Origin: Xanthobacteraceae bacterium
Lineage (GTDB): Bacteria; Pseudomonadota; Alphaproteobacteria; Rhizobiales; Xanthobacteraceae
DNA length: 64,000 nt
Direction: 5' to 3'
Assembly (NCBI GenBank): GCA_019752575.1
Contig: JAIELW010000001.1
Location: 62,001-126,000, forward strand
In this document: piece after piece, positions 1-64,000 of the stretch
How the letters are laid out: each line of letters begins with the position of its first letter
Numbering within the stretch: position 1 is the first letter of the stretch
Position numbers and translations under genes: made by a program
The notes under the pieces: generated by a model
Told to the model about the DNA's origin: nothing
What the model saw: only the letters and a program-made list of their open reading frames with translations
Databases searched by the model: none

Positions 1-1
1 T

Positions 2-928
2 TCGCTCTTCATGCTCGCAATCGTCACGCTGCTCTTTCTGATGGAGCGCTGGGCGCGGCGGCATCAGCGCTTCTTTGCAAGCGGCAAGCGTGTGCAGCCG
101 CCGTCGCCGGTGCCGCTCGATAGGTTGAAAGCGTTCGGCGCGATTGCAGCCTGCGCACTCCCGCTCGCGATCGGTTTTCTCGCGCCATTCGCCTATCTCG
201 CGGAGCAGGCGGTCCGGAAACTCACATCCGGCGGCGTTTCCCCGATGATCTGGCGCGAGACCTTCAACACTGTGCTGTACGCGGGGATTGCCACACTATT
301 TACACTCGTGGTCGGCCTCGCCATCGCTTATGCGCTTCGTGCCGACAAAAGCGGCTTCGCTTCGCCGGCGAGCCGCGTCGCGAGCATCGGCTATGCCATT
401 CCCGGCACCGTGCTCGCGGTCGGTTTGCTTTGGCCGCTGGCGGCGTTCGACAATTCCGTCGACGCCGCCCTGCGCCAGTGGTTCGGCGTCTCGACTGGTC
501 TCCTAATTTCCGGTTCGGGCGCGGCACTCGTGCTCGCCTACACAATCCGTTTTCTTGCGATGTCGATCAACGCGACCGAAGCGGGCTATACGAAGATTTC
601 CGAGAACATCGACCACGCCGCGCGCAGTCTCGGCGAAAGCTCGTTTGGCACGCTCAGGAAAATTCATCTGCCGATGCTGCGGCCCGCGCTCGGCGCTGCG
701 GCCATTCTCGTCTTCGTCGATTGCATGAAGGAATTGCCGGCGACCTTGATGTTGCGGCCTTTTGGCGTGGAAACGCTCGCCACGCACATCTATGCCGAGG
801 CGGTGCGCGGCACCTATGAAGACGGATCGGTCGCCGCGATCCTGATTGTGCTCGCGGGACTGGTCCCGGTCGTGATGCTCGCGCGCGTGAGCCGCCCCGC
901 GATCACGCCAAGTACGATCTCGTCTTAA
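2..928 (+). CDS. Iron(III)-type ABC transporter permease, C-terminal part (5' end outside window)
   Basis: The frame is open from the first bases, so this is the last 308 residues of a longer protein. It carries several hydrophobic segments and one binding-protein-dependent permease domain. The cytoplasmic EAA loop that contacts the ATPase is visible (EAGYTKISENIDHAARSLG, then LPMLRPALG). The spacing and the ELPATLMLRPFG tail match the second half of fused FbpB/ThiP-type permeases, which carry two permease domains in one chain and usually import ferric iron. The N-terminal half, and any ATPase or binding protein, would lie to the left. Its stop overlaps the convergent acetoacetyl-CoA synthetase stop by 4 bases. 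The family is clear; iron as substrate is inferred. Confidence 0.85.
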   Translation, partial: SLFMLAIVTLLFLMERWARRHQRFFASGKRVQPPSPVPLDRLKAFGAIAACALPLAIGFLAPFAYLAEQAVRKLTSGGVSPMIWRETFNTVLYAGIATLFTLVVGLAIAYALRADKSGFASPASRVASIGYAIPGTVLAVGLLWPLAAFDNSVDAALRQWFGVSTGLLISGSGAALVLAYTIRFLAMSINATEAGYTKISENIDHAARSLGESSFGTLRKIHLPMLRPALGAAAILVFVDCMKELPATLMLRPFGVETLATHIYAEAVRGTYEDGSVAAILIVLAGLVPVVMLARVSRPAITPSTISS

Positions 929-2886
929 GTTCTGAGTGCCGGAAGATCGCGGTAAAGATCGAGCGCTTCGGGATTGGCGAGCGCTTCGGTATTCTTTACC
1001 GGCCGGCCGTGCACGACGTCACGCACCGCAAGCTCGGTGATTTTCCCGGACCGCGTGCGCGGAATATCCGCGATCTGCACGATCTTCGCCGGCACGTGGC
1101 GCGGGCTCGCACCCGTGCGGATCTGCTGCTTGATTTTCGTCATCAGCGCATCGCCGAGCTTCATGCCGTCGCGCAGACGCACGAACAATACGATCCGGGT
1201 GTCGCCGTCCCACTCCTGGCCGATCGCGATGGATTCCACGACTTCCGGAATCTGCTCGACCTGCGCGTAGATTTCCGAAGTGCCGATGCGGACGCCTTGC
1301 GGATTGAGGGTCGCATCGGAGCGGCCGTGAATGATCATGCCGCCGTGCCCGGTCCATTCCGCGAAGTCGCCGTGGCACCAGATGTTCGCGAAGCGGTCGA
1401 AATAAGCGTTGTGATATTTTTTGCCGTCCGGATCGTTCCAGAACATGATTGGCATCGACGGAAACGGCTTGGTGCAGACGAGTTCGCCGCGCTCGTTTGC
1501 GACCGGCGTGCCTTTGTCGTCCCAGACATCGACCGCCATGCCGAGCGCAGGCGCCTGAATCTCGCCTTTCCAAACCGCCGCGGTGGGATCGGCGCCGACG
1601 AAGCAGGCGGCGAGATCGGTGCCCCCAGAGACGGACGCCAGGTGAACGTCTTTCTTGATCGCGTCGTAGACGTAATCGAAGCTCTCGGGCACCAGCGGCG
1701 AGCCGGTCGAGGCGAGCACGCGCATCTTCGAGAGATCGTGCGTATCTTTCGGGCGCAGTCCCGTTTTCTTCGCGGCATCGATGAATTTTGCAGAGGTGCC
1801 GAGGAAGTCGATTCTCTCCTCGGCTGCATAGTCGAAAATCACTTCGTTCTTCGGATGGAACGGCGAACCGTCATAGAGCATCAGCGTCGCTTCGGCGGCG
1901 AGGCCCGTGACGAGCCAGTTCCACATCATCCAGCCCATGGTGGTGAACCAGAACATGCGATCGCCGGGTTTTATCCCGCAGTGGAGCTTGTGCTCCTTCA
2001 GATGCTGCAGCAACACGCCGCCCGCGCAATGCACGATACATTTCGGCACGCCGGTCGTTCCCGAGGAAAACAGAATGTAGAGCGGGTGATCGAAGGGCAG
2101 CCGCTCGAATTCGACCTTCTTCGCGGCAAAAGGCGCCATGAAAGAATCGAGATCGGCCGCGCGCGAAAGCTTCGCCGCGATTTCCTTCGCCTCGCCGAGA
2201 TAAGGCACGATGATGACCTTCTCGGCGCTCACCAGATTCTTGACGACGGTCTCTAATTTCTCCGTGATCTGGATTTTCTTTCCCGCGTACCAGTAGCCGT
2301 CGCAGGAGAAGAATAGCTTCGGTTGAATCTGTCCGAAACGATCGATCACACCGCGCTCGCCGAAATCGGGCGAGCAGGAAGAGAAGATCGCGCCGAGCGA
2401 GCTTGCTGCGAGCATGATCGCAACGCTCTCCGGCAAGTTCGGCAGCATCGCAGCAATGCGGTCGCCTTTGGTAACACCCGCGGCTTTCATCGCCTGCTGC
2501 AGACGGGAGACCAGCGCGTGCAGCTCGTCGAAGGAGAGCCGGTAGCTTTTCTTGTCCTCGCCCCGGAAGATCATCGCGGGTGCGCTACCGGTCTTGCGCA
2601 TCATGTTCTCGGCAAAGGAAAGTTTCGCGCCGGGGAAGAATTTGGCGCCAGGCATGCGGTTGCCGTCCGCGAGAAGCGGCGCCCCCTTCTCGCCAATCAC
2701 GCCACAGAAATCCCAGATCAGTTCCCAGAACGCCGGCAGGTTCTCGACCGACCAGGCATGCAGTTGCCGGTAATCGGCGAGCGAAAGGCCGAAGCGGCGG
2801 TTCGCTTCGTGCATAAAGCGCACCATCTCGCTGTTGCGAACGGCCTCAGGCGAAGGGCTCCAGAGCGGCGCGGTAGTGGCGGTCAT
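925..2886 (-). CDS. aacS: Acetoacetyl-CoA synthetase
   Basis: This 653-residue ANL-superfamily enzyme would activate acetoacetate to acetoacetyl-CoA with ATP, feeding ketone-body and polyhydroxybutyrate metabolism. The adenylation core motif SGTTGVPKCIVH is followed by GGVLLQHLKEH, which is characteristic of AacS rather than acetyl-CoA synthetase. The C-terminal domain has RSDATLNPQGVRIGTSEIY, and the catalytic lysine lies in RTRSGKITELAV. The frame stays open 51 codons upstream, but the start at 2886 (MTATTAPLW) gives the normal family length of about 650 and has AGGGA about 13 bases before it. It is divergent from the AsmA gene and convergent with the upstream permease. Confidence 0.92.
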   Translation of the reverse strand: MTATTAPLWSPSPEAVRNSEMVRFMHEANRRFGLSLADYRQLHAWSVENLPAFWELIWDFCGVIGEKGAPLLADGNRMPGAKFFPGAKLSFAENMMRKTGSAPAMIFRGEDKKSYRLSFDELHALVSRLQQAMKAAGVTKGDRIAAMLPNLPESVAIMLAASSLGAIFSSCSPDFGERGVIDRFGQIQPKLFFSCDGYWYAGKKIQITEKLETVVKNLVSAEKVIIVPYLGEAKEIAAKLSRAADLDSFMAPFAAKKVEFERLPFDHPLYILFSSGTTGVPKCIVHCAGGVLLQHLKEHKLHCGIKPGDRMFWFTTMGWMMWNWLVTGLAAEATLMLYDGSPFHPKNEVIFDYAAEERIDFLGTSAKFIDAAKKTGLRPKDTHDLSKMRVLASTGSPLVPESFDYVYDAIKKDVHLASVSGGTDLAACFVGADPTAAVWKGEIQAPALGMAVDVWDDKGTPVANERGELVCTKPFPSMPIMFWNDPDGKKYHNAYFDRFANIWCHGDFAEWTGHGGMIIHGRSDATLNPQGVRIGTSEIYAQVEQIPEVVESIAIGQEWDGDTRIVLFVRLRDGMKLGDALMTKIKQQIRTGASPRHVPAKIVQIADIPRTRSGKITELAVRDVVHGRPVKNTEALANPEALDLYRDLPALRT

Positions 2887-3057
2887 TTGCGGTGTATTCC
2901 CTAGCGTAAAGTCGCCGATTACGCGGATTTCATAGCCGCTTGCCGCCTCCCTGTCAGGGCCATCAAAGCGACACATAACGCCGCGAAATAGACTAGACTT
3001 CGCTTCGGCCGGCGCACCGCCCGCCAGACTAGCGAACACCCAGCGCCGGATTTCGTC

Positions 3058-5028
3058 GTGAGTCTTCTGTCTCGTATGCAGCGTATTGCCGTTGCCACTG
3101 CCGCGACCGCAGCGATCGCCGGTATTGCCGTCTTCGCGTTGCCGTATCTCGTTTCCGAGCAGCTCATTCGCGGCGAGGTGAGCCGCGCGATCTATTCCGC
3201 GACCGGGCTCGTGCCTCGCATCGACGGTCCGGTGCGGCTAGCGCTGCTGCCGCGTCCCGCGATCCAGGTGCAAGAAATTTATCTCGACGACGGCTCGAAA
3301 AGCGGACCGGCGGTGGGCGCCTTGCAGGCGAGCCTGCAATTCTCCCCGCTCCTGTTCGGCGAGATCAAGGTTGCAACGCTCACGCTCGATCGCCTGCGGC
3401 TTGCGATCGAACTCTCGCCGGAGGGCAAACTGATCGGCGGCCTGCCGCTCAATCCTTCGGTTGCAAACGACGACGACGTGCCCGAGCTTCGCGTCGCCAA
3501 CGGATCGGTGCTGCTTCGCGTGCAGGGCCGCGACCGCGTCGAGATCATTTCCGGCGTCAATGCCTCGCTGAACTGGTCCGGCGCATCGCTCACCGCGACC
3601 GGCAGCTTCATGCTCGGAAACAGGCTTGCGAACGGCAGCCTCGTGATCGCCGACACTGCCGCGCTCGCCAAAGGACAACGCAGCACCATGCGCCTGCGGA
3701 TCGAAGCCGATCCCGCGCGGCTCGCCTATGAAGGCGGCATTACGTTCCGCGAATCGGCGCTCCAGGGAGAGGGCTCGCTCAGCGCCGACGGCCGCTCGCT
3801 GCGCGAGGCGCTCGCGCTGTTTGGCGTATCCACTCCCTCGCCGACGGGGTTCGGCCGCTTCTCGATAAAATCCGCGCTGACGCTGACCCCGATCGCGCTG
3901 ACATTCTCGAATCTCTCGCTCGAACTCGACGGCAATCGCGCCGACGGCGGCCTGACCTGGAAGCGCGACGGCAACCGCTCGATCCTGCAAGGCACGCTCG
4001 CGAGCGAAGCAACCGATCTTTCGATTTACCAAAATCCGATCCGGCTCACGTCCGGCACAGGCAGCGAATGGGACCGCATGCCGATCGGGATCTCCACGCT
4101 GCAGAACTTCGACGTCGATCTGCGGCTCTCCTCCGGCAAGCTTGTCATCGGGAAAATAGAGATCGGCAAGGCAGCCATTGCGCTTGGCGTGAAAGGCCGG
4201 CAGCTCACCCTCGCGATCGGCGAAGCGCAGTTTTATGGCGGCACGCTGCGCGGAAACGCGATCTGGAACGCAGCCGACGAGAAGCCTGCGTTGCGCATCG
4301 ACGCCAATCTCGGAAATTTCGATCTTGAGCGCGGGCTCGGCGGGCTTACGGGTTTCCGCAGGATCGAGGGCAAGGGCTCGCTTACGGTTGCAGTTACCTC
4401 CCAAGGCAAGACCGTTCAGGAAATCGCCTCGGCGCTTTCCGGAAAAATTCAACTCACGATGAAGCAAGGTGCGCTTGCCGGCATCAACGCGGAAGCGGTG
4501 CTTCGGCGCCTCGAACGCCGTCCGCTCTCGGGCACCGGGGATCTGCGCGGCGGCCGCACGCCGTTCGACCGGCTCGCGGGCAATCTCGAAATCGAGAACG
4601 GCGAAGGCAAGCTCGCGAATTTCGACGTCGAAAGCCCGATCCTGAAGATCAATTTGCACGGCGAAATGTCGATCGCGCGCCGCGACTTCGATCTGCACGG
4701 CACCGCGAGCCTCGTTCGCGCGGCGCAGGCGGGAGCGCCGCAAATCTCATTCGACTTGCCGTTCCTGATCAGCGGCACATGGGAAAATCCATATCTGTTG
4801 CCGGATCCCGATGCGCTGATCCGGCATTCTGGCGCGACCGCCCCACTGCTCGACGCGGTGCGCGGCCGTGCCGCGCGCGAGGCCATGCGAAGCGTGATCG
4901 AGATGGTTACGGGCTTGCGCTCCATCGGCGAATTGCCCGCGAACCCGACGTTCGAGCCGCCGGCGGCAAATTCGCCGAGCATCGCGCCGATTTATGCGCC
5001 GGCGCCGCAGCCCATGCAGTCGCGGTAA
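3058..5028 (+). CDS. AsmA family protein
   Basis: This 656-residue protein is anchored by one N-terminal membrane segment (about residues 8-28), followed by a long beta-rich periplasmic region. The RIDGPVRLALLPRPAIQVQEI stretch after the anchor is the AsmA N-terminal signature. The C-terminal third (GSLTVAVTSQGKTVQEIASALSG, then GTASLV, then SFDLPFLISGTWENP) is the AsmA-like C-terminal region. AsmA/TamB/YhdP relatives are bridge-like proteins implicated in phospholipid traffic and outer-membrane homeostasis. The start is GTG at 3058; an ATG at 3076 is an alternative. The tail is rich in Pro and Ala. The cargo cannot be told from sequence. Confidence 0.85.
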   Translation: MSLLSRMQRIAVATAATAAIAGIAVFALPYLVSEQLIRGEVSRAIYSATGLVPRIDGPVRLALLPRPAIQVQEIYLDDGSKSGPAVGALQASLQFSPLLFGEIKVATLTLDRLRLAIELSPEGKLIGGLPLNPSVANDDDVPELRVANGSVLLRVQGRDRVEIISGVNASLNWSGASLTATGSFMLGNRLANGSLVIADTAALAKGQRSTMRLRIEADPARLAYEGGITFRESALQGEGSLSADGRSLREALALFGVSTPSPTGFGRFSIKSALTLTPIALTFSNLSLELDGNRADGGLTWKRDGNRSILQGTLASEATDLSIYQNPIRLTSGTGSEWDRMPIGISTLQNFDVDLRLSSGKLVIGKIEIGKAAIALGVKGRQLTLAIGEAQFYGGTLRGNAIWNAADEKPALRIDANLGNFDLERGLGGLTGFRRIEGKGSLTVAVTSQGKTVQEIASALSGKIQLTMKQGALAGINAEAVLRRLERRPLSGTGDLRGGRTPFDRLAGNLEIENGEGKLANFDVESPILKINLHGEMSIARRDFDLHGTASLVRAAQAGAPQISFDLPFLISGTWENPYLLPDPDALIRHSGATAPLLDAVRGRAAREAMRSVIEMVTGLRSIGELPANPTFEPPAANSPSIAPIYAPAPQPMQSR

Positions 5029-5128
5029 TTTTTCGCAGCCCCTACTCTTGCGGGGAATCGCATTCGGCGACAAGGTAATCCGTACATCCTTTTGCGAATG
5101 GCTGTTTCTCTCCCCGCTGGAATTCATC

Positions 5129-6286
5129 ATGCAATCCCGTAACGCCGTGCGGCTTTGTGCTGCAGCGACTCTGATGCTTACCGCTACGCTGTTCTCCGGC
5201 ACGGCCCCGGCGCAGAACGCGAAACTCGCCATCACAGTCACTCCGCTCGGTACCGCCGCCGGAGAAAAGATGATTCCCGTTGCCGGGATTGCGAGCATAA
5301 ACGTGACGATCAAGAACGAAAGCAGCGCGCCGCTTTCCAATGTGCGGCTGAACGCCAAACTCAACGGCATGAAACTCGTCCCGGAGGACGGCTGGAAAGC
5401 CGATGGCGATGATGCACTGCTTGAAATCGATTCCGTAAAACCCGGCGAAGAAATCGTGCGCCGCCTGAACCTGCGCGTCGAGATGGCGCCGATGCCTCCC
5501 GGAAGGCAGGCCAGCCTCACAGTCGAGGCAAAGACCGGCGAAGCGGCAGTCAACGCATCGGCAAAATTTCCCGTTGGCGACTGCGCCGCGGCGTTCCAGT
5601 CCGAACTGACACGTCTTCGCATCACGACGATCTCCGAAATCTGGCCGGCCGCCGACGATATGCGCAAGCCCGATACGTCGCTTCCGCGCATGCGCTTCTT
5701 CCGCATCGGCATGCGCCGCAGCAACGATCTCGCTACGCTCGACCGGCTCGCTGCTGGATACCAAGGGCGGCTGCTTTCGGACTACGAGTTCTTCCGCGAA
5801 GGCGTGCGCTACACTGCGCGCCGCTGGTCCGACGAATTGAAGGCATTCGCCGGACAGGAGCCCAATCCCGGCCTGTGCGCGGTGAACAGCGAGATGATCG
5901 CGGGCATCCGCAAGACGATCCAATATGTCACGGCACGCATCGAACCGCCGATCAAAGCTTATGCGCGGGCGATGGATCTGCTTCGCAAGAACATCGGCGC
6001 GGCGGACGGTGACGATTTGCAGAAGATCGCGCTGCGCACCGCCGAAGAAGCGGGAGCGAAGATCGAGAATCCGCCGGCGGGCGTGTTCAAAATTCTGGAG
6101 CGCACGAAAGAACTCTTAAAAGACGCGAAGCCGACCGAGGCACAGCTAGACAATCTTTCGCTCGTGGAATCGGTGGCCTGGATCGAGGCGCAGGCCATGC
6201 GCTCGAAGAAGCTCCATGACCTGATCGAAAACTCGATTACGGGAATCACGGAAGCGCAGAAGAAGACCTGCGTCTGTGCGTTCTAA
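5129..6286 (+). CDS. Secreted protein of unknown function with CARDB-like N-terminal domain
   Basis: The 385-residue product starts with a clear Sec signal (MQSRNAVRL, then a hydrophobic stretch ending in SGTAPAQN). Residues of about 25-150 read like an immunoglobulin-fold CARDB or DUF11 adhesive domain: ITVTPLG, INVTIKNESSAPLSNVRL, and SVKPGEEIVRRLNLRV. The remaining 230 residues are charged and mostly helical with four scattered cysteines, one pair at the C-terminus (KKTCVCAF). I do not recognise that part. The frame is open further upstream, but the ATG at 5129 places the signal peptide properly. It lies 100 bases after the AsmA gene on the same strand and overlaps the convergent acetyltransferase by 4 bases. 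Confidence 0.7.
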   Translation: MQSRNAVRLCAAATLMLTATLFSGTAPAQNAKLAITVTPLGTAAGEKMIPVAGIASINVTIKNESSAPLSNVRLNAKLNGMKLVPEDGWKADGDDALLEIDSVKPGEEIVRRLNLRVEMAPMPPGRQASLTVEAKTGEAAVNASAKFPVGDCAAAFQSELTRLRITTISEIWPAADDMRKPDTSLPRMRFFRIGMRRSNDLATLDRLAAGYQGRLLSDYEFFREGVRYTARRWSDELKAFAGQEPNPGLCAVNSEMIAGIRKTIQYVTARIEPPIKAYARAMDLLRKNIGAADGDDLQKIALRTAEEAGAKIENPPAGVFKILERTKELLKDAKPTEAQLDNLSLVESVAWIEAQAMRSKKLHDLIENSITGITEAQKKTCVCAF

Positions 6287-6891
6287 CCATTCGGCGGCGT
6301 CTGCGCGGGCAAAGGATCGCTAGCAAGCCGCGCAAAGAGCAGATGATCCTGCCAATGCCCTGCGATCGAGAGATATTGGCGCGCGGTGCCTTCGCGCGCG
6401 AAGTTCATCTTCTCTAACAGCCGGATCGATGCCGTATTGGATAAGAGGCACGCCGCTTCGATGCGCCGTAACCGCAGCATGGAATGAGCGAAGGGCACGA
6501 GGGCTCCAATCGCGGCACTCATGTAACCTTTGCCGGCATGGGTCTGCCCCATCCAGTAACCGAGGCTTCCGGCCTGCGCCGCGCCGCGCCGCAGATTTGT
6601 CAACGTGGCGCCGCCGAGCATCGCGCGGTCGTTCTTGCTGAAGACGAGAAAGGCGTAGCCGCTCTCTTCGTGCAGGTCGCGCTCGTAGCGCCGGATGCGG
6701 CGGCGAAATGCGCCGCGGGTCAGGTCGTCTTCCGGCCATACCGGCTCCCATGGCGTCAGAAACTCGCGGCTCGCGCCGCGCAGCGCGGCCCATTCCTCGA
6801 AGTCTGCCATGCGCGGTACGCGCAGGAATACGCCGTTGCCGTCGATGACCGGCAAGCTGCTCGTCAGGCCGAGAGATTTAAAGAACGCCAT
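6283..6891 (-). CDS. GNAT family N-acetyltransferase (RimJ-like)
   Basis: This 202-residue acetyltransferase resembles RimJ/RimL. It has an early LRVPRMADFEEWAALR segment and the acetyl-CoA binding strand-loop GSLGYWMGQTHAGKGYMSAA (residues about 124-143). The end of the fold, RIEAACLLSNTASIRLLEKMNF, has the asparagine typical of the family. These enzymes acetylate ribosomal protein N-termini or small molecules. It follows the M16 peptidase gene on the same strand with a 14-base gap, an arrangement seen in related Rhizobiales, so it is probably the end of the ctaC-to-peptidase transcript. The substrate is unknown. Confidence 0.85.
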   Translation of the reverse strand: MAFFKSLGLTSSLPVIDGNGVFLRVPRMADFEEWAALRGASREFLTPWEPVWPEDDLTRGAFRRRIRRYERDLHEESGYAFLVFSKNDRAMLGGATLTNLRRGAAQAGSLGYWMGQTHAGKGYMSAAIGALVPFAHSMLRLRRIEAACLLSNTASIRLLEKMNFAREGTARQYLSIAGHWQDHLLFARLASDPLPAQTPPNG

Positions 6892-6905
6892 TCCCGCAGT
6901 CTGTT

Positions 6906-8177
6906 TCAGGCGGCTTTTCGCTGCAACGCTTCGGTCGCGGCGCCGGCCCGTTCGAGGGTCGCCGCTTCGCCGATGCCGACGAACGTCGGGCGGCCGCCGC
7001 CGACGAGCCGGCGTCCCGCGCTGCGAACGCTTTCGAGCGTGACTGCTTCGATGTTGCGCTCGATTTCCTCGAACGGAATCGCACGGCCGAACGCGAGCAG
7101 CCTGCTTCCGAGCTGATCCGCGCGCACGGACGCGCTTTCCAGCGCGGAAAGCAAACCAACCTTCATCTGCGCCTTGGCGCGGTCCACTTCCGCCTGGGTC
7201 GCCTTCTCGGCGGCCTCATGCAACTCCGCAATGACGACACGGGTCAGTTCTTCCGCGTCGGCGGCATCGGCACCGGCGGTCACACCGAACAATCCCACAT
7301 CCTGATAGAACGAATGGAACGCCTGGATCGAGTAGCACAAGCCGCGCCGCTCCCGGACTTCCTGGAACAGCCGCGACGAGCCGCCGCCGCCGGTTAGGTT
7401 CACGAATGCCTGCATCGAAAACCGTTCGGGTGCGTGATACGAAATACCCTCAAGGCCGAGGACGAGATGCGTCTGTTCGAGCTTGCGCGGGTGGATATGG
7501 ATGCCGCCGGCGTAGTTCGCTTTTGTCGCCGGCACGACTTCTCCGCCAGGAACCGATGCGAGGCTTTCGGAGGCAGCGGCAAGCAGCGCTTCGTGATTCA
7601 CGGCGCCAGCCGCCGCGACGATCATGCGCGCGCCGCGATAGCGCTTCGCCATATAGGCGCGCAGCTTTTCCGGCGTAAACGAACGCACGGTTTCCGGCGT
7701 GCCGAGAATCGGCCGGCCGATGGGCTGCCCAGGAAATGCAGTCTCCTGAAAAAGATCGAACACGATATCGTCGGGATCGTCGGCGGCCCCGCCGATCTCC
7801 TGCACGATCACGCTTTGCTCGCGGCCGAGTTCGCTCAGTTCGAAGGTGGAATTCGTGAGAATGTCAGACAGAATGTCGAAGGCGAGTGGAATGTCCTTGC
7901 CGAGAACCCGCGCATAGTAGGAGGTAACTTCGATACCCGTTGCGGCATTCAACTCGCCGCCGACATTCTCGATCTCTTCGCTGATCTGCAACGCGCTGCG
8001 TTTGCTGGTGCCCTTGAAAGCCATGTGTTCGAGCAGATGCGAGATGCCGTGTTCGTTTCCGTCTTCGTAGCGCGCGCCGGCGGCGGCCCAGATCCCGAGC
8101 GAGGCGGTCTTCACGTCCGGCATGGTATCGGTCGCAACCGTGACGCCGTTCTCGAGTTTGTCGATACGAACCGTCAT
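6906..8177 (-). CDS. M16 family zinc metallopeptidase (processing-peptidase-like)
   Basis: The 423-residue product has the inverted zinc motif HxxEH at residues 47-51 (HLLEH) and the downstream glutamate region (SVIVQEIG) that supplies the third ligand, so it is predicted active. A second, inactive-type M16 domain follows, with RERRGLCYS near residue 285. Proteobacterial proteins of this type resemble the beta subunit of the mitochondrial processing peptidase. No signal peptide is visible, which suggests a cytoplasmic enzyme. Its ATG overlaps the thrC stop by 4 bases, so the two are translationally coupled. Confidence 0.9.
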   Translation of the reverse strand: MTVRIDKLENGVTVATDTMPDVKTASLGIWAAAGARYEDGNEHGISHLLEHMAFKGTSKRSALQISEEIENVGGELNAATGIEVTSYYARVLGKDIPLAFDILSDILTNSTFELSELGREQSVIVQEIGGAADDPDDIVFDLFQETAFPGQPIGRPILGTPETVRSFTPEKLRAYMAKRYRGARMIVAAAGAVNHEALLAAASESLASVPGGEVVPATKANYAGGIHIHPRKLEQTHLVLGLEGISYHAPERFSMQAFVNLTGGGGSSRLFQEVRERRGLCYSIQAFHSFYQDVGLFGVTAGADAADAEELTRVVIAELHEAAEKATQAEVDRAKAQMKVGLLSALESASVRADQLGSRLLAFGRAIPFEEIERNIEAVTLESVRSAGRRLVGGGRPTFVGIGEAATLERAGAATEALQRKAA

Positions 8178-9589
8178 GCCATGGCGCCCTTCGCCGCGCG
8201 GGAATGGGCAAGCACGAAATCGGCGACGGCCTTGGCGTCGTTCGGGAGATTCGTAACCCGCTGCTTCCGGCTCATCAGATCCGAGAAAGTTGCGGGCAGT
8301 TTCGGCGTGACTCCGCAGGCAGCCTCCACCGCTTCCGGAAATTTCGCGGGATGCGCGGTGCCGAGCACGACCAGCGGACTTTCTCCGCCTTTGATGCCGA
8401 GCTTGTGCGCGACGCTAACCCCGACCGCGGTGTGCGGATCGAGCACATAATTACTCGTCTTGTGAACTTCGCGGATGGCGGCGGCGGTTTCGGCTTCATC
8501 GGCGCGAGACGCCGAAAAAAGCGCGCGCATATTGGCGAGCGTTTTCTCGCCCAAAGCAAAACGCCCTTTTGCGGCAAGGTCCTTCATCGCATCTCGCACC
8601 GCGCCCGCATCACAGCCGGATGCATCGAACAGAAGCCGTTCGAAGTTCGAGGAAACCTGAATATCCATCGCGGGCGAGGAAGTCGCGACCACGCCGCGCA
8701 CTTCGTAAATGCCGCTCTCAAGCGTGCGCGCTAAAATGTCGTTGACGTTGGTCGCGACGATCAGACGCTCGATGGGAAGGCCCATCCTCGCCGCGACATA
8801 GCCTGCGAGGATGTCGCCGAAATTTCCGGTCGGCACCGCGAAGGTCACGCGCTTTTCCGGCGCGCCCAACGCCACGGCCGCGGTGAAGTAATAAACGATC
8901 TGCGCGACGATCCGCGCCCAGTTGATCGAGTTCACCGCCGATAGCTTCACGCGGTCGCGGAAAGCATGATCGTTGAACAGCGCTTTAACGATCGCCTGGC
9001 AGTCGTCGAAATTTCCGTCGATCGCGAGCACGTTGATGTTCGGCTCGGTAATCGACGTCATCATGCGCTGCTGCACTTCGGAGACGCGGCCCTTCGGGAA
9101 CGTGAAAACGAGATCGATGCGCTCGCGGCCGCGGAAGGCTTCGGTCGCGGCACCGCCGGTATCGCCGGACGTGGCGCCGACGATGGTGCAGCGCTCGCCG
9201 CGCTTCGCCAGCACGTAATCCATCAGCCGCGCGATCAACTGCATCGCGACGTCTTTGAAAGCGAGCGTAGGCCCGTGAAAAAGCTCGAGTACATATTCGC
9301 CGCTTTTCAGCCGGTGCAAGGGTGCCACGTCCTTATGATCGAAGGTGGCGTAGGCCTCCTCGATCATCTGCTTCAGATCGCGCTCGGGAATGTCGTTGCC
9401 GACGAACGGCGCCACCACACGCAGCGCAATTTCGGAATAAGACTTACTGAGAAAGCCCGCGATCTCGGCCTTGGAAATCCGCGGCCAGGTTTCGGGCACA
9501 TAGAGTCCGCCGTCGCGCGCGAGACCTTCGATCAGCGCTTCGTTGAATGAGACCGATTTTGCCTCGCTGCGGGTGGAAACGTAACGCAA
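8174..9589 (-). CDS. thrC: Threonine synthase
   Basis: This 471-residue PLP enzyme converts O-phosphohomoserine to threonine. The N-terminal cap begins MRYVSTRSEAKSVSF, followed by GLARDGGLYVPE, and the PLP lysine is in HGPTLAFKDVAMQ. The phosphate-binding loop is near GATSGDTGGAA and AVPTGNFGDILAGYVA. It starts with TTG, and AAGGA lies about 9 bases before it on the minus strand. No ATG is available at the right place. It sits downstream of surf1 after two hairpins, and ahead of the M16 peptidase with a 4-base overlap. Confidence 0.93.
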   Translation of the reverse strand: MRYVSTRSEAKSVSFNEALIEGLARDGGLYVPETWPRISKAEIAGFLSKSYSEIALRVVAPFVGNDIPERDLKQMIEEAYATFDHKDVAPLHRLKSGEYVLELFHGPTLAFKDVAMQLIARLMDYVLAKRGERCTIVGATSGDTGGAATEAFRGRERIDLVFTFPKGRVSEVQQRMMTSITEPNINVLAIDGNFDDCQAIVKALFNDHAFRDRVKLSAVNSINWARIVAQIVYYFTAAVALGAPEKRVTFAVPTGNFGDILAGYVAARMGLPIERLIVATNVNDILARTLESGIYEVRGVVATSSPAMDIQVSSNFERLLFDASGCDAGAVRDAMKDLAAKGRFALGEKTLANMRALFSASRADEAETAAAIREVHKTSNYVLDPHTAVGVSVAHKLGIKGGESPLVVLGTAHPAKFPEAVEAACGVTPKLPATFSDLMSRKQRVTNLPNDAKAVADFVLAHSRAAKGAMA

Positions 9590-9618
9590 ATGGGGATCCT
9601 TATGAGCGCGGCACCCTA

Positions 9619-9660
9619 TTCAGGGGGCCGAGCCAAGGCAAGTTTCAGCCGGCCCCTGAT
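9619..9660. repeat. Imperfect GC-rich inverted repeat before thrC
   Basis: The arms tcagggggccg and cggcccctga pair over 10 bases with one bulged G and a loop of about 18 bases. It lies 30-70 bases upstream of the thrC start, next to two perfect hairpins, so the surf1-thrC junction holds three consecutive stem-loops. It could affect thrC transcript stability or reduce read-through from the oxidase genes. No T-tract follows it on the minus strand. Confidence 0.4.
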
Positions 9661-9680
9661 GTCGGATTTATCCGACATCA
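9657..9680. repeat. Perfect 10-bp hairpin with TTTA loop (surf1-thrC junction)
   Basis: Arms TGATGTCGGA and TCCGACATCA are exact reverse complements around a four-base loop (ttta). It lies between the surf1 stop and the thrC start on the transcribed strand. The same design, a GC-rich stem with a TTTA or TAAA loop, recurs at 9693-9718, 11737-11760 and, with a longer loop, 54475-54493. This suggests a small palindromic repeat family rather than a chance stem. Confidence 0.7.
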
Positions 9681-9692
9681 GCAAATTATATT

Positions 9693-9718
9693 CGCAAGTC
9701 GGCTAAAGCCGACTTGCG
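9693..9718. repeat. Perfect 11-bp hairpin spanning the surf1 stop codon
   Basis: Arms CGCAAGTCGGC and GCCGACTTGCG pair exactly around a TAAA loop. On the coding strand the loop carries most of the surf1 TAG stop codon, so the last four codons and the stop are built into the hairpin. It is one of a pair with the hairpin at 9657-9680, 12 bases away. Possible roles are 3' end protection of the oxidase transcript or slowing of termination-reinitiation. It has no poly-T tail. Confidence 0.7.
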
Positions 9719-10452
9719 CGGATACGCTGCCACGCGAAGGCCGAGAACACGCCGAGCAGCGTGCAGGCAAGGCCGTACCACGTCAGCGCATAGCCGAGAT
9801 GATTGTTGGTGAAGACGATCTTGGTTTCGTTCGGCTGCGGCAGCATGTGCGGGCGGTATTCGCCGGTCGCATCCAGCATGAAAGGCGCCACGCCGGTGAG
9901 ATTGAAAGCGCGGACGATATCCGCGGGCTCGCGGCGATACCAGGAATTCTTCGCGGGATCGTTCGCGGGCGTGAAATAATTCGTCTGCTCCGGCGCGCGC
10001 AGAAGACCCGTGATGCGCACGGGGCCGAAGGTCTGCCCTTCCGTGCGCGTTGAAGAATCCTTCAATTCCCGCGGGACGAAGCCGCGATTGACCACGACAA
10101 TGCCGCCGTCCTCGAGCTCGAACGGCGTCAGCACCCAATAACCCACGCCCGAGAACGAGCCTCGCGGCTCCGAGAGCACGGTATAGACCAGCACTTCGTT
10201 CTGATGGCGGAAGCGCCCGCGCGCGAAGAAAGTACGATACTCGTTTTCGTTGAGATCGAGCGAGGCCCAGGTGTTCGCGACCGGCAAGGATTTCGCCGGC
10301 TCCTTCACGCGCGCCGAAACCGTCGCGATCAGGTTTTCCTTCCACGCAAGCCGCTGCATCTGCCAGGTGCCGAGCGAAACCAGCACGGCGAGTACCGCGA
10401 GCGACAACACACCCGGCAGAATCAATCCGCGGATCGCCTGCGCGCGGATCAC
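9703..10452 (-). CDS. SURF1 family cytochrome c oxidase assembly protein
   Basis: The 249-residue product has one membrane segment at each end (about residues 10-28 and 220-240) with a periplasmic domain between, the standard Surf1 topology. Conserved blocks include LGTWQMQRLAWKENLI, then YWVLTPFELEDGGIVVVNRGFVP, and the C-terminal NNHLGYALTWYGLA. Surf1 helps insert heme a into subunit I of the aa3 oxidase. The GTG start overlaps the DUF983 stop by 4 bases. It closes the oxidase gene group, and its stop lies inside a hairpin. Confidence 0.93.
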   Translation of the reverse strand: MIRAQAIRGLILPGVLSLAVLAVLVSLGTWQMQRLAWKENLIATVSARVKEPAKSLPVANTWASLDLNENEYRTFFARGRFRHQNEVLVYTVLSEPRGSFSGVGYWVLTPFELEDGGIVVVNRGFVPRELKDSSTRTEGQTFGPVRITGLLRAPEQTNYFTPANDPAKNSWYRREPADIVRAFNLTGVAPFMLDATGEYRPHMLPQPNETKIVFTNNHLGYALTWYGLACTLLGVFSAFAWQRIRASRL

Positions 10453-10838
10453 TTACGCTTGTCCAGCCGCGCTTCGGCGGCCTTGTGGTGGAATTGCAGC
10501 GCGATCAACAGCGACTTCAGGAAGCGAAGCGGCAGAAGCGTCGAGACCAGCACCACCGGGATGCCCACGGCCGCATGCACCCAGTACGGCGGACGCCAGA
10601 TCAGTTCGACGGCAAGCACCGAAAGTACCGCGATCAGCCCGCCGGCAAGAATCACGAACACCGCGGGGCCGTCGCCGGAATCGGCGAACGAATAATCGAG
10701 GCCGCATTCCGTGCAGCGGGGGCAAAGCGTGAGATAGCCGGAGAATAATTTTCCCTCGCCGCAGCGGGGACAAGAACAAGTCAGTCCCGCCTTGAAGGGC
10801 GAGACGGAAGGTTCTTTTCTGGCGGCGGATTTTTTCAT
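10449..10838 (-). CDS. DUF983 family membrane protein
   Basis: This 129-residue protein has an N-terminal zinc-ribbon-like part (CPRCGEGKLF, then CPRCTECGLDY, four or five cysteines) and two membrane helices (about residues 55-75 and 80-100). DUF983 proteins are repeatedly found between ctaE and surf1 in alphaproteobacteria, which suggests a role in oxidase assembly. That role is inferred from context only. Its ATG is 30 bases after the ctaE stop, and its end overlaps the surf1 start. Confidence 0.88.
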   Translation of the reverse strand: MKKSAARKEPSVSPFKAGLTCSCPRCGEGKLFSGYLTLCPRCTECGLDYSFADSGDGPAVFVILAGGLIAVLSVLAVELIWRPPYWVHAAVGIPVVLVSTLLPLRFLKSLLIALQFHHKAAEARLDKRK

Positions 10839-10868
10839 CTCCGCCTTTCTATGTCGCGATTGCAGTAT

Positions 10869-11720
10869 TTAGTGCGCGAGCGGCGTGCCCGCACCCCAGA
10901 CGTAAATCCATACGAACAGGAACAGCCACACGACGTCGACGAAGTGCCAGTACCAGGCCGCCGCTTCGAAGCCGAAGTGATGGTCCGGCGTGAAGTGGCC
11001 GAGATAAACGCGATACAAGCAGACCGCGAGGAAGATCGTACCGATCAGCACGTGCGCGCCGTGGAAGCCGGTCGCCATGAAGAAGGTCGAGCCGTAGATG
11101 TGCCCGCCGAAGGTGAAGCCCGCGTGCGCGTATTCGTAAGCCTGCACGCAGGTGAAGAGCACGCCGAGCGCGACCGTGAGCCAGAGGCCCTGCTTCACTT
11201 CCTTGCGGTTGCCTTCGAGCAGCGCGTGGTGCGCCCAGGTCACCGTCGTGCCCGAGGTGAGCAGGATCAGGGTGTTCAGGAGCGGCAGATGCCACGGATC
11301 GAACGTGCCCTTGAAGGTGTCGGCCGCCGGCTTCGGAGGCCAATGTCCGCCGGTCAGCTCCGTGCGGGTGTATTGGACCGCCTCGCCCGGATAGAGCGCG
11401 ATGTCGAAGTAAGCCCAAAACCAGGCCACGAAGAACATCACTTCGGAGGCGATGAAGAGGATCATGCCGTAGCGCAGATGCAACTGCACGACCTTGGTGT
11501 GATAGCCGGTCTGCGCTTCGTCGATGATGTCGCGCCACCAGACGATCATGATGTAGACGATGCCGAGCGCGCCCGCGATCGTAATCAGCGAGGTGCCGCC
11601 GCGCATCCAGACGACCATGCCGATCGTGAGTACGAGCGCGAAGAACGCGCCGATGATCGGCCACGGGCTCGGATTGACGAGATGGTAGTCGTGTTGCGGT
11701 TTCGCGTGCGCGTCGGCCAT
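10869..11720 (-). CDS. ctaE: Cytochrome c oxidase subunit III
   Basis: This 283-residue, seven-helix subunit of the aa3 oxidase starts [20 protein letters not shown]. It has the conserved block [21 protein letters not shown] and the C-terminal [19 protein letters not shown]. The frame is open five codons further to a GTG, but the ATG at 11720 is preceded by GGAGAGAA at good spacing and gives the family N-terminus. A perfect hairpin lies just upstream at 11737-11760. Subunit III stabilises subunit I and contributes to its proton uptake path. Confidence 0.96.
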
Positions 11721-11736
11721 TTTCGTTCTCTCCACT

Positions 11737-11760
11737 CGATGCCGGGTTTACCCGGCATCG
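11737..11760. repeat. Perfect 10-bp hairpin with TTTA loop before ctaE
   Basis: Arms CGATGCCGGG and CCCGGCATCG are exact reverse complements around ttta. It lies 16 bases before the ctaE start codon, in the 122-base gap after ctaG, and ends just 5' of the Shine-Dalgarno. In a ctaG-ctaE transcript it would form a strong stem that leaves the ribosome site free, a plausible processing or stability element. It belongs to the same hairpin design as the two near surf1. Confidence 0.7.
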
Positions 11761-11842
11761 ATAATTTAGAGCCGGCTTGGGTCGCCCCCGCCGGCATCTG
11801 GTCGTTTCTATCAGCGCCTCGCGGGAAGCCGCAAGGCGAAGG

Positions 11843-12436
11843 TTAGTTACTCCGCTCCGGTTTCTGCGCCGCAGCCACGGGCTTCGGCTTATCCACCGGG
11901 AAGAAAGTGTAGGACAGCGTGATCGTGCGGATTTGCCGCGCATCCGCGTCGTCCTCGATCTCCGGCCGGACGAAGAAGGCGACCGGCATCGGTATCTTTT
12001 CGCCGGGCGCGAGCCGCTGCTCGGTGAAGCAGAAGCACTGCATCTTCGCGAAGTAGAGGCCGGCCTGCGGCGGCGAGACGTTGTAGGTCGCGGTTCCCAC
12101 CGTCTCGTCGCGCGAGAGATTGGCCGCGAAATAATGCACGAGGAAAGTCTCGCCGATGTTCACTTCGATCTCGCGGACTTCCGGCTGGAATTCCCAGGGC
12201 ACGCCCGCCACGTTCGCGTCGAAGCGGATGCGGATCTTGCGGTCGAGTTTTTTGTCGGGCGCCTGCGTCGCGATCTGCGGCACCCCGCCGAAGCCGGTGG
12301 TGCGGCAGAACCAGTCGTAGAACGGCGCGGCCGCGAACGACACGCCGATCATGAACGCGACGAAGACCGTGAGCGACAGCGCCACGTTGCGGTGGCGGCG
12401 CGCGAGGAGAGGGTCGATCTTCGGGCTGCCCCTCAT
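11843..12436 (-). CDS. ctaG: Cytochrome c oxidase assembly protein CtaG (Cox11 family)
   Basis: This 197-residue copper chaperone delivers Cu to the CuB site of subunit I. One N-terminal membrane helix (about residues 18-38) ends at PFYDWFCRTTGFGG, which contains a conserved Cox11 cysteine. The Cu-binding motif is in FAKMQCFCFTEQ (CFCF). The C-terminal part, EDDADARQIRTITLSYTFF, is also family-typical. Its ATG overlaps the stop of the small coxF gene by 4 bases. Confidence 0.95.
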   Translation of the reverse strand: MRGSPKIDPLLARRHRNVALSLTVFVAFMIGVSFAAAPFYDWFCRTTGFGGVPQIATQAPDKKLDRKIRIRFDANVAGVPWEFQPEVREIEVNIGETFLVHYFAANLSRDETVGTATYNVSPPQAGLYFAKMQCFCFTEQRLAPGEKIPMPVAFFVRPEIEDDADARQIRTITLSYTFFPVDKPKPVAAAQKPERSN

Positions 12437-12615
12437 ACGATTACCGAAATCGCCGGAAGTCCGGATTTTTTCATCACGCCCGGCCCGAGCTTCACGATGG
12501 TGACGACGTAGAACAGGATCACGAGGAAAGTCAGCACCAGCGCGATCGCAAGCGAGCGGCGCTTGCGGCTCTTCTTTTGTTCCTCGCTCAGCACCACGCC
12601 CTTGTCATCTGCCAT
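12433..12615 (-). CDS. Small CoxF-like membrane protein of the oxidase operon
   Basis: This 60-residue protein has a charged, lysine/arginine-rich N-terminus (EEQKKSRKRR) and a single membrane helix (about residues 22-42). It sits between ctaB and ctaG, in the place of the small coxF gene of alphaproteobacterial oxidase operons. The start at 12615 is 5 bases after the ctaB stop, and its stop overlaps ctaG by 4 bases, so translation is coupled on both sides. The frame continues upstream in non-coding register with ctaB, and those codons are not part of it. A role in oxidase assembly is inferred from position. Confidence 0.8.
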   Translation of the reverse strand: MADDKGVVLSEEQKKSRKRRSLAIALVLTFLVILFYVVTIVKLGPGVMKKSGLPAISVIV

Positions 12616-12620
12616 CGCGT

Positions 12621-13541
12621 TCACCGTGCCGTTCCTTCGCAAAGCAGGACCGCGAAGAGAAGGAATAGATAGAGAACCGAGAAAGCGAAAAGATGTTTCG
12701 CGGCGCGTTCCGCGGCATCCCCTTCCCGCTTGCGATAGACTTGGCCTGCAAAGACGAGGAATAAGGCGCCGAGCGCGATAGAGACCGCGCCGTAGAGCCA
12801 GCCGGTCATGCCGAGCGCGAAGGGCGCAAAACCCACCGGCGCAAGCACGATGGAATAGAGCAGAATCTGGCGGCGGGTTTCGTCGTCGCCGGCAACATTC
12901 GGCAGCATCGGAATGCCCGCGCGTTCGTAGTCGCGCTTCTTCAGGAGCGCGAGCGCCCAGAAATGCGGCGGCGTCCAGATGAAGATCAGCGCGAACAGAA
13001 GCAGCGGTTCGAGCGCGACAGTGCCGGTCACCGCGGCCCAGCCGATCACCGGCGGCAACGCGCCCGCGGCACCGCCGATCACGATGTTCTGCGGCGTCGC
13101 GCGCTTCAGCCACATCGAATAGATCACGGCATAGAAGAAGATCGTGAAGGCGAGCAGCGCACCCGCGAGGAAGCCGACCAGAAGTCCGAGCATCAGCACC
13201 GATGCACCGGAGAGCAGCAGGCCGAACACCATCGCCTCGCCCGGTGCGATCCGGCCCGCCGGAATCGGGCGGATGCGCGTGCGGTCCATGCGCGCGTCGA
13301 TGTCGGCGTCCCACCACATATTCAGCGCGCCTGCCGCGCCCGCACCGATCGCAATACAGAGCAGCGCCACGAAGCCGATCACCGGATGGATTTCACCCGG
13401 CGCGCGAACGATACCGACCAGCGCGGTGAAGACGACAAGCGACATCACACGCGGCTTCAAGAGCGCCCAATAGTCCTCGACACCGGCAAAGCCCGAAAGG
13501 CTTTCGGTGCGATCGATGCGTTCTTCAGAAATCAGCGACAT
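12621..13541 (-). CDS. ctaB: Protoheme IX farnesyltransferase (heme O synthase)
   Basis: This 306-residue UbiA-superfamily prenyltransferase converts heme b to heme o, the precursor of the heme a used by the aa3 oxidase. It begins with [18 protein letters not shown]. The first aspartate-rich motif is in [15 protein letters not shown], followed by RIRPIPAG. The second conserved block is [20 protein letters not shown]. Eight or nine membrane helices are visible. It lies downstream of ctaD, separated by 115 bases that contain a strong hairpin. Confidence 0.95.
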
Positions 13542-13601
13542 CGGGTTCGTTCAGTTCGACTTCGACTAACTCTAGAGAAGCGAGCGCTTCCAGTAACGGT
13601 T

Positions 13602-13633
13602 CCGGCGGGCCTTTCGAGCCCGCCGGTCTTTTT
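13602..13633 (+). terminator. GC-rich hairpin plus T-tract between ctaD and ctaB
   Basis: Arms ccggcgggc and gcccgccgg (9 bp, perfect) surround a 7-base loop and are followed by tcttttt on the plus strand. This reads as an intrinsic terminator only for plus-strand transcription, but both flanking genes are on the minus strand. On the oxidase transcript the stem still forms without a U-tract, so it may be a processing or stability element. It could also stop antisense transcription entering ctaD. Confidence 0.5.
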
Positions 13634-13656
13634 AACCCGGCGGCAGCCGGAAAAAA

Positions 13657-16160
<2,504 letters not shown>

Positions 16161-16519
16161 TGCTACCCAGTCTCCAAAAATTCGCGCCGCTACCCACGCG
16201 GTGGCGGGCCTCGCAAGAAGCCCGGAATCTCTAGGCCAAACTACCACCGGAGCCCCAGCGCCGGAACGATCCCCAAGGCGGCTCATTGCCGCGCATTCTA
16301 AAGGGTTTTTTTCGCGACGAGACCGCAGGCTCAGCCGGTCTTCGGGCCAGATGAACCATACTCCGCAAGAGGCCGCAACGCCCGCCCGGAGGCCGTCCAA
16401 AGTCCGGCGACGTGCGTATTCGGAGCGCCCCATTCTTGACATGAGGGAGCGGCGATGTACCCGCTCAGGAAACAGAACCGGCGGACGGCCTTCGCGATTC
16501 GCGGGCCCGGAGATCACGG
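16161..16519. promoter_or_regulatory. Divergent intergenic region between ctaC and the IalB-like gene
   Basis: These 359 bases hold no supportable gene and must contain promoters for the minus-strand oxidase block and the plus-strand IalB-like gene. A small hairpin (gcggc-tcatt-gccgc) lies at 16278-16292, followed by a run of seven T at about 16304-16310. A TTGACA hexamer stands at 16436-16441 on the plus strand, but no matching -10 element is convincing at 16-18 bases. No known operator was recognised. Confidence 0.5.
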
Positions 16520-17041
16520 ATGCGCATAGTTCCCCACGCGCCACTTGCCCTTCGTGCCGTCATGGCGGCCCTAGTGGCGGCCCCTCTGGCTGCCGGGGCG
16601 CAGTACGGAACCGTAAAATCCGTTCATAACGACTGGCAGATCCGCTGCGAGGCGCCGCCGGGCGCGCCGGGCGAGCAATGCGCACTGGTGCAGAGCGTGA
16701 CCGCCGAGGACCGGCCCAATGTCGGGCTGACGGTGATCGTGCTGAAGACCGCGGATCAGAAGAGCCGTATCCTGCGCGTGTTCGCTCCGCTCGGCGTACT
16801 CTTGTCGAAGGGTGTCGGTCTCAAGATCGACCAGACCGACATCGGCAGCGCGCAGTTCGAGCGATGTCTGCAGAACGGCTGCGTCTCGAACGTGCAGATG
16901 GACGAGAAGCTGATCGCGCAACTCAAGTCCGGCAAACAGGCGCTCTTTTACATCTACCAGACGCCGGAAGAAGGCATCGGCATCCCTTTGAGCCTTTCCG
17001 GATTCAGCGCGGGCTTCGACCGCCTCGACAAGACGCCTTAA
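16520..17041 (+). CDS. Invasion-associated locus B (IalB) family secreted protein
   Basis: The 173-residue product has a Sec signal (MRIVPHAPLALRAVMAALVAAP) and then the IalB core: DWQIRCEAPPG, CALVQSV, GVLLSKGVGLKID and CLQNGCVSNVQMDE. The four core cysteines probably form two disulfides. IalB was first described as a Bartonella protein needed for erythrocyte invasion, but homologues are common in free-living Rhizobiales with no known role. GGAG lies 9 bases before the ATG. It stands alone and ends next to a dispersed stem-loop repeat. Confidence 0.88.
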   Translation: MRIVPHAPLALRAVMAALVAAPLAAGAQYGTVKSVHNDWQIRCEAPPGAPGEQCALVQSVTAEDRPNVGLTVIVLKTADQKSRILRVFAPLGVLLSKGVGLKIDQTDIGSAQFERCLQNGCVSNVQMDEKLIAQLKSGKQALFYIYQTPEEGIGIPLSLSGFSAGFDRLDKTP

Positions 17042-17046
17042 CTTCG

Positions 17047-17095
17047 AAGCGTGACCTTGTCCGAAAACCGGTACCTACTTCTCGGGGTCACACTT
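17047..17095. repeat. Dispersed Rhizobiales-type stem-loop repeat between convergent genes
   Basis: Arms AAGCGTGACC and GGTCACACTT pair with one mismatch, and an inner stem (ccga/tcgg) surrounds aaaaccggtacctacttc. The layout (gtgacctt, tccgaaaaccggt, tacttctcgggg, tcac) is that of the short palindromic repeat found in many copies in Bradyrhizobium-type genomes. It fills the gap between the convergent IalB-like and EamA genes exactly, so it is probably used as a bidirectional terminator. The last base lies in the EamA stop codon. Confidence 0.7.
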
Positions 17096-18009
17096 TAAGA
17101 TTTAGGTGCCGCTGGCGCCGACAGCACGATCGCATTGCCGATCATGACGAGGGCTACGCCGATAAAGGCGTAAACCGTCCAGACGTAACCTTCGAAGAAG
17201 GTCGAAAGCACGAGCGCTACGAGCGGCATCAGCACCGTTACATAGCCGGTGCGCCCCGTTCCGATCCGCCCGATCAGCGTCACATAAGCGAAGAAGCCGA
17301 TCGCGGTGCCCGCGATTGCGAGCCACAAGATCGACAGCACATATTTCGGTGTCCACTCCACGATGAAGGGCTGGCCGTTTGCGAGCGCCAAAAGCGCGAT
17401 GAAGGCGGTGCCGTAGAGCATCGACCACGCGTTTGCGGAAAGCACAGGAAGTCCGCGCGCCTGAAACGCCGCCGAAAACATGTTGCCGGTCGAGAAGATG
17501 AAAATCGAAAGCAGCATCAGCGCCACGCCGGTCAGCGTGCCCGCCTGGCCGTCGACCGAGATAATCTTCGGTCCGAACAGGAGCGCGACACCGGCAACGC
17601 CGATCAGCGCGCCGGCGACGATCCGCAGATTTAACCCGCCACGGCCGAGGATAGCCGCGTAGATCGGATTAACGACGGCGGTCAGCGAAAACAGCACCGC
17701 GAGCAGCCCGCCGTTCAGATGAAATCCTGCGTAATAGGCGGAGACGAAATTAAACGAGAACATGGTCACGCCGAGGATCGCGAAGCGGGCGTGATCTGCG
17801 AACGAAAAATGTACCCTGCCCTTCACGGCGATAAGCCAGCCAAACACGATCAGGCCGCCCAGAAGAAAGCGCCACACACCGGACACTTCCGGCGAGACGA
17901 CTCCGAGTTGCAGACGCAGCGGCAGCCAGCTCGCACCCCACAGAATGACGACGGTCGCATAGAGCGCGTAATCGGCGGCGGTGAGTGCGCCGTTGGGCTG
18001 CTGTTTCAT
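17095..18009 (-). CDS. DMT family transporter (EamA domain)
   Basis: This 304-residue membrane protein has about ten helices arranged as two EamA repeats, the drug/metabolite transporter fold. The first repeat opens ADYALYATVVILWGASWLPL. Such proteins export amino acids, metabolites or drugs; the substrate cannot be read from sequence. The frame is open 20 codons upstream, but ATG at 18009 gives the usual N-terminus. It lies 7 bases after the glutamate-cysteine ligase stop on the same strand, so it may be cotranscribed with it. Confidence 0.85.
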   Translation of the reverse strand: MKQQPNGALTAADYALYATVVILWGASWLPLRLQLGVVSPEVSGVWRFLLGGLIVFGWLIAVKGRVHFSFADHARFAILGVTMFSFNFVSAYYAGFHLNGGLLAVLFSLTAVVNPIYAAILGRGGLNLRIVAGALIGVAGVALLFGPKIISVDGQAGTLTGVALMLLSIFIFSTGNMFSAAFQARGLPVLSANAWSMLYGTAFIALLALANGQPFIVEWTPKYVLSILWLAIAGTAIGFFAYVTLIGRIGTGRTGYVTVLMPLVALVLSTFFEGYVWTVYAFIGVALVMIGNAIVLSAPAAPKS

Positions 18010-18016
18010 GCGGAGA

Positions 18017-19387
18017 TCAGTACGCGAGCAACTCGAAGGCGGGATCGACCGAACCGCCCCAGATGCCATGGTAGAGCTTGAGCAATTCCTCGGCAGGGGT
18101 CGTGCCGCGCTCGATCACGAGATCGAGCGGATCCAGGAAATCCGACTCGTCGCGGCCGTCATAAAGTTTGTGCTCGCGCCGCTTCAGGCCATTGCGCGAG
18201 AGTGCGAGAACTTCGCCTGCGATTTCGCGCACTGTGCGGCCCTTAATCTTCGCGTTTAGCCCCAGCTTCGGTACGTCGGTGCGCAACTTCTCGCGCTCGG
18301 CGGCGCTCCAGTCTTTCGCGATTTCCCACGCGGCGTCGAGCGATACCTCATCGTAGAGAATGCCAACCCAGAGTGCGGGCAGCGCGCAGAGATTTTTCCA
18401 CGGGCCCGTGTCTGCGCCGCGCATTTCGAGATAACGCTTGAGGCGTACTTCCGGAAAGATCGTGCTCAGATGATTGGCCCAGTCCGAGATTGTCGCACGC
18501 TCGCCAAGCCGTGCCGGATGTTTACCTGCGAGCAGATCGCGGAACGAGGACCCGGCGACGTCGATATACTCGCTGCCGCGCTTGATGAAATACATCGGCA
18601 CGTCGAGCGCGTAATCGACATAGCGCTCGTAACCCATGCCGCTCTCGAATGCGAAGGGCAGCATGCCCGAGCGCGCGTTGTCGGTGTCTTCCCAGATATG
18701 CGAGCGGTACGAGAGATAACCGTTCGGCTTGCCCTCGGTGAACGGCGAGTTCGCAAACAGCGCGGTCGCTATCGGCTGCAGCGCCAGCGATACGCGCAGC
18801 TTCTTCACCATGTCGGCTTCGGTCGAAAAATCGAGATTGGCCTGCACCGTGCAGGTGCGGAACATCATGTCGATGCCGAGCGAGCCGACTTTCGGCATGT
18901 AATTCGACATGATCTTGTAGCGGCCCTTCGGCATGACCGGCGTCTCTTCTCTCGTCCACTGAGGAGACATTCCGATACCTAGAAACCCAATGCCGAGCGG
19001 CTCCGCGACCTGGCGAAGTTGCGCGAGGTGGGAATTCAATTCCGCGCAGGTGCGGTGGATGGTTTCGAGCGGCGCACCGGAAAGTTCGAATTGCCCGCCC
19101 GGCTCCAGCGAAATAGCGCCGCCGCCGGTGACATCCGCAAGCCCGATGATGGTCTTGCCCTCCAAGATCGGCTCCCAGCCCAAGAGCATCTGCATGCCTT
19201 CGAGCAGCGCGTGGATGCCGCGGCGGCCCTCGTAGGCCACCGGCGAATGATCGTTCACGCGAAAGGGAATTTTTTCGTGCTCGGTACCGACCCGGAATTG
19301 CGACTTCGGTTTTTCGCCGGCGGCAATCCACGCGACCAGTTCGTCGCGTGTCTCGATCGGCGTCATATCAATCTGGTCGCGAGCCAT
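18017..19387 (-). CDS. gshA: Glutamate-cysteine ligase (plant/alphaproteobacterial type)
   Basis: This 456-residue enzyme makes gamma-glutamylcysteine, the first step of glutathione synthesis. It belongs to the GCS2 family and resembles plant GSH1: [18 protein letters not shown] at the start, then [28 protein letters not shown] and [17 protein letters not shown]. The blocks [12 protein letters not shown] and [23 protein letters not shown] (partial) are also typical. The frame is open 27 codons upstream; ATG at 19387 matches the normal length. No gshB is in the window. A second GCS2-fold ligase lies immediately upstream. Confidence 0.93.
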
Positions 19388-19469
19388 GCGGCGGCTATCT
19401 CGAGCAAAAGGTCGCGGACCATACAGGAGGGTTCGCACCCCCGCCAATGCAGGCGGCGCAGGGCTCACA

Positions 19470-20591
19470 TTATTGAATGCTCGTTGCGACCAGCCAGTTT
19501 TTCACGGCTTTCAGCGCCTCGCCGCGGCTTTTGGTCCGCTGCTCGGCTTCGTTGAAGACCGTGATCTGCGCATCCGCGCTGGTACCGGTGTCGAAAATGG
19601 CGCCGATCAATGAAAGCTCGATTTCGCAGCCGAGCGCCTTGGCGTCGCTCGACATCTCGTCAACCAAACTGCTGACGGCCTCCTGCACGGGGACCGCACG
19701 GCCTTGATGGCGGTCGACGAAGCTACCGTGGATGCCGTAGCGCTGCGCCCGCCACTTGTTCTCGGCAGCGATTGCATAATCGACCGGGGTCAGAGTCTCG
19801 TTGATTTTCGGCGTGCGGTACAGATACCGCAACAGACAACGGTAGAGCGCGGCAATCGCAATCGAGTCGGAGAGCCGCGTGCAGCAATCCGGCGCGCGCA
19901 GTTCGAGCGTCGGGTGCGCATCCGAAGGTCGGATCGCCCACCACAAATAACTTCCGTCCGGCAGCACGCGGGCGTCGATCAACGCCTGCTTGTACTGTTC
20001 GAAATCCTCGTTGCTGAAAAACAGCGGCGGCAGGCCGGTGCGCGGCAACTCGTCATAGGCGGCGAGGCGATAGCCCATAAGACCCGTTCGCCGCGAATTC
20101 CAGAATGGCGACGAAGTCGAAAGCGCGATGAAATAAGGAATGAACGGCGTCGCGCGCCGCATGATCTCGACGCGCCGGTCCGGATCGGGAATCTCGACAT
20201 GCACATGCAGACCGCAAAGCATGTTGCGCTCAGCCAGCATCTGCAAATCCTGCGTCATGCCGTCATAGCGCATGGCTTCGGTTTGCCGCGATGACGTCCA
20301 GGCCGCCGTCGGATGCGTGCCGGCGGCGAGGATCGAAAGGCCGAACTCGGACGCAATCGAAGCGACGTTCTTTCGAAGGTCGCGCAGTTCGCGCGCGCCT
20401 TGCGAAAAATCGATCGAGGGCTTGGTCGCAACTTCGACCTGCGACTGCAACATCTCGCGCGTGACCGAGGGGCCCAATCCGCTTTTCAGCGCGGCAAGAA
20501 ACGCAGCCGGCATCCGCCGCTGCACCGCCTTGGTCTCGGCGTCGACGATGAAATACTCTTCCTCGATGCCAAAGCTGTAATCGCCAGCCAT
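19470..20591 (-). CDS. YbdK-type carboxylate-amine ligase (GCS2 family)
   Basis: The 373-residue product starts with [11 protein letters not shown], the signature of the YbdK branch of glutamate-cysteine ligase type 2. Further motifs are [24 protein letters not shown], and [14 protein letters not shown]. YbdK proteins have only weak gamma-glutamylcysteine synthetase activity in vitro, and the natural substrate is unknown. Here it lies 82 bases upstream of a full gshA on the same strand, between gshA and rsmE. It could make a different gamma-glutamyl or amide product. Confidence 0.88.
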
Positions 20592-20640
20592 GTAGCCTCA
20601 CGTATTTTTCTTATGGGTCTTATCTGGTGCCGGTCGCGCG

Positions 20641-21381
20641 CTAGCGCCAGTCTCCGCAGGCGGATTGAACGAGCGCAAGCGCCGCGACCGCCGCGGTGTC
20701 AGCGCGCAGTATGCGAGGGCCCAGCGACAAACGAATTACGTTGTCGCTCGCGAGCAAGATGCGGCGCTCGTCTTCGGAGAAGCCGCCTTCGGGGCCGATC
20801 AGCACCGCGAGCTCACGCGCCTTCGCGCCGTGAAGTTCTTCGAGCGGAGATTTTTCCGTGCCGTCCTCGTCGCAAAACACGATCGTCTTCGCCTTCGGAA
20901 GTGCCGAGAGCCATTTCTGCAGCGGCAACGGCTCGTCGATCGCAGGCAGCGCAAGAATTCCGCACTGCTCCGCCGCCTCGATTGCATTTGCACGCATCCG
21001 GTCCATATTCATTCGGCTCACTTGGGTGAATTGGGTCAGCACCGGCGACAATCGAGATACCCCCATCTCGACCGCCTTCTGCACCATATAATCGAGGCGC
21101 GCCTGCTTGAGCGGGGCAAACGCATAGACCGGCCCGAAAGTTTCAGGCTGCGGGCGAATTTGTTGTTCCGGCCGCAGCGCAGCACTTCGCTTGCCGCTTG
21201 CGGCGATCCGGGCGAGCCACTCACCGTCCCGGCCGTTGAAAACAAGCACTTCCGCGTTATCGGCGAGCCGCATCACCTGCCGCAGGTAATGGGCTTGTTC
21301 CGGGGCCAGCGCGACCTCCTGCGCCGCAGCAAGCGGTACTTCCACGAACAGGCGCGGCGCGCGAAAGTCGTATTTTGCCAA
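20641..21381 (-). CDS. rsmE: 16S rRNA m3U1498 methyltransferase RsmE
   Basis: This 246-residue SPOUT-fold enzyme would methylate U1498 of 16S rRNA. It has the N-terminal PUA-like part (PRLFVE, QAHYLRQVMRL, then FNGRDGEWLARI), and the knot region IGPEGGFSEDERRILL and LSLGPRILRADTA. The frame is open to a GTG at 21441, but no ribosome site precedes that codon. TTG at 21381 has GGAG 8 bases upstream and gives the E. coli length (243), so I prefer it. It is divergent from the small secreted protein at 21485. Confidence 0.92.
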   Translation of the reverse strand: MAKYDFRAPRLFVEVPLAAAQEVALAPEQAHYLRQVMRLADNAEVLVFNGRDGEWLARIAASGKRSAALRPEQQIRPQPETFGPVYAFAPLKQARLDYMVQKAVEMGVSRLSPVLTQFTQVSRMNMDRMRANAIEAAEQCGILALPAIDEPLPLQKWLSALPKAKTIVFCDEDGTEKSPLEELHGAKARELAVLIGPEGGFSEDERRILLASDNVIRLSLGPRILRADTAAVAALALVQSACGDWR

Positions 21382-21484
21382 GGCGAAGGCTCCGGGATTT
21401 ATGTTTGGTAACCTTTTCGCCTCGATATTGCCCAAAGTCACTGGCTTTTGTTACGTCTTGCCGACAACCTGAAGCCGGAAACGA

Positions 21485-22006
21485 ATGTACGCACGCGTTC
21501 TGATCGCACTCGCTCTGGGCCTGCTGATTTTCGCGGGCGAACAGCGCTTGTTGTTCGCGCAGAGCATGACAATCACGCCGGGACCGGGCGACCAGCAGCA
21601 GCAACTGCATCCGTGCCAGGCGGAATTCAACAAGCTGCGCGACGATATTCAGGGTAAAGGCAAGGCGCTTCAGGAAGCCGGCAAGCGCAAGGCGACGCCG
21701 AAAGAACTGTGCTCGCGTATCGTGAGCTACTCGAGCGCCGAAGCCAAAATGCTCAACTTTCTCACGAAGCGCGCGAGCGAATGCGGCATTCCGGCGGAAG
21801 CGGGGGAAGGCCTGAAAAAGAGTCAGGCGAAGACCGCGGAGTTGCGCACGAAGATTTGTAGCGCCGCGAACAACCCGGGGCCCGGACCGCAGTCGCCGAG
21901 TACGGGCTTGAGCGGCGCGCTCAACCAGGGCACCGGCAACGTTCCCGAGACGCCAATCGGCGGAGGCATTTTCGATACGCTTTCCGGAAACGTCCTGCAG
22001 CAATGA
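21485..22006 (+). CDS. Small secreted protein of unknown function
   Basis: This 173-residue protein starts with a signal peptide (MYARVLIALALGLLIFAGEQ). The mature part has four cysteines (CQAEF, ELCSRI, ASECG, TKICSAA) in a helical, charged region, followed by a Gly/Pro/Asn-rich tail. I do not recognise a named domain. Proteins of this appearance occur in Bradyrhizobium relatives. Its stop overlaps the ubiA start by 4 bases (ATGA), so the two are translationally coupled, but no functional link is evident. Confidence 0.65.
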   Translation: MYARVLIALALGLLIFAGEQRLLFAQSMTITPGPGDQQQQLHPCQAEFNKLRDDIQGKGKALQEAGKRKATPKELCSRIVSYSSAEAKMLNFLTKRASECGIPAEAGEGLKKSQAKTAELRTKICSAANNPGPGPQSPSTGLSGALNQGTGNVPETPIGGGIFDTLSGNVLQQ

Positions 22007-22968
22007 CGAGCGAGAGCCGGCGGCCGGCAAATGCAGTCGCCGACTCCACCGGAAACTGGGTCGATTTCGCAGCCCCCTCGTGGTCGCAACCTTATCTGCG
22101 CCTCGCACGTATCGACCGGCCGATCGGCTGGTGGCTCCTGCTCCTGCCCTGCTGGTGGTCGACCGCTGTCGCGGCACTCGCACAACGCGCGCAGTGGCCG
22201 GATCTGAAACTGATCGTGCTTTTTCTGATCGGCGCGATCGTGATGCGCGGCGCCGGCAGCACCTGGAACGACATCCTCGACCGCAAGATCGACGCGCAGG
22301 TCGAGCGCACTAAAAGCCGCCCTATTCCCTCGGGCCAGGTGAGCGCCAAGGCTGCATTCGCTTTTGCGGTTCTGCTTTCCTTCATCGGGCTCGCGGTTCT
22401 TCTGCAGATGAACCGCTTCGCGATTCTGACCGGCGCCGCATCGCTTCTGATCGTCGCGGTCTATCCGCTCGCGAAGCGCGTGATCTCGATGCCGCAATTC
22501 GTGCTCGGCCTCGCGTTCTCCTGGGGCGCGTTGATGGGATGGGCGGCGGTGTTCGGCTCCCTCGATTGGCGGCCGGCCGTTCTTTACATAGGCACGATTT
22601 GCTGGGTGATCGGCTATGACACGATCTACGCGCATCAGGATCGGCGCGACGATGCGATCATCGGCGTGAAATCGTCGGCGCGGCTGTTCGGCGAAAACAC
22701 GAAACCAGCGCTGACGATTCTTTATGCCGCGGCGATCGTGCTGATTACTGTGGCGACCGTTTATTCCGGCGGCGGAATCTTTTCGCTGATCGGGCTCGCA
22801 GCGTTCGCGGCACACCTCGCATGGCAGATATGGACGCTCGACGCGAGCAATCCGGCTTATTGCCTGATGCTGTTTCGCGCGAACCGCGACGCGGGGCTGC
22901 TTCTGTTCGCGGGACTAGCGCTCGACGTGATCGCGGGAGCGCCTTTTGCGCTCGTGTCGGCGCGTTAG
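22003..22968 (+). CDS. ubiA: 4-hydroxybenzoate polyprenyltransferase
   Basis: This 321-residue membrane enzyme attaches the polyprenyl tail to 4-hydroxybenzoate in ubiquinone synthesis. The first Asp-rich motif is NDILDRKIDAQVERT, followed by KSRPIPSG, and the second is YDTIYAHQDRRDD, followed by IIGVKSSA. The opening LRLARIDRPIGWWLLLLPCWW is family-specific. About eight helices follow. It supplies the quinone pool that feeds the oxidase chain encoded 7-11 kb away. Its end overlaps the convergent DUF6101 gene by 4 bases. Confidence 0.94.
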   Translation: MTSESRRPANAVADSTGNWVDFAAPSWSQPYLRLARIDRPIGWWLLLLPCWWSTAVAALAQRAQWPDLKLIVLFLIGAIVMRGAGSTWNDILDRKIDAQVERTKSRPIPSGQVSAKAAFAFAVLLSFIGLAVLLQMNRFAILTGAASLLIVAVYPLAKRVISMPQFVLGLAFSWGALMGWAAVFGSLDWRPAVLYIGTICWVIGYDTIYAHQDRRDDAIIGVKSSARLFGENTKPALTILYAAAIVLITVATVYSGGGIFSLIGLAAFAAHLAWQIWTLDASNPAYCLMLFRANRDAGLLLFAGLALDVIAGAPFALVSAR

Positions 22969-23540
22969 TTTCTCGCGATGATCTCGCGTTCGCCGGAATA
23001 GACGTTCTTTTCAATCGAACGATTTGCGCGCTGGCTGCGCAGACGAATAGCCGTGCGGCGGTTGCGGAGCGCGCTTCTGCGCTTGCGGCGCGGACTCGCA
23101 GCCAAGCGATTTCGTACCGCCGCCGGATTGCGCAGACGGCCGTTCTCGTCTGCGACCAGAATCGGCCGACCGGTAACGCGGCTCCACTTGCGCGCAGCGT
23201 CCGCGCATTCTTCGCTGTCCTCGGTGGCTTGCAGCAGAACGCTCAGCGCATCGTCGTTATGTTCGAGCGAGAGAAAAATCATCGGCTCGCAGCCGCCGGG
23301 CGCCATGACACGGACAGCGACGCCTTCGAATTCGCTGAAAGGAAGTTGCACGCGCATCTGTACGCCGCGCACAGAGCGGCGAAACTCGATGCCTTCGCAC
23401 GAAACGCCGATCTCGCGGCTGCCGCCGTCGGCTGCCGGGTCGGCCGCGGTGATGGAAACCGGCAGGCGGAGCGGATCGAGCCTGAACAAAGGGCTCGATC
23501 CTTCCCGCGCAATTCCGGCTGCGCTTGCCTGACGCCTCAA
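22965..23540 (-). CDS. DUF6101 family protein
   Basis: This 191-residue protein begins with a basic RRQASAAGIAREGS segment and then FRLDPLRLPVSI. The middle (RRSVRGVQMRVQLPFSEFEGVAVRV) matches what I recall of DUF6101, a family mostly confined to Bradyrhizobium relatives. The tail is very arginine-rich (SPRRKRRSALRNRRTAIRLR), suggesting nucleic-acid or membrane-surface contact. It starts with TTG, with GGGAG about 9 bases upstream. The function is unknown. Confidence 0.75.
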   Translation of the reverse strand: MRRQASAAGIAREGSSPLFRLDPLRLPVSITAADPAADGGSREIGVSCEGIEFRRSVRGVQMRVQLPFSEFEGVAVRVMAPGGCEPMIFLSLEHNDDALSVLLQATEDSEECADAARKWSRVTGRPILVADENGRLRNPAAVRNRLAASPRRKRRSALRNRRTAIRLRSQRANRSIEKNVYSGEREIIARN

Positions 23541-23716
23541 ATCTTGTACTCCCGCCGGATTTTTCCGGTCGTTCCCGCGACCATGGCATGCGAGCGCGCA
23601 GCGCCGGCTTAAGGATTTGGGTAAATCTTTTCTGATTGGGCGCGAAAAAGTGCCGATTTGACCGTCATCCTTGACGAAACCTTGCCGGGAACGGTGTGAG
23701 CGCCTAGGAGCGGGTC

Positions 23717-24514
23717 ATGACTTCGCAAGCCGACCCGCTTCACACGGAAATACTTCGTCCCTTGCGCGCGGCCGTCGCTGATGCCGGCAAGCTCGCGCTC
23801 TCGAAGTTCCGCAACAACGTGCGGACTTGGAATAAAGAGAATGCATCGCCGGTGACTGAAGCCGACCTAGCGGTCGATAATTTCCTACGTGAGCGGCTCA
23901 CCGGAATCGATCCGGCGGTCGGCTGGCTCTCCGAAGAGACCGCGGATGCGCCGGAGCGACTCGTGAAAGATCGCCTTTGGATCGTCGATCCGATCGATGG
24001 CACCCGCTCATTCGTCGCTGGCCGCGAAGACTGGGCGATATGCGCGGCTCTCGTCGAGCGCGGCAGGCCTGTTGCAGCTGTCGTCGAATTGCCTGCGACG
24101 AACGAATCGTTTGCCGCAATCAAGGGCGGCGGCGCCACAAAAAATGGGCAGAGAATTTCAGCATCGACAACGACGGATGTCGGGCGCGCCGCCATCGCGC
24201 GGCCTGCGAAGCTGAACGAGGCCCTTTCTGCGCTCCGCAATACCGTCGAAGTGCCGCGAATTCACTCCATTGCCGTCAGACTGTCACGGGTCGCAACTGG
24301 AGAGGTCGACGCCGCTCTTGCTGCCGCGAATGCGAACGATTGGGACCTTGCCGCTGCCGACCTTTTGGTGCACGAAGCGGGCGGCAAGTTGACCGATGCA
24401 GGGGGACGAACACCGGTCTATAATCTTGCCACTCACATTCACGGCGCGCTGATCGCTGCCGGGAGCACATTGCACCCAAGGCTCGTTTCCGTGCTTGCCG
24501 CTGTCTTGAAGTAA
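23717..24514 (+). CDS. Inositol monophosphatase / 3'(2'),5'-bisphosphate nucleotidase family protein (CysQ-like)
   Basis: This 265-residue phosphatase has the metal-binding motifs of the family: WLSEETADAPERL, DPIDGTRSFVAG (residues about 91-102) and DWDLAAADLLVHEAGG. CysQ-type enzymes remove the 3' phosphate of PAP, while others act on inositol or histidinol phosphates. The motifs do not decide the substrate. AGGAG lies 9 bases before the ATG. It begins the plus-strand group leading into the lipid A genes. Confidence 0.88.
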   Translation: MTSQADPLHTEILRPLRAAVADAGKLALSKFRNNVRTWNKENASPVTEADLAVDNFLRERLTGIDPAVGWLSEETADAPERLVKDRLWIVDPIDGTRSFVAGREDWAICAALVERGRPVAAVVELPATNESFAAIKGGGATKNGQRISASTTTDVGRAAIARPAKLNEALSALRNTVEVPRIHSIAVRLSRVATGEVDAALAAANANDWDLAAADLLVHEAGGKLTDAGGRTPVYNLATHIHGALIAAGSTLHPRLVSVLAAVLK

Positions 24515-24534
24515 CCCGGGGATTCTTCGCCGTC

Positions 24535-24774
24535 ATGGCTGCGCAAAAACAACTGCTTCATCTCGTGTTTGGGGGTGAATTGACCAAACTCGACGGCACC
24601 GAATTTCACGATCTTGCCAAGCTCGACATTGTTGGAATCTATCCAAACTACGCGAGCGCCCATCAAGCCTGGAAGGCAAAGGCGCAGCAGACCGTCGATA
24701 ACGCGCTGATGCGATACTTCATCGTGCACCTGCACCGGCTGCTCGATCCGGAAACGGATCAGGGCGCGGCGTAA
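24535..24774 (+). CDS. DUF4170 domain protein
   Basis: This 79-residue soluble protein has the DUF4170 pattern (LHLVFGGELTKLDGTEFHDL, then VGIYPNYASAHQAWKAKAQ and YFIVHLHRLLDPE). The family is confined mainly to alphaproteobacteria and commonly stands just before the DUF374 acyltransferase and waaA, as here. A role in lipid A or Kdo assembly is a guess from position. It lies 20 bases after the phosphatase gene and 21 before the acyltransferase, so the genes are probably one transcript. Confidence 0.85.
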   Translation: MAAQKQLLHLVFGGELTKLDGTEFHDLAKLDIVGIYPNYASAHQAWKAKAQQTVDNALMRYFIVHLHRLLDPETDQGAA

Positions 24775-24795
24775 GTCGGCGCACCGCTTCGCGTC

Positions 24796-25509
24796 ATGTG
24801 GCGTAAAATCCGAACCTCGGAAGGCTTCCGGCGCACACTCGGCCGCGTGGTGGCCGCTTACCTGAAATTCGTCTGGAAAACGCAGCGCGTCACGCTCGAG
24901 CCCGCCGATCTCTACGATTGGATCGACGGCGAATTGCCGCTTATACTTACGTTCTGGCACGGGCAGCATTTTCTCACGCCGTTCGTGCCGAAGTCACATC
25001 ATAAAGCGAAGGTCATGATCTCGCGCTCTTATGATGCCGACATCAACGCCATCGCAGCAGAGGCGCTCGGTATCGGAACCATCCGCGGCTCCGGTACGCA
25101 TCGGAAGAACTTTCACGAGAAAGGCGGCGTCGCCGCCACGCGCCAGATGATCGAGTCGCTTGAGCAGGGAATTAATGTCGCGATGACCGCGGACGTGCCG
25201 AAGATTTCCCGGCGCGCGGGTCTCGGCGTGGTCAGCATCGCGAAACATTCCGGGCGGCCGATCTATCCGGCGGCGATCGCGACGAGCAACCGCATCATCA
25301 TGAAGCGGAGCTGGGACAAATCTTCGCTGCATTTGCCGTTCGGCCGCATGGCGATCGTCGCGGAAGCGCCGGTGCTGGTTGCGCAGGATGCCGACGAAGC
25401 GGCGCTCGATCGCGCACGAAAGGAAGTCGAAGAAAAACTCAATCGCGCCACGGCGCGTGCGGAAGCGCTGGTCGGTAGAGCCCCGAAAGCCGCAAGCGAT
25501 GTCGTCTAG
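24796..25509 (+). CDS. DUF374 lysophospholipid acyltransferase family protein
   Basis: The 237-residue product belongs to the LPLAT-like DUF374 family. The block LILTFWHGQHFLTPF carries the HxxH/HxxxxD-type catalytic region. It is followed by ISRSYDADINAIAAEALG and RGSGTHRKNFHEKGG. The third block, MTADVPKISRRAGLGVVSIAK, is the substrate-binding part. It probably acylates a lipid A or phospholipid precursor, and the adjacent waaA and lpxK support lipid A. Its last 11 bases overlap the waaA start. Confidence 0.85.
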   Translation: MWRKIRTSEGFRRTLGRVVAAYLKFVWKTQRVTLEPADLYDWIDGELPLILTFWHGQHFLTPFVPKSHHKAKVMISRSYDADINAIAAEALGIGTIRGSGTHRKNFHEKGGVAATRQMIESLEQGINVAMTADVPKISRRAGLGVVSIAKHSGRPIYPAAIATSNRIIMKRSWDKSSLHLPFGRMAIVAEAPVLVAQDADEAALDRARKEVEEKLNRATARAEALVGRAPKAASDVV

Positions 25510-26794
25510 AGGCCGGCATCCGTTTCCGATCCGCTTCTACCGGCGGATGACTCGATGGGCCGCGCCCTTCGCCGGAGCCATCCTCGATTGGCGGCTGAAG
25601 CGCGGCAAGGAAGACCCGGAACGCATCAACGAGCGCCGCGGCATTGCCGGCATAGAGAGGCCCGCGGGCTCGCTCGTCTGGATTCATGGCGCGAGTGTCG
25701 GCGAAGTGCTTTCCATCCTTCCCGTGGTCGAGCACATCCGCAAACAGGGCTTCACGGTACTCGTGACTTCAGGAACGGTTACCGCCGCGCAAACCGCTGC
25801 GCAGCGCATGCCTGCCGGAACGCTGCACCAATATGTCCCGCTCGACGCGCCGCAGTTCGTGAACAGCTTTCTCGACCATTGGCAACCGGGACTTGCGCTG
25901 ATCGCGGAATCCGAATTCTGGCCGAACTTGCTCATCGAAACTTCCAGCCGCAACATTCCGCTTGTGCTCGTCAACGGCAGGCTTTCGGAACGGTCGTTCT
26001 CGCGCTGGAAGAGTGCGAAGAAGACCGCGCAAGCGCTGCTATCGAGTTTCGACCTTTGCCTTGCACAGGATCACGACATTGCCGACCGGCTCTCGCAACT
26101 CGGCGCTCCGCGCGTGCTTTCTACCGGCAATCTGAAATTCGATGTGATGCCGCCGCAGGCCGACGCGCACGATATGCAGGAAATGAGGCGGACCGTTCAC
26201 AACCGCCCGATCTTCCTTGCAGCGAGCACCCACCGGGGCGAGGACGAAGCGGTGATCGATGCGCATATCGAAGTCATGGAGAAAGTACCCAACCTCCTTA
26301 CTATTATTGTGCCGCGGCATCCCGAGCGCGGCGGCGAGATCTCATCTCTTATTCAGGATTACCAGCTCGTTCCCGCGATGCGCTCGCGCAATCATCTTCC
26401 CGACCGCGGCACGCATATTTATGTCGCGGACACCATCGGCGAACTGGGTCTGTTTTATCGTCTTGCGCCGATCGTGTTCATGGGCGGCTCGCTCATTAAG
26501 CACGGCGGGCAGAACCCGATCGAGCCGGCGAAGCTCGACAATGCGATCCTGCACGGCCCCCACGTGCACAACTTCGGAGTGATCTATTCCGAGCTGAACC
26601 GTCAGCGCGCGGCGGCGACCGTGGCTGACGCGCATTCGCTTGCAGCCAGCCTCGTGCGCCTTCTCGACGATCCCGGCCTCGTCCGCGCCATGGCGCAGGC
26701 GGCACACGCGACGGTGATTCCGCTTTCGGGCGCATTGAACCGTACCGCGAACGCGATCGAGCCCTATCTCGTGCAACTTCGTTTCGGGCAGTGA
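25499..26794 (+). CDS. waaA: 3-deoxy-D-manno-octulosonic acid transferase
   Basis: This 431-residue GT30 glycosyltransferase adds Kdo to lipid IVA. The N-terminal domain has WIHGASVGEVLSILP, with the conserved catalytic-region glutamate. IAESEFWPNLL and LVNGRLSERSFSRWK follow. The nucleotide-sugar domain has FLAASTHRGEDE, PRHPERGGEI, and FMGGSLIKHGGQNPIEPA. The frame is open 40 codons upstream inside the acyltransferase gene; ATG at 25499 gives the family N-terminus. An 11-base overlap upstream and a 4-base gap to lpxK imply one operon. Confidence 0.95.
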   Translation: MSSRGRHPFPIRFYRRMTRWAAPFAGAILDWRLKRGKEDPERINERRGIAGIERPAGSLVWIHGASVGEVLSILPVVEHIRKQGFTVLVTSGTVTAAQTAAQRMPAGTLHQYVPLDAPQFVNSFLDHWQPGLALIAESEFWPNLLIETSSRNIPLVLVNGRLSERSFSRWKSAKKTAQALLSSFDLCLAQDHDIADRLSQLGAPRVLSTGNLKFDVMPPQADAHDMQEMRRTVHNRPIFLAASTHRGEDEAVIDAHIEVMEKVPNLLTIIVPRHPERGGEISSLIQDYQLVPAMRSRNHLPDRGTHIYVADTIGELGLFYRLAPIVFMGGSLIKHGGQNPIEPAKLDNAILHGPHVHNFGVIYSELNRQRAAATVADAHSLAASLVRLLDDPGLVRAMAQAAHATVIPLSGALNRTANAIEPYLVQLRFGQ

Positions 26795-26798
26795 TGCC

Positions 26799-27806
26799 AT
26801 GACCTCGCTGCGCGCGCCGGAATTCTGGTGGCGGAAAGCGGGAGTCGCGGCGGCAGCCTTGTATCCCGCAGGCGCGATCTATGGCGCGGTCGCCTCGGCG
26901 CGCATGAAGGGACGCGGTTATCGCGCGAAGATTCCGGTGATCTGCGTCGGCAATCCGACACTCGGCGGCGCGGGAAAAACGCCGACGGCTCTCGCAATCG
27001 GGAACTGGCTCAAGCGCGAGGGCAAGAAAGTTTTCTTTCTGACGCGCGGCTACGGCGGCAATGAGACCGGTCCGCTGCTCGCTGATCCTGTAAAATACGG
27101 TGCACGTTCAATCGGAGACGAGGCGCCGCTGCTTGCGGGTGTCGCGCCTACCATCGTCGCGCACGACCGGGCGGCGGGCGCGAAGCTCGCGGAGGATAGC
27201 GGCGCTGACGTCCTCGTCATGGACGACGGCTTTCAGAATCCGTCGCTGGAAAAAGATTTTTCTTTTCTGGTAATCGATGGCGCGAAGGGCGTCGGAAACG
27301 GCCTTGTCTTTCCGGCGGGGCCGCTACGCGCGCCGCTCAGTCCGCAATTGAAGCGTGCGCAGGCCATGATTGTCGTCGGCGATGGCGAAGCAAGCGAGAA
27401 GGCCGCGCGCTTCGCAAGGGAACACGGACTGCCTGTGTTTCGCGGCAAGCTTGTTCCCGATCCGGCGTCGGCTGCCGAACTGAAGAGCAGGCGTGTGCTC
27501 GCTTTTGCCGGAATCGGCGCGCCGGAGAAATTCTTCCATTCGCTCGAAGCGGCGGGTGCGGTCGTCGCCGCGTGGAAGAGCTTCGGCGACCATCACCGTT
27601 TCAGCGAATCCGACGCCGCGGAATTGCTCGCCAAGGCGGAGGCGGGCGGTCTCGATCTCGTCACCACCGAGAAGGACCTTGCACGAATGAACGGCGACGA
27701 GAAACTCGCGGTCTTGCGCGAGCGGAGCAAAGTGCTTCGCGTGCGTCTCGCGCTCGACGACGAGAACGGCGCGTTCGCTGCGATCAAAAACTCGCTGAAG
27801 CTTTAG
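26799..27806 (+). CDS. lpxK: Tetraacyldisaccharide 4'-kinase
   Basis: This 335-residue membrane-associated kinase phosphorylates the 4' position of the lipid A disaccharide. The nucleotide-binding loop is VGNPTLGGAGKTPTALAI (residues about 48-65). The catalytic and metal region is SGADVLVMDDGFQNPSLEKD. An N-terminal hydrophobic helix anchors it. It follows waaA by 4 bases, giving Kdo transferase and kinase in one transcript. Its stop overlaps the convergent DUF2093 gene by 4 bases. Confidence 0.95.
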   Translation: MTSLRAPEFWWRKAGVAAAALYPAGAIYGAVASARMKGRGYRAKIPVICVGNPTLGGAGKTPTALAIGNWLKREGKKVFFLTRGYGGNETGPLLADPVKYGARSIGDEAPLLAGVAPTIVAHDRAAGAKLAEDSGADVLVMDDGFQNPSLEKDFSFLVIDGAKGVGNGLVFPAGPLRAPLSPQLKRAQAMIVVGDGEASEKAARFAREHGLPVFRGKLVPDPASAAELKSRRVLAFAGIGAPEKFFHSLEAAGAVVAAWKSFGDHHRFSESDAAELLAKAEAGGLDLVTTEKDLARMNGDEKLAVLRERSKVLRVRLALDDENGAFAAIKNSLKL

Positions 27807-28021
27807 CGGCGCTGGCCGTGGAGGCGCGCCATCACCGCTTCGGGGGTGGCATAGGCTTCCTGCAGGTCCACGCTCCAGTATTTCAGTTCGTCGAGCGGGA
27901 TCGGCGTGCCGGTGACCGCGCAACGCACATAGCTGCCCGGACGGACGATGCGGTAATCGCCGTCGAGATAGCGCAACTCGGCCTCGCCGGCGGCGAGAGG
28001 CGTGCGTTCGAAGCGGTTCAT
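27803..28021 (-). CDS. DUF2093 domain protein
   Basis: This 72-residue protein has the compact DUF2093 pattern: GEAELRYLDGDYRIVRPGSYVRCAVTG (in pieces) then IPLDELKYWSVDLQEAYATPE. The family is restricted to alphaproteobacteria and commonly lies beside xseA and lpxK, as here. Its function is not known. The single cysteine at position 34 is in a CAVTG turn. It lies 71 bases after the xseA stop on the same strand. Confidence 0.87.
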   Translation of the reverse strand: MNRFERTPLAAGEAELRYLDGDYRIVRPGSYVRCAVTGTPIPLDELKYWSVDLQEAYATPEAVMARLHGQRR

Positions 28022-28092
28022 GAGCGTTATATGGAACGATCCGGGCCGGAGCGCAAAAGGTAATTTCGCGCCCTCGCGAGATCGTTGACGAT

Positions 28093-29511
28093 TTACTCCT
28101 CGAAAAGGCTGCCTTGTTTCGAAGCTTTTGCGGGTGCGACGCTTTTCTTCGGAGCAATTCCCGACACAACGGCGCCGAAGCGCCCGTCTTTCACTTCGAT
28201 TTCCAGCGCCGCGCCGGGGCTTGCGACGGCAACCGAACGTATCGGGTGGCCATCGGCCCCGCGCACCAGCGCGAAGCCGCGCTCGAGCACGCTCTTATGG
28301 CTGAAGGCATTAAGCAACTGGCCGAGCGAAGCGAGCTGTGCACGCGCATTCTTCAAGAGGTGATCGCGCGCGCGCAGGCTGCGCGCGACGTTGGTTTCGA
28401 GCCGTTCGCGGAAGCGCTCGCAGCGCGCCGAAATCGAATGTGGCGAATGACGCGCTGCAATTTTCGAGAACTCGACGCGGTGCGCATGCGCGTTCGCGCG
28501 AAGCGCGCGCGGCAGCGCCGCCGCGCAGGCATCGAACCGCTGGCGCGGCATCGCAAGCAGGCTGTCGAGCGACGGCACGCCACGCGCGAGCCCGCGTAGT
28601 TCCGTCTTCAACCGCTCGATCATGCGCGACCAGCACGAGACAAGTCTTGCCGCGCGGTCGCGCGAAAGCGCGATCAGTTCGCTTCGTACCGGCACGGCCA
28701 TTTCGGCGGCGGCAGTCGGCGTCGGCGCGCGCCGGTCGGCGGCAAAGTCGAGCAGCGTGAAATCGGTTTCGTGACCGACCGCGGAGATCAGCGGAATTTT
28801 GCTTGCTGCCGCGGCACGCACTACGACCTCGTCGTTGAAACCCCAAAGGTCTTCGAGCGATCCACCGCCGCGAGCGACGATCAGGACATCGGGCCGTGGC
28901 AACGTCCCGCCCTCTTTCATCGCGTTGAAACCTTCGATCGCGTTAGCCACTTCCTGCCCACAAGTTTCGCCCTGCACACGTACCGGCCACACCAGCACGT
29001 GACGCGGGAAGCGATCAGACAGGCGATGGAGAATATCGCGGATCACGGCGCCGGTCGGCGAGGTAATCACGCCGATCACACGCGGAAGATATGGCAGCGG
29101 CTTCTTTCGCGTCTCGTCGAACAAGCCCTCGGCGGCGAGCTTCTTCCTGCGCTCCTCCAAGAGCGCCATCAGCGCACCGACACCTGCGGGCTCGAGCGCG
29201 TCGATCACGATCTGGTAGCTGGACTTGCCCGGATAGGTCGTGACCTTGCCGGTCGCGACGACTTCCATGCCCTCCTCGGGCTTGAAGCGCATGCGGGCGA
29301 ACGAACCTTTCCAGATGATCGCGTCGATCTTGGCGCTGTCGTCCTTCAGGCTGAAATAGACATGGCCCGAAGAATGTGCTCCGCGATAGCCGGATACCTC
29401 ACCGCGCAGCCGCACGTAAGGGAACGCCTCCTCCACGGTACGCTTGAGGGACTGGGAGAGTTCGGAAACGGAAATTTCCGGCAGGTTGGTCGGCGCTGTG
29501 GATGCGGACAT
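28093..29511 (-). CDS. xseA: Exodeoxyribonuclease VII large subunit
   Basis: This 472-residue nuclease subunit begins with an OB-fold domain ([25 protein letters not shown], in pieces). The catalytic domain has [17 protein letters not shown] and [21 protein letters not shown]. The later [27 protein letters not shown] is the strongest family block. A long arginine-rich helical region follows before the C-terminal [11 protein letters not shown]. The enzyme degrades single-stranded DNA with a small subunit, XseB, which is not in this window. It is divergent from purD. Confidence 0.95.
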
Positions 29512-29522
29512 TCGCGACTCTA

Positions 29523-29561
29523 ATTGGGTGCCCTGTCATGATACATCAACCGGCACCCAAT
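29523..29561. promoter_or_regulatory. Perfect 10-bp inverted repeat between xseA and purD
   Basis: Arms attgggtgcc and ggcacccaat are exact reverse complements separated by 19 bases (ctgtcatgatacatcaacc). The dyad occupies most of the 71-base gap between the divergent xseA and purD starts and ends 21 bases before the purD ATG. It could be an operator dyad controlling either gene or a stem in the purD leader. No recognised purine-repressor or riboswitch consensus is visible. Confidence 0.5.
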
Positions 29562-29582
29562 GCTTATCTCTGGTCGCGGCAA

Positions 29583-30854
29583 ATGAATGTGCTTCTGATC
29601 GGCTCCGGCGGCCGCGAACATGCGCTTTCCTGGAAACTCGCGGCGAGCCCGCTGCTCACTAAGCTCTATGCCACACCGGGCAATCCGGGTATCGCCGAAG
29701 ACGCGGAAATCGTTCCGTTGAAGGTCGAAGACCATGCGGCAGTGATCGCGTTTGCGAAAGAGAAGAAGATCGATCTGGTTGTGATCGGGCCGGAAGCGCC
29801 GCTCACGGCAGGGCTCGCCGACGCGTTGATCGTCGAGAAAATCAAAGTCTTCGGCCCGCAGAAAATTCCGGCGACGCTCGAAGGCTCAAAATCCTTCACG
29901 AAGCGTCTTTGTGCCGAGCACGATATTCCGACTGCCGGCTTCATCGAGACCACGAGCCGCGAGGAAGCGCGCAAGCATATCGAGAAGCACGGCGCGCCGA
30001 TCGTGCTGAAAGCCGATGGCCTGCATGCCGGCAAGGGCGTGATTGTCGCGATGGACAAAAAAGAAGCGCTGATGGCGGTCGACCAGGTTTTCGCGATGGG
30101 CGGCGACGCGCCGGTCGTGATCGAGGAATTTCTTGAAGGCGAGGAAGCCAGCTACTTCTGTTTCGTGCACGGCGAGCAGGTGCTGCCGCTCGCTTCCGCA
30201 CAGGACCATAAGCGCGTTTTCGACAACGATCAGGGACCGAATACCGGCGGCATGGGAGCTTATTCGCCAGCGCCTGTGTTCACGAAAGCAATCGAAAAGA
30301 TCGTGCTCGACAAGATTGTGCGACCGACTGCGCGCGCGCTCGCACAAGCCGGCACGCCCTACTCGGGTGTTCTCTATATTGGCCTGATGATCACGAAAGA
30401 CGGCCCGAAACTCATCGAATACAATGTGCGCTTCGGCGATCCGGAATGTCAGGTGCTGATGCCACGTATGAAGGACGACCTCCTGACGCTCATGCTCGCG
30501 ACGGTAAATGGCGAACTCGATAAGTCGAGCGTGCGCTGGCGCGATGAGGTCGCGATCACGGTCGTTTTCGCAAACAAGGGCTATCCGGGTGCTTACAAGA
30601 GCGGCGCGGAAATTCGCGGCATCGAAAAGGCGAACGAAATTGAAGGCGTAACCGTGTTTCACGCCGGCACGAAGCACGACGGCGACAAGATTGTTTCCAA
30701 CGGCGGGCGTGTGTTGAACGTCACAGCCCTCGGGAAAAGCGTCACAGAAGCGCGCGAACGCGCTTACAAAGCGCTGTCCTTGATCGACTGGCCGGAAGGA
30801 TTTTATCGCAGCGACATCGGCTGGCGCGCGATTGCAAGGGAGAAAGCGAAATGA
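29583..30854 (+). CDS. purD: Phosphoribosylamine-glycine ligase
   Basis: This 423-residue ATP-grasp enzyme catalyses the second step of purine synthesis. It opens [19 protein letters not shown]. Nucleotide-binding and catalytic blocks include [33 protein letters not shown] and [26 protein letters not shown] and [15 protein letters not shown] are family signatures. The frame is open 27 codons upstream, but ATG at 29583 gives the universal N-terminus. Its stop overlaps the hydrolase start by 4 bases. Confidence 0.96.
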
Positions 30855-31753
30855 AGGAACTTGCCGATCTCTTTCCCGGTTTCGAATCGCACTGGATCGA
30901 CACCTCGGCGGGAAAATTGTTCGCGCGATCCGGCGGCGAAGGCCCGCCGCTTTTGATGATCCACGGCTTCCCGCAGACGCATGTCGAGTATCATACGATC
31001 GCGCCGGCGCTTTCGAAAAAATTCAAGCTCATTCTTCCCGATCTGCCCGGCTACGGCTGGAGCGAAGTGCCTAAATCAGACGCGAGCCATGCGCCCTACA
31101 CCAAGCGCGCGATGGCGAAGGCGTTCGTCGAATTGATGGAGAAGCTCGGCCACGTACAATTCGGCGTCATCGGTCACGACCGCGGCGGACGCGTAGGCTA
31201 TCGTATGGCGCTCGATCATCCGGGTAGCGTCTCGAAACTTTCCGTGCTCGACATCATTCCAACGCTCGACATGTGGAAGGGCATGGACGCGCGCCGCGCG
31301 ATGGTCGTCTATCACTGGCCGTTCCTCGCGCAGCGCGAGCCATTGCCGGAAATGCTGATCTCCAAAGCACCTATCGAATATCTGGAATGGACGCTCGGCA
31401 GTTGGTCGCCGGATGGACTCGCCAAGTTCGATCCGCGCGCGCTCGATCACTACCGTGCGTTTTTCAACGACCCTCTGCGTATTCATGCCTGTTGCGAGGA
31501 TTACCGTGCCGGGCAATCGACCGACGTGAAATTCGACGAGGAAGACTTCAAGGCCGGGAAGAAAATCACCTGCCCGACGCTAGCACTTTGGGGCACGCGC
31601 GGCATTCCGAATTCCGGGGGTGATCCGCTTGCGATCTGGAAGCAATGGGGCACCAAGATCGAGGGCCGCGCCATCGACTGCGGGCATTTCCTTCCTGAAG
31701 AAAAGCCGCGCGAGACCGAGCAAGCGTTGCTCGAGTTTTTCACGCGCGCCTAG
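30851..31753 (+). CDS. Fluoroacetate dehalogenase-like alpha/beta hydrolase
   Basis: The 300-residue protein has every residue assigned to defluorination in the Rhodopseudomonas palustris enzyme, at almost the same numbers. The nucleophile is Asp110 in [17 protein letters not shown]. Arg111 and Arg114 are the carboxylate clamp, Asp134 and His279 complete the triad, and His155, Trp156 and Tyr218 form the halide pocket ([17 protein letters not shown]). It should hydrolyse fluoroacetate or a similar 2-haloacid to the 2-hydroxyacid. Related epoxide hydrolases lack the HW pair, which argues against that reading. It is coupled to purD by an ATGA overlap, an odd partner. Confidence 0.85.
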
Positions 31754-31859
31754 AAAAGCGCGTCGCCGTTCCGCGTTGCGAAGCGGAGGTGGGGGTGTAA
31801 AGCGCACTCGTCTCCCGCTATAACCTCGCCAAAGCCAAGAAGAATTTTCAGGGCAGGAA

Positions 31860-32945
31860 ATGACCGAGTTCAATCGCCAGGAAGCCTTTTCCGGCACCAA
31901 AGATGTCGTGCAGGCACTCGCCTTCGATCCGGCACGGCTCGAAGAGTACCTCACGAAGAATGTACGCGGCTTCGCGGGTCCGCTTACGGTAAAGCAGTTC
32001 AAAGGCGGGCAATCGAACCCGACTTACCTTCTGGAAACGCCTACGCGCAAATATGTGCTGCGCCGGAAACCGCCGGGAAAGCTCTTACCCTCCGCACACG
32101 CAGTCGACCGCGAATACAAAGTGATGGCCGCGCTGGGTACGCAGAAGTTTCCGGTGCCGGAAGCGCTGCTCTATTGCGATGACGAGAGCGTCGTCGGCAC
32201 CGCGTTCTATGTGATGTCGTTCGAACAGGGCCGCATCTTCTGGGAACTTCATATGCCGGATTCGAGCCCGGCGGAGCGCGCCGCGATTTGGGACGCGCAA
32301 AACGCAACGATCGCGCAGTTGCATTCGCTGGAGCCCGATAAGATCGGCCTCTCCGATTACGGCAAGGGCGAAGACTATGTCGCGCGCCAGGTCGCGCGCT
32401 GGTCCAAGCAGTATGTCGCGTCGAAGACCGATGATATTTCCGAGATGGACAAGCTGATGCGCTGGCTGCCGGAACACCTGCCGAAGCAGCAGGCGGTGCG
32501 CGTCGTGCACGGCGATTACCGGCTCGACAACATGATCATCCATCCGTTGAGGAACGAAGTGATGGCGGTGATCGATTGGGAGCTATCGACGCTGGGCGAT
32601 CCGCTCGCCGATTTCACCTATCACATGATGGGCTGGCACATGCCGAGCACGAAAACCGGCACCGGCACCGGATCGCTGAAAGATCGCGACCTGAAGGCGC
32701 TCGGGATTCCGAGCGCAGAGGAATACGCGGCGCTCTACGCCAAGCGCACCGGCTTCGACCCGCGCGGGCGCGATATCGACGTTTACATGGCCTATAACTT
32801 CTTCCGCATCGCGGGAATCCTGCAAGGGATTCTCGGCCGTGTGCGCGACGGCACGGCCGCGAACGCGAACGCCTCCACGATGTCGCGGCAGGTACAGCCT
32901 TTGGCCGCCGCGGCGTGGCATTTCGCGGAGCGCGCGGGCGCCTGA
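31860..32945 (+). CDS. Phosphotransferase family protein (APH fold, ACAD10/11-like)
   Basis: This 361-residue kinase-like protein has the aminoglycoside-phosphotransferase catalytic loop VVHGDYRLDNMII and the metal motif VIDWELSTLGDPLADF. The N-terminal lobe has FKGGQSNPTYLLE and KYVLRRKPPGKLLPSAHAV, typical of the branch fused to acyl-CoA dehydrogenases in ACAD10 and ACAD11. Those enzymes phosphorylate 4-hydroxy acyl-CoAs before dehydration. A similar role in fatty-acid or hydroxyacid breakdown is likely, but no acyl-CoA dehydrogenase is adjacent. AGGAAATG at the start gives a close ribosome site. Confidence 0.85.
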   Translation: MTEFNRQEAFSGTKDVVQALAFDPARLEEYLTKNVRGFAGPLTVKQFKGGQSNPTYLLETPTRKYVLRRKPPGKLLPSAHAVDREYKVMAALGTQKFPVPEALLYCDDESVVGTAFYVMSFEQGRIFWELHMPDSSPAERAAIWDAQNATIAQLHSLEPDKIGLSDYGKGEDYVARQVARWSKQYVASKTDDISEMDKLMRWLPEHLPKQQAVRVVHGDYRLDNMIIHPLRNEVMAVIDWELSTLGDPLADFTYHMMGWHMPSTKTGTGTGSLKDRDLKALGIPSAEEYAALYAKRTGFDPRGRDIDVYMAYNFFRIAGILQGILGRVRDGTAANANASTMSRQVQPLAAAAWHFAERAGA

Positions 32946-32966
32946 GAAGCGCGCTATACTCCTGGC

Positions 32967-33824
32967 GTGCTGAATTTCTTTCACAGGAAGAAAGCGCCGC
33001 GCATCGCGCTCGCCCTCGGTTCGGGCGGCGCGCGAGGGCTCGCGCATATCGCCGCAATCGAGGCGCTGGACGAACTCGGTATCGTTCCCTCTGCCATCGC
33101 GGGCTGCTCGATGGGTGCCGTGGTCGGCGCGGGCTACGCCGCCGGCATGAGCGGCAAGGACATCCGGGCGTTTGCGACCGAATCTTTGCGCAAGCAGGGC
33201 GATTTCGCGCGCCGGCTGATCGCGATGCAATGGGGCAGCCTACGCGAACGCTGGCGCACGACACGCTCGCTCCGCGAGGTTTCGTTGCAGCTCGAAGCGA
33301 CGGGAGTTGCCGAAGAATTTCTGCCGCCGGAATTGCCGAAAACTTTCGAGGAACTGCGGATTCCGCTCACTGTCGTTGCAACCGATTACCGCGAGCGCAG
33401 CGAGGTAATTTATCGCGCAGGCCTTTTGCGCCAGGCAGTCGCCGGCTCGATGGCAATCCCCGGCCTATTGCGGCCAGTCGAATTCGAGGGCCGCTTGCTT
33501 ATCGATGGCGGCGTGGTCAATCCGCTGCCGTTCGATCTTCTGCGCAAGAACGCCGACATCGTGGTCGCCATCGACATCACGCGGCTTCGCGAATCTCCGC
33601 CGGGAATTCCCGACCCCATGCAGATGCTTTTTACCGCGACAGACATCATGACCCACGCGATCGTGACCGAAAAACTGAAGTATTCCGCGCCGGATATTCT
33701 GCTCCGGCCGAACGTGAGCGTTTTCGGAGCGCTAGATTTTCCGCGCGCGCTGCCGATCCTGAAAGCGGCCGAGCCGATGAAAGACGAGTTGAAGCGAAAG
33801 CTCGGCGCGTTCCTGGATGCTTGA
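32967..33824 (+). CDS. Patatin-like phospholipase (RssA/YchK-like)
   Basis: The 285-residue product has the patatin fold signatures: oxyanion loop GSGGARGLAHIAAIEAL, nucleophile serine in GCSMG (residues about 48-52) and catalytic aspartate in DGGVVNP. This makes it a likely active serine esterase or lipid acyl hydrolase on the cytoplasmic side. It starts with GTG at 32967, 21 bases after the phosphotransferase gene, and ends at the convergent tadA stop. The substrate is not known. Confidence 0.88.
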   Translation: MLNFFHRKKAPRIALALGSGGARGLAHIAAIEALDELGIVPSAIAGCSMGAVVGAGYAAGMSGKDIRAFATESLRKQGDFARRLIAMQWGSLRERWRTTRSLREVSLQLEATGVAEEFLPPELPKTFEELRIPLTVVATDYRERSEVIYRAGLLRQAVAGSMAIPGLLRPVEFEGRLLIDGGVVNPLPFDLLRKNADIVVAIDITRLRESPPGIPDPMQMLFTATDIMTHAIVTEKLKYSAPDILLRPNVSVFGALDFPRALPILKAAEPMKDELKRKLGAFLDA

Positions 33825-34271
33825 TCAGCGTTTTGCCGCGAAGAATTCCTTCAGAATTGTCGAAGCGTCCGCTTCGCCGATCCCGCCATAGACTTCCGGC
33901 TTGTGATGGCAGGCGGGCGAAGCGAAAAAGCGCACGCCGGATTCCACCGCCCCACCCTTCGGATCGCTCGCCCCGAAATAGAGCCTGCGAATGCGTGCAA
34001 ATGAAGTCGCGGCCGCGCACATGGTGCAGGGCTCGAGCGTAACGTAGAGGTCGCAACCGATCAGGCGTTCGCTGCCGAGCTTCTTCGCCGCCGCGCGCAG
34101 CGCGAGCACTTCGGCATGCGCGGTAGGATCGCGGTCCCTGAGCGTGCGGTTGCCGGCTTGTGCGATAAGTTCGCCGTCGCGTGCGACAACGCAGCCGACC
34201 GGCACTTCGCCGGCTTCCGCCGCGGCCTTCGCCTCGGCAAGCGCAATGCCCATGAAATCCTGTGCCGCCAA
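33825..34271 (-). CDS. tadA: tRNA-specific adenosine deaminase
   Basis: This 148-residue zinc deaminase converts A34 to inosine in tRNA-Arg(ACG). The motifs are PTAHAEVLAL (zinc histidine and proton-shuttling glutamate) and LEPCTMC (two zinc cysteines). I place the start at TTG 34271 because GGAGAG lies 7 bases upstream and it gives the N-terminal helix before FMGIALAEAKAAAEAGEVPVG. ATG at 34253 would cut that helix, and the far ATGs at 34325-34337 add a poor extension. It is divergent from the pseudouridine synthase gene. Confidence 0.92.
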   Translation of the reverse strand: MAAQDFMGIALAEAKAAAEAGEVPVGCVVARDGELIAQAGNRTLRDRDPTAHAEVLALRAAAKKLGSERLIGCDLYVTLEPCTMCAAATSFARIRRLYFGASDPKGGAVESGVRFFASPACHHKPEVYGGIGEADASTILKEFFAAKR

Positions 34272-34326
34272 ACTCGTCTCTCCGCGCGCGTCGTGGTAGC
34301 TAGCACGCGAATTCGCACGAAGCATC

Positions 34327-35331
34327 ATGACCCGCAAGTCTCAGAGCGATAACGACGTCCCGCGCGAACGCATCGCCAAGGTGATTGCCCGTGCAGGGCT
34401 TGCCTCGCGTCGCGAGGCGGAGACCTGGATCGAGGCGGGCCGGGTCAAGGTGAACGGCGAGGCCTTGACTTCGCCTGCGTTCACGGTCTCCCAGCACGAC
34501 GAGATCGAAATCGATGGAGTGGCGCTGCCGAAGCGGGAACGCACCCGGCTCTTTCTCTATTACAAGCCGCGCGGGCTGGTTACGACGAACTCCGATCCGG
34601 AAGGACGGCCGACGATCTTCCAGAAGCTGCCGAAGGACTTACCCCGTGTCGTCAGCGTCGGCCGGCTCGACATCAACAGCGAAGGGCTGCTGCTGCTCAC
34701 AAACGACGGCGGCCTCTCGCGCATGCTCGAGCTGCCATCGACCGGATGGCTCCGGCGCTATCGCGTGCGCGCGAACGGCCGCACGGACCAGTTTGCACTC
34801 GATAAACTGAAAAAGGGCGTCACTGTCGAAGGCGTTTCTTACGGAGCGATCGAGGCGACGCTGGATAGCGAGAAAGGCGCGAACCAGTGGCTTACGCTCG
34901 GCATCCGCGAAGGGAAGAACCGCGAAGTGCGCAAGGTGCTCGCGCATATCGGATTGCGGGTAAATCGGCTGATCCGCGTTTCGTTCGGGCCATTCGAGCT
35001 TGGCGCTTTGAAAGAGGGTGCCGTCGAGGAAGTGCCCACACCCGTTTTGCGCGAGCAGATCGGCGGCGAGCTCGAGAAACTTTCATATAGCGATTTCGAC
35101 GCGCCGCTGCGCGAAATGAAACCGGGACGGCAACAGAAACCCTCGCCTGATTTTCGCGATGCGCGGAACAAAAAGCCAGACGAGCAGAAGCGTGACAAGA
35201 CGCGCAAATTCGAAGGCAAAGAGCGGCGCGATTTCAAAACGCCGGGAGACAAACCGAAGCGTCAGAGCAAAAATATTATCCGCCGTGGCGGCAAACGCAC
35301 GCCGTTTCGCGCGCCGAAGGGCAAGCGCTGA
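34327..35331 (+). CDS. rRNA pseudouridine synthase, RsuA/RluB family
   Basis: This 334-residue protein has an S4 RNA-binding domain (residues about 10-60: [19 protein letters not shown], then GRVKVNG). It then has the catalytic domain with [17 protein letters not shown], holding the catalytic aspartate. The insert [29 protein letters not shown] (split here) is typical of RluB. The last 80 residues are a disordered Lys/Arg tail ending [15 protein letters not shown], common in alphaproteobacterial members. It probably modifies 23S U2605. Its stop overlaps rsmD by one base. Confidence 0.92.
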
Positions 35332-35894
35332 TGCGCGTTTCCGGCGGCAGCTTCGGCGGGCGAACGCTGAAAGGCCCCTCCTCCCAAAACATCCGCCCGA
35401 CCTCCGACAAGCTGCGGCAGGCCTTATTCAACATACTTGCCCACGCTTACGGCGATCCCATTTCCGGCGCGCGCGTGCTCGATCTCTTCGCAGGCACCGG
35501 TGCGCTCGGGATCGAGGCACTCTCTCGTGGCGCGGCCTTCGCTCTCTTTGTCGAAGAGGCCGCGGAAGCGCGTGCGCTTATCCGCGCCAATGTCGAGACG
35601 TTGCAGCTTACCGGTGTCACCAAGATCTTCCGCCGCGACGCTACCAAGCTCGGGTCTCGTGGCGCGTTCGAGCCGTTCTCGCTCGCGTTCTGCGATCCGC
35701 CTTACGGCAAAGGTTTTGCTGAGAAGGCGCTTGCCTCCGTGCGCGAAGGGGGTTGGCTTACTGAGGATGCTTTGCTCGTCGTGGAGGAAGCTGTAGCTGC
35801 GAAATTAGCGGCGCCAGATGGATTCGAAATTCTAGAACGGCGCGCATACGACGATACCGAGATCGTGTTTCTTCGCCTAACGCCTTCCGAATAG
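35331..35894 (+). CDS. rsmD: 16S rRNA m2G966 methyltransferase RsmD
   Basis: This 187-residue Rossmann-fold methyltransferase has the SAM-binding loop DLFAGTGALGIEALSRGA and the catalytic FCDPPYG motif. The N-terminus, [16 protein letters not shown] then IRPTSDKLRQALFNIL, is diagnostic. It modifies G966 of 16S rRNA. A TGATG junction couples it to the pseudouridine synthase gene, making a small rRNA-modification operon. Its 3' end overlaps the convergent mutL gene by 18 bases. Confidence 0.95.
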   Translation: MRVSGGSFGGRTLKGPSSQNIRPTSDKLRQALFNILAHAYGDPISGARVLDLFAGTGALGIEALSRGAAFALFVEEAAEARALIRANVETLQLTGVTKIFRRDATKLGSRGAFEPFSLAFCDPPYGKGFAEKALASVREGGWLTEDALLVVEEAVAAKLAAPDGFEILERRAYDDTEIVFLRLTPSE

Positions 35895-37652
35895 CTTCTC
35901 GATGTCGAAAAGTTTCAACTCGATATAAGTCGGGCGGCCGTGATTGCACTGGCCGGCATTCTCGGTGCGCTCCATTTCGCGCAAGAGCGCATTCATTTCC
36001 TCGGGTTTCAGGCGGCGGCCCGCACGCACCGAGCCGTGGCAGGAAATGCGGCTGGCGACCGCGAGCAGGTTACGCTCCAGCGGCAGCGCGTCGTCCCATT
36101 CGGCAATGTGCTCGGCGAGATCGCGGACGAGATTCTGCGTGTCGGCGTCGCCGAGCAACGCGGGAGTTTCGCGCACCAGTACGGCGCCCTGCCCGAACGG
36201 TTCCAGGACGAGTCCAAGTTTTGCAAGCTCATCGGCGCGTGCAAGCAACGCCGCAGTGTCCGGATCGTCGAGTTCGACCACGGCAGGCACGAGCAGCATC
36301 TGACGCGAGATTCCGTTCTCCGCGAGCGCGTGTTTCAGCTTCTCGTAGACGATACGCTCATGCGCCGCGTGCTGATCGACGATCACGAGTCCGTCGGCAG
36401 TCTGCGCGACGATGTAAGTCTCATGCAGTTGCGCGCGAGCAGCCCCCAGCGGCCGTTCGAGATCGGCATGCAATACCGGCGCCAGATCGGCGCGTGCGTC
36501 CGCGCTCGGCTGCGCGATCGTCTCGAACGCCGCCTGCGCAGCCTCCGCCAGACCGCCGCGAGGCGCACCCGAGCTGCGCCATCCGGAAGAAAAGTTCGGC
36601 GCGGATTGCGGGCGCGCGAACGAGACCAGACGGTCGGCACCCGTGGTCGCGGTCCTGCGCGCGCCGCCGGAAAGCGCCTCCTGCAGCGCGCGCACGACAA
36701 TCGCGCGCACAAGACCCGGATCGCGGAAACGCACTTCGGCTTTCGCAGGATGCACGTTCACGTCGACTTCGTGCGGATCGAGTTCGATGAAGAGCGCCGC
36801 GACCGGATAGCGGCCGGAGTGAAGAAGATCGGCGTAGCCGCCGCGCAAGGCGCCCATCAAAACCTTGTCGCGCACCGGACGCCCGTTCACGAAGAGATAC
36901 TGCGACAACGAATTCGCTTTCGAGAAGGTCGGCAGACCGGCGAGGCCGGAAAGCCGCACGCCATTGCGCTCCGCATTCACCGGCATGGTGTTCGCGCGCG
37001 CATCTCCGCCGATTACGTCAGCGAGGCGCACAGCGCTCCCCGCTTCGTCGGTTCCGCGCAACGGATACTGAATTACGCGATCGCCCGCCGCGATGGTGAA
37101 GGCGATGTCGGGTCGCGCAAGCGCCAGCCTGCGGATCACATCAATCGCGGCAGCGGTTTCCGCCTGTTCGCTTTTCAGAAATTTCAGCCGCGCCGGCGTC
37201 GCGTAGAAAAGGTCGCGCACCTCGACGCGCGTTCCTTCGGCGAGCGATGCGGGACGAATTTGCGACTTTTCCCCGCCTTCCACACGGATTTCGAGCGCCG
37301 CATCGCTCCTTCGAACGCGCGTGGCGATCGAAAGCCGCGCAGCAGCGCCGATCGAGGGAAGCGCCTCGCCGCGAAACCCGAGCGTCGAGATATTGAGCAG
37401 GTCTTCGCTGTCGAGCTTCGAGGTCGCGTGACGCTCGACCGAAAGCGCGAGGTCCTCGGCATTCATGCCCGCACCGTTGTCGGAAACCCGGATCAACTCG
37501 CGTCCGCCGCCGGAAATCACGATTTCCACGCGGGTCGCGCCGGCGTCGATTGCGTTTTCCACAAGCTCTTTCACGACAGACGCCGGGCGTTCGATCACCT
37601 CGCCCGCGGCGATGCGGTTCACGACATTTTCTGGAAGCTGGCGGACAGGCAT
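35877..37652 (-). CDS. mutL: DNA mismatch repair protein MutL
   Basis: The 591-residue protein has the GHKL ATPase domain (MPVRQLPENVVNRIAAGEV, then VKELVENAIDAGA, DNGAGM and GFRGEALPSI). The C-terminal endonuclease motif DQHAAHERIVYE fits DQHAx2Ex4E, and the accompanying zinc-site blocks ISCHGSVRAGRR and QCNHGRPTYIEL are present. It should therefore be a nicking MutL, as expected in a bacterium without MutH. It ends FGRR. It is convergent with rsmD, and arfB follows upstream on the same strand after 53 bases. Confidence 0.96.
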   Translation of the reverse strand: MPVRQLPENVVNRIAAGEVIERPASVVKELVENAIDAGATRVEIVISGGGRELIRVSDNGAGMNAEDLALSVERHATSKLDSEDLLNISTLGFRGEALPSIGAAARLSIATRVRRSDAALEIRVEGGEKSQIRPASLAEGTRVEVRDLFYATPARLKFLKSEQAETAAAIDVIRRLALARPDIAFTIAAGDRVIQYPLRGTDEAGSAVRLADVIGGDARANTMPVNAERNGVRLSGLAGLPTFSKANSLSQYLFVNGRPVRDKVLMGALRGGYADLLHSGRYPVAALFIELDPHEVDVNVHPAKAEVRFRDPGLVRAIVVRALQEALSGGARRTATTGADRLVSFARPQSAPNFSSGWRSSGAPRGGLAEAAQAAFETIAQPSADARADLAPVLHADLERPLGAARAQLHETYIVAQTADGLVIVDQHAAHERIVYEKLKHALAENGISRQMLLVPAVVELDDPDTAALLARADELAKLGLVLEPFGQGAVLVRETPALLGDADTQNLVRDLAEHIAEWDDALPLERNLLAVASRISCHGSVRAGRRLKPEEMNALLREMERTENAGQCNHGRPTYIELKLFDIEKLFGRR

Positions 37653-37705
37653 GGGGCGCGACTCGGGAGCTGGGCCCGGATTGTACCGGCCGGAGCTTCC
37701 CTGTG

Positions 37706-38134
37706 CTAATCGAGACTCGGCTTGCCGCGGCGGCTCTTCGTTTCCGAGCGGTGCTTCTTGCCTTCGATGCGGCGTTTTTTCGAAGCGAGCGTCGGCCGCG
37801 TCTTGCGTCGGACTTTTGGAACGACAGCCGCGCGTTGCAAAAGTTCGATCAGGCGCGCGCGCGCATCGTCGCGATTCTGCTCCTGTGTGCGGAAACGGTC
37901 GGCGGAAATCACGATCACACCTTCGCGCGTCAGACGCTGCCCCGCGAGCTTCTCGGCACGCGCTTTCATGCCGGGAGGGATATTCGGCGAGCTGCGCAGG
38001 TCGAAGCGAAGCTGTACCGCGGTCGCAAGCTTGTTCACGTTCTGCCCGCCGGGACCGGACGAGCGCACGAAGCTTTCTTCGAGTTCGCGCTCGTCAATCG
38101 CGATGAGTTCTGTAATTGCAATCATCGCGGCCAT
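37706..38134 (-). CDS. arfB: Alternative ribosome-rescue factor ArfB (peptidyl-tRNA hydrolase)
   Basis: This 142-residue protein has the release-factor GGQ motif in VRSSGPGGQNVNKLATAVQLRF and a basic C-terminal tail (KVRRKTRPTLASKKRRIEGK) that inserts into the empty mRNA channel. It hydrolyses peptidyl-tRNA on stalled ribosomes. The start overlaps the pgi stop as TAATG; a second ATG three codons in (38125) is possible. No tmRNA gene was seen in the window. Confidence 0.93.
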   Translation of the reverse strand: MAAMIAITELIAIDERELEESFVRSSGPGGQNVNKLATAVQLRFDLRSSPNIPPGMKARAEKLAGQRLTREGVIVISADRFRTQEQNRDDARARLIELLQRAAVVPKVRRKTRPTLASKKRRIEGKKHRSETKSRRGKPSLD

Positions 38135-39444
38135 TACTTGTCTTCGGCAAGATATTTTTTGGCGAGAATCTTGCCTTCCTCGACTGCCGGCTGATCGTAG
38201 GGATTTACACCGAACAACGCGCCCGCGAGAATCGTCTCCAGCATGAAGTGCATCAGCAGCGCGCCGAACGAAGCGGCGTCAAACGCCTTCAGCTCGATCA
38301 ATCGCAACGGACGGGAATGCTTTGCAAGCGTGTCCGCGGTCGCGCGCGCCTGCGCTGCGACCAGCGCCCCGACTGTGCGCCCGCCGAAAACGGGCTCGCC
38401 CGAAAGCGCTGCCAGTTCCGCGTCCAGACGCGGTCCCTGATCCTTCGTTGCCGCCGTCAGCAGCGAGAAAAATTTGTCGCGTGGGCCGTCGAGCCAAAGC
38501 TGTAACTGGCTGTGCTGATCGACCGGGCCGATGGAGGCAATAGGCGTCGAGCCCTTGCCGTTCTTGCCGAGGCTTTCGCCCCAAAGCTGCATCCACCAGC
38601 GTGAAAGCCGCTCGAAGCGGTCGCCATATGCGAGCATTGCTGAGATCGGGAGGGCGGCTTCGCTCGCCGCGACGCCGAGCGCGGCACCGACGGCAGGTGC
38701 GATGTTGGGGGCTTTCGCACCGGAAAGAACCGGCGCGAGCGTTTCGGCAGCGCCCTTGCGCAAGGCGAGGATATCGACGCCTGCAAGTGCCGCGGGCAGC
38801 AGCCCGACATTGGTGAGCGCGGTGAAGCGGCCGCCGACGTCGGTATCGTGCTCCAGAATTTCGCAACCGAATTTATCGAGCAGCGCGCGCAGGCCATTCT
38901 TGCCGCCCGGGTTCGCCGGCTCCGTAATGCCGAAAAGATGTTTCGCGATCTCGCCGCCGAGCTTCGCCTTCTTCAGCGCATCGATGACGGCAATGGTCTG
39001 CACCAGCGTTTCGCCGGTGCCGCCGGACTTGGAGATCGCAACGAAGCGCGCGGAGTGCAACGGAAGCTCGGCAAGAAATTCTTCGAGGCTGAACGGATCG
39101 AGGTTTTCGAGAAAATGCAGCTTCGGATCGCGCTTCAGATCGCCGACGCCAGGCACATTGTAGCCCCCGAGCTGCGCCAGCGCCTGCCCACCGAGGCTCG
39201 ACCCGCCGGTGCCAAGAAAGACGACATCCGTTGCGTCGCGCAGTTTCGCGGCAAGCGCCTTGATCGAATCGAGATCGCCGGTTCGCTCCGGCAGCCGCAG
39301 ATGCGCGAGCGCCTTCTTTTCATATGCCTCGCGCAAGGCTGCGAGCGGCGCTTCGAGGCGCTGCAGGTTTTTCTCGAACGCTGCCTGCGTGATACCGCCG
39401 GCGAATGCGCGGCTAATGTCTTGCGTGAAGGGCAGCCGGCTCAT
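38134..39444 (-). CDS. pgi: Glucose-6-phosphate isomerase
   Basis: The 436-residue protein has the two SIS-fold halves of phosphoglucose isomerase. Sugar-phosphate binding is in FVAISKSGGTGETLVQT, followed by the VGGRFTALTNVGLLPAAL block. GPVDQHSQLQLWLDGPRDK contains the ring-opening histidine. It is about 100 residues shorter than the E. coli enzyme (549), which fits the compact form common in Rhizobiales. It interconverts glucose-6-P and fructose-6-P. It ends as TAATG into arfB and starts one base from the potI stop. Confidence 0.92.
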   Translation of the reverse strand: MSRLPFTQDISRAFAGGITQAAFEKNLQRLEAPLAALREAYEKKALAHLRLPERTGDLDSIKALAAKLRDATDVVFLGTGGSSLGGQALAQLGGYNVPGVGDLKRDPKLHFLENLDPFSLEEFLAELPLHSARFVAISKSGGTGETLVQTIAVIDALKKAKLGGEIAKHLFGITEPANPGGKNGLRALLDKFGCEILEHDTDVGGRFTALTNVGLLPAALAGVDILALRKGAAETLAPVLSGAKAPNIAPAVGAALGVAASEAALPISAMLAYGDRFERLSRWWMQLWGESLGKNGKGSTPIASIGPVDQHSQLQLWLDGPRDKFFSLLTAATKDQGPRLDAELAALSGEPVFGGRTVGALVAAQARATADTLAKHSRPLRLIELKAFDAASFGALLMHFMLETILAGALFGVNPYDQPAVEEGKILAKKYLAEDK

Positions 39445-39445
39445 G

Positions 39446-40249
39446 CTATCTGCTTTCGATCTTTTCCTGCTGCCACTTCATTGCCAGCGAAGCAGCCAAC
39501 ACAACCGCGGTAATTACGACGATGAATACCGTGCTGATCGCATTTACTTCCGGCGTCACACCAAGCCGCACCTGACTGTAAATCCGCATCGGCAAGGTGG
39601 TGTTTCCCGGCCCGGCCGTGAAATTCGCGATCACAAGATCGTCGAGCGAGAGCGTGAAAGCAAGCAGCCAGCCGGCCGCTACCGCGGGGAGAATCACCGG
39701 CAGGGTTACCGAGAAGAAGGCGCGAAACGGTGTTGCGCCGAGATCGAGCGCCGCTTCCTCGAGGCTGTAATCGAAGGTCAAGAGACGCGACTGCACGATC
39801 ACCGCGACGAAGCACATGGTGAAGGTGACGTGGGCGAGCGCCACGGTCCAGAAACCTCGATCGAAGTCGATCGCGACAAACAGAAGCAGAAGCGCAAGAC
39901 CGGTGATGACTTCCGGCATCACCAGCGGCGCATAGACCAAGCCAGCGAACAGCGTGCGCCCGCGAAATGCGCCCGCGCGAACCAGCGCGAGCGCGGCAAG
40001 CGTTCCCAGAATCGTTGCGAGTGTCGCGGCGACAGTTGCCACCTTGAGGCTGACCCAGGCCGCATCCATCAGCGCCTGGTTATGCAATAAGCCCAGATAC
40101 CAGCGCGTCGACCAGCCGCCCCACACTGTCACGAGGCGCGAGTCGTTAAACGAATAGATGACGAGCAGAATGAGCGGCACGTAAAGAAAGGCTAACCCGC
40201 CCGCGAGCGCGGTGACGGTGACTGGCGATAGACCCTTACGCATCGCCAT
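39446..40249 (-). CDS. potI: Polyamine-type ABC transporter permease (PotI-like)
   Basis: This 267-residue permease has about six helices and the EAA loop (YSLEEAALDLGATPFRAFFSV). The motif FVDRGFWTVALAHVTFTMCFVAV (split) is typical of PotC/PotI. With PotH and PotG it would form a spermidine/putrescine importer. Two ATGs (40249, 40243) are close; the first is used. It follows potH by one base. The C-terminus has IVVITAVVLAASLAMKWQQE. Confidence 0.9.
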   Translation of the reverse strand: MAMRKGLSPVTVTALAGGLAFLYVPLILLVIYSFNDSRLVTVWGGWSTRWYLGLLHNQALMDAAWVSLKVATVAATLATILGTLAALALVRAGAFRGRTLFAGLVYAPLVMPEVITGLALLLLFVAIDFDRGFWTVALAHVTFTMCFVAVIVQSRLLTFDYSLEEAALDLGATPFRAFFSVTLPVILPAVAAGWLLAFTLSLDDLVIANFTAGPGNTTLPMRIYSQVRLGVTPEVNAISTVFIVVITAVVLAASLAMKWQQEKIESR

Positions 40250-40250
40250 G

Positions 40251-41159
40251 TCAGCGGCTTTCCAGCTCGCGCAATTGCATGCGCTGATAAATCAGGATCG
40301 GGACGAGCAACACGAGCAAAATGAGAATCGCGAGCGCGGAAGACACCGACCAAGAGCGGTTCACCGCGAACTCGTTCCACACCGTGCGGCCGATCATCTG
40401 CGTATCCGAGCCGCCTAACAGATCAGGGATCACGAACTCGCCGACCGCCGGAATGAAACAAAGCAGCGCGCCTGCGACGATACCGGGCGCGGAGACCGGC
40501 ACGGTCACGCGCCAAAAAGCCTGGCTCGGCGTGGCGCCGAGATCGGCCGCGGCTTCGAGCAGGCTGTCATCCATCCGCTCCAGCGCCGCATAAAGCGGCA
40601 GCACCATGAACGGGAAATAAGAATAGACCATGCCGATTACGACGGCGAGGTTGGTCGAGAGAATTTCCAATGGCTGCGAGATTGCGCCGAACGAGATCAG
40701 TAACTGATTAAGCAAGCCCTCGCGCGAAAGAATCCCGATCCATGCGTAAACGCGGATCAGGAACGATGTGAAGAAGGGAAGAATAACGAGAAGAAGCAGC
40801 ACCGGACGCAAGCCACGCGGCGAACGCGCAATTGCGTAAGCCACCGGATAGCCGACGAGTACGAGGATCGCCGTCGCAAGAGCCGCGAGCAACAAGCTCT
40901 GCAGGTAGGAATAGATGTAGAGCCAGTCGCCGAGTACGAAGGCATAATTTTCCAGGTCGAGCTGAGCCAGCTTATCGCGCAATACGGTCCAGCCTTCGCC
41001 CAGGCTGAAGACCGGCCCGTAAGGCGGCTGCGCCACCGCGTCGTCCGAGAGACTAATCTTGAAGACGATCAGGAACGGCAGCAGGAAGAACAGCGCAAGC
41101 CACAGAAACGGCACGGCGACCGTGAGGTGCGCGAAGTTGCTTCGTTTCTCGAGCGCCAT
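40251..41159 (-). CDS. potH: Polyamine-type ABC transporter permease (PotH-like)
   Basis: This 302-residue permease has six helices and the EAA loop (DDSLLEAAADLGATPSQAFW). VTVPVSAPGIVAGALLCFIPAVGEFVIPDLLGG (split here) is the strong PotB/PotH block. The N-terminal helix LPFLIVFKISLSDDA matches too. It lies four bases after potG and one base before potI, so all three are one transcript. Confidence 0.91.
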   Translation of the reverse strand: MALEKRSNFAHLTVAVPFLWLALFFLLPFLIVFKISLSDDAVAQPPYGPVFSLGEGWTVLRDKLAQLDLENYAFVLGDWLYIYSYLQSLLLAALATAILVLVGYPVAYAIARSPRGLRPVLLLLVILPFFTSFLIRVYAWIGILSREGLLNQLLISFGAISQPLEILSTNLAVVIGMVYSYFPFMVLPLYAALERMDDSLLEAAADLGATPSQAFWRVTVPVSAPGIVAGALLCFIPAVGEFVIPDLLGGSDTQMIGRTVWNEFAVNRSWSVSSALAILILLVLLVPILIYQRMQLRELESR

Positions 41160-41163
41160 GATA

Positions 41164-42330
41164 TCAGCTCTTCAACAGGACGCCGGCATCCGGCGTCCAG
41201 GAGAGATAAACCTTATCGTCCCAGCCGATCGGCGGCTCGATCTGGCGCGAGATATTGGTCTTCGTGGCTTTCAACACGAACCCGTTCTCGAGATGCACGT
41301 GATAGATCGAAAGGTCGCCGAGATAGGCGATGTCGTAAACGACGCCCTGTGCGCAGTTGGCGTGAACCTCTGATAGCGGTTCCTTGCCGATCCGGATTTT
41401 CTCGGGACGAAGCGCGACGGCAGCAGGGTCGCCGGTCTTTACGTCCGAGCGCTGCGTGAGGCGTAGTTCCGCTTCGAGGGCATTCGATTTCAGCGCAATG
41501 TCCCCCGGCGTCACGCGCTCGACGACCGCCTCGATGATATTGATGTCGCCCACGAACTCCGCGACGTAACGGCTGTTCGGCTGCTCGTAAATTTCGGTGG
41601 GCGTTGCGACCTGCACGAGCTTGCCGTGATCCATGACGGCGATGCGGTCGGCAACCGTCATCGCCTCTTCCTGATCGTGCGTCACGATGATGAAGGTGGT
41701 GCCGATGCGCTGCTGCAAATCCATCAGCTCGAACTGGGTTTGTTCGCGCAGTTTCTTGTCGAGCGCCGCCATCGGTTCGTCCAAGAGAAGCACCTTCGGC
41801 CGTTTCGCGAGCGAGCGGGCGAGCGCCACGCGCTGGCGCTGGCCGCCCGAAAGCTGGTGAGGCTTGCGTTTCTCAAAACCGCGCAGGTTGACGAGCTTCA
41901 GCATTTCGTCGACGCGCGCGGCGATTTCGCTTTTCGGCATCCGCTCTTGCTTCAGGCCGAAGGCGATGTTGTCCGCGACCGTCATGTGCGGAAACAGCGC
42001 GTAAGACTGAAACATCATGTTCACCGGGCGCCGGTACGGCGGCACGCCGGAAAGATCGCTGCCCGCGAGTGTGATCCTGCCTTCGCTCGCCTCCTCGAAG
42101 CCCGCGAGCATGCGCATTAAGGTCGTCTTGCCGCAGCCCGAGGGGCCGAGCAGCGCGAAAAATTCGCGCTCGTAGATATCGAGCGATACGTCATCGATCG
42201 CGACAACATCGCCGTAACGCTTCACGACGCTCTGGAAACGAATGAGCGGCTGCGCCGCGGGATCGGCCCACGGCTCGAACTTGCGCCGCACGCTTTGCGG
42301 CTTTTGCGGTTTGGCCGGTTGCGAATCCAT
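41164..42330 (-). CDS. potG: Polyamine-type ABC transporter ATP-binding protein (PotG-like)
   Basis: This 388-residue ATPase has Walker A GPSGCGKTT, signature LSGGQRQRVALARSL and Walker B VLLLDEPMAALD, followed by the TOBE regulatory domain. FMMFQSYALFPHMTVADNIAFG (partial) and the long C-terminal domain identify the PotA/PotG branch. No periplasmic binding protein (PotF) gene is next to it, so the ligand of this importer must be inferred. Putrescine or spermidine is the default. It is the first gene of a potG-potH-potI transcript. Confidence 0.92.
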   Translation of the reverse strand: MDSQPAKPQKPQSVRRKFEPWADPAAQPLIRFQSVVKRYGDVVAIDDVSLDIYEREFFALLGPSGCGKTTLMRMLAGFEEASEGRITLAGSDLSGVPPYRRPVNMMFQSYALFPHMTVADNIAFGLKQERMPKSEIAARVDEMLKLVNLRGFEKRKPHQLSGGQRQRVALARSLAKRPKVLLLDEPMAALDKKLREQTQFELMDLQQRIGTTFIIVTHDQEEAMTVADRIAVMDHGKLVQVATPTEIYEQPNSRYVAEFVGDINIIEAVVERVTPGDIALKSNALEAELRLTQRSDVKTGDPAAVALRPEKIRIGKEPLSEVHANCAQGVVYDIAYLGDLSIYHVHLENGFVLKATKTNISRQIEPPIGWDDKVYLSWTPDAGVLLKS

Positions 42331-42452
42331 GATCTCGTTGCTTGCCCGGAGGTCGCGGTCTGCTTAGCGAGGAAAGCGGGCAATCTCAACTTGCGGACAA
42401 ATTTCCCGGCCGCGACAGCGGAAAATCAGACGATCCGAATTACACAGCAATT

Positions 42453-43934
42453 TCAATACGCTACGCGCATTGCGGCGTAAAGCGACTCGATCTCGGCCGG
42501 AGCCGCGCCAATACCCAGCTTCGTCCGCCGCCACAAAACATCCTCGGCAGACTTCGCCCATTCATGCGCGCGCAGATAGTCGAGTTCGCGCTGGTGAAGA
42601 TCGCCCACGAGGCGCGGCCCCAGATCTTCGAGTTTTCTTGCATCGCCGAGCATGTTCGTCGCGCGGCGGCCGTAGGCGTGCGCGATGCGCCGCATAGTCG
42701 AGGAGGAAAGATAAGCGTGATCGCGCGCGAGATCGGCGAGCAATCCTTCAAAACCTCGTTCGCCGAGATCGCCGCCAGGCAATGGCTCGTTTTCGGTCCA
42801 GGGCGCGCGCATCGCGAACCAGTGGCCGAGCTTGTTCACGACATCCTCGCTCATGGCCCGGAACGCGGTAAGCTTGCCGCCGATCAGCGACAAGAGCGGC
42901 GCTTCGCCGTAACCGCCATCGGAAACGATCCGGTATTCGCGGGTCGCGGTCGATGCCGTGCCCCTGCCATCGATTAGCGGACGCACGCCGGCGAAAGTCC
43001 ACACGACGCGCGAAGGTTCTATGCTTGTGCGAAAAAAGCGCTCGGCCAGGCGGCAGAGATACTGAATCTCTTCGGCGCTCGCCGCGGCGTGCGTCGGGTC
43101 GCCGGAGGTTTCGACGTCGGTGGTTCCGATCAGCGTATATTTCTCGGCGAATGGAACCGCGAAAACAACGCGGCCATCGTCGCTCTGCATGACATATGCC
43201 CGTTCGTGCGCGTGCAACCGCGGATACACGATGTGGCTTCCTTTCACGAGCCTTATCTTTACCTGCTTCGAGACTTTCACGATGGTGTCGAGCACATGGG
43301 CGGCCCACGGACCGGCGGCATTGATCAGCGCGCGCGCAAATAGCGTTTCGCGCTTGGCGCCTTCGGCAAGCACCAGTTCCCAGCGCTGACCTACACGGCG
43401 CGCGGAGACGAGCCGCGTGCGGGTGCGGATATCAGCCCCGCGTTCGCGGGCGTCGATCGCGTTCGCGATGACAAGCCGGGCATCATCCGTCACGCAATCC
43501 GAATATTCGAAGCCGATTCCGCCCGCAGCGCGAAGCGGCACCCCCGCCGGATCGTCGGCGAGATCGAGCACACGCGACTTCGGCAGGACCGACCTGCCCG
43601 CGAGAAAATCGTAGAACTTGATTCCGATCTTCACCATCCATGCGGGACGCATCGAAGCCACATGAGGGATGACGAAACGCATGGGCCGCACCAGATGCGG
43701 CGCATTCTTCAACAGTAATTCGCGCTCGTGCAGCGACTCGCGCACCAAGCGAAAATCGTAGGTTTCAAGATAACGGATGCCGCCGTGGATCAGCTTCGAG
43801 CTGTAGGACGAGGTGCCCGACGCGAGATCGCCCTGCTCGGCCAAAAACACGGACAGCCCGCGGCCCGCGGCATCGCGCGCAATGCCGCAGCCATTGATGC
43901 CGCCGCCGATGACCGCGACGTCGAATTCCTGCAT
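42453..43934 (-). CDS. glpD: Aerobic glycerol-3-phosphate dehydrogenase
   Basis: This 493-residue FAD enzyme oxidises glycerol-3-phosphate at the membrane and passes electrons to ubiquinone. The dinucleotide-binding motif is DVAVIGGGINGCGIARDAAGR at the very N-terminus. SSYSSKLIHGGIRYLE, VKGSHIVYPRLH and WTFAGVRPLIDG are family blocks. It lies upstream of potG on the same strand with a 122-base gap, so it may or may not share a transcript. No glpK or glpR is visible here. Confidence 0.94.
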   Translation of the reverse strand: MQEFDVAVIGGGINGCGIARDAAGRGLSVFLAEQGDLASGTSSYSSKLIHGGIRYLETYDFRLVRESLHERELLLKNAPHLVRPMRFVIPHVASMRPAWMVKIGIKFYDFLAGRSVLPKSRVLDLADDPAGVPLRAAGGIGFEYSDCVTDDARLVIANAIDARERGADIRTRTRLVSARRVGQRWELVLAEGAKRETLFARALINAAGPWAAHVLDTIVKVSKQVKIRLVKGSHIVYPRLHAHERAYVMQSDDGRVVFAVPFAEKYTLIGTTDVETSGDPTHAAASAEEIQYLCRLAERFFRTSIEPSRVVWTFAGVRPLIDGRGTASTATREYRIVSDGGYGEAPLLSLIGGKLTAFRAMSEDVVNKLGHWFAMRAPWTENEPLPGGDLGERGFEGLLADLARDHAYLSSSTMRRIAHAYGRRATNMLGDARKLEDLGPRLVGDLHQRELDYLRAHEWAKSAEDVLWRRTKLGIGAAPAEIESLYAAMRVAY

Positions 43935-44006
43935 GCCCCGCGATTCCGTCCTGCCGCTTGAGACTACAGGATCAATAGCGGCCGTGACGATAGGCTCGCG
44001 CGAATA

Positions 44007-45221
44007 TCAGACGCGCTCGATCGCGAGCGCGACACCCTGTCCGACGCCGACGCACATGGTGGCAAGAGCATACTTGCCGCCGCGCTCTTCTAGCGCGCGC
44101 ATGGCGGTTCCGGCGATGCGGGCACCGGACATGCCGAGCGGGTGGCCGAGCGCGATCGCGCCGCCGTTCGGATTCACGTGCTCCGCGTCGTCGGCGACGC
44201 CGAATTGCCGCATGCAGGCAAGCGCCTGGCTCGCAAAGGCCTCGTTCAATTCGATCACGTCGAACTTGTTCGCCGGAATACCGAGGCGGGCGGCGAGTTT
44301 CTCCACCGCGGGCACCGGACCGATCCCCATGACGCGCGGCGGCACGCCGGCGGAAGCGATCCCGAGAATGCGCGCACGCGGCTTGAGGCCATTCGCTTTC
44401 GCGGCTTCTTCGGACGCGATGATGAGCGCGGCAGCGCCATCGTTCACGCCGGAGGCATTGCCGGCCGTCACCGTGCCCGGATTGCGGAACGGCGTTTTGA
44501 GTTTTGCGAGACCTTCGAGCGTGGTGTCGCCGCGCGGATGCTCGTCTTTATCGACCTTCACCGGGCCCGCTTTGCCGCCCGGCACCTCGATCGGCACAAT
44601 CTCACTGTCGAAATAGCCGCGCTTCTGCGCCGCGACTGCGCGATGCTGCGAACGCAGCGCGAACTTGTCCTGATCCTCGCGCTTCACCTGATATTCCTCG
44701 GCGACGTTCTCGCCGGTCTCAGGCATCGAATCGACGCCGTATTGCGCTTTCATCAAAGGATTGATGAAGCGCCAGCCGATGGTGGTGTCGAAAATTTCGG
44801 CCTGCCGCGAAAAGGCTTCCTGCGCCTTGCCCATGACGAAAGGCGCGCGCGACATGGATTCCGCGCCGCCGGCAATCGCAAGCGAAATTTCGCCGGTCTT
44901 GATCGCACGCGACGCCGCGCCGACTGCATCGAGGCCGGAGGCGCAAAGGCGGTTGATCGTGTTGCCTGGAACGCTCACAGGAAGGCCCGCGAGAAGAAGG
45001 CCCATGCGCGCGATGTTGCGATTGTCTTCGCCGGCCTGATTGGCACAGCCGAAGAACACGTCTTCGATCTTGTTCTTGTCGAGCGACGGATTGCGCGCGA
45101 GCAGCGCCTTGATGACATGGGCGGCGAGATCGTCCGGCCGCACCTTCGAGAGAGAGCCGCCAAAGCGGCCAATCGGCGTGCGGACAAAGTCGCAGATATA
45201 GGCCTCTCGCAACTGAGTCAT
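44007..45221 (-). CDS. pcaF: Beta-ketoadipyl-CoA thiolase
   Basis: This 404-residue thiolase has the acyl-binding cysteine in [14 protein letters not shown]. The block [20 protein letters not shown], then [20 protein letters not shown], is characteristic of PcaF. Catalytic His and Cys are in [17 protein letters not shown] and [10 protein letters not shown]. It cleaves 3-oxoadipyl-CoA to succinyl-CoA and acetyl-CoA. AAGGAG at 7 bases supports the ATG at 45221. It follows the CoA-transferase genes, closing the beta-ketoadipate pathway. Confidence 0.94.
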
Positions 45222-45231
45222 TCCTCGCTCC

Positions 45232-46008
45232 TTATGCGTTGCCGCCATGGGCGGCTTTGGTGCGCGCGTGCAATTCGCGCAGGACTTTCAACTCTGTTTC
45301 GTTCGGCGCGGGTGTTTCGCCAACACCAGGCGCGAATTTGATCTGCCAGCCGGTCGCAGCAGACACCTGCTCCTTGGTGACGCCGGGATGCAGCGAAACG
45401 ACGGTAAGCTCTTTCGTCTTTTCGTCCGGCTCCATTACGCAGAGATCGGTGATCACTTTGGTCGGGCCCTTGGTGGTGACGCCGAGTTTTTTGCGGCTGT
45501 CGCCGCCCTGCCCGTGGCCGAGCGACGTGAAGAAGTCGATCTTCTCGACGAAAGCGCGCTTGGCGTGCGCCATGGTGATGAAAATCTGGCCGCAGCTCGT
45601 GGCGATTTCCGGCGCGCCGCCGCCGCCGGGCAGACGCACGTTCGGCTTTTCGTAGGGGCCGACCACGGTCGTGTTCAGGTTCGCGTAGCGGTCGATCTGC
45701 GCGCCACCGAGAAAACCCGTGGTGATGCGGCCGCCCTGCAGCCAGTAGCGGAACATTTCCGGCACCGAGACGGTGGTGAGCGCGGTCTCGCAGAGCTCGC
45801 CGTCGCCGATCGAAAGCGGCAGCACGTTCGGCCGCGTCTCCAGCGTGCCCGATTCGTAAATCAGCACGATGTCCGGCGCGTGCGTCTGGCGGGCGAGATT
45901 GCAGGCAGCGGAAGGCGCGCCGATGCCGACGAAGCAGACGTCTTCGTTCGTGAGCGCGCGGGCAGCCGCGACGGTCATCATTTCGTTCGGGGTGAAATTC
46001 TGGCTCAT
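45232..46008 (-). CDS. catJ: 3-oxoadipate CoA-transferase subunit beta (CatJ/glutaconate-transferase type)
   Basis: This 258-residue family-I CoA-transferase subunit has the catalytic glutamate in [25 protein letters not shown] and [20 protein letters not shown] are also typical of the CatJ/GctB branch. It pairs with the alpha subunit encoded 3 bases upstream, and the adjacent pcaF supports 3-oxoadipate as acceptor. Cholesterol-degrading IpdB is a related alternative. It would make 3-oxoadipyl-CoA from succinyl-CoA. Confidence 0.82.
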
Positions 46009-46011
46009 GCG

Positions 46012-46860
46012 CTATGCCGCCTTCTTCGCGTGAGCCGCGAAAACTTCGGGACCCTTGCGCATGACGTTCTCTTCCATCCAGGCCAAGAACGTATCGCGCT
46101 CGCGCGCGATCTCATCCCACGCTTTATAGAAAGCGTTGTCGCGCTTGTAATAGCCGTGCGTGTAGGAGGGATGCGCACCACCCGGCACCTCGGCGATCGC
46201 TTTCACGGTCCAGCCCGGCAACACGACCGAATTTGGCGACGGCGGGTTCAACTCGTCCACGATCTCCTCGACCGTGACGACGGAGCGTTTCGCAGCCAGC
46301 ACCGCTTCCTTTTGCACGCCGACAATTCCTTCGAGCAGCACGTTGCCTTTTCTGTCGGCTTTCTGCGCGTGAATGATCGCGACATCAAGCTTCACCGCAG
46401 GCACGGTCGCGAGCTTCTCGCTGGTATAAGGGCACGTCACTTCTTTAATGCTTGGATTTACGCGCGGCAGTTCCGCCCCGCGGTAGCCGCGGAACACCGC
46501 GAATGGCAGCCCCGCAGCCGCCGCATCGTATGCGTTCGCCATCGCGGCGTGCGAATGCTCGACGATCTCGATCTTGTTCGGCCAGCCGTTCTGGTAGGCG
46601 TCGCGGAAGCGATGCAGCGAGCCGACGCCGGGATTGCCGCCCCAGGAGAATGTCATCCGCTCCGCGCAGCCCATGCCGATCAACTGATCGTAGATCAGAT
46701 CCGGCGTCATGCGGATCAGCGACAGGCGCTTACGCTTCTGGCGGATGATCTCGTGTCCGGCAGCGAAGGGAATAAGATGCGTGAAGCCTTCCATCGCGAC
46801 GGCGTCGCCGTCCTTCACGTTCGCTTCGACCGCTTCGGAAAGTTTCAGAAATGTAGCCAT
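46012..46860 (-). CDS. catI: 3-oxoadipate CoA-transferase subunit alpha (CatI/glutaconate-transferase type)
   Basis: This 282-residue alpha subunit has EGFTHLIPFAAGHEIIRQ and MTPDLIYDQLIGMGCAERM (in pieces), family-I CoA-transferase blocks of the CatI/GctA branch. LATVPAVKLDVAIIHAQKADRKGN is also conserved (split). It is the first gene of a three-gene catI-catJ-pcaF operon. Its promoter region (46861-46974) carries two spaced GTTCCAGC repeats also seen in the upstream region of the LIV operon. Confidence 0.82.
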   Translation of the reverse strand: MATFLKLSEAVEANVKDGDAVAMEGFTHLIPFAAGHEIIRQKRKRLSLIRMTPDLIYDQLIGMGCAERMTFSWGGNPGVGSLHRFRDAYQNGWPNKIEIVEHSHAAMANAYDAAAAGLPFAVFRGYRGAELPRVNPSIKEVTCPYTSEKLATVPAVKLDVAIIHAQKADRKGNVLLEGIVGVQKEAVLAAKRSVVTVEEIVDELNPPSPNSVVLPGWTVKAIAEVPGGAHPSYTHGYYKRDNAFYKAWDEIARERDTFLAWMEENVMRKGPEVFAAHAKKAA

Positions 46861-46924
46861 TAACGCACCGTTTCACGCGGAAAATTAGCGCGCGAAACTA
46901 GGGTGCATCACCTGCCATCGTCAA

Positions 46925-46964
46925 GGAACGGGAACGTTCCAGCGCTTGCCCGCTTTGTTCCAGC
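46925..46964 (-). promoter_or_regulatory. Candidate operator: spaced GCTGGAAC repeats upstream of the CoA-transferase operon
   Basis: On the minus strand GCTGGAAC occurs twice, at 46957-46964 and 46936-46943, spaced 21 bases (two helical turns). The proximal copy continues as GCTGGAACGTTCCCG, and ggaacg-ggaa-cgttcc at 46925-46940 forms an inverted repeat. It lies 65-104 bases upstream of catI. The LIV operon upstream region has GCTGGAACGTTTCCG with a second GCTAGAAC 22 bases on. Tandem sites at 21-22 bases suit an IclR- or LysR-type pathway regulator, but none is encoded next to it. Confidence 0.5.
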
Positions 46965-46974
46965 GGGCTTTCCA

Positions 46975-47137
46975 TTTGGCGCGTTTTCTTAACGCGAACC
47001 GGTGCCCACTTCGCTTGAAATGCGCTTCTGTTTGGCGCGTTTTCTTAACGCGAACCGGTGCCCACTTCGCTTGAAATGCGCTTCTGTTTGGCGTGTTCCT
47101 TAACGCGAACCGGTGCCCACTTCGCTCGAAGACGCTT
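46975..47137. repeat. Three tandem copies of a 56-bp repeat (Rhizobiales 'gaaccggtgcccactt' type)
   Basis: Copies start at 46975, 47031 and 47087. The first two copies are essentially identical; the third is a base shorter and diverges after cacttcgct. Each copy has a small stem (cgcgtt-ttctt-aacgcg) followed by aaccggtgcccacttcgct. The core resembles a dispersed element common in Rhizobiales. It fills the gap after livM, so on the minus strand it follows the livM stop and precedes nothing. It is probably a terminator-like or passive expansion. The units are too few and spacerless for CRISPR. Confidence 0.8.
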
Positions 47138-48163
47138 TCAGAGCCTGATGCGCAGAAGGTTCGCGATTTCGCCGACGATGCCGCGGCGGAACAGAAGCAC
47201 GCAGGCGACGAAAATTCCGCCCTGGATGATCGTGACCCACTGGCCGAAACTCGCGAGATAATTCTGCATCGCGATAATCGTGAAGGCGCCGATCACGGGA
47301 CCGAAGATGGTGCCGAGACCGCCGAGCAAGGTCATCAAGACGACTTCACCCGACATCGACCAGTGCACGTCGGTCAGCGACGCGTTCTGCACGACGAAAG
47401 GTTTGATCGCACCGGCAAGACCCGCGATCGCGGCCGATAGCGTGAAGGCGACGAGCTTGTATTTGTCGGTCTTGTAGCCGAGCGAAATCGCGCGCTGTTC
47501 GTTCTCGCGGATCGCTTTCAGCACTTCGCCGAAGGGCGAGTGAATCACGCGATAGATCAACAGGAACCCGAGCAGGAACATGACCATCACGAAGACGTAC
47601 ATGACGCGCTCATTCGCAAGATTGAAGAGACCGAACAGATAGCCGCGCGGCACCGGCTGGATACCGTCTTCGCCGCCGGTGAACGGGGCCTGCACCGCGA
47701 AGAAGTACATCATCTGCGCGAGCGCGAGCGTAATCATCGCGAAATAGATGCCCTGACGGCGGATCGCGATCGAACCCGCGACAAAGCCGAGTACGGCCGC
47801 GCCCATGACCGCGAGGAAGATCGCAAGTTCGGGCACCATCGGCGAATTCGTGATGGTGAGCCATTGCCAGGAGCCCGCCCAATACGGAATCGAAATCTTC
47901 CCGACTTTCGCGAGATGCGCCGCGAAGTAGCTCGCCCAGCCGAAATAAAGCGCGTGGCCGAAGGACAATAGCCCCACGTAGCCGATCAAGAGATTGAACG
48001 CGCAGGCAAACAACGCGAAGCAAAGCGCCTTCATCAGGAACGGCGGATAGACAAAGGCCGGAAGAATCGCGAGTACCGCGACCATGACCACGAAAGCGAT
48101 CAGTTCGCTTTTGTGACCGTGCGCTTCCGCCGGCGCGGTGAGTTGTCCGGTTGCCTGTGCCAT
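47138..48163 (-). CDS. livM: LIV-type ABC transporter permease (LivM-like)
   Basis: This 341-residue permease has about nine helices and the LivM loop FGEVLKAIRENEQRAISLGYKTDKYKL (in pieces). GGLGTIFGPVIGAFTIIAMQN is the conserved C-terminal block. It starts one base after the livH stop and ends at the tandem repeat. With LivH, LivF, LivG and the binding protein it would form a HAAT-family importer. The substrate is more likely aromatic than branched-chain amino acids, see the binding protein. Confidence 0.92.
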   Translation of the reverse strand: MAQATGQLTAPAEAHGHKSELIAFVVMVAVLAILPAFVYPPFLMKALCFALFACAFNLLIGYVGLLSFGHALYFGWASYFAAHLAKVGKISIPYWAGSWQWLTITNSPMVPELAIFLAVMGAAVLGFVAGSIAIRRQGIYFAMITLALAQMMYFFAVQAPFTGGEDGIQPVPRGYLFGLFNLANERVMYVFVMVMFLLGFLLIYRVIHSPFGEVLKAIRENEQRAISLGYKTDKYKLVAFTLSAAIAGLAGAIKPFVVQNASLTDVHWSMSGEVVLMTLLGGLGTIFGPVIGAFTIIAMQNYLASFGQWVTIIQGGIFVACVLLFRRGIVGEIANLLRIRL

Positions 48164-48164
48164 T

Positions 48165-49040
48165 TTACGCCACCCTTCCGAACAGACCCGCGGGCCGCGT
48201 CACAAGTACGATCACCATGATGACGAAAATCACGGTGTTCGACGCTTCCGGGAAGAAATACTTGGTGAGGCCCTCGACAACGCCGAGGCCGAAGCCTGTA
48301 ACGATCGCGCCCATGATCGAGCCCATGCCGCCGATCACGACGACCGCGAACACGACAATGATGATGTCGGCGCCCATGGTCGGGTTCACCGCATAGATAG
48401 GTGCCGCCATCACGCCCGCGAGCGCCGCAAGCCCAACACCGAAGCCGTAGGTGAGCGTGATCATGCGCGGCACGTTGATGCCGAAGGCGCGCACGAGCGT
48501 CGGGTTTTCGGTCGCAGCGCGCAGATAAGCGCCAAGCCGCGTTTTCTCGATCATGTACCAGGTGCCGAGACACACCGCGAGCGAGAAGCAAACGACCCAC
48601 GCGCGGTAATTCGGCAGGAACGTGAAGCCGAGATCGCGCACACCGGTGAGCTGCGGCGGAATCTGATACGGCAGGCCGGACGAACCATACTGCTGCCGGA
48701 ACAGGCCTTGAATGATGAGCGCTAGGCCGAAGGTGAGCAGCAAGCCGTACAAGTGATCGAGCTTATAGAGCCACTGCAAAAATGCGCGCTCGATCACGAT
48801 ACCGATGCCGCCGACGATCACGGGCGCCAGGATCAGCGCCCACCAGTAATTGAGCCCGGCGTATTGCAGAAGGAAATACGCTGCAAACGCACCCATCATG
48901 TATTGGGCGCCGTGCGCGAAATTGATGATGTTGAGCATGCCGAAGATGACGGCGAGCCCGAGGCTCAAAAGCGCATAGAACGAGCCGTTGATCAGCCCGA
49001 TCAGCAATTGGCCGAACAGCGCCGGCAGATTGATGTCCAT
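48165..49040 (-). CDS. livH: LIV-type ABC transporter permease (LivH-like)
   Basis: This 291-residue permease has eight helices. The first half has LINGSFYALLSLGLAVIFGMLNIINFAHG, the defining LivH block (split here), and the second half has RAATENPTLVRAFGINVPRM with the coupling loop. GGMGSIMGAIVTGFGLGVVE is conserved. The ATG follows the binding-protein stop by 61 bases, and livM follows with one base between. Confidence 0.92.
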   Translation of the reverse strand: MDINLPALFGQLLIGLINGSFYALLSLGLAVIFGMLNIINFAHGAQYMMGAFAAYFLLQYAGLNYWWALILAPVIVGGIGIVIERAFLQWLYKLDHLYGLLLTFGLALIIQGLFRQQYGSSGLPYQIPPQLTGVRDLGFTFLPNYRAWVVCFSLAVCLGTWYMIEKTRLGAYLRAATENPTLVRAFGINVPRMITLTYGFGVGLAALAGVMAAPIYAVNPTMGADIIIVVFAVVVIGGMGSIMGAIVTGFGLGVVEGLTKYFFPEASNTVIFVIMVIVLVTRPAGLFGRVA

Positions 49041-49101
49041 CGGTCCCCCCGAGCGGTCGAGGAGCGGGCGGTTCGCGCCCGCTCCTCAGCCGTAGTTTAC
49101 G

Positions 49102-50313
49102 TTAGCCGCTGACGAGCGGGCACTTGCCGTCGGCGAGCGGACGGAAGGCTTCGTTCGCGGGAATGGTCGCGCGGAGCTTGTAGTAGTCCCACGGACCCTT
49201 CGATTCTTCCGGCTTCTTCACTTCGAAGAGATACATCGGATGAACCTTGCGGCCGTCCTGGCGGATTTCGCCGTCGCCGAAGAGCGCGTCCTTGGTCTTG
49301 TTCTTCTTCATGTGCTCGACCACAGCTTTGCCGTCACTGTCGCTTTTCAGCGCGACGACCGTCTTCAGGTAATGCGTAACGGCCGAGTAGACGCCGGCAT
49401 GGATCATGCTCGGATAGACGCCGCGGTTCGCCGCTGCGAAGCGCTTCGCAAAGGCGCGGTTCGCGTCATTCATGTCCCAGTACCACGCTTCCGTGAAGAT
49501 CAGGCCCTGTGCGGTCTTGAGACCCAGCGAGTGCACGTCGGTCAGGAACACGAGGAGACCGGCGAGGTTCTGGCCCTTCTGCGTGATGCCGAATTCGGCG
49601 GCCTGTTTGATGGCGTTGGTGGTGTCGGCGCCCGCGTTCGCAAGACCGATGATCTTCGCTTTAGACGCCTGCGCTTGCAGCAGGAACGAAGAGAAGTCCT
49701 GGCCCGGGAACGGGTGACGGACCTGACCGACGACCTTGCCGCCGTTCTTGACGACGACCGCCGCGGTGTCGCGCTCGAGCGCATGACCGAAGGCATAGTC
49801 GGCGGTGAGGAAGAACCAGGTATCGCCGCCGGTCTTCACGATCGCATTGCCGGTGCCGTTGGCGAGCGCCCAGGTGTCATAGGTCCAGTGAATCGTATTC
49901 GGCGAGCAGCGCGGACCCGTGAGGTCGGACGAAGCGGCGCCGGAGACGAGGAACACCTTGTTCTTTTCCTTGACGATCTCGTTCACCGCAAGCGCGACCG
50001 ACGAGGTCGGCACGTCGACGATCACGTCGACCTTGTCGACGTCGATCCACTGGCGAACGATGTTCGAGCCGATGTCCGGCTTGTTCTGGTGATCGGCGCC
50101 GACGACTTCGATCTTGAGACCCTTTACGAGATCGCCGAGATCTTCGATCGCGAGACGCGCCGCGAGTACGGAGCCGGGACCGGCAAGGTCGGCATAGGTG
50201 CCCGACATGTCGTTCATGACGCCGATCTTGATGACGCCGTCGGAAATCTGCCCATAGGCAGCCGTGGCGGATACCATCGCCGCCGACAGAATTGCAGTTC
50301 GTAGCAGTTTCAT
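49102..50313 (-). CDS. LIV-type ABC transporter substrate-binding protein
   Basis: This 403-residue periplasmic protein has a signal peptide (MKLLRTAILSAAMVSATAAYG) and the two-lobed LivJ fold: IKIGVMNDMSGTYADLAG, then RQWIDVDKVDVIVDVPTSSV and NTIHWTYDTWALANGTG. The last third (GIIFTEAWYWDMNDANRAF region) matches the group of binding proteins in Rhodopseudomonas-type bacteria that bind aromatic acids. This suggests benzoate- or coumarate-like ligands instead of leucine. No ligand can be fixed by reading. It sits between livF and livH. Confidence 0.88.
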   Translation of the reverse strand: MKLLRTAILSAAMVSATAAYGQISDGVIKIGVMNDMSGTYADLAGPGSVLAARLAIEDLGDLVKGLKIEVVGADHQNKPDIGSNIVRQWIDVDKVDVIVDVPTSSVALAVNEIVKEKNKVFLVSGAASSDLTGPRCSPNTIHWTYDTWALANGTGNAIVKTGGDTWFFLTADYAFGHALERDTAAVVVKNGGKVVGQVRHPFPGQDFSSFLLQAQASKAKIIGLANAGADTTNAIKQAAEFGITQKGQNLAGLLVFLTDVHSLGLKTAQGLIFTEAWYWDMNDANRAFAKRFAAANRGVYPSMIHAGVYSAVTHYLKTVVALKSDSDGKAVVEHMKKNKTKDALFGDGEIRQDGRKVHPMYLFEVKKPEESKGPWDYYKLRATIPANEAFRPLADGKCPLVSG

Positions 50314-50356
50314 TCTCTTACCTCCCGTTTATCAGACGCCATTCGCGGCGGCTGTC

Positions 50357-51073
50357 TTAAACACCCAGATATTCATGCAGAGTTTCTAGTTTTTTGTTCA
50401 GTTCGGAATTGGCGAACTGCTCCACGATCTTTCCGTGTTCCATGATGTAGTAACGGTCCGCGACGGTGGATGCGAAGCGGAAATTCTGTTCGACGAGCAG
50501 GATGGTGAAACCCTGCTCCTTCAGTTTGCGAATTGTATTCCCAATCTGCTGAATGATGACGGGCGCCAAGCCTTCGGTCGGCTCGTCGAGAAGCAGGAGC
50601 CGCGCGCCGGTGCGCAGAATGCGGCCGATCGCCAGCATCTGCTGCTCACCGCCGGAGAGCTTGGTGCCCTGACTTTTCAGGCGCTCGCGCAGGTTCGGAA
50701 ACAGCTCGAAAATCTGTTCGCGCGTGAGACCGCCGGGCCGCACCTGCGGCGGCAGCATGAGATTCTCTTCGACATCCAGCGAAGCAAAAATGCCGCGCTC
50801 CTCCGGACAGAAGGCAAGGCCCGCACGAGCAATCGCATCGGAAGGGAGATTAATCAACTCGCGGCCTTCGAATTTCACCGAACCGGTTCGTTTGCCGACG
50901 ATGCCCATAACGGATTTCATCGTCGTGGTCTTGCCGGCGCCGTTGCGCCCCAAGAGCGTGACAACCTCGCCCGCGTTCACGTTCAGCGTCGCGCCATGAA
51001 GAATATGCGACTCGCCGTACCAAGCGTGCAGGTCGTTAATTTCGAGCAGCGGGCCAAAAGTGCGGTCAAGCAT
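50357..51073 (-). CDS. livF: LIV-type ABC transporter ATP-binding protein (LivF-like)
   Basis: This 238-residue ATPase has Walker A GRNGAGKTT, a signature in LSGGEQQMLAIGRIL and Walker B RLLLLDEPTEGLAP. GLAFCPEERGIFASLDVEENL marks the LivF branch. The ATG overlaps the livG stop by 8 bases. The gene is followed by the binding protein after 43 bases. Confidence 0.93.
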   Translation of the reverse strand: MLDRTFGPLLEINDLHAWYGESHILHGATLNVNAGEVVTLLGRNGAGKTTTMKSVMGIVGKRTGSVKFEGRELINLPSDAIARAGLAFCPEERGIFASLDVEENLMLPPQVRPGGLTREQIFELFPNLRERLKSQGTKLSGGEQQMLAIGRILRTGARLLLLDEPTEGLAPVIIQQIGNTIRKLKEQGFTILLVEQNFRFASTVADRYYIMEHGKIVEQFANSELNKKLETLHEYLGV

Positions 51074-51821
51074 GGCCGGTCCCCATATAGGCTTCGCGTA
51101 CCTGCGGATTTTCCGAGACCGTTTTGTAATCGCCTTCGGTCAGCACGCGGCCGCGGGTAAGCACCGTAATCTTGTTCGAGAGGTTCGAGACGACGCTGAG
51201 ATTGTGTTCGACCATCAGCACCGTGCGGTTGGCAGCGACCCTCTTGATGAGCGCGGCGATACGATCGACATCCTCGTGGCCCATGCCGGCGGTCGGTTCG
51301 TCGAGAAGCAACATCTCGGGATCGAGCGCGAGCGTGGTCGCGATCTCTAACGCGCGCTTGCGCCCGTAGGGAAGCTCTACCGCGGTCGTGTTTTCGAAGG
51401 CCGAAAGACCGACGTCGTTGATCAGCGAGCGGGCGCGGTCGTTATAAACATTCAGCACCGAAGCCGGGCGCCAGAAATCGAACGAGCCGCCGCGTTTGCG
51501 CTGAAGCGCGATGCGCACGTTTTCGAGCACGGTGAGATGCGGGAAGACCGCGGAAATCTGGAACGAGCGCACCACACCGAGCCGCGCGATATCGGCGGGC
51601 CTCAACTGCGTGATATCCTGCCCTTTGTATTTGATGGTGCCGCGGGTCGGCGTCAGGAATTTCGTGAGCAGGTTGAAGCACGTGGTCTTGCCCGCGCCGT
51701 TCGGTCCGATCAGCGCGTGGATGGTGCCACGTTCGACTTTGAGATTCACATCGCTGACGGCGACGAAGCCCGCGAATTCCTTGGTCAGATTTTCCGTCTC
51801 AAGTACGTATTTGTCACTCAT
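51066..51821 (-). CDS. livG: LIV-type ABC transporter ATP-binding protein (LivG-like)
   Basis: This 251-residue ATPase has Walker A IGPNGAGKTTCFN, the LivG block FLTPTRGTIKYKG and RSFQISAVFPHLTVLENVRIAL (partial). Walker B is LLLDEPTAGMGHED. The frame is open 29 codons upstream; ATG at 51821 gives MSDKYVLETENL, the normal start. It is the first gene of the livG-livF-SBP-livH-livM block, with a 475-base upstream region. Confidence 0.93.
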   Translation of the reverse strand: MSDKYVLETENLTKEFAGFVAVSDVNLKVERGTIHALIGPNGAGKTTCFNLLTKFLTPTRGTIKYKGQDITQLRPADIARLGVVRSFQISAVFPHLTVLENVRIALQRKRGGSFDFWRPASVLNVYNDRARSLINDVGLSAFENTTAVELPYGRKRALEIATTLALDPEMLLLDEPTAGMGHEDVDRIAALIKRVAANRTVLMVEHNLSVVSNLSNKITVLTRGRVLTEGDYKTVSENPQVREAYMGTGHA

Positions 51822-52296
51822 ACGCCGCCGACCCACCCTGCACTTTCTTACGTTCCGCCCTTGCGAGGCTCCAGCCGATTTTCCGCGCCGTTTCCGCAGA
51901 TCGTCCACCGCAACCAGGTTTTCTTCGAGAGAAATGCGGAAGCGGTAGACGGCTTCTCACGAACCGCTCGCAAGATTGTTTCGTGTTGGACCTTTATCCG
52001 TTCTGCTGGAACGTTTCCGGCCAAGCGCTAGAACACGGGTATTTCGGTGTGGCGTCAAGGGGTTTCCGCGGTGCGGAAATTCGCGAAAAATGCGTGCGCT
52101 CAAATTTCAAGCATCCCTGCGACACTTTTTTTCCTTTGCTCGCCGAATAGTAGCGCGGAGATTGCGCTTTAACGGGCTTACTACCTGATAAGGCTGGAAA
52201 AATTTGTGAGCATTGCTTCGCTGGCCGCAGTCAGCCGACTATTCGCGCGGTTAAACCAGGCCCGCGGCAATCGGCGGCCGCCATCGGGGTGATCCA
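51822..52296. promoter_or_regulatory. Upstream region of the LIV operon and the methyltransferase gene
   Basis: These 475 bases contain no supportable gene. They hold the candidate operator pair at 52005-52034, an AT-richer stretch around 52090-52210, and no recognised -35/-10 pair. They must supply the minus-strand promoter of livG and the plus-strand promoter of the methyltransferase. Confidence 0.5.
52005..52034 (+). promoter_or_regulatory. Candidate operator: spaced GCTGGAAC/GCTAGAAC repeats upstream of the LIV operon
   Basis: GCTGGAAC at 52005-52012 and GCTAGAAC at 52027-52034 are spaced 22 bases. The first extends as GCTGGAACGTTTCCG, matching 14 of 15 bases with the element upstream of catI. 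The second, CAAGCGCTAGAAC, matches CAAGCGCTGGAAC there. It lies about 185 bases from the livG start, in the opposite orientation relative to transcription. It may bind the same regulator as the catI site. Confidence 0.5.
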
Positions 52297-53046
52297 ATGG
52301 TCCGCATGTTTGCCCGCTCCAGGATCGCCATGTGGGCGCGTGCGCTCGCTACCCGGTTTAGTACGCCTGTGAACATAGCAACTCCCACACATACCGCGCG
52401 CCAGATCGAGCGCGGCAAGTTCGGAAACATCGTTAAAGACTGGCCGAAGAAAATTCAGGTCGGCGTGCGCGGCGCGAAAATCGCACCCGACTGGATTTCG
52501 ATCGACAAATTCGACCGATCTCCCCTGATCGATCATCCCTACGATTTGCACGACCTGCCTTTCGACGACTGTTCCGTCGATTGCTACGTCTGCAACGCCG
52601 TGCTCGAACATGTCTTCGAGCCGCAGCTTGCCATCTACGAGATGTGGCGAACGCTGAAAGTGGGCGGGATGATCTGGGCCGAAGTTCCCTTCCTCCAGTT
52701 TTATCACGCGCACCCGCACGATTTCCGGCGCTGGACGATTCCGGGACTGCGGCGGGAGATGCGCCGCTTCAAGGAACGGGCGTGCGATTTTGCCGGAAAT
52801 ATCTCGCGCGAAATACAGCCGGTCGCGAAAGCGCTGGCCACGGAAAGCGCCGCCGGCCCCATCAATCCGGCTTCTTTGCGGAAGATCGAGGCGACACTCG
52901 ACCGCTATTCGGAGTCGGCGAGACTTTTGAGAATGTACAGCGGCGTTTTCTTCTGGGGTGAGAAGATCAGCGACGAGAGAAGTACGGCGGAAGACGCCTA
53001 CATGAAAGAGTTGAAAGCGCAGGTCTTGAAGGCGAGCGAGAAATAG
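52297..53046 (+). CDS. Class I SAM-dependent methyltransferase (type 11 fold)
   Basis: This 249-residue protein has the downstream half of a type 11 methyltransferase. The block DLPFDDCSVDCYVCNAVLEHVFEP (split) carries the post-II/III motifs, followed by YEMWRTLKVGGMIWAEVPFLQ. The region FYHAHPHDFRRWTIPG is typical of methyltransferases found with glycan or lipopolysaccharide genes. The usual GxGxG loop is not obvious, so SAM binding may be unusual or weak. ATGs at 52297, 52306 and 52330 are possible starts. It stands alone. Confidence 0.7.
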   Translation: MVRMFARSRIAMWARALATRFSTPVNIATPTHTARQIERGKFGNIVKDWPKKIQVGVRGAKIAPDWISIDKFDRSPLIDHPYDLHDLPFDDCSVDCYVCNAVLEHVFEPQLAIYEMWRTLKVGGMIWAEVPFLQFYHAHPHDFRRWTIPGLRREMRRFKERACDFAGNISREIQPVAKALATESAAGPINPASLRKIEATLDRYSESARLLRMYSGVFFWGEKISDERSTAEDAYMKELKAQVLKASEK

Positions 53047-53078
53047 ACGTTGCTGCGAATGGCTTGGCCGCTTGGTGG

Positions 53079-53972
53079 CTACTTCCTGTATCGCAGCGCT
53101 TCGACTAGGGCGATGAAAGCTGGCGACGATTGCCGGCGGCTTGGATAATAGAGGTGATAGCCCGCCCAGTGCGGCGAGAATTTCTGAAGCACGCGGATTA
53201 TTTTGCCGCTCTTCACATAAGGCAGAATTACCTCTTCAGGAAGATAGGCTAGCCCGAAGCCGTCAATTACCGCCTCCAGTGAATTGAACGTGTTATTGAA
53301 AGTAAGTTGGCCGTCAACGCGAACTTTGAATTCGCGTCCTTTCTCTTCAAACTCCCAAGCGTAAATCCCGCCAGAGGTCGGGAAACGGAAATTGATACAC
53401 TTGTGTCTTATCAATTCCTTTGGATGCTTTGGCTCAGGATATTTCGAGAAATAGGTTTTTGATCCAACAACGGCCAAACAGAAATCCGGCCCGATACGCG
53501 CTGAGATCATGTCCTTGGCGAGATTCTCCCCCATTCGCACCCCGGCGTCGAACCGTTCCTTGACGATATCGCTCAATCCGTTGTCGAGGAGCAACTCGAC
53601 TTTGATGTCCGGATACCGAGGAAGAAATTTTCTCAGTTTGGGCCAGAGTACATGCTTGATGGCATAGTCGGAGGCTGCAATGCGGATCGTACCTGATGGC
53701 TTGTCTCGAAGCGCGCTCAGCGCGTCAATTTGAGCTTCGATCTCCTCGAAGTGTGGGCCCAAACTCTCAAGCAGTCTCTCTCCTGCCTCCGTGGGAGACA
53801 CCGCCCGTGTTGTTCTCGTCAGCAGGCGAAGTCCGAGTTTGCTTTCAAGCTGACGAACCGTGTGACTTAAGGCCGATTGTGAGACGCCCATCTTGGCCGC
53901 AGCTTTCGTGAAACTGCGCTCGCGGGCCACCGCCAGAAAGGCAAGCAAATCGTTGAAGTTCTCGCGCGGCAC
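53079..53972 (-). CDS. LysR family transcriptional regulator
   Basis: This 297-residue regulator has the LysR helix-turn-helix (NFNDLLAFLAVARERSF, then AAAKMGVSQSALSHTVRQLE) and a substrate-binding domain starting TIRIAASDYAIKHVLWP. The subgroup (SDYAIKHVLWPKL, then RFPTSGGIYAWEFEEKG) resembles regulators often placed beside aldehyde oxidoreductases and aldo-keto reductases. The start is GTG. A 16-bp palindrome lies 26 bases upstream. The paoABC-type operon about 1 kb to the right is the probable target. Confidence 0.88.
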   Translation of the reverse strand: MPRENFNDLLAFLAVARERSFTKAAAKMGVSQSALSHTVRQLESKLGLRLLTRTTRAVSPTEAGERLLESLGPHFEEIEAQIDALSALRDKPSGTIRIAASDYAIKHVLWPKLRKFLPRYPDIKVELLLDNGLSDIVKERFDAGVRMGENLAKDMISARIGPDFCLAVVGSKTYFSKYPEPKHPKELIRHKCINFRFPTSGGIYAWEFEEKGREFKVRVDGQLTFNNTFNSLEAVIDGFGLAYLPEEVILPYVKSGKIIRVLQKFSPHWAGYHLYYPSRRQSSPAFIALVEALRYRK

Positions 53973-53997
53973 TCATCAGCCCCTTTCACGCTTGTGT

Positions 53998-54013
53998 GCT
54001 GACTATAGTCAGC
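53998..54013. promoter_or_regulatory. 16-bp perfect palindrome upstream of the LysR gene
   Basis: GCTGACTATAGTCAGC equals its own reverse complement. It lies 26 bases upstream of the LysR start codon and 34 bases past the end of the cyclophilin-like gene, in the 74-base gap between the two. It is a candidate autoregulatory operator. A second copy was not found upstream of paoA. Confidence 0.55.
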
Positions 54014-54046
54014 TCTCAAAAATCGTACAAAAGCGTAAATTAGAAC

Positions 54047-54457
54047 TCAGTCCGCGCGTTCAACGCGCACTATAACTGATCCCGGACGATCAAATATTGA
54101 AACGTCTCCCGTCATCTTGCCGAGAATGATAATGCCAGGCGGCGGCACTCGTCCGGAACGATAATAGATGACGAAATGAGTTGAATTCCACAATCCGAGC
54201 GTACCAACCGAGAAATCCAACTGCCGCTCGATTTCGGGCAAAGCGGACGGCAGATATCCCGTTTTCTCCTGACGAAGATGATCTCGCATTTCGATGCTTA
54301 GTGGCAGCATCCGAAGCAGCGCTTTAGTCGCGGCGTTATCTATCAACTCCGCGCTTACCTGGCCCCACGCAGAGGCAATTGTCACTCGTTGCTGCGCCAT
54401 TGCGTTCCCGGCCAATCCCAGCGTGACGACGATCAGTCTAATCGTCCACCTCAACAT
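54047..54457 (-). CDS. Secreted cyclophilin-like fold protein
   Basis: This 136-residue protein has a signal peptide (MLRWTIRLIVVTLGLAGNAMAQ). The remainder follows the cyclophilin-like family: VSAELIDNAATKALLRMLPLSIEMRDHL (in pieces), then SVGTLGLWNSTHFVIYYRSG and PGIIILGKMTGDV. These small barrels are of unknown activity, and no isomerase residues are evident. It shares a strand with the LysR gene downstream. Proteins of this fold are often near oxidoreductases, so a link with paoABC is plausible but inferred. Confidence 0.75.
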   Translation of the reverse strand: MLRWTIRLIVVTLGLAGNAMAQQRVTIASAWGQVSAELIDNAATKALLRMLPLSIEMRDHLRQEKTGYLPSALPEIERQLDFSVGTLGLWNSTHFVIYYRSGRVPPPGIIILGKMTGDVSIFDRPGSVIVRVERAD

Positions 54458-55034
54458 TGCTCGTGCTCCGCTTCGCGGGCGTTAAAGGCCCGCTCGCTTG
54501 TTCTTTCGCACATAGCAAGGCCGCTGAATAAGGCCCTCCGGCTTCTTGAGGTTATGAGGAAGCTTCATGAGTGCTTCCGTTCATTACTCCTTCTCATGAG
54601 ACGAACTGTTCCTGAGCTTCAGACAATTGATGAATGTAGCTCATGATTGCATGCCATTTATAATGGCTAATAGGAAACGCGCGTTTCCATTATCTCCATA
54701 GGCGTCAGACCGGAAAATTCGCCGGCCGCTTTCGGCGATCAGATTCCGGTGCAGCACTTCGTACAGAGAAATCATATGAATTTTGACGCTGCTGGGGGAA
54801 GAACCAGCATCGCGAACAGTGGGAGCGCTCATTGGAGTGCCGTGATCGCGCGTCCGGGTTCATGCCGGTCAGCCCGCTAACACGCGCTGCTCTGCTCTTA
54901 GCGGCTTTCCTGGCGCTTCTGCTTTCAGGCAAGCAGCGGCTTCAATCGGCCTAACGTCATTACGAATTGTCTTTGGAACTAGGTAAGCGAACGGCAATTA
55001 ACCCCAATCGACCAGCCAGGAGGTTGTGCACGAC
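54458..55034. promoter_or_regulatory. Intergenic region between the cyclophilin-like gene and paoA
   Basis: These 577 bases contain no supportable gene; short open frames exist but have no recognisable features. A hairpin (gcgggc, gttaaag loop, gcccgc) lies at 54475-54493, 17 bases upstream of the cyclophilin-like start on the minus strand. AGGAGG at 55018-55023 serves paoA. It is the likely promoter region of the pao operon, but no -35/-10 pair was convincing. Confidence 0.5.
54475..54493. repeat. GC-rich hairpin upstream of the cyclophilin-like gene
   Basis: Arms gcgggc and gcccgc pair around gttaaag. On the minus strand the loop reads CTTTAAC, again centred on TTTA like the hairpins near ctaE and surf1. 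It lies 17 bases before the start codon and could influence translation initiation. The stem is only 6 bp, so chance occurrence is more likely than for the others. Confidence 0.4.
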
Positions 55035-55667
55035 ATGACAAAACCCAGCGAGATCGAACTATCCCGGCGTCAGTTGCTAGCGGCGACCGGCGCCTCCGTC
55101 GCAGCAGCGACCTACCCTTCCGCCGTCGCAGCACAGGCATCTACACAAACGCCGAGCACCGCCAGAGTTTCCTTCACTGTGAATAACACCGTCCGCAAGC
55201 TCGAAGTCGATACGCGCACGACGCTGCTTGATGCGCTTCGAGAGAACTTGCGGCTGCCCGGCACCAAGAAGGGCTGCGATCATGGCCAATGCGGCGCTTG
55301 TACCGTGATCGTGGATGGCAAACGCATTAATTCATGCCTGTCACTCGCTGTTATGCACGAAGGCGGCAAGATCACCACCGTCGAGGGGCTCGGCAATCCA
55401 AAGCGGTTGCACCCGATGCAGGCTGCCTTTGTGAAACACGACGGATTTCAATGCGGCTTCTGTACTCCCGGCCAAATTTGTTCGGCTGTGGCTGTGCTGG
55501 ACGAGATCAAAGCTGGCATTCCGAGTCACGTCGCAGCCGACTTGAATGCGGCGCCCCAAATTTCCAACGCAGAGCTTCGCGAGCGTATGAGCGGCAATAT
55601 CTGCCGTTGCGGCGCGTACTCCAACATCGTGGATGCGATCACGGAAGTCGCAGGGAGGAAAGCATGA
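55035..55667 (+). CDS. paoA: Aldehyde oxidoreductase 2Fe-2S subunit with Tat signal (PaoA-like)
   Basis: This 210-residue protein has a Tat motif ([12 protein letters not shown]) and two [2Fe-2S] sites. Cys81, Cys86, Cys89 and Cys101 form the plant-ferredoxin cluster; Cys140, Cys143, Cys190 and Cys192 form the second. It is the electron-transfer subunit of a periplasmic molybdenum enzyme related to E. coli PaoABC. AGGAGG lies 11 bases before the ATG; a GTG at 55026 is too close to it. It overlaps paoB by 4 bases. Confidence 0.92.
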
Positions 55668-56614
55668 AGCCCTTCACTTACCAGCGCGTCCGCTCACCGG
55701 CAGAAGCAGTCGCTGCTTTCGGGCGAAACAAGAACGCGAAGTTTATCGCTGGCGGTACAAACCTGCTCGACCTGATGAAGTTGCAGATCGAAGCGCCATC
55801 GCACCTCATCGACGTTAACGGTTTGGCTCTCGACAAGATCGAGATGACGCCTGACGGCGGCCTGCGAATCGGCGCCTTGGTCCGGAACACCGATCTTGCC
55901 GCACATCCGCGCGTTCGGAGGGACTATGCGGTTCTTGCTCGTGCGCTCTTGGCAGGCGCGTCGGGTCAGCTTCGCAACAGGGCAACGACCGCGGGCAATT
56001 TATTGCAACGGACGCGCTGTCCTTATTTCTATGACACCAATCAGCCCTGCAATAAGCGCCAACCTGGCAGCGGCTGTGCAGCCATAGGCGGATTCAGCCG
56101 TCAGCTCGCGGTTATTGGCAGCAGCCAAGCTTGCATCGCCACGCATCCCAGCGATATGGCCGTCGCGCTTCGCGTGCTCGACGCCGTTGTCGAGACGGTC
56201 AAGACAGGTGGCGTAACGCGTCAGATCAACATTCGTGACTTTTATCGGCTGCCCGGCGACACGCCTCATATCGAAACGAACCTTGCAGACGGCGAACTGA
56301 TCACCGCAGTCGTGCTGCCAAGGCCAGTCGAAGGCAAGCACGGTTACCGCAAGGTACGTGATCGCGCTTCCTATGCGTTCGCGCTGGTTTCCGTGGCTTC
56401 CATCATCAGCCGCGATGGCAGCGGCAAGGTGGCGCTTGGCGGCGTCGCGCACATGCCCTGGAGAAACGAAACGGCAGAAGCGCAGCTACCGAAGGGCGCA
56501 AAGGCAGTCGCCGAAAATCTACTCTCAGACGCAAAACCTACCGAACACAACGCTTTCAAGATCACGCTTGCAGAGCGCGCACTCGCCTCTGCTATTTCCG
56601 AAGCGAAGGGGTAA
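55664..56614 (+). CDS. paoB: Aldehyde oxidoreductase FAD subunit (PaoB-like, with 4Fe-4S insert)
   Basis: This 316-residue FAD subunit has [20 protein letters not shown] and the strongly conserved [20 protein letters not shown] (split here). Cysteines at 119, 129, 138 and 157 in the [21 protein letters not shown] region (in pieces) match the extra 4Fe-4S site of E. coli Pao[16 protein letters not shown] follows. The ATG at 55664 has AGGGAGGA upstream. A much longer open frame exists upstream, but it overlaps paoA and is not real. Confidence 0.92.
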
Positions 56615-56617
56615 GCC

Positions 56618-58825
56618 ATGAAATTCGATGCTCCAGCAACGAACAACCCGATTGATCAACTGAAAGTGGTCGGGAAACCGCTTGACCGTGTTGATGGCCC
56701 CTTAAAAGTCACGGGCACTGCCGCTTACGCCCACGACCGGTATGATTCGATACCAAATCAGGCCTATGGCTATGTGTTGGGATCGGCCATCGCCAAGGGC
56801 AAGATCAAGCCGATGAACGTGTCTGCGGCAAAAGCAGCAGCCGGTGTGCTCGGCGTTGTTACCGCGGAGAACGCAGGAAAGCTCGGCAAAGGCGATTATA
56901 ATACCGCCAAACTGCTTGGCGGACCTGAGGTCGATCACTACCACCAGGCGATTGCAATTGTTGTCGCAGAGACTTTCGAACAGGCACGCGCCGCAGCGCA
57001 GCTGATTCAGGTCGAGTATACCAAAGCGGACGGCAGCTACGATCTTCACGCGGCGATGGCAACTGCGATTCGACCCGAGAAGATCTTCGGTGGCGAGGCA
57101 GATAGTTCGGCCGGTGACTTCGACAAAGGTTTTGCTGCCGCGCCGATCAAATTCGACGCGACCTACGAAACGCCGGATCAGGCTCATGCGATGATGGAGC
57201 CTCATGCCACCATCGCGGCATGGCACGGAGACACTCTGACGCTTTGGACTTCCAATCAGATGATCGATTGGAGCACCGGCGACATTGCGAAAACTTTGGG
57301 CATTCCAAAAGAGAAAGTGCGCCTGAGTTCGCCGTTCATCGGTGGTGGCTTCGGCGGCAAGCTTTGGATACGAGCTGACGCATTGATGGCGGCGCTTGGT
57401 GCGCGTGCAACCGGCCGTCCGGTGAAAGTCGCTCTCGCCCGGCCATTCATGTTCAACAACACGGTGCACCGCCCGGCGACCGTTCAACGCATCCGGATCG
57501 GCGCAACGCAGCAAGGCAAGATTACCGCTATCGGTCACGAAAGCTGGTCCGGCGACCTTCCTGGCGGCGGACCGGAAGTGGCTGTGATGCAGACCCGTTT
57601 GCTCTATGCGGGTGAGAACCGGATGACCGCCATGCGTCTCGCCGTTCTCGATCTTCCGGAAGCCAACGCAATGCGCGCTCCGGGCGAAGCACCCGGAATG
57701 ATGGCGCTGGAAATTGCAATGGACGAGATGGCGGAAAAGCTGGGTCTCGACCCTGTCGAGTTCAGGATCATGAACGATACGCAAGTCGATCCTGAGAATC
57801 CGTCGCGGCCTTTTTCAATGCGCACTTTCGCAGAATGCTTCAAAACTGGAGCAGAGAAATTCGGCTGGAACAATCGAAACGCCAAACCCGCAACCAGACG
57901 CGATGGCCGCTGGCTTCTTGGGATGGGTGTCGCGGCAGCGTTCCGAAACAATCTCTTGATGAAATCCGCCGCACGGGTTCGGCTCGACAGTCGCGGTACA
58001 GTCACCGTCGAAACGGATATGACGGACATCGGCACCGGCAGCTACACGATTATTGCACAGACCGCCGCCGAAATGATGGGCGTGACGCTCGATAAAGTTG
58101 CGGTCCGGCTTGGAGACTCAACGCTTCCCGTTTCCGCAGGCTCCGGCGGCCAATGGGGCGGTGCATGCTCGACCGCAGGGGTCTATGCAGCCTGCGTAAA
58201 GTTGCGGGAGGAAGTGGCAAGAGCACTGGGCTTGAACCACCCCGACGCTACTTTCGTGGACGGTGAACTCCGTGTGGGCAACCGCCGTATTCCATTGGCG
58301 CAAGCGGCCGCGAAGAAGGAATTGGTCGGAGAAGATCAGATCGAATACTCCGACGTTGACAAGAAATATCAGCAGTCAACTTTCGGGTCTCATTTCGTGG
58401 AAGTCGGCGTGGATGCCGCGACCGGCGAGGTTCGCATTCGCCGGATGCTCGCGGTCTGTTCCGCAGGCAGAATTCTCAATCCTAAAACCGCCCGCAGCCA
58501 GGTGATTGGTGCCATGACGATGGGGGTGGGCGCTGCGCTCATGGAAGAACTGGCCGTCGATAAGAGAGCTGGCTTCTTCGTGAACCACGATCTCGCGAGC
58601 TACGAGGTGCCTGTGCACGCGGATATTCCCCATCAGGAAGTTATTTTCCTCGATGAGGTCGATCCGCTGGCCACTCCGATGAAAGCCAAGGGTGTTGGCG
58701 AACTTGGAATCTGCGGAGTGGCTGCGGCGGTCGCTAACGCTATTTACAATGCTACCGGCGTGAGGGTGCGCAACTACCCGATTACGCTGGACAAATACAT
58801 TAAAGGCTTGCCTGAGGTCGCGTGA
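56618..58825 (+). CDS. paoC: Aldehyde oxidoreductase molybdenum-cofactor subunit (PaoC-like)
   Basis: The 735-residue catalytic subunit of the xanthine-oxidase superfamily has the Mo-site motifs [15 protein letters not shown] and [15 protein letters not shown]. The catalytic glutamate is Glu695 in [12 protein letters not shown], equivalent to Glu692 of E. coli Pao[21 protein letters not shown] and [17 protein letters not shown] are also conserved. It should oxidise aldehydes, probably aromatic ones, to acids with water. It must be exported together with PaoA. No PaoD/XdhC chaperone gene is in the window. Confidence 0.93.
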
Positions 58826-59361
58826 GCCCGATGATCGCTCGCTACACGTTGAGCCGTCGCCATCTACTGAGTGCCGTAACACTGCTCCCTGCAATGAGCA
58901 TTACGCAGCTCGCTTATGCGCAGGGAAGCAAGAACCAGCATAACAATGTAACCGGGAGCGCCGGAATGAAAATCACGCGCACAGGCTCGTTGCCATTCAC
59001 CAAAGGTCCTGAGGAATATTTCACGGGCTCCGTGAGGATCGATACGCGTTTCGAAGCGACAAGTCCGGCCCGTGCAAGCGTCGCTCTTGTCAGTTTCGAG
59101 CCGGGAGCACGCACGGCCTGGCACACTCATCCGTTAGGCCAAACGCTTGTAGTGGCAACGGGACTTGGTTGGGTTCAATCAGAGGGCGGTCAAAAGCAGG
59201 AAATTCGTCCTGGCGACATCGTGTGGATTCCGCCGGGCGAAAAGCATTGGCACGGAGCAACCTCGACCACCGCAATGTCGCATTATGCCATCGGGGAATC
59301 GCTCAATGGAAAGGCCGTTGATTGGCTTGAGAAGGTCACAGACAGCGACTTTGTGAAGTAA
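58822..59361 (+). CDS. Secreted cupin-domain protein
   Basis: This 179-residue protein has a twin-arginine-like signal ([18 protein letters not shown]). A cupin barrel follows, with metal ligands in [19 protein letters not shown] and [32 protein letters not shown] is the second cupin motif. The GTG start overlaps the paoC stop by 4 bases (GTGA); an ATG at 58831 is the alternative. Coupling to paoC suggests a role with the same substrate, for example as a decarboxylase or dioxygenase, but this is inference. Confidence 0.85.
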
Positions 59362-59406
59362 CGCTTGAGTCTCGCCTGAGCTCCGAGCGAGAATGGTGCC
59401 AGGGCG

Positions 59407-59421
59407 GAGCCACAGAGGCTC
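59407..59421 (+). promoter_or_regulatory. Hairpin over the ribosome site of the NreB-like gene
   Basis: gagcc and ggctc pair around acaga, immediately 5' of the start codon at 59425. The likely Shine-Dalgarno (agagg) lies in the loop and right arm, so the stem could reduce translation. It is only 5 bp, and a metal-sensing role would be speculation. Confidence 0.3.
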
Positions 59422-59424
59422 AAC

Positions 59425-60744
59425 ATGCTAAAAATTCTCGGCAATCAGACATATCGGAACCTTTTTGCCGCGCAGGTCATCGCGCTCGTGGGAACCGGGC
59501 TCCTGACGGTAGCGCTCAGCCTCCTCGCCTACGAACTTGCCGGTTCCAATGCGGGCGTCGTGCTCGGCACCGCGCTCGCCATCAAGATGGGCGCCTACAT
59601 TGTCCTCGCGCCGATTGCACAGGCGTTTGCCGCACGCCTTCCACGACGCGGCTTTCTGATTGCAATGGATTGCGTGCGTGCGGCCGCGGCACTTGCGCTG
59701 CCGTTCATTACACAAATCTGGCAAATCTACCTGCTGATCTTCATTCTGCAGGCCGCTTCTGCTGCATTCACGCCGACCTTTCAGGCAGTAATCCCCGACA
59801 TTCTTCCTGACGAAAAGGAGTACACAAACGCGCTCACGCTCTCCCGCCTTGCCTATGATCTGGAGACGTTATTCAGCCCGGCACTGGCGGGCCTTCTACT
59901 CACACTAATCAGTTTTCATTGGCTGTTTGCCGGAACTGCCGTTGGCTTCATCGTTTCGGCGCTATTCGTGCTGCCGGTCCAAATCCCGAACACGGCAACT
60001 GCGACTGCAAATATCTGGCAGCGCATAACCCAAGGCATTGTCGTTTATCTGGCCACCCCCCGCCTGCGCGGTCTGCTCGCGTTAAACCTTGCCGTCGCCG
60101 CTGCCGGCGCGATGGTATTTGTGAACACGGTGGTGATCGTTCGTGATCTACTCGGAGGCAACGAACGAGAGGTCGCCGTTACCCTGGCGTTCTTCGGCGG
60201 TGGCTCGATGATCGCCGCGCTTGCGATCTCACGCATTCTAGATCGATACGGCGACCGTGCTGTTATGCTGACAGCGGCAGTATTTCTGTGTGTCGTTCAA
60301 CTGCTTTTCATTTTCGTAACGCAGGCGGTAGGCATTCCCTCATGGACGCTGATATTGACCGGCTGGGCACTTATTGGCGCGTCCTATTCGGCAGTGCTAA
60401 TTCCTTCAGGAAGGCTCACCCGCCGCTCGGCAGAATCCAGCGCACGGCCTTCTCTGTTCGCTGCGCAGTTTTCGCTCTCTCATGTCTGCTGGCTTATTAC
60501 CTATCCACTAGCGGGTTGGGCGGTCGCTCGTTTCGGTTTGCCGACCAGCTTTCTGATTCTCGGCGGGATTGCGTTCATAGCTACTGCGGCAGCGATGATG
60601 TTGTGGCGCGACGAGAAGCCGACGATTGCTCATGCGCATCCCGACTTACCGTCAGATCATCCTCATCTGCGCGAACATGGGCGCAGCGATAAACATGAGC
60701 ACGTATTTTATATCGATCAGTTACACAGACGCTGGCCTGCTTAG
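59425..60744 (+). CDS. nreB: MFS transporter, NreB-like nickel exporter with histidine-rich tail
   Basis: This 439-residue major-facilitator protein opens LKILGNQTYRNLFAAQVIAL, then GTGLLTVALSLLAYELAGSNAG, as in the NreB nickel-resistance family. About eleven helices are visible. The C-terminus after residue 400 is rich in histidine (AHAHPDLPSDHPHLREHG, then KHEHVFYIDQLHRR), a metal-binding tail expected of NreB. It stands next to a NicO remnant and DmeF, so a nickel/cobalt export role is well supported by context. Its stop meets the NicO remnant end. Confidence 0.8.
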   Translation: MLKILGNQTYRNLFAAQVIALVGTGLLTVALSLLAYELAGSNAGVVLGTALAIKMGAYIVLAPIAQAFAARLPRRGFLIAMDCVRAAAALALPFITQIWQIYLLIFILQAASAAFTPTFQAVIPDILPDEKEYTNALTLSRLAYDLETLFSPALAGLLLTLISFHWLFAGTAVGFIVSALFVLPVQIPNTATATANIWQRITQGIVVYLATPRLRGLLALNLAVAAAGAMVFVNTVVIVRDLLGGNEREVAVTLAFFGGGSMIAALAISRILDRYGDRAVMLTAAVFLCVVQLLFIFVTQAVGIPSWTLILTGWALIGASYSAVLIPSGRLTRRSAESSARPSLFAAQFSLSHVCWLITYPLAGWAVARFGLPTSFLILGGIAFIATAAAMMLWRDEKPTIAHAHPDLPSDHPHLREHGRSDKHEHVFYIDQLHRRWPA

Positions 60745-61220
60745 CCAGACGCGCGGACGGCACCACCAATAAGCAGGAGCAAGCCGGCCACATCCCCGCA
60801 CCAGCAGTTCGGTCGAATTACCTTGTCGTTCCATGAATCCGAGCAGCCAATTTCGAGCGAAAGCGATCGTGATCGCAACGGCAGATAGTGTCGGCGCGAC
60901 ACCAATCATCATGGTCACGGCAAGTGCGTAACGCAATTCGTGTACGCCGCGAGACTGCGCGAGAAACATCGTGAATAAGGTAAGAGGACAGGGATTAGAC
61001 CCGCGAATATGCCGACCACAATCCCTTCATTGTGAACGTGGCCTTGCGGCAACCCACGCCATAACAGCCAAATTCCTAGAGCGGCTAATGTAGCCTCGCT
61101 GATTTCAAGCGACGGCGCACGACCCGCTCCGGCTATTGTGCGCTTTACGAGCCACGTCGCGGCAAGCGCAACCACAACCGCTGACGCGACGTGGACGAAA
61201 GCCGACGCTGTAATCGTCAT
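60741..61220 (-). pseudogene. NicO/RcnA-family nickel/cobalt exporter, N-terminally truncated with two frameshifts
   Basis: Reading minus-strand pieces in three frames gives a NicO C-terminal half. The first piece is AFVHVASAVVVALAATWLVK, then GAGRAPSLEI and GIVVGIFAGLIP. The next is CPLTLFTMFLAQSRGVHELRY, then MMIGVAPTLSAVAIT, and the last is DVAGLLLLIGGAVRASG and stop. The first frame break is a GGG run at 60991-60993 (GGGG expected); the second is an extra base in the CCCC run at 60794-60797. The N-terminal His/Asp half is absent. Sequencing error in homopolymers is possible, but truncation argues for decay. Confidence 0.75.
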
Positions 61221-61301
61221 TGCATGTTCAACTTTTTTATTGCCTTGCAAAACGCGGGATTCATGCGTCAATAGAGACACCGTTAGAGGCGAGGCGACCC
61301 A

Positions 61302-62270
61302 ATGCATACGAAATCGCTAAAAGACTTAACCCACGAGCATGTTTTTCTTGGCGAAGACCATGCCCGCAACGAGCGGCGTACATGGCTCGTTGTTGCGCTA
61401 ACTTTCGCGATGATGGTTGCGGAGATAGTTGCCGGTTCAGTTTATGGCTCTATGGCCTTGCTAGCCGATGGCTGGCACATGGCCACTCATGTCGCTGCAA
61501 TCGGGATCGCCGCTTTTGCGTACCGCTTCGCGCGCACTCATGCAAACGATTCGCGATTTTCGTTTGGCACCGGCAAGATTGGCGATCTCGCTGCCTTTGC
61601 TAGTGCACTGATTCTCGCATTGATCGCGCTTTTAATCGCATATGAATCAGCAATGCGATTGTTCTCGCCGGTATCAATCAGGTTTGGCGAAGCGACTGCC
61701 GTTGCCGCTATCGGACTTGCCGTGAATCTCTTGAGTGCGTGGCTACTATTCGACAAAAGCAACCATGATCATTCGCACCATCATCAAGATCGTGTCGGCC
61801 ACCATCATCACTCACATGATGAAGATCGCGATTTAAACCTTCGAGCGGCTTACTTGCATGTTCTCGCTGACGCATTGACTTCGGTGTTGGCAATCGTTGC
61901 GCTTTTGATGGGGCGATACATGGGGTGGACTTGGTTTGATCCGGTGATTGGGATTGTTGGCGCGCTGGTTATCGCACGTTGGGCGGCTGGACTCATCCGC
62001 TCCTCGTCGGCAACTTTGTTGGATACTGTACCAGACGTTCAGTTGGCTAAAGAGTTGCGAGCAAAATTAGAAACCGGCACTGATCGAGTTATCGACCTTC
62101 ACTTGTGGCGGGTTGGCCCCGGCCACCAAGCTGTGATCATTTCAATTGTTTCGGACGACCCACAAACGCCAGCATTCTACAAGCATAAGCTCGCATTAGT
62201 AACGGGCCTCAGTCATGTCACGGTGGAGGTTGAGGCTTGCCCCGATACGCATGAGAAGCAAGCCGCGTAA
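61302..62270 (+). CDS. dmeF: Cation diffusion facilitator DmeF (cobalt/nickel efflux)
   Basis: This 322-residue CDF transporter has the DmeF N-terminus: LTHEHVFLGEDHARNERRTW. Transport-site helices follow in LADGWHMATHVAAIG and VLADALTSVLAIVALLMG. A histidine-rich loop (NHDHSHHHQDRVGHHHHSHD, about residues 155-176) binds metal, and the cytoplasmic domain contains DLHLWRVGPGHQAVIISI. It exports Co(II) and possibly Ni(II). The regulator DmeR was not seen beside it. It is divergent from the NicO remnant, with 81 bases between. Confidence 0.93.
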   Translation: MHTKSLKDLTHEHVFLGEDHARNERRTWLVVALTFAMMVAEIVAGSVYGSMALLADGWHMATHVAAIGIAAFAYRFARTHANDSRFSFGTGKIGDLAAFASALILALIALLIAYESAMRLFSPVSIRFGEATAVAAIGLAVNLLSAWLLFDKSNHDHSHHHQDRVGHHHHSHDEDRDLNLRAAYLHVLADALTSVLAIVALLMGRYMGWTWFDPVIGIVGALVIARWAAGLIRSSSATLLDTVPDVQLAKELRAKLETGTDRVIDLHLWRVGPGHQAVIISIVSDDPQTPAFYKHKLALVTGLSHVTVEVEACPDTHEKQAA

Positions 62271-62602
62271 GTGGCTTGCTGAATTCTCACGCTATGCTGC
62301 AGCTTCGATCTCTCGACCTCGCGTGGCTGATCCGCTCGGTATTCTTTTCGAGGCGGTTCATGCGATGCCGCCGGGACACAGCCAAGATGGTCTTGGCTTC
62401 GTTTCGCCCGCGCGGAAGCGAGCGAAGTCTCCGGGAATGAACCGAAGCTCATCATGTTTTGCTTGCCAGCGAAGTGATACCGGAAGCGCCAAAGTTTGCT
62501 GCCGTTCGGCTTCGCCAGAAGATAAAGGCCATGTCCGTCGGAGAGCTTGTATGGCTTCTCTTGCGGCTTTGCCTTCTCGATAGAGAACAAAGTGAGAAGC
62601 AT
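62213..62602 (-). pseudogene. Tyrosine integrase remnant (DUF4102 arm domain)
   Basis: The first 60 residues are a clear N-terminal arm-binding domain of a tyrosine integrase: KPQEKPYKLSDGHGLYLLAK, then KLWRFRYHFAGKQNMMSFGS and FPETSLASARAKR. The reading then shifts near 62400: the other frame continues with EAKTILA, which fits the family, and then stops. The recombinase catalytic domain is missing, since the gene would run into dmeF. It marks the edge of an old genomic island. Repeats of GTACCCACA lie just upstream. Confidence 0.75.
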
Positions 62603-63051
62603 GTGGGTACGATCCCTCTATGTGAAAGAGCAGTACCCTCAATTGTACCCACACGTACCCACAAAATCACCGTTCGCTATGTGGAAGAGCGAGCGCGAAA
62701 ATTCTCGCAAGATTCTGAAAACAAATCAGAAAACGAAACTATGAGAATCTATGCGGAAGGCGAGTGGTGCCCAGGGCCGGATTGCGCCTGCGAGATGCTT
62801 AGCGCTTGATAATACAGTACATTTTTTACTCGCACAAATTAATGTTTGCCAGTTTTGTTGGAAGTTTCTTGCTTGACAAGCACGTACCAATTTCAAGCAT
62901 TTTAGTTAGCCCAGCTCGATGCTTCTGTCGCAGCGCGTCTCACGAGAATTAGTGCCTTAACATCATAAGCAGCCAAAGTGATTTCGTGATCAACTTGTCG
63001 CTCTTAGCATTCGATAAATCCCGACCCTTCAGGCGAAGAGCTCCGCTAAGA
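62603..63051. other. AT-richer intergenic region between the integrase remnant and the spore-coat-U-like gene
   Basis: These 449 bases have no supportable gene. The left end holds the 9-mer GTACCCACA twice on the plus strand (62645-62653 and 62655-62663) and once inverted (62602-62610), suggesting integrase arm-type sites. From 62810 the sequence is AT-rich and contains no recognised element. It probably includes an island boundary. Confidence 0.5.
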
Positions 63052-63999
63052 TTAGTAGGTCACCGTGACCACAATCGTATCCGTATAGATACCGGCGGAA
63101 GGCGTCGTCTGGCTCGGAACGCGACCATAGACCTGAAGAGATTGTGCTGCACCGGTCCCCGTTCCAGCAACAGTGTTCAGTCCGGTAGTAGCACCCCAAG
63201 GAAGCAAGCGCGCGGTGTCACGATAGAGGCCGTAGGTAATTTTCTCAGCACCCTTGGACATTTTTCGCAAAGTGGGATCGATAGCGCCGTCGTTTCCGCC
63301 ATTTAGCGAGATTACATATGGTGTTGATAGCGTGCACGTCAGACTAATCGACCCCACAGCGTCCAACACGCCGGTCAAGCTACCGGCGGCACCGAAATCG
63401 AGCGTGCTCGCAGAGACCGTGCAATTTGGCTGGTTGGAGGCATTAACGATGAACGGGGTAGTCGTGCCGTTCATGCCGCCAATCGTCTGGCAATTCCCAA
63501 CAGTTGAATAAGCATAGGAGATTAGTGTGTGGCCACCGCTAAACGCTGACGTATATGTGCCTGCCGGAACGAGTTGCTGCCCAGCAAAAACACGCGCGTA
63601 GATTGTTCGCGATGTACTGCCAGTCCCGCTGGAATTCAGGTTAATATTTATCGTGGGTGGATTGTAGCTATAGGGCCACACATGCGAGCCCCACACAATT
63701 GTTCTGTTGCTGTTGGAAAACAGATTATACGCAAGCTGATACCCCGCGCTGAGCATGTATCGGGGATTTCCGTTTGCAGTGCCGCCCGTGCCACTGCCGA
63801 TATTCGGGCATACGCGTACGGTTCTCGAAGCTAGTCCTGTACAGTTTGCCGTAAGCGTTGCTGTCGTATTGTAGGTAACGTTGGCGGCTGTGTTGATATT
63901 GGAGAATTCAACATTGGAAATGCTGAATGTGCACGATTGCCCCCATGCCACTGAAGAGAGTGAAAGCAGAAAAGCCTGTAACAACCCTCGGGTTGCCAA
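63052..63999 (-). CDS. Secreted protein with two spore coat protein U (SCPU) domains, 5' end outside window
   Basis: The visible 315 residues begin with a TTG and a likely signal peptide part (LLQAFLLSLSSVAWGQS). Two SCPU domains follow: the first from CTFSISNVEFSNINTAANVT, the second from CTVSASTLDFGAAGSLTGVL to the C-terminus (QVYGRVPSQTTPSAGIYTD, then IVVTVTY). Such proteins are subunits of CsuA/B-type pili secreted by a chaperone-usher pathway, whose other genes would lie to the right. A positively charged signal start is missing, so the true start is beyond the window. The second domain is the better match. Confidence 0.82.
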   Translation of the reverse strand: MATRGLLQAFLLSLSSVAWGQSCTFSISNVEFSNINTAANVTYNTTATLTANCTGLASRTVRVCPNIGSGTGGTANGNPRYMLSAGYQLAYNLFSNSNRTIVWGSHVWPYSYNPPTININLNSSGTGSTSRTIYARVFAGQQLVPAGTYTSAFSGGHTLISYAYSTVGNCQTIGGMNGTTTPFIVNASNQPNCTVSASTLDFGAAGSLTGVLDAVGSISLTCTLSTPYVISLNGGNDGAIDPTLRKMSKGAEKITYGLYRDTARLLPWGATTGLNTVAGTGTGAAQSLQVYGRVPSQTTPSAGIYTDTIVVTVTY

Positions 64000-64000
64000 C

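Follow-up and report, generated by a model that had tools for sequence, protein, structure and literature searches.

The locus lies in a window of 64 kb, by which we mean the whole stretch of DNA that was analyzed, and its six genes are present at the coordinates originally predicted:

53079..53972, minus strand: LysR-type regulator, 297 aa, PF00126 (HTH_1) and PF03466 (LysR_substrate)
53998..54013, no strand: candidate operator, perfect 16-bp palindrome GCTGACTATAGTCAGC, at 26 bp before the start of the LysR gene
54047..54457, minus strand: putatively secreted protein of cyclophilin-like fold, 136 aa, PF18050, upstream of the LysR gene on the same strand
54458..55025, no strand: divergent intergenic region separating the two units; contains another perfect 16-bp palindrome (54673-54688)
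55026..55667, plus strand: PaoA, 2x[2Fe-2S] subunit with twin-arginine leader, NF008514, 5g5g_A
55664..56614, plus strand: PaoB, FAD subunit, its extra loop containing four cysteines, 5g5g_B
56618..58825, plus strand: PaoC, molybdenum cofactor subunit with Glu695, NF041671, 5g5g_C (1121.6 bits)
58822..59361, plus strand: cupin, (R)-mandelonitrile lyase (Mn-HNL) family, twin-arginine-type leader, NF049940, 4bif/4uxa/8oz8

The LysR and cyclophilin-like genes stand on the minus strand and diverge from paoABC and the cupin gene, so that the locus consists of at least two transcription units. The original prediction was right about the presence of both genes upstream, but not about a single operon. 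The predicted coupling of the cupin gene to paoC was confirmed: its start at 58822 lies inside paoC, with GTGA as overlap. For intact genes of known families chance is no concern; their grouping needed a test of its own.

The aldehyde oxidase and its neighbors

PaoA scores 369.1 bits against NF008514 (cut-off 322) and begins with a leader judged by eye to be of twin-arginine type (SRRQLL). PaoB exceeds the cut-off of no NCBIfam model; its top PDB match is E. coli PaoB (5g5g_B, E 7.9e-151), and its cysteines 119, 129, 138 and 157 are the four of the extra loop. PaoC reaches 1365.7 bits against NF041671 (cut-off 1180) and carries Glu695 within GVGELG. All three features on which the prediction of a periplasmic aldehyde oxidoreductase was based are present, and we take the roles of the leader, the four extra cysteines and the catalytic glutamate to be those known for PaoABC. 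The locus thus resembles E. coli PaoABC(D) in its three subunits and in these features but differs from it in having no adjoining paoD, in the cupin gene coupled to paoC and in the LysR and cyclophilin-like genes diverging from paoA. The E. coli locus consists of paoABCD and yagP, a LysR-type substrate-domain gene; an orthology of yagP with the LysR gene of the window is not supported by 35% identity over 105 residues. According to PMC3958847, aromatic aldehydes are the preferred substrates of E. coli PaoABC, and cinnamaldehyde at low pH fully inhibited cells in which genes of the pao operon were missing.

No PaoD/XdhC gene was detected in the window, and a whole-genome XdhC_C search returned a single match, on another contig, next to a gene that is MocA-like in part (151.0 bits, below the cut-off of 186.45). 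Among 80 paoC loci compared, however, only 7 bear a PaoD/XdhC-like gene in their flanks (6 by an E. coli PaoD query, 7 with the genome's own XdhC as query) and 73 bear none, some flanks being short. The absence of the chaperone was therefore correctly observed, but it is ordinary, and we reject it as an oddity needing explanation.

The cupin scores 190.8 bits against NF049940, the NCBI equivalog model for (R)-mandelonitrile lyase (cut-off 140), which makes it a member of the Mn hydroxynitrile lyase (HNL) family and not a generic cupin. The original prediction had not recognized it as an HNL-family protein. It aligns over 133 residues with 4bif, 4uxa and 8oz8 (E 3.7e-54), which we take to be structures of Granulicella tundricola GtHNL, the PDB entries themselves saying cupin 2 protein. 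Six presumed metal or active-site positions are kept (H101, H103, Q107, H142, H144 and H154); their counterparts are presumably the Mn-HNL metal ligands H53, H55, Q59 and H94, with H96 and H106, in a numbering counted here. Of three further HNL positions, A40 and V42 are kept and Q110 of GtHNL is replaced by Gly158. Besides this substitution, the cupin of the window differs from GtHNL by its added twin-arginine leader and its place in a pao operon. Cyanohydrin cleavage, which yields an aldehyde, is the known laboratory activity of the Mn-HNL family; membership of the cupin in this family offers a chemical link to the aldehyde oxidase.

The cyclophilin-like protein matches PF18050 (74.4 bits, cut-off 22.7) and has a signal-like leader, MLRWTIRLIVVTLGLAGNAMAQ, by eye. 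Its structure model (pLDDT 83) was closest to TM1367 (VIA Z 16.4, 118 residues, rmsd 2.1) and to the Pictet-Spenglerases McbB and KslB (VIA Z 15.4, 113-117 residues, rmsd 1.9-2.1), true cyclophilins among the matches listed reaching a VIA Z of 13.1 or less. The predicted fold thus appears nearer to TM1367 and McbB/KslB than to true cyclophilins, a likeness which implies no activity. The protein differs from all three in being single-domain and putatively secreted, with 16-19% identity. McbB and KslB are enzymes whose catalytic residues serve a Trp-carbonyl condensation, and their chains are about twice its length.

Recurrence in other genomes

The original prediction hinged on the cupin and cyclophilin-like genes not being rare companions of paoABC elsewhere, and both proved to be enriched. 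HNL-type cupins flank 18 of the 80 paoC loci; 19 such cupins were counted where 0.21 were expected, and the examined flanks of the other 62 loci contain none. PF18050-type genes flank 3 loci against 0.04 expected (50 of the 80 genomes searched whole), and 77 are without one in the examined flanks. The idea that the genes belong together thus withstands the refutation proposed for it, but as an association and not as one fixed pathway. Arrangements vary: LysR/paoABC-cupin in L056, L060 and L081; paoABC..cupin/LysR in Pseudomonas; LysR/cupin-CMD-MFS-paoABC in L220; and, in L135, a duplicated paoABC, both copies accompanied by a cupin gene. The cyclophilin-like gene directly follows paoC in L101 and L118 and is part of a LysR/paoABC-like unit in L141. 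In Paeniroseomonas aquatica (L169), LysR, cupin, cyclophilin-like and paoABC genes share one cluster, in the order LysR/cupin-cyp-MFS-hydrolase-paoABC-CMD.

In a 190-genome sample of the class, PaoC exceeds its cut-off in 4 genomes, and that of the window alone also encodes an HNL cupin above cut-off. The 18 HNL-type cupins of this sample (the window's two included, some on short contigs) are found beside a paoC-like gene in 3 cases and beside a gene of the LysR lineage in 7, so that many have neither partner. The LysR lineage also adjoins cupin genes without paoABC. A Klebsiella plasmid (L007) exemplifies clusters of cupin, CMD, aldo/keto reductase (AKR), alpha-beta hydrolase, cyclophilin-like and LysR genes. 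It shares with the window LysR relatives of 342-345 bits, an HNL-type cupin (186.7 bits) and a cyclophilin-like protein, but differs in having an annotated aldo/keto reductase gene and no annotated paoABC in the stretch examined. With many paoC loci lacking the partners, and LysR-cupin pairs lacking paoABC, these genes form an exchangeable module rather than a fixed pathway, and paoABC is one exchangeable cassette of it. In a literature search with partial journal coverage, no paper evidently devoted to a pao-HNL cupin module was found.

LysR regulator and export leaders

LysR relatives of at least 300 bits accompany 15 of the 18 cupin-bearing paoC loci versus 3 of the 62 loci without cupin; relatives 76.7% identical occur on Rhizobium leguminosarum plasmids. 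Of the 14 such LysR genes that the class sample contains (11 genomes, window included), all but those of G026 and G033, hence 12, lie no more than about 5 kb from a module-type gene. With equal flanks of 1.5 kb, a cupin gene stands beside LysR in 4 of 11 loci versus none of 19 controls, and the cupin is the telling part of this neighborhood. The AKR, SDR and hydrolase families are large, and AKR genes also lie beside 8 of the 19 lower-scoring LysR controls. The window contains four perfect 16-bp palindromes, of which the candidate operator is one. Among 54 LysR relatives, the two closest have no perfect palindrome with arms of at least 6 within 200 nt upstream, and the perfect palindromes that precede the LysR genes vary in sequence from one relative to another; we claim no shared operator box.

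Leaders were judged by eye, without a predictor, on a list of 56 cupins that omits the duplicate loci L132 and L139. The window cupin bears SRRHLLS ... AYA-Q, of twin-arginine type. Of the 24 cupins no more than about 10 kb from paoC, 17 were seen to have an export leader, those of Pseudomonas being Sec-like. Cupins lying close to paoC show no export leader in L101, L102, L145, L169 and, for one of two, L118. Twin-arginine leaders were found on 5 of the 7 cupins directly downstream of paoC versus 0 of the 49 others, and this is the only leader pattern that we put forward. Among eleven further cupins, a single one has such a leader, that of L003, which is not by paoC and around which no paoABC is annotated in 16.5 kb; the cupin in the pao cluster of L169, by contrast, shows none. 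A plain split in export between pao-linked and unlinked cupins (9/22 versus 10/28) was given up; it came from an automatic call that was unreliable, missing hydrophobic leaders without a charged start and dropping 6 cupins, the window's included. The periplasmic site of action originally proposed for every non-regulatory product is likely here from the leaders, but it is no general rule, the L169 cupin showing no leader. In MncA, a cyanobacterial Tat-exported Mn cupin, cytoplasmic folding goes with the uptake of Mn (PMC10087151). MncA resembles the window cupin as a cupin of an Mn family with a twin-arginine leader; the comparison concerns export logic alone and not cupin family.

Possible roles of the locus

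We consider it marginally probable that the genes form a locus for carbonyl processing under LysR control, the local version of a widespread mosaic module, whose products are exported here; the cupin would set free an aldehyde, probably aromatic, for oxidation by PaoABC. PaoABC would fold and receive its cofactors in the cytoplasm, leave by the Tat pathway, and oxidize mainly aromatic aldehydes in the periplasm. The Tat-type leader of the cupin would allow metal loading in the cytoplasm, ahead of export; the cupin would most likely cleave a carbonyl adduct, perhaps a cyanohydrin, and hand the aldehyde to PaoABC. We infer that LysR may sense the substrate or the aldehyde, and the cyclophilin-like protein may be a secreted accessory, perhaps binding carbonyls or adducts. 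This reading draws on the families of PaoABC and cupin, on the recurrence of their genes with LysR in several gene orders, on the leaders, on the substrate preference of E. coli PaoABC and on the citral-induced proteins of Acinetobacter baumannii described below. It is weakened by the many paoC loci without a cupin, by HNL-type cupins with neither partner, by cupins close to paoC that show no export leader, by Gly158 in place of Q110 and by a set of nine scanned genes in which the cupin is the one candidate for cyanide handling and no glycosidase occurs.

It is nearly as easy to believe that the module serves against electrophile stress, with LysR answering reactive aldehydes or quinones and PaoABC, AKR, SDR and CMD proteins as alternative detoxifiers. 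The mosaic gene content suits such a role, as do the aldo/keto reductases beside the lower-scoring LysR relatives. In A. baumannii, the five strongest citral-induced spots correspond to D0C713 (BchC-type), D0C711 (cupin) and D0C712 (CMD), three consecutive accessions (PMC7677002), and TM1459, a different Mn cupin, cleaves alkenes to aldehydes (PMC10947199). The cupin might then act on another adduct or as an Mn oxygenase, HNL activity being a laboratory side activity, but the retention of the presumed HNL site is left unexplained.

More doubtful is a cyanogen route, in which a true (R)-HNL in the periplasm would split plant cyanohydrins, for instance (R)-mandelonitrile or 4-hydroxymandelonitrile, and PaoABC would form benzoate or 4-hydroxybenzoate, the acid being used or exported. 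The equivalog score and the six kept positions of the cupin argue for it, and an engineered GtHNL and AcHNL work with aromatic aldehydes (PMC8097096). The genome also contains pobA (542.7 bits, cut-off 538.7), a protocatechuate dioxygenase beta gene (361.7, cut-off 296.4) and pcaF (690.5, cut-off 597), so that 4-hydroxybenzoate could be used. However, the nine genes scanned from 52297 to 62270 include no glycosidase and no cyanide-handling enzyme besides the lyase-family cupin, HNL-family cupins are also found with AKR, SDR and CMD genes, and the search of other loci revealed neither pcaF nor Liv genes close to paoC. A tie of the locus to the neighboring pcaF, CoA-transferase-like and Liv transporter genes (44007-51908) is not supported across loci, the window being the sole match, at the thresholds used, among the loci searched, the 80 paoC loci included.

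Finally, it is unlikely that paoABC-cupin and cyclophilin-LysR are independent units brought together here by chance: their divergence in the window and their separation in Bradyrhizobium sp. sGM-13 (cyclophilin-LysR in L166, paoABC-cupin with twin-arginine leader in L108) would fit, but L169, L118, L101 and L141 join the parts in other ways, which speaks against it, as does the linkage of LysR with cupin genes.

The LysR-controlled carbonyl-processing locus can be drawn more boldly as a two-enzyme periplasmic route, a version that we hold to be distinctly improbable. A Tat-exported Mn lyase would free aromatic aldehydes from cyanohydrin-like adducts, a Tat-exported Mo oxidase would turn them into acids, and a secreted cyclophilin-fold protein related to Pictet-Spenglerases would trap the carbonyl. 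If true, it would give bacterial HNLs, whose role was in 2017 still described as unexplored (PMC5413884), a physiological role, and the export route, Tat or Sec, would set the metal.

Close relatives with twin-arginine, Sec-like or no leader allow the choice of metal to be compared. The recurring tie between cupin, LysR and aldehyde oxidase makes the role of bacterial HNLs testable, as it offers a candidate regulator, compartment and product.

Organisation of the pao locus and identity of its cupin

The locus is made up of two divergent units:

53079-53972, minus strand, LysR gene, after the cyclophilin-like gene
54047-54457, minus strand, secreted cyclophilin-like gene, preceding LysR in the same unit
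55026-59361, plus strand, paoA, paoB, paoC and cupin gene, overlapping or almost touching

The genes are those of the original prediction, which had read them as one operon. The paoA/paoB junction is ATGA and the paoC/cupin junction GTGA. PaoA and PaoC exceed NCBI's curated cut-offs, the best solved match of each Pao subunit is E. coli PaoABC (5g5g/5g5h), and Glu695 of PaoC and Cys 119, 129, 138 and 157 of PaoB are present. The 64-kb window has four perfect 16-bp palindromes, and two of them (53998-54013 and 54673-54688) fall in non-coding parts of the locus. Downstream of the cupin, 59425-62270 carries genes for an MFS transporter and for the Co/Ni efflux protein DmeF (467 bits to NF033827).

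The cupin scores 190.8 bits against the (R)-mandelonitrile lyase model NF049940 (cut-off 140) and matches PDB chains 4bif, 8oz8 and 4uxa with E values of 3.7e-54 to 7.1e-52. Their PDB names read "cupin 2 protein"; we take them to be the hydroxynitrile lyase (HNL) of Granulicella tundricola, GtHNL. In the numbering of these chains, H53, H55, Q59, H94, H96 and H106 are retained, presumably in metal-binding or active-site roles, as are A40 and V42, and Q110 is replaced by Gly. At its N-terminus is a leader of twin-arginine type, with SRRHLLS followed by AYA-Q. A second HNL-type copy above cut-off, on contig C5 of the same genome, has no evident leader and no neighbours of this kind.

A region some 1.2 kb away from LysR, beyond a single methyltransferase gene, holds pcaF (690.5 bits to TIGR02430, whose cut-off is 597) after a pair of CoA-transferase-like genes and beside a Liv/Urt-type ABC transporter:

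44007-46860 and 47138-51908, minus strand, pcaF, CoA-transferase-like and Liv/Urt-type genes

This region reads as an aromatic-acid end pathway, with the transporter as a possible importer; at the thresholds used, such genes had no match near paoC in the other loci searched. Elsewhere in the genome (locus L146, contig C3, 9016-12282), XdhC appears to be split into an N-part (9016-9345) and a C-part (9980-10672) separated by a LysE-like gene; next comes a gene that is MocA-like in part. This region is the likely source of molybdenum-cofactor maturation.

Recurrence of cupin and LysR genes

HNL-type cupins (phmmer, at least 100 bits) were sought in the flanks, up to 10 kb and some shorter, of the best 80 of 592 confirmed PaoC relatives in genome contigs. 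They occur at 18 of these 80 loci, numbering 19 against 0.21 expected by chance in the same flank length from the cupin density in 40 of the paoC genomes, whose 226.2 Mb contain 38 above cut-off, which bears out their predicted co-occurrence with paoABC in other genomes. A LysR of at least 300 bits accompanies 15 of the 18 cupin-bearing loci versus 3 of the other 62 in this sample (Fisher p 9e-11), related species not being independent in these counts, although gene orders differ. Cupin occurs without such a LysR in L059, L101 and L108, and the reverse holds for L074, L104 and L105. Mesorhizobium and Bradyrhizobium show the order LysR|paoABC-cupin, whereas in Pseudomonas paoABC precedes cupin|LysR. 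L075 has LysR|CMD-cupin-paoABC, L102 has LysR|cupin-paoABC, and Pseudoduganella umbonata (L135) carries two paoABC copies, each with one cupin. Among three annotated paoC plasmid loci, out of 40 of 1155 matching records, that of Terrarubrum flagellatum (L220) has the order LysR (401 bits)|cupin (141 bits), CMD, transporter, paoA, paoB and paoC, while L219 and L221 have neither cupin nor LysR of this lineage above the limits used. Besides, a cupin or cyclophilin-like gene lies close to paoC-like genes in L144, L145 and L141 whose scores against PaoC of the window are about 500-870 bits and which fall below the PaoC model cut-off, so that the link extends past true PaoC.

In 190 genomes of the class, selected without regard to paoC, 18 HNL-type cupins from 16 genomes are above cut-off. 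Three have a paoC-like gene of at least 500 bits close by (window, L144, L145), and seven a LysR of at least 300 bits (window, L147, L149, L152, L153, two in L159), several of the contigs being short. PaoC exceeds its own cut-off in four of the 190 genomes, among which only the window's also has a cupin above cut-off, and 6 of 14 LysR genes of at least 300 bits, from 11 genomes, have a cupin within about 5 kb. The more general of the pairings is therefore LysR-cupin, and paoABC is one cassette among several. The others comprise an aldo/keto reductase, SDR, CMD, a hydrolase and a different molybdenum hydroxylase (L105, L153, L161, L167). Three loci with LysR relatives, picked from 25 of 741 matching records, place a 76.7% identical LysR near a two-subunit molybdenum hydroxylase in Rhizobium leguminosarum (L216), a 73.0% identical one near a cytochrome P460 gene in R. 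johnstonii (L217), and a 73.3% identical one adjoining a cyclophilin-like gene in Tistrella (L218). This second, two-subunit hydroxylase type recurs in L153, L105, L161, L167 and L216, with weaker cases in L206, L182 and L199, each time beside a LysR of this lineage or a lower-scoring relative of it.

The cyclophilin-like gene

The cyclophilin-like family, PF18050, is above cut-off in 19 of the 190 class genomes (over 70 bits in four of them) and in 14 of 50 paoC genomes, ten of these 50 having been preselected for cupin or LysR at the paoC locus. Three of the 16 matches in the latter lie in paoC flanks (L101, L105, L118) against 0.04 expected, none from the ten preselected loci, and searching the whole set of 80 loci (best 80 of 592) with the profile yielded only the same three genes. 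The predicted association with paoABC thus stands as an enrichment but covers only 3 of these 80 flanks. The gene directly follows paoC in L101 and L118. Ten further regions, representing 12 matches (one of 32.9 bits in genome G253 was left out), contain a LysR of at least 300 bits in nine cases, a cupin in three, and a gene for Pao or another molybdenum hydroxylase in five. The order in L169 is LysR|cupin-cyclophilin-like-MFS-hydrolase-paoABC-CMD and that in L141 LysR|paoABC-like-cyclophilin-like-SDR. The cyclophilin-LysR pair occurs without pao in L166 (identities to the window 81/136 and 227/297, respectively), whose genome also has paoABC-cupin, at L108.

A predicted model of the window protein (four sequences, pLDDT 83) resembles TM1367 (Z 16.4) and McbB and KslB (Z 15.4) more than the true cyclophilins listed (Z 13.1 or less), and Foldseek likewise ranked TM1367 and KslB above cyclophilins. 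According to structure entry titles, KslB acts on carbonyl compounds; the modelled fold does not by itself establish function.

Export and proposed function

Leaders were judged by eye in 56 cupins. Only those of the window, L060, L081, L108 and L144 are twin-arginine leaders, three of the five from Bradyrhizobium; they account for 5 of 7 cupins directly after paoC versus 0 of 49 others (Fisher p 5e-6; 4e-5 without the window), the remaining two being a CMD fusion (L056) and a cupin with an ambiguous leader (L059). For 24 of the 56, paoC is no more than about 10 kb away; here the leader is twin-arginine or Sec-like in 17 cupins and absent from four (L101, L102, one of L118, L145), two cupins are CMD fusions and one is ambiguous. 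Among 11 additional cupins, L220 has a Sec-like leader, L169 none, and L003, a Bradyrhizobium plasmid with no paoABC annotated in the examined stretch, a twin-arginine leader, so that the leader-paoC rule is not strict. L003 and L169 weaken the tie of export route to paoABC and consequently lower our confidence in both readings below slightly.

The gene association is real, and its function is inferred. We lean slightly towards a LysR-controlled carbonyl-processing locus in which an aldehyde released by the cupin would be oxidised by PaoABC. Aromatic aldehydes are described as preferred substrates of E. coli PaoABC, and cinnamaldehyde inhibits E. coli without genes of the pao operon (PMC3958847); GtHNL variants and AcHNL use aromatic aldehydes as well (PMC8097096). 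The five most strongly up-regulated spots reported for citral-exposed A. baumannii correspond to BchC-type D0C713, cupin D0C711 and CMD D0C712 (PMC7677002), whose genes would be neighbours judging from their consecutive accessions, the cupin being a possible family member. A bolder version, a periplasmic route of Tat-exported lyase and oxidase with the secreted cyclophilin-fold protein as carbonyl trap, seems to us unlikely. Related to the export route, the manganese cupin MncA is reported to fold in the cytoplasm before Tat export, which goes with Mn, while Sec-exported CucA takes copper (PMC10087151).

The enzymes of the proposed carbonyl-processing locus are already known, their recurring combination being without description in the literature searched. 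Since pobA, a protocatechuate dioxygenase gene and pcaF are all above their cut-offs in the window's genome, an acid product such as 4-hydroxybenzoate could be used by the host.
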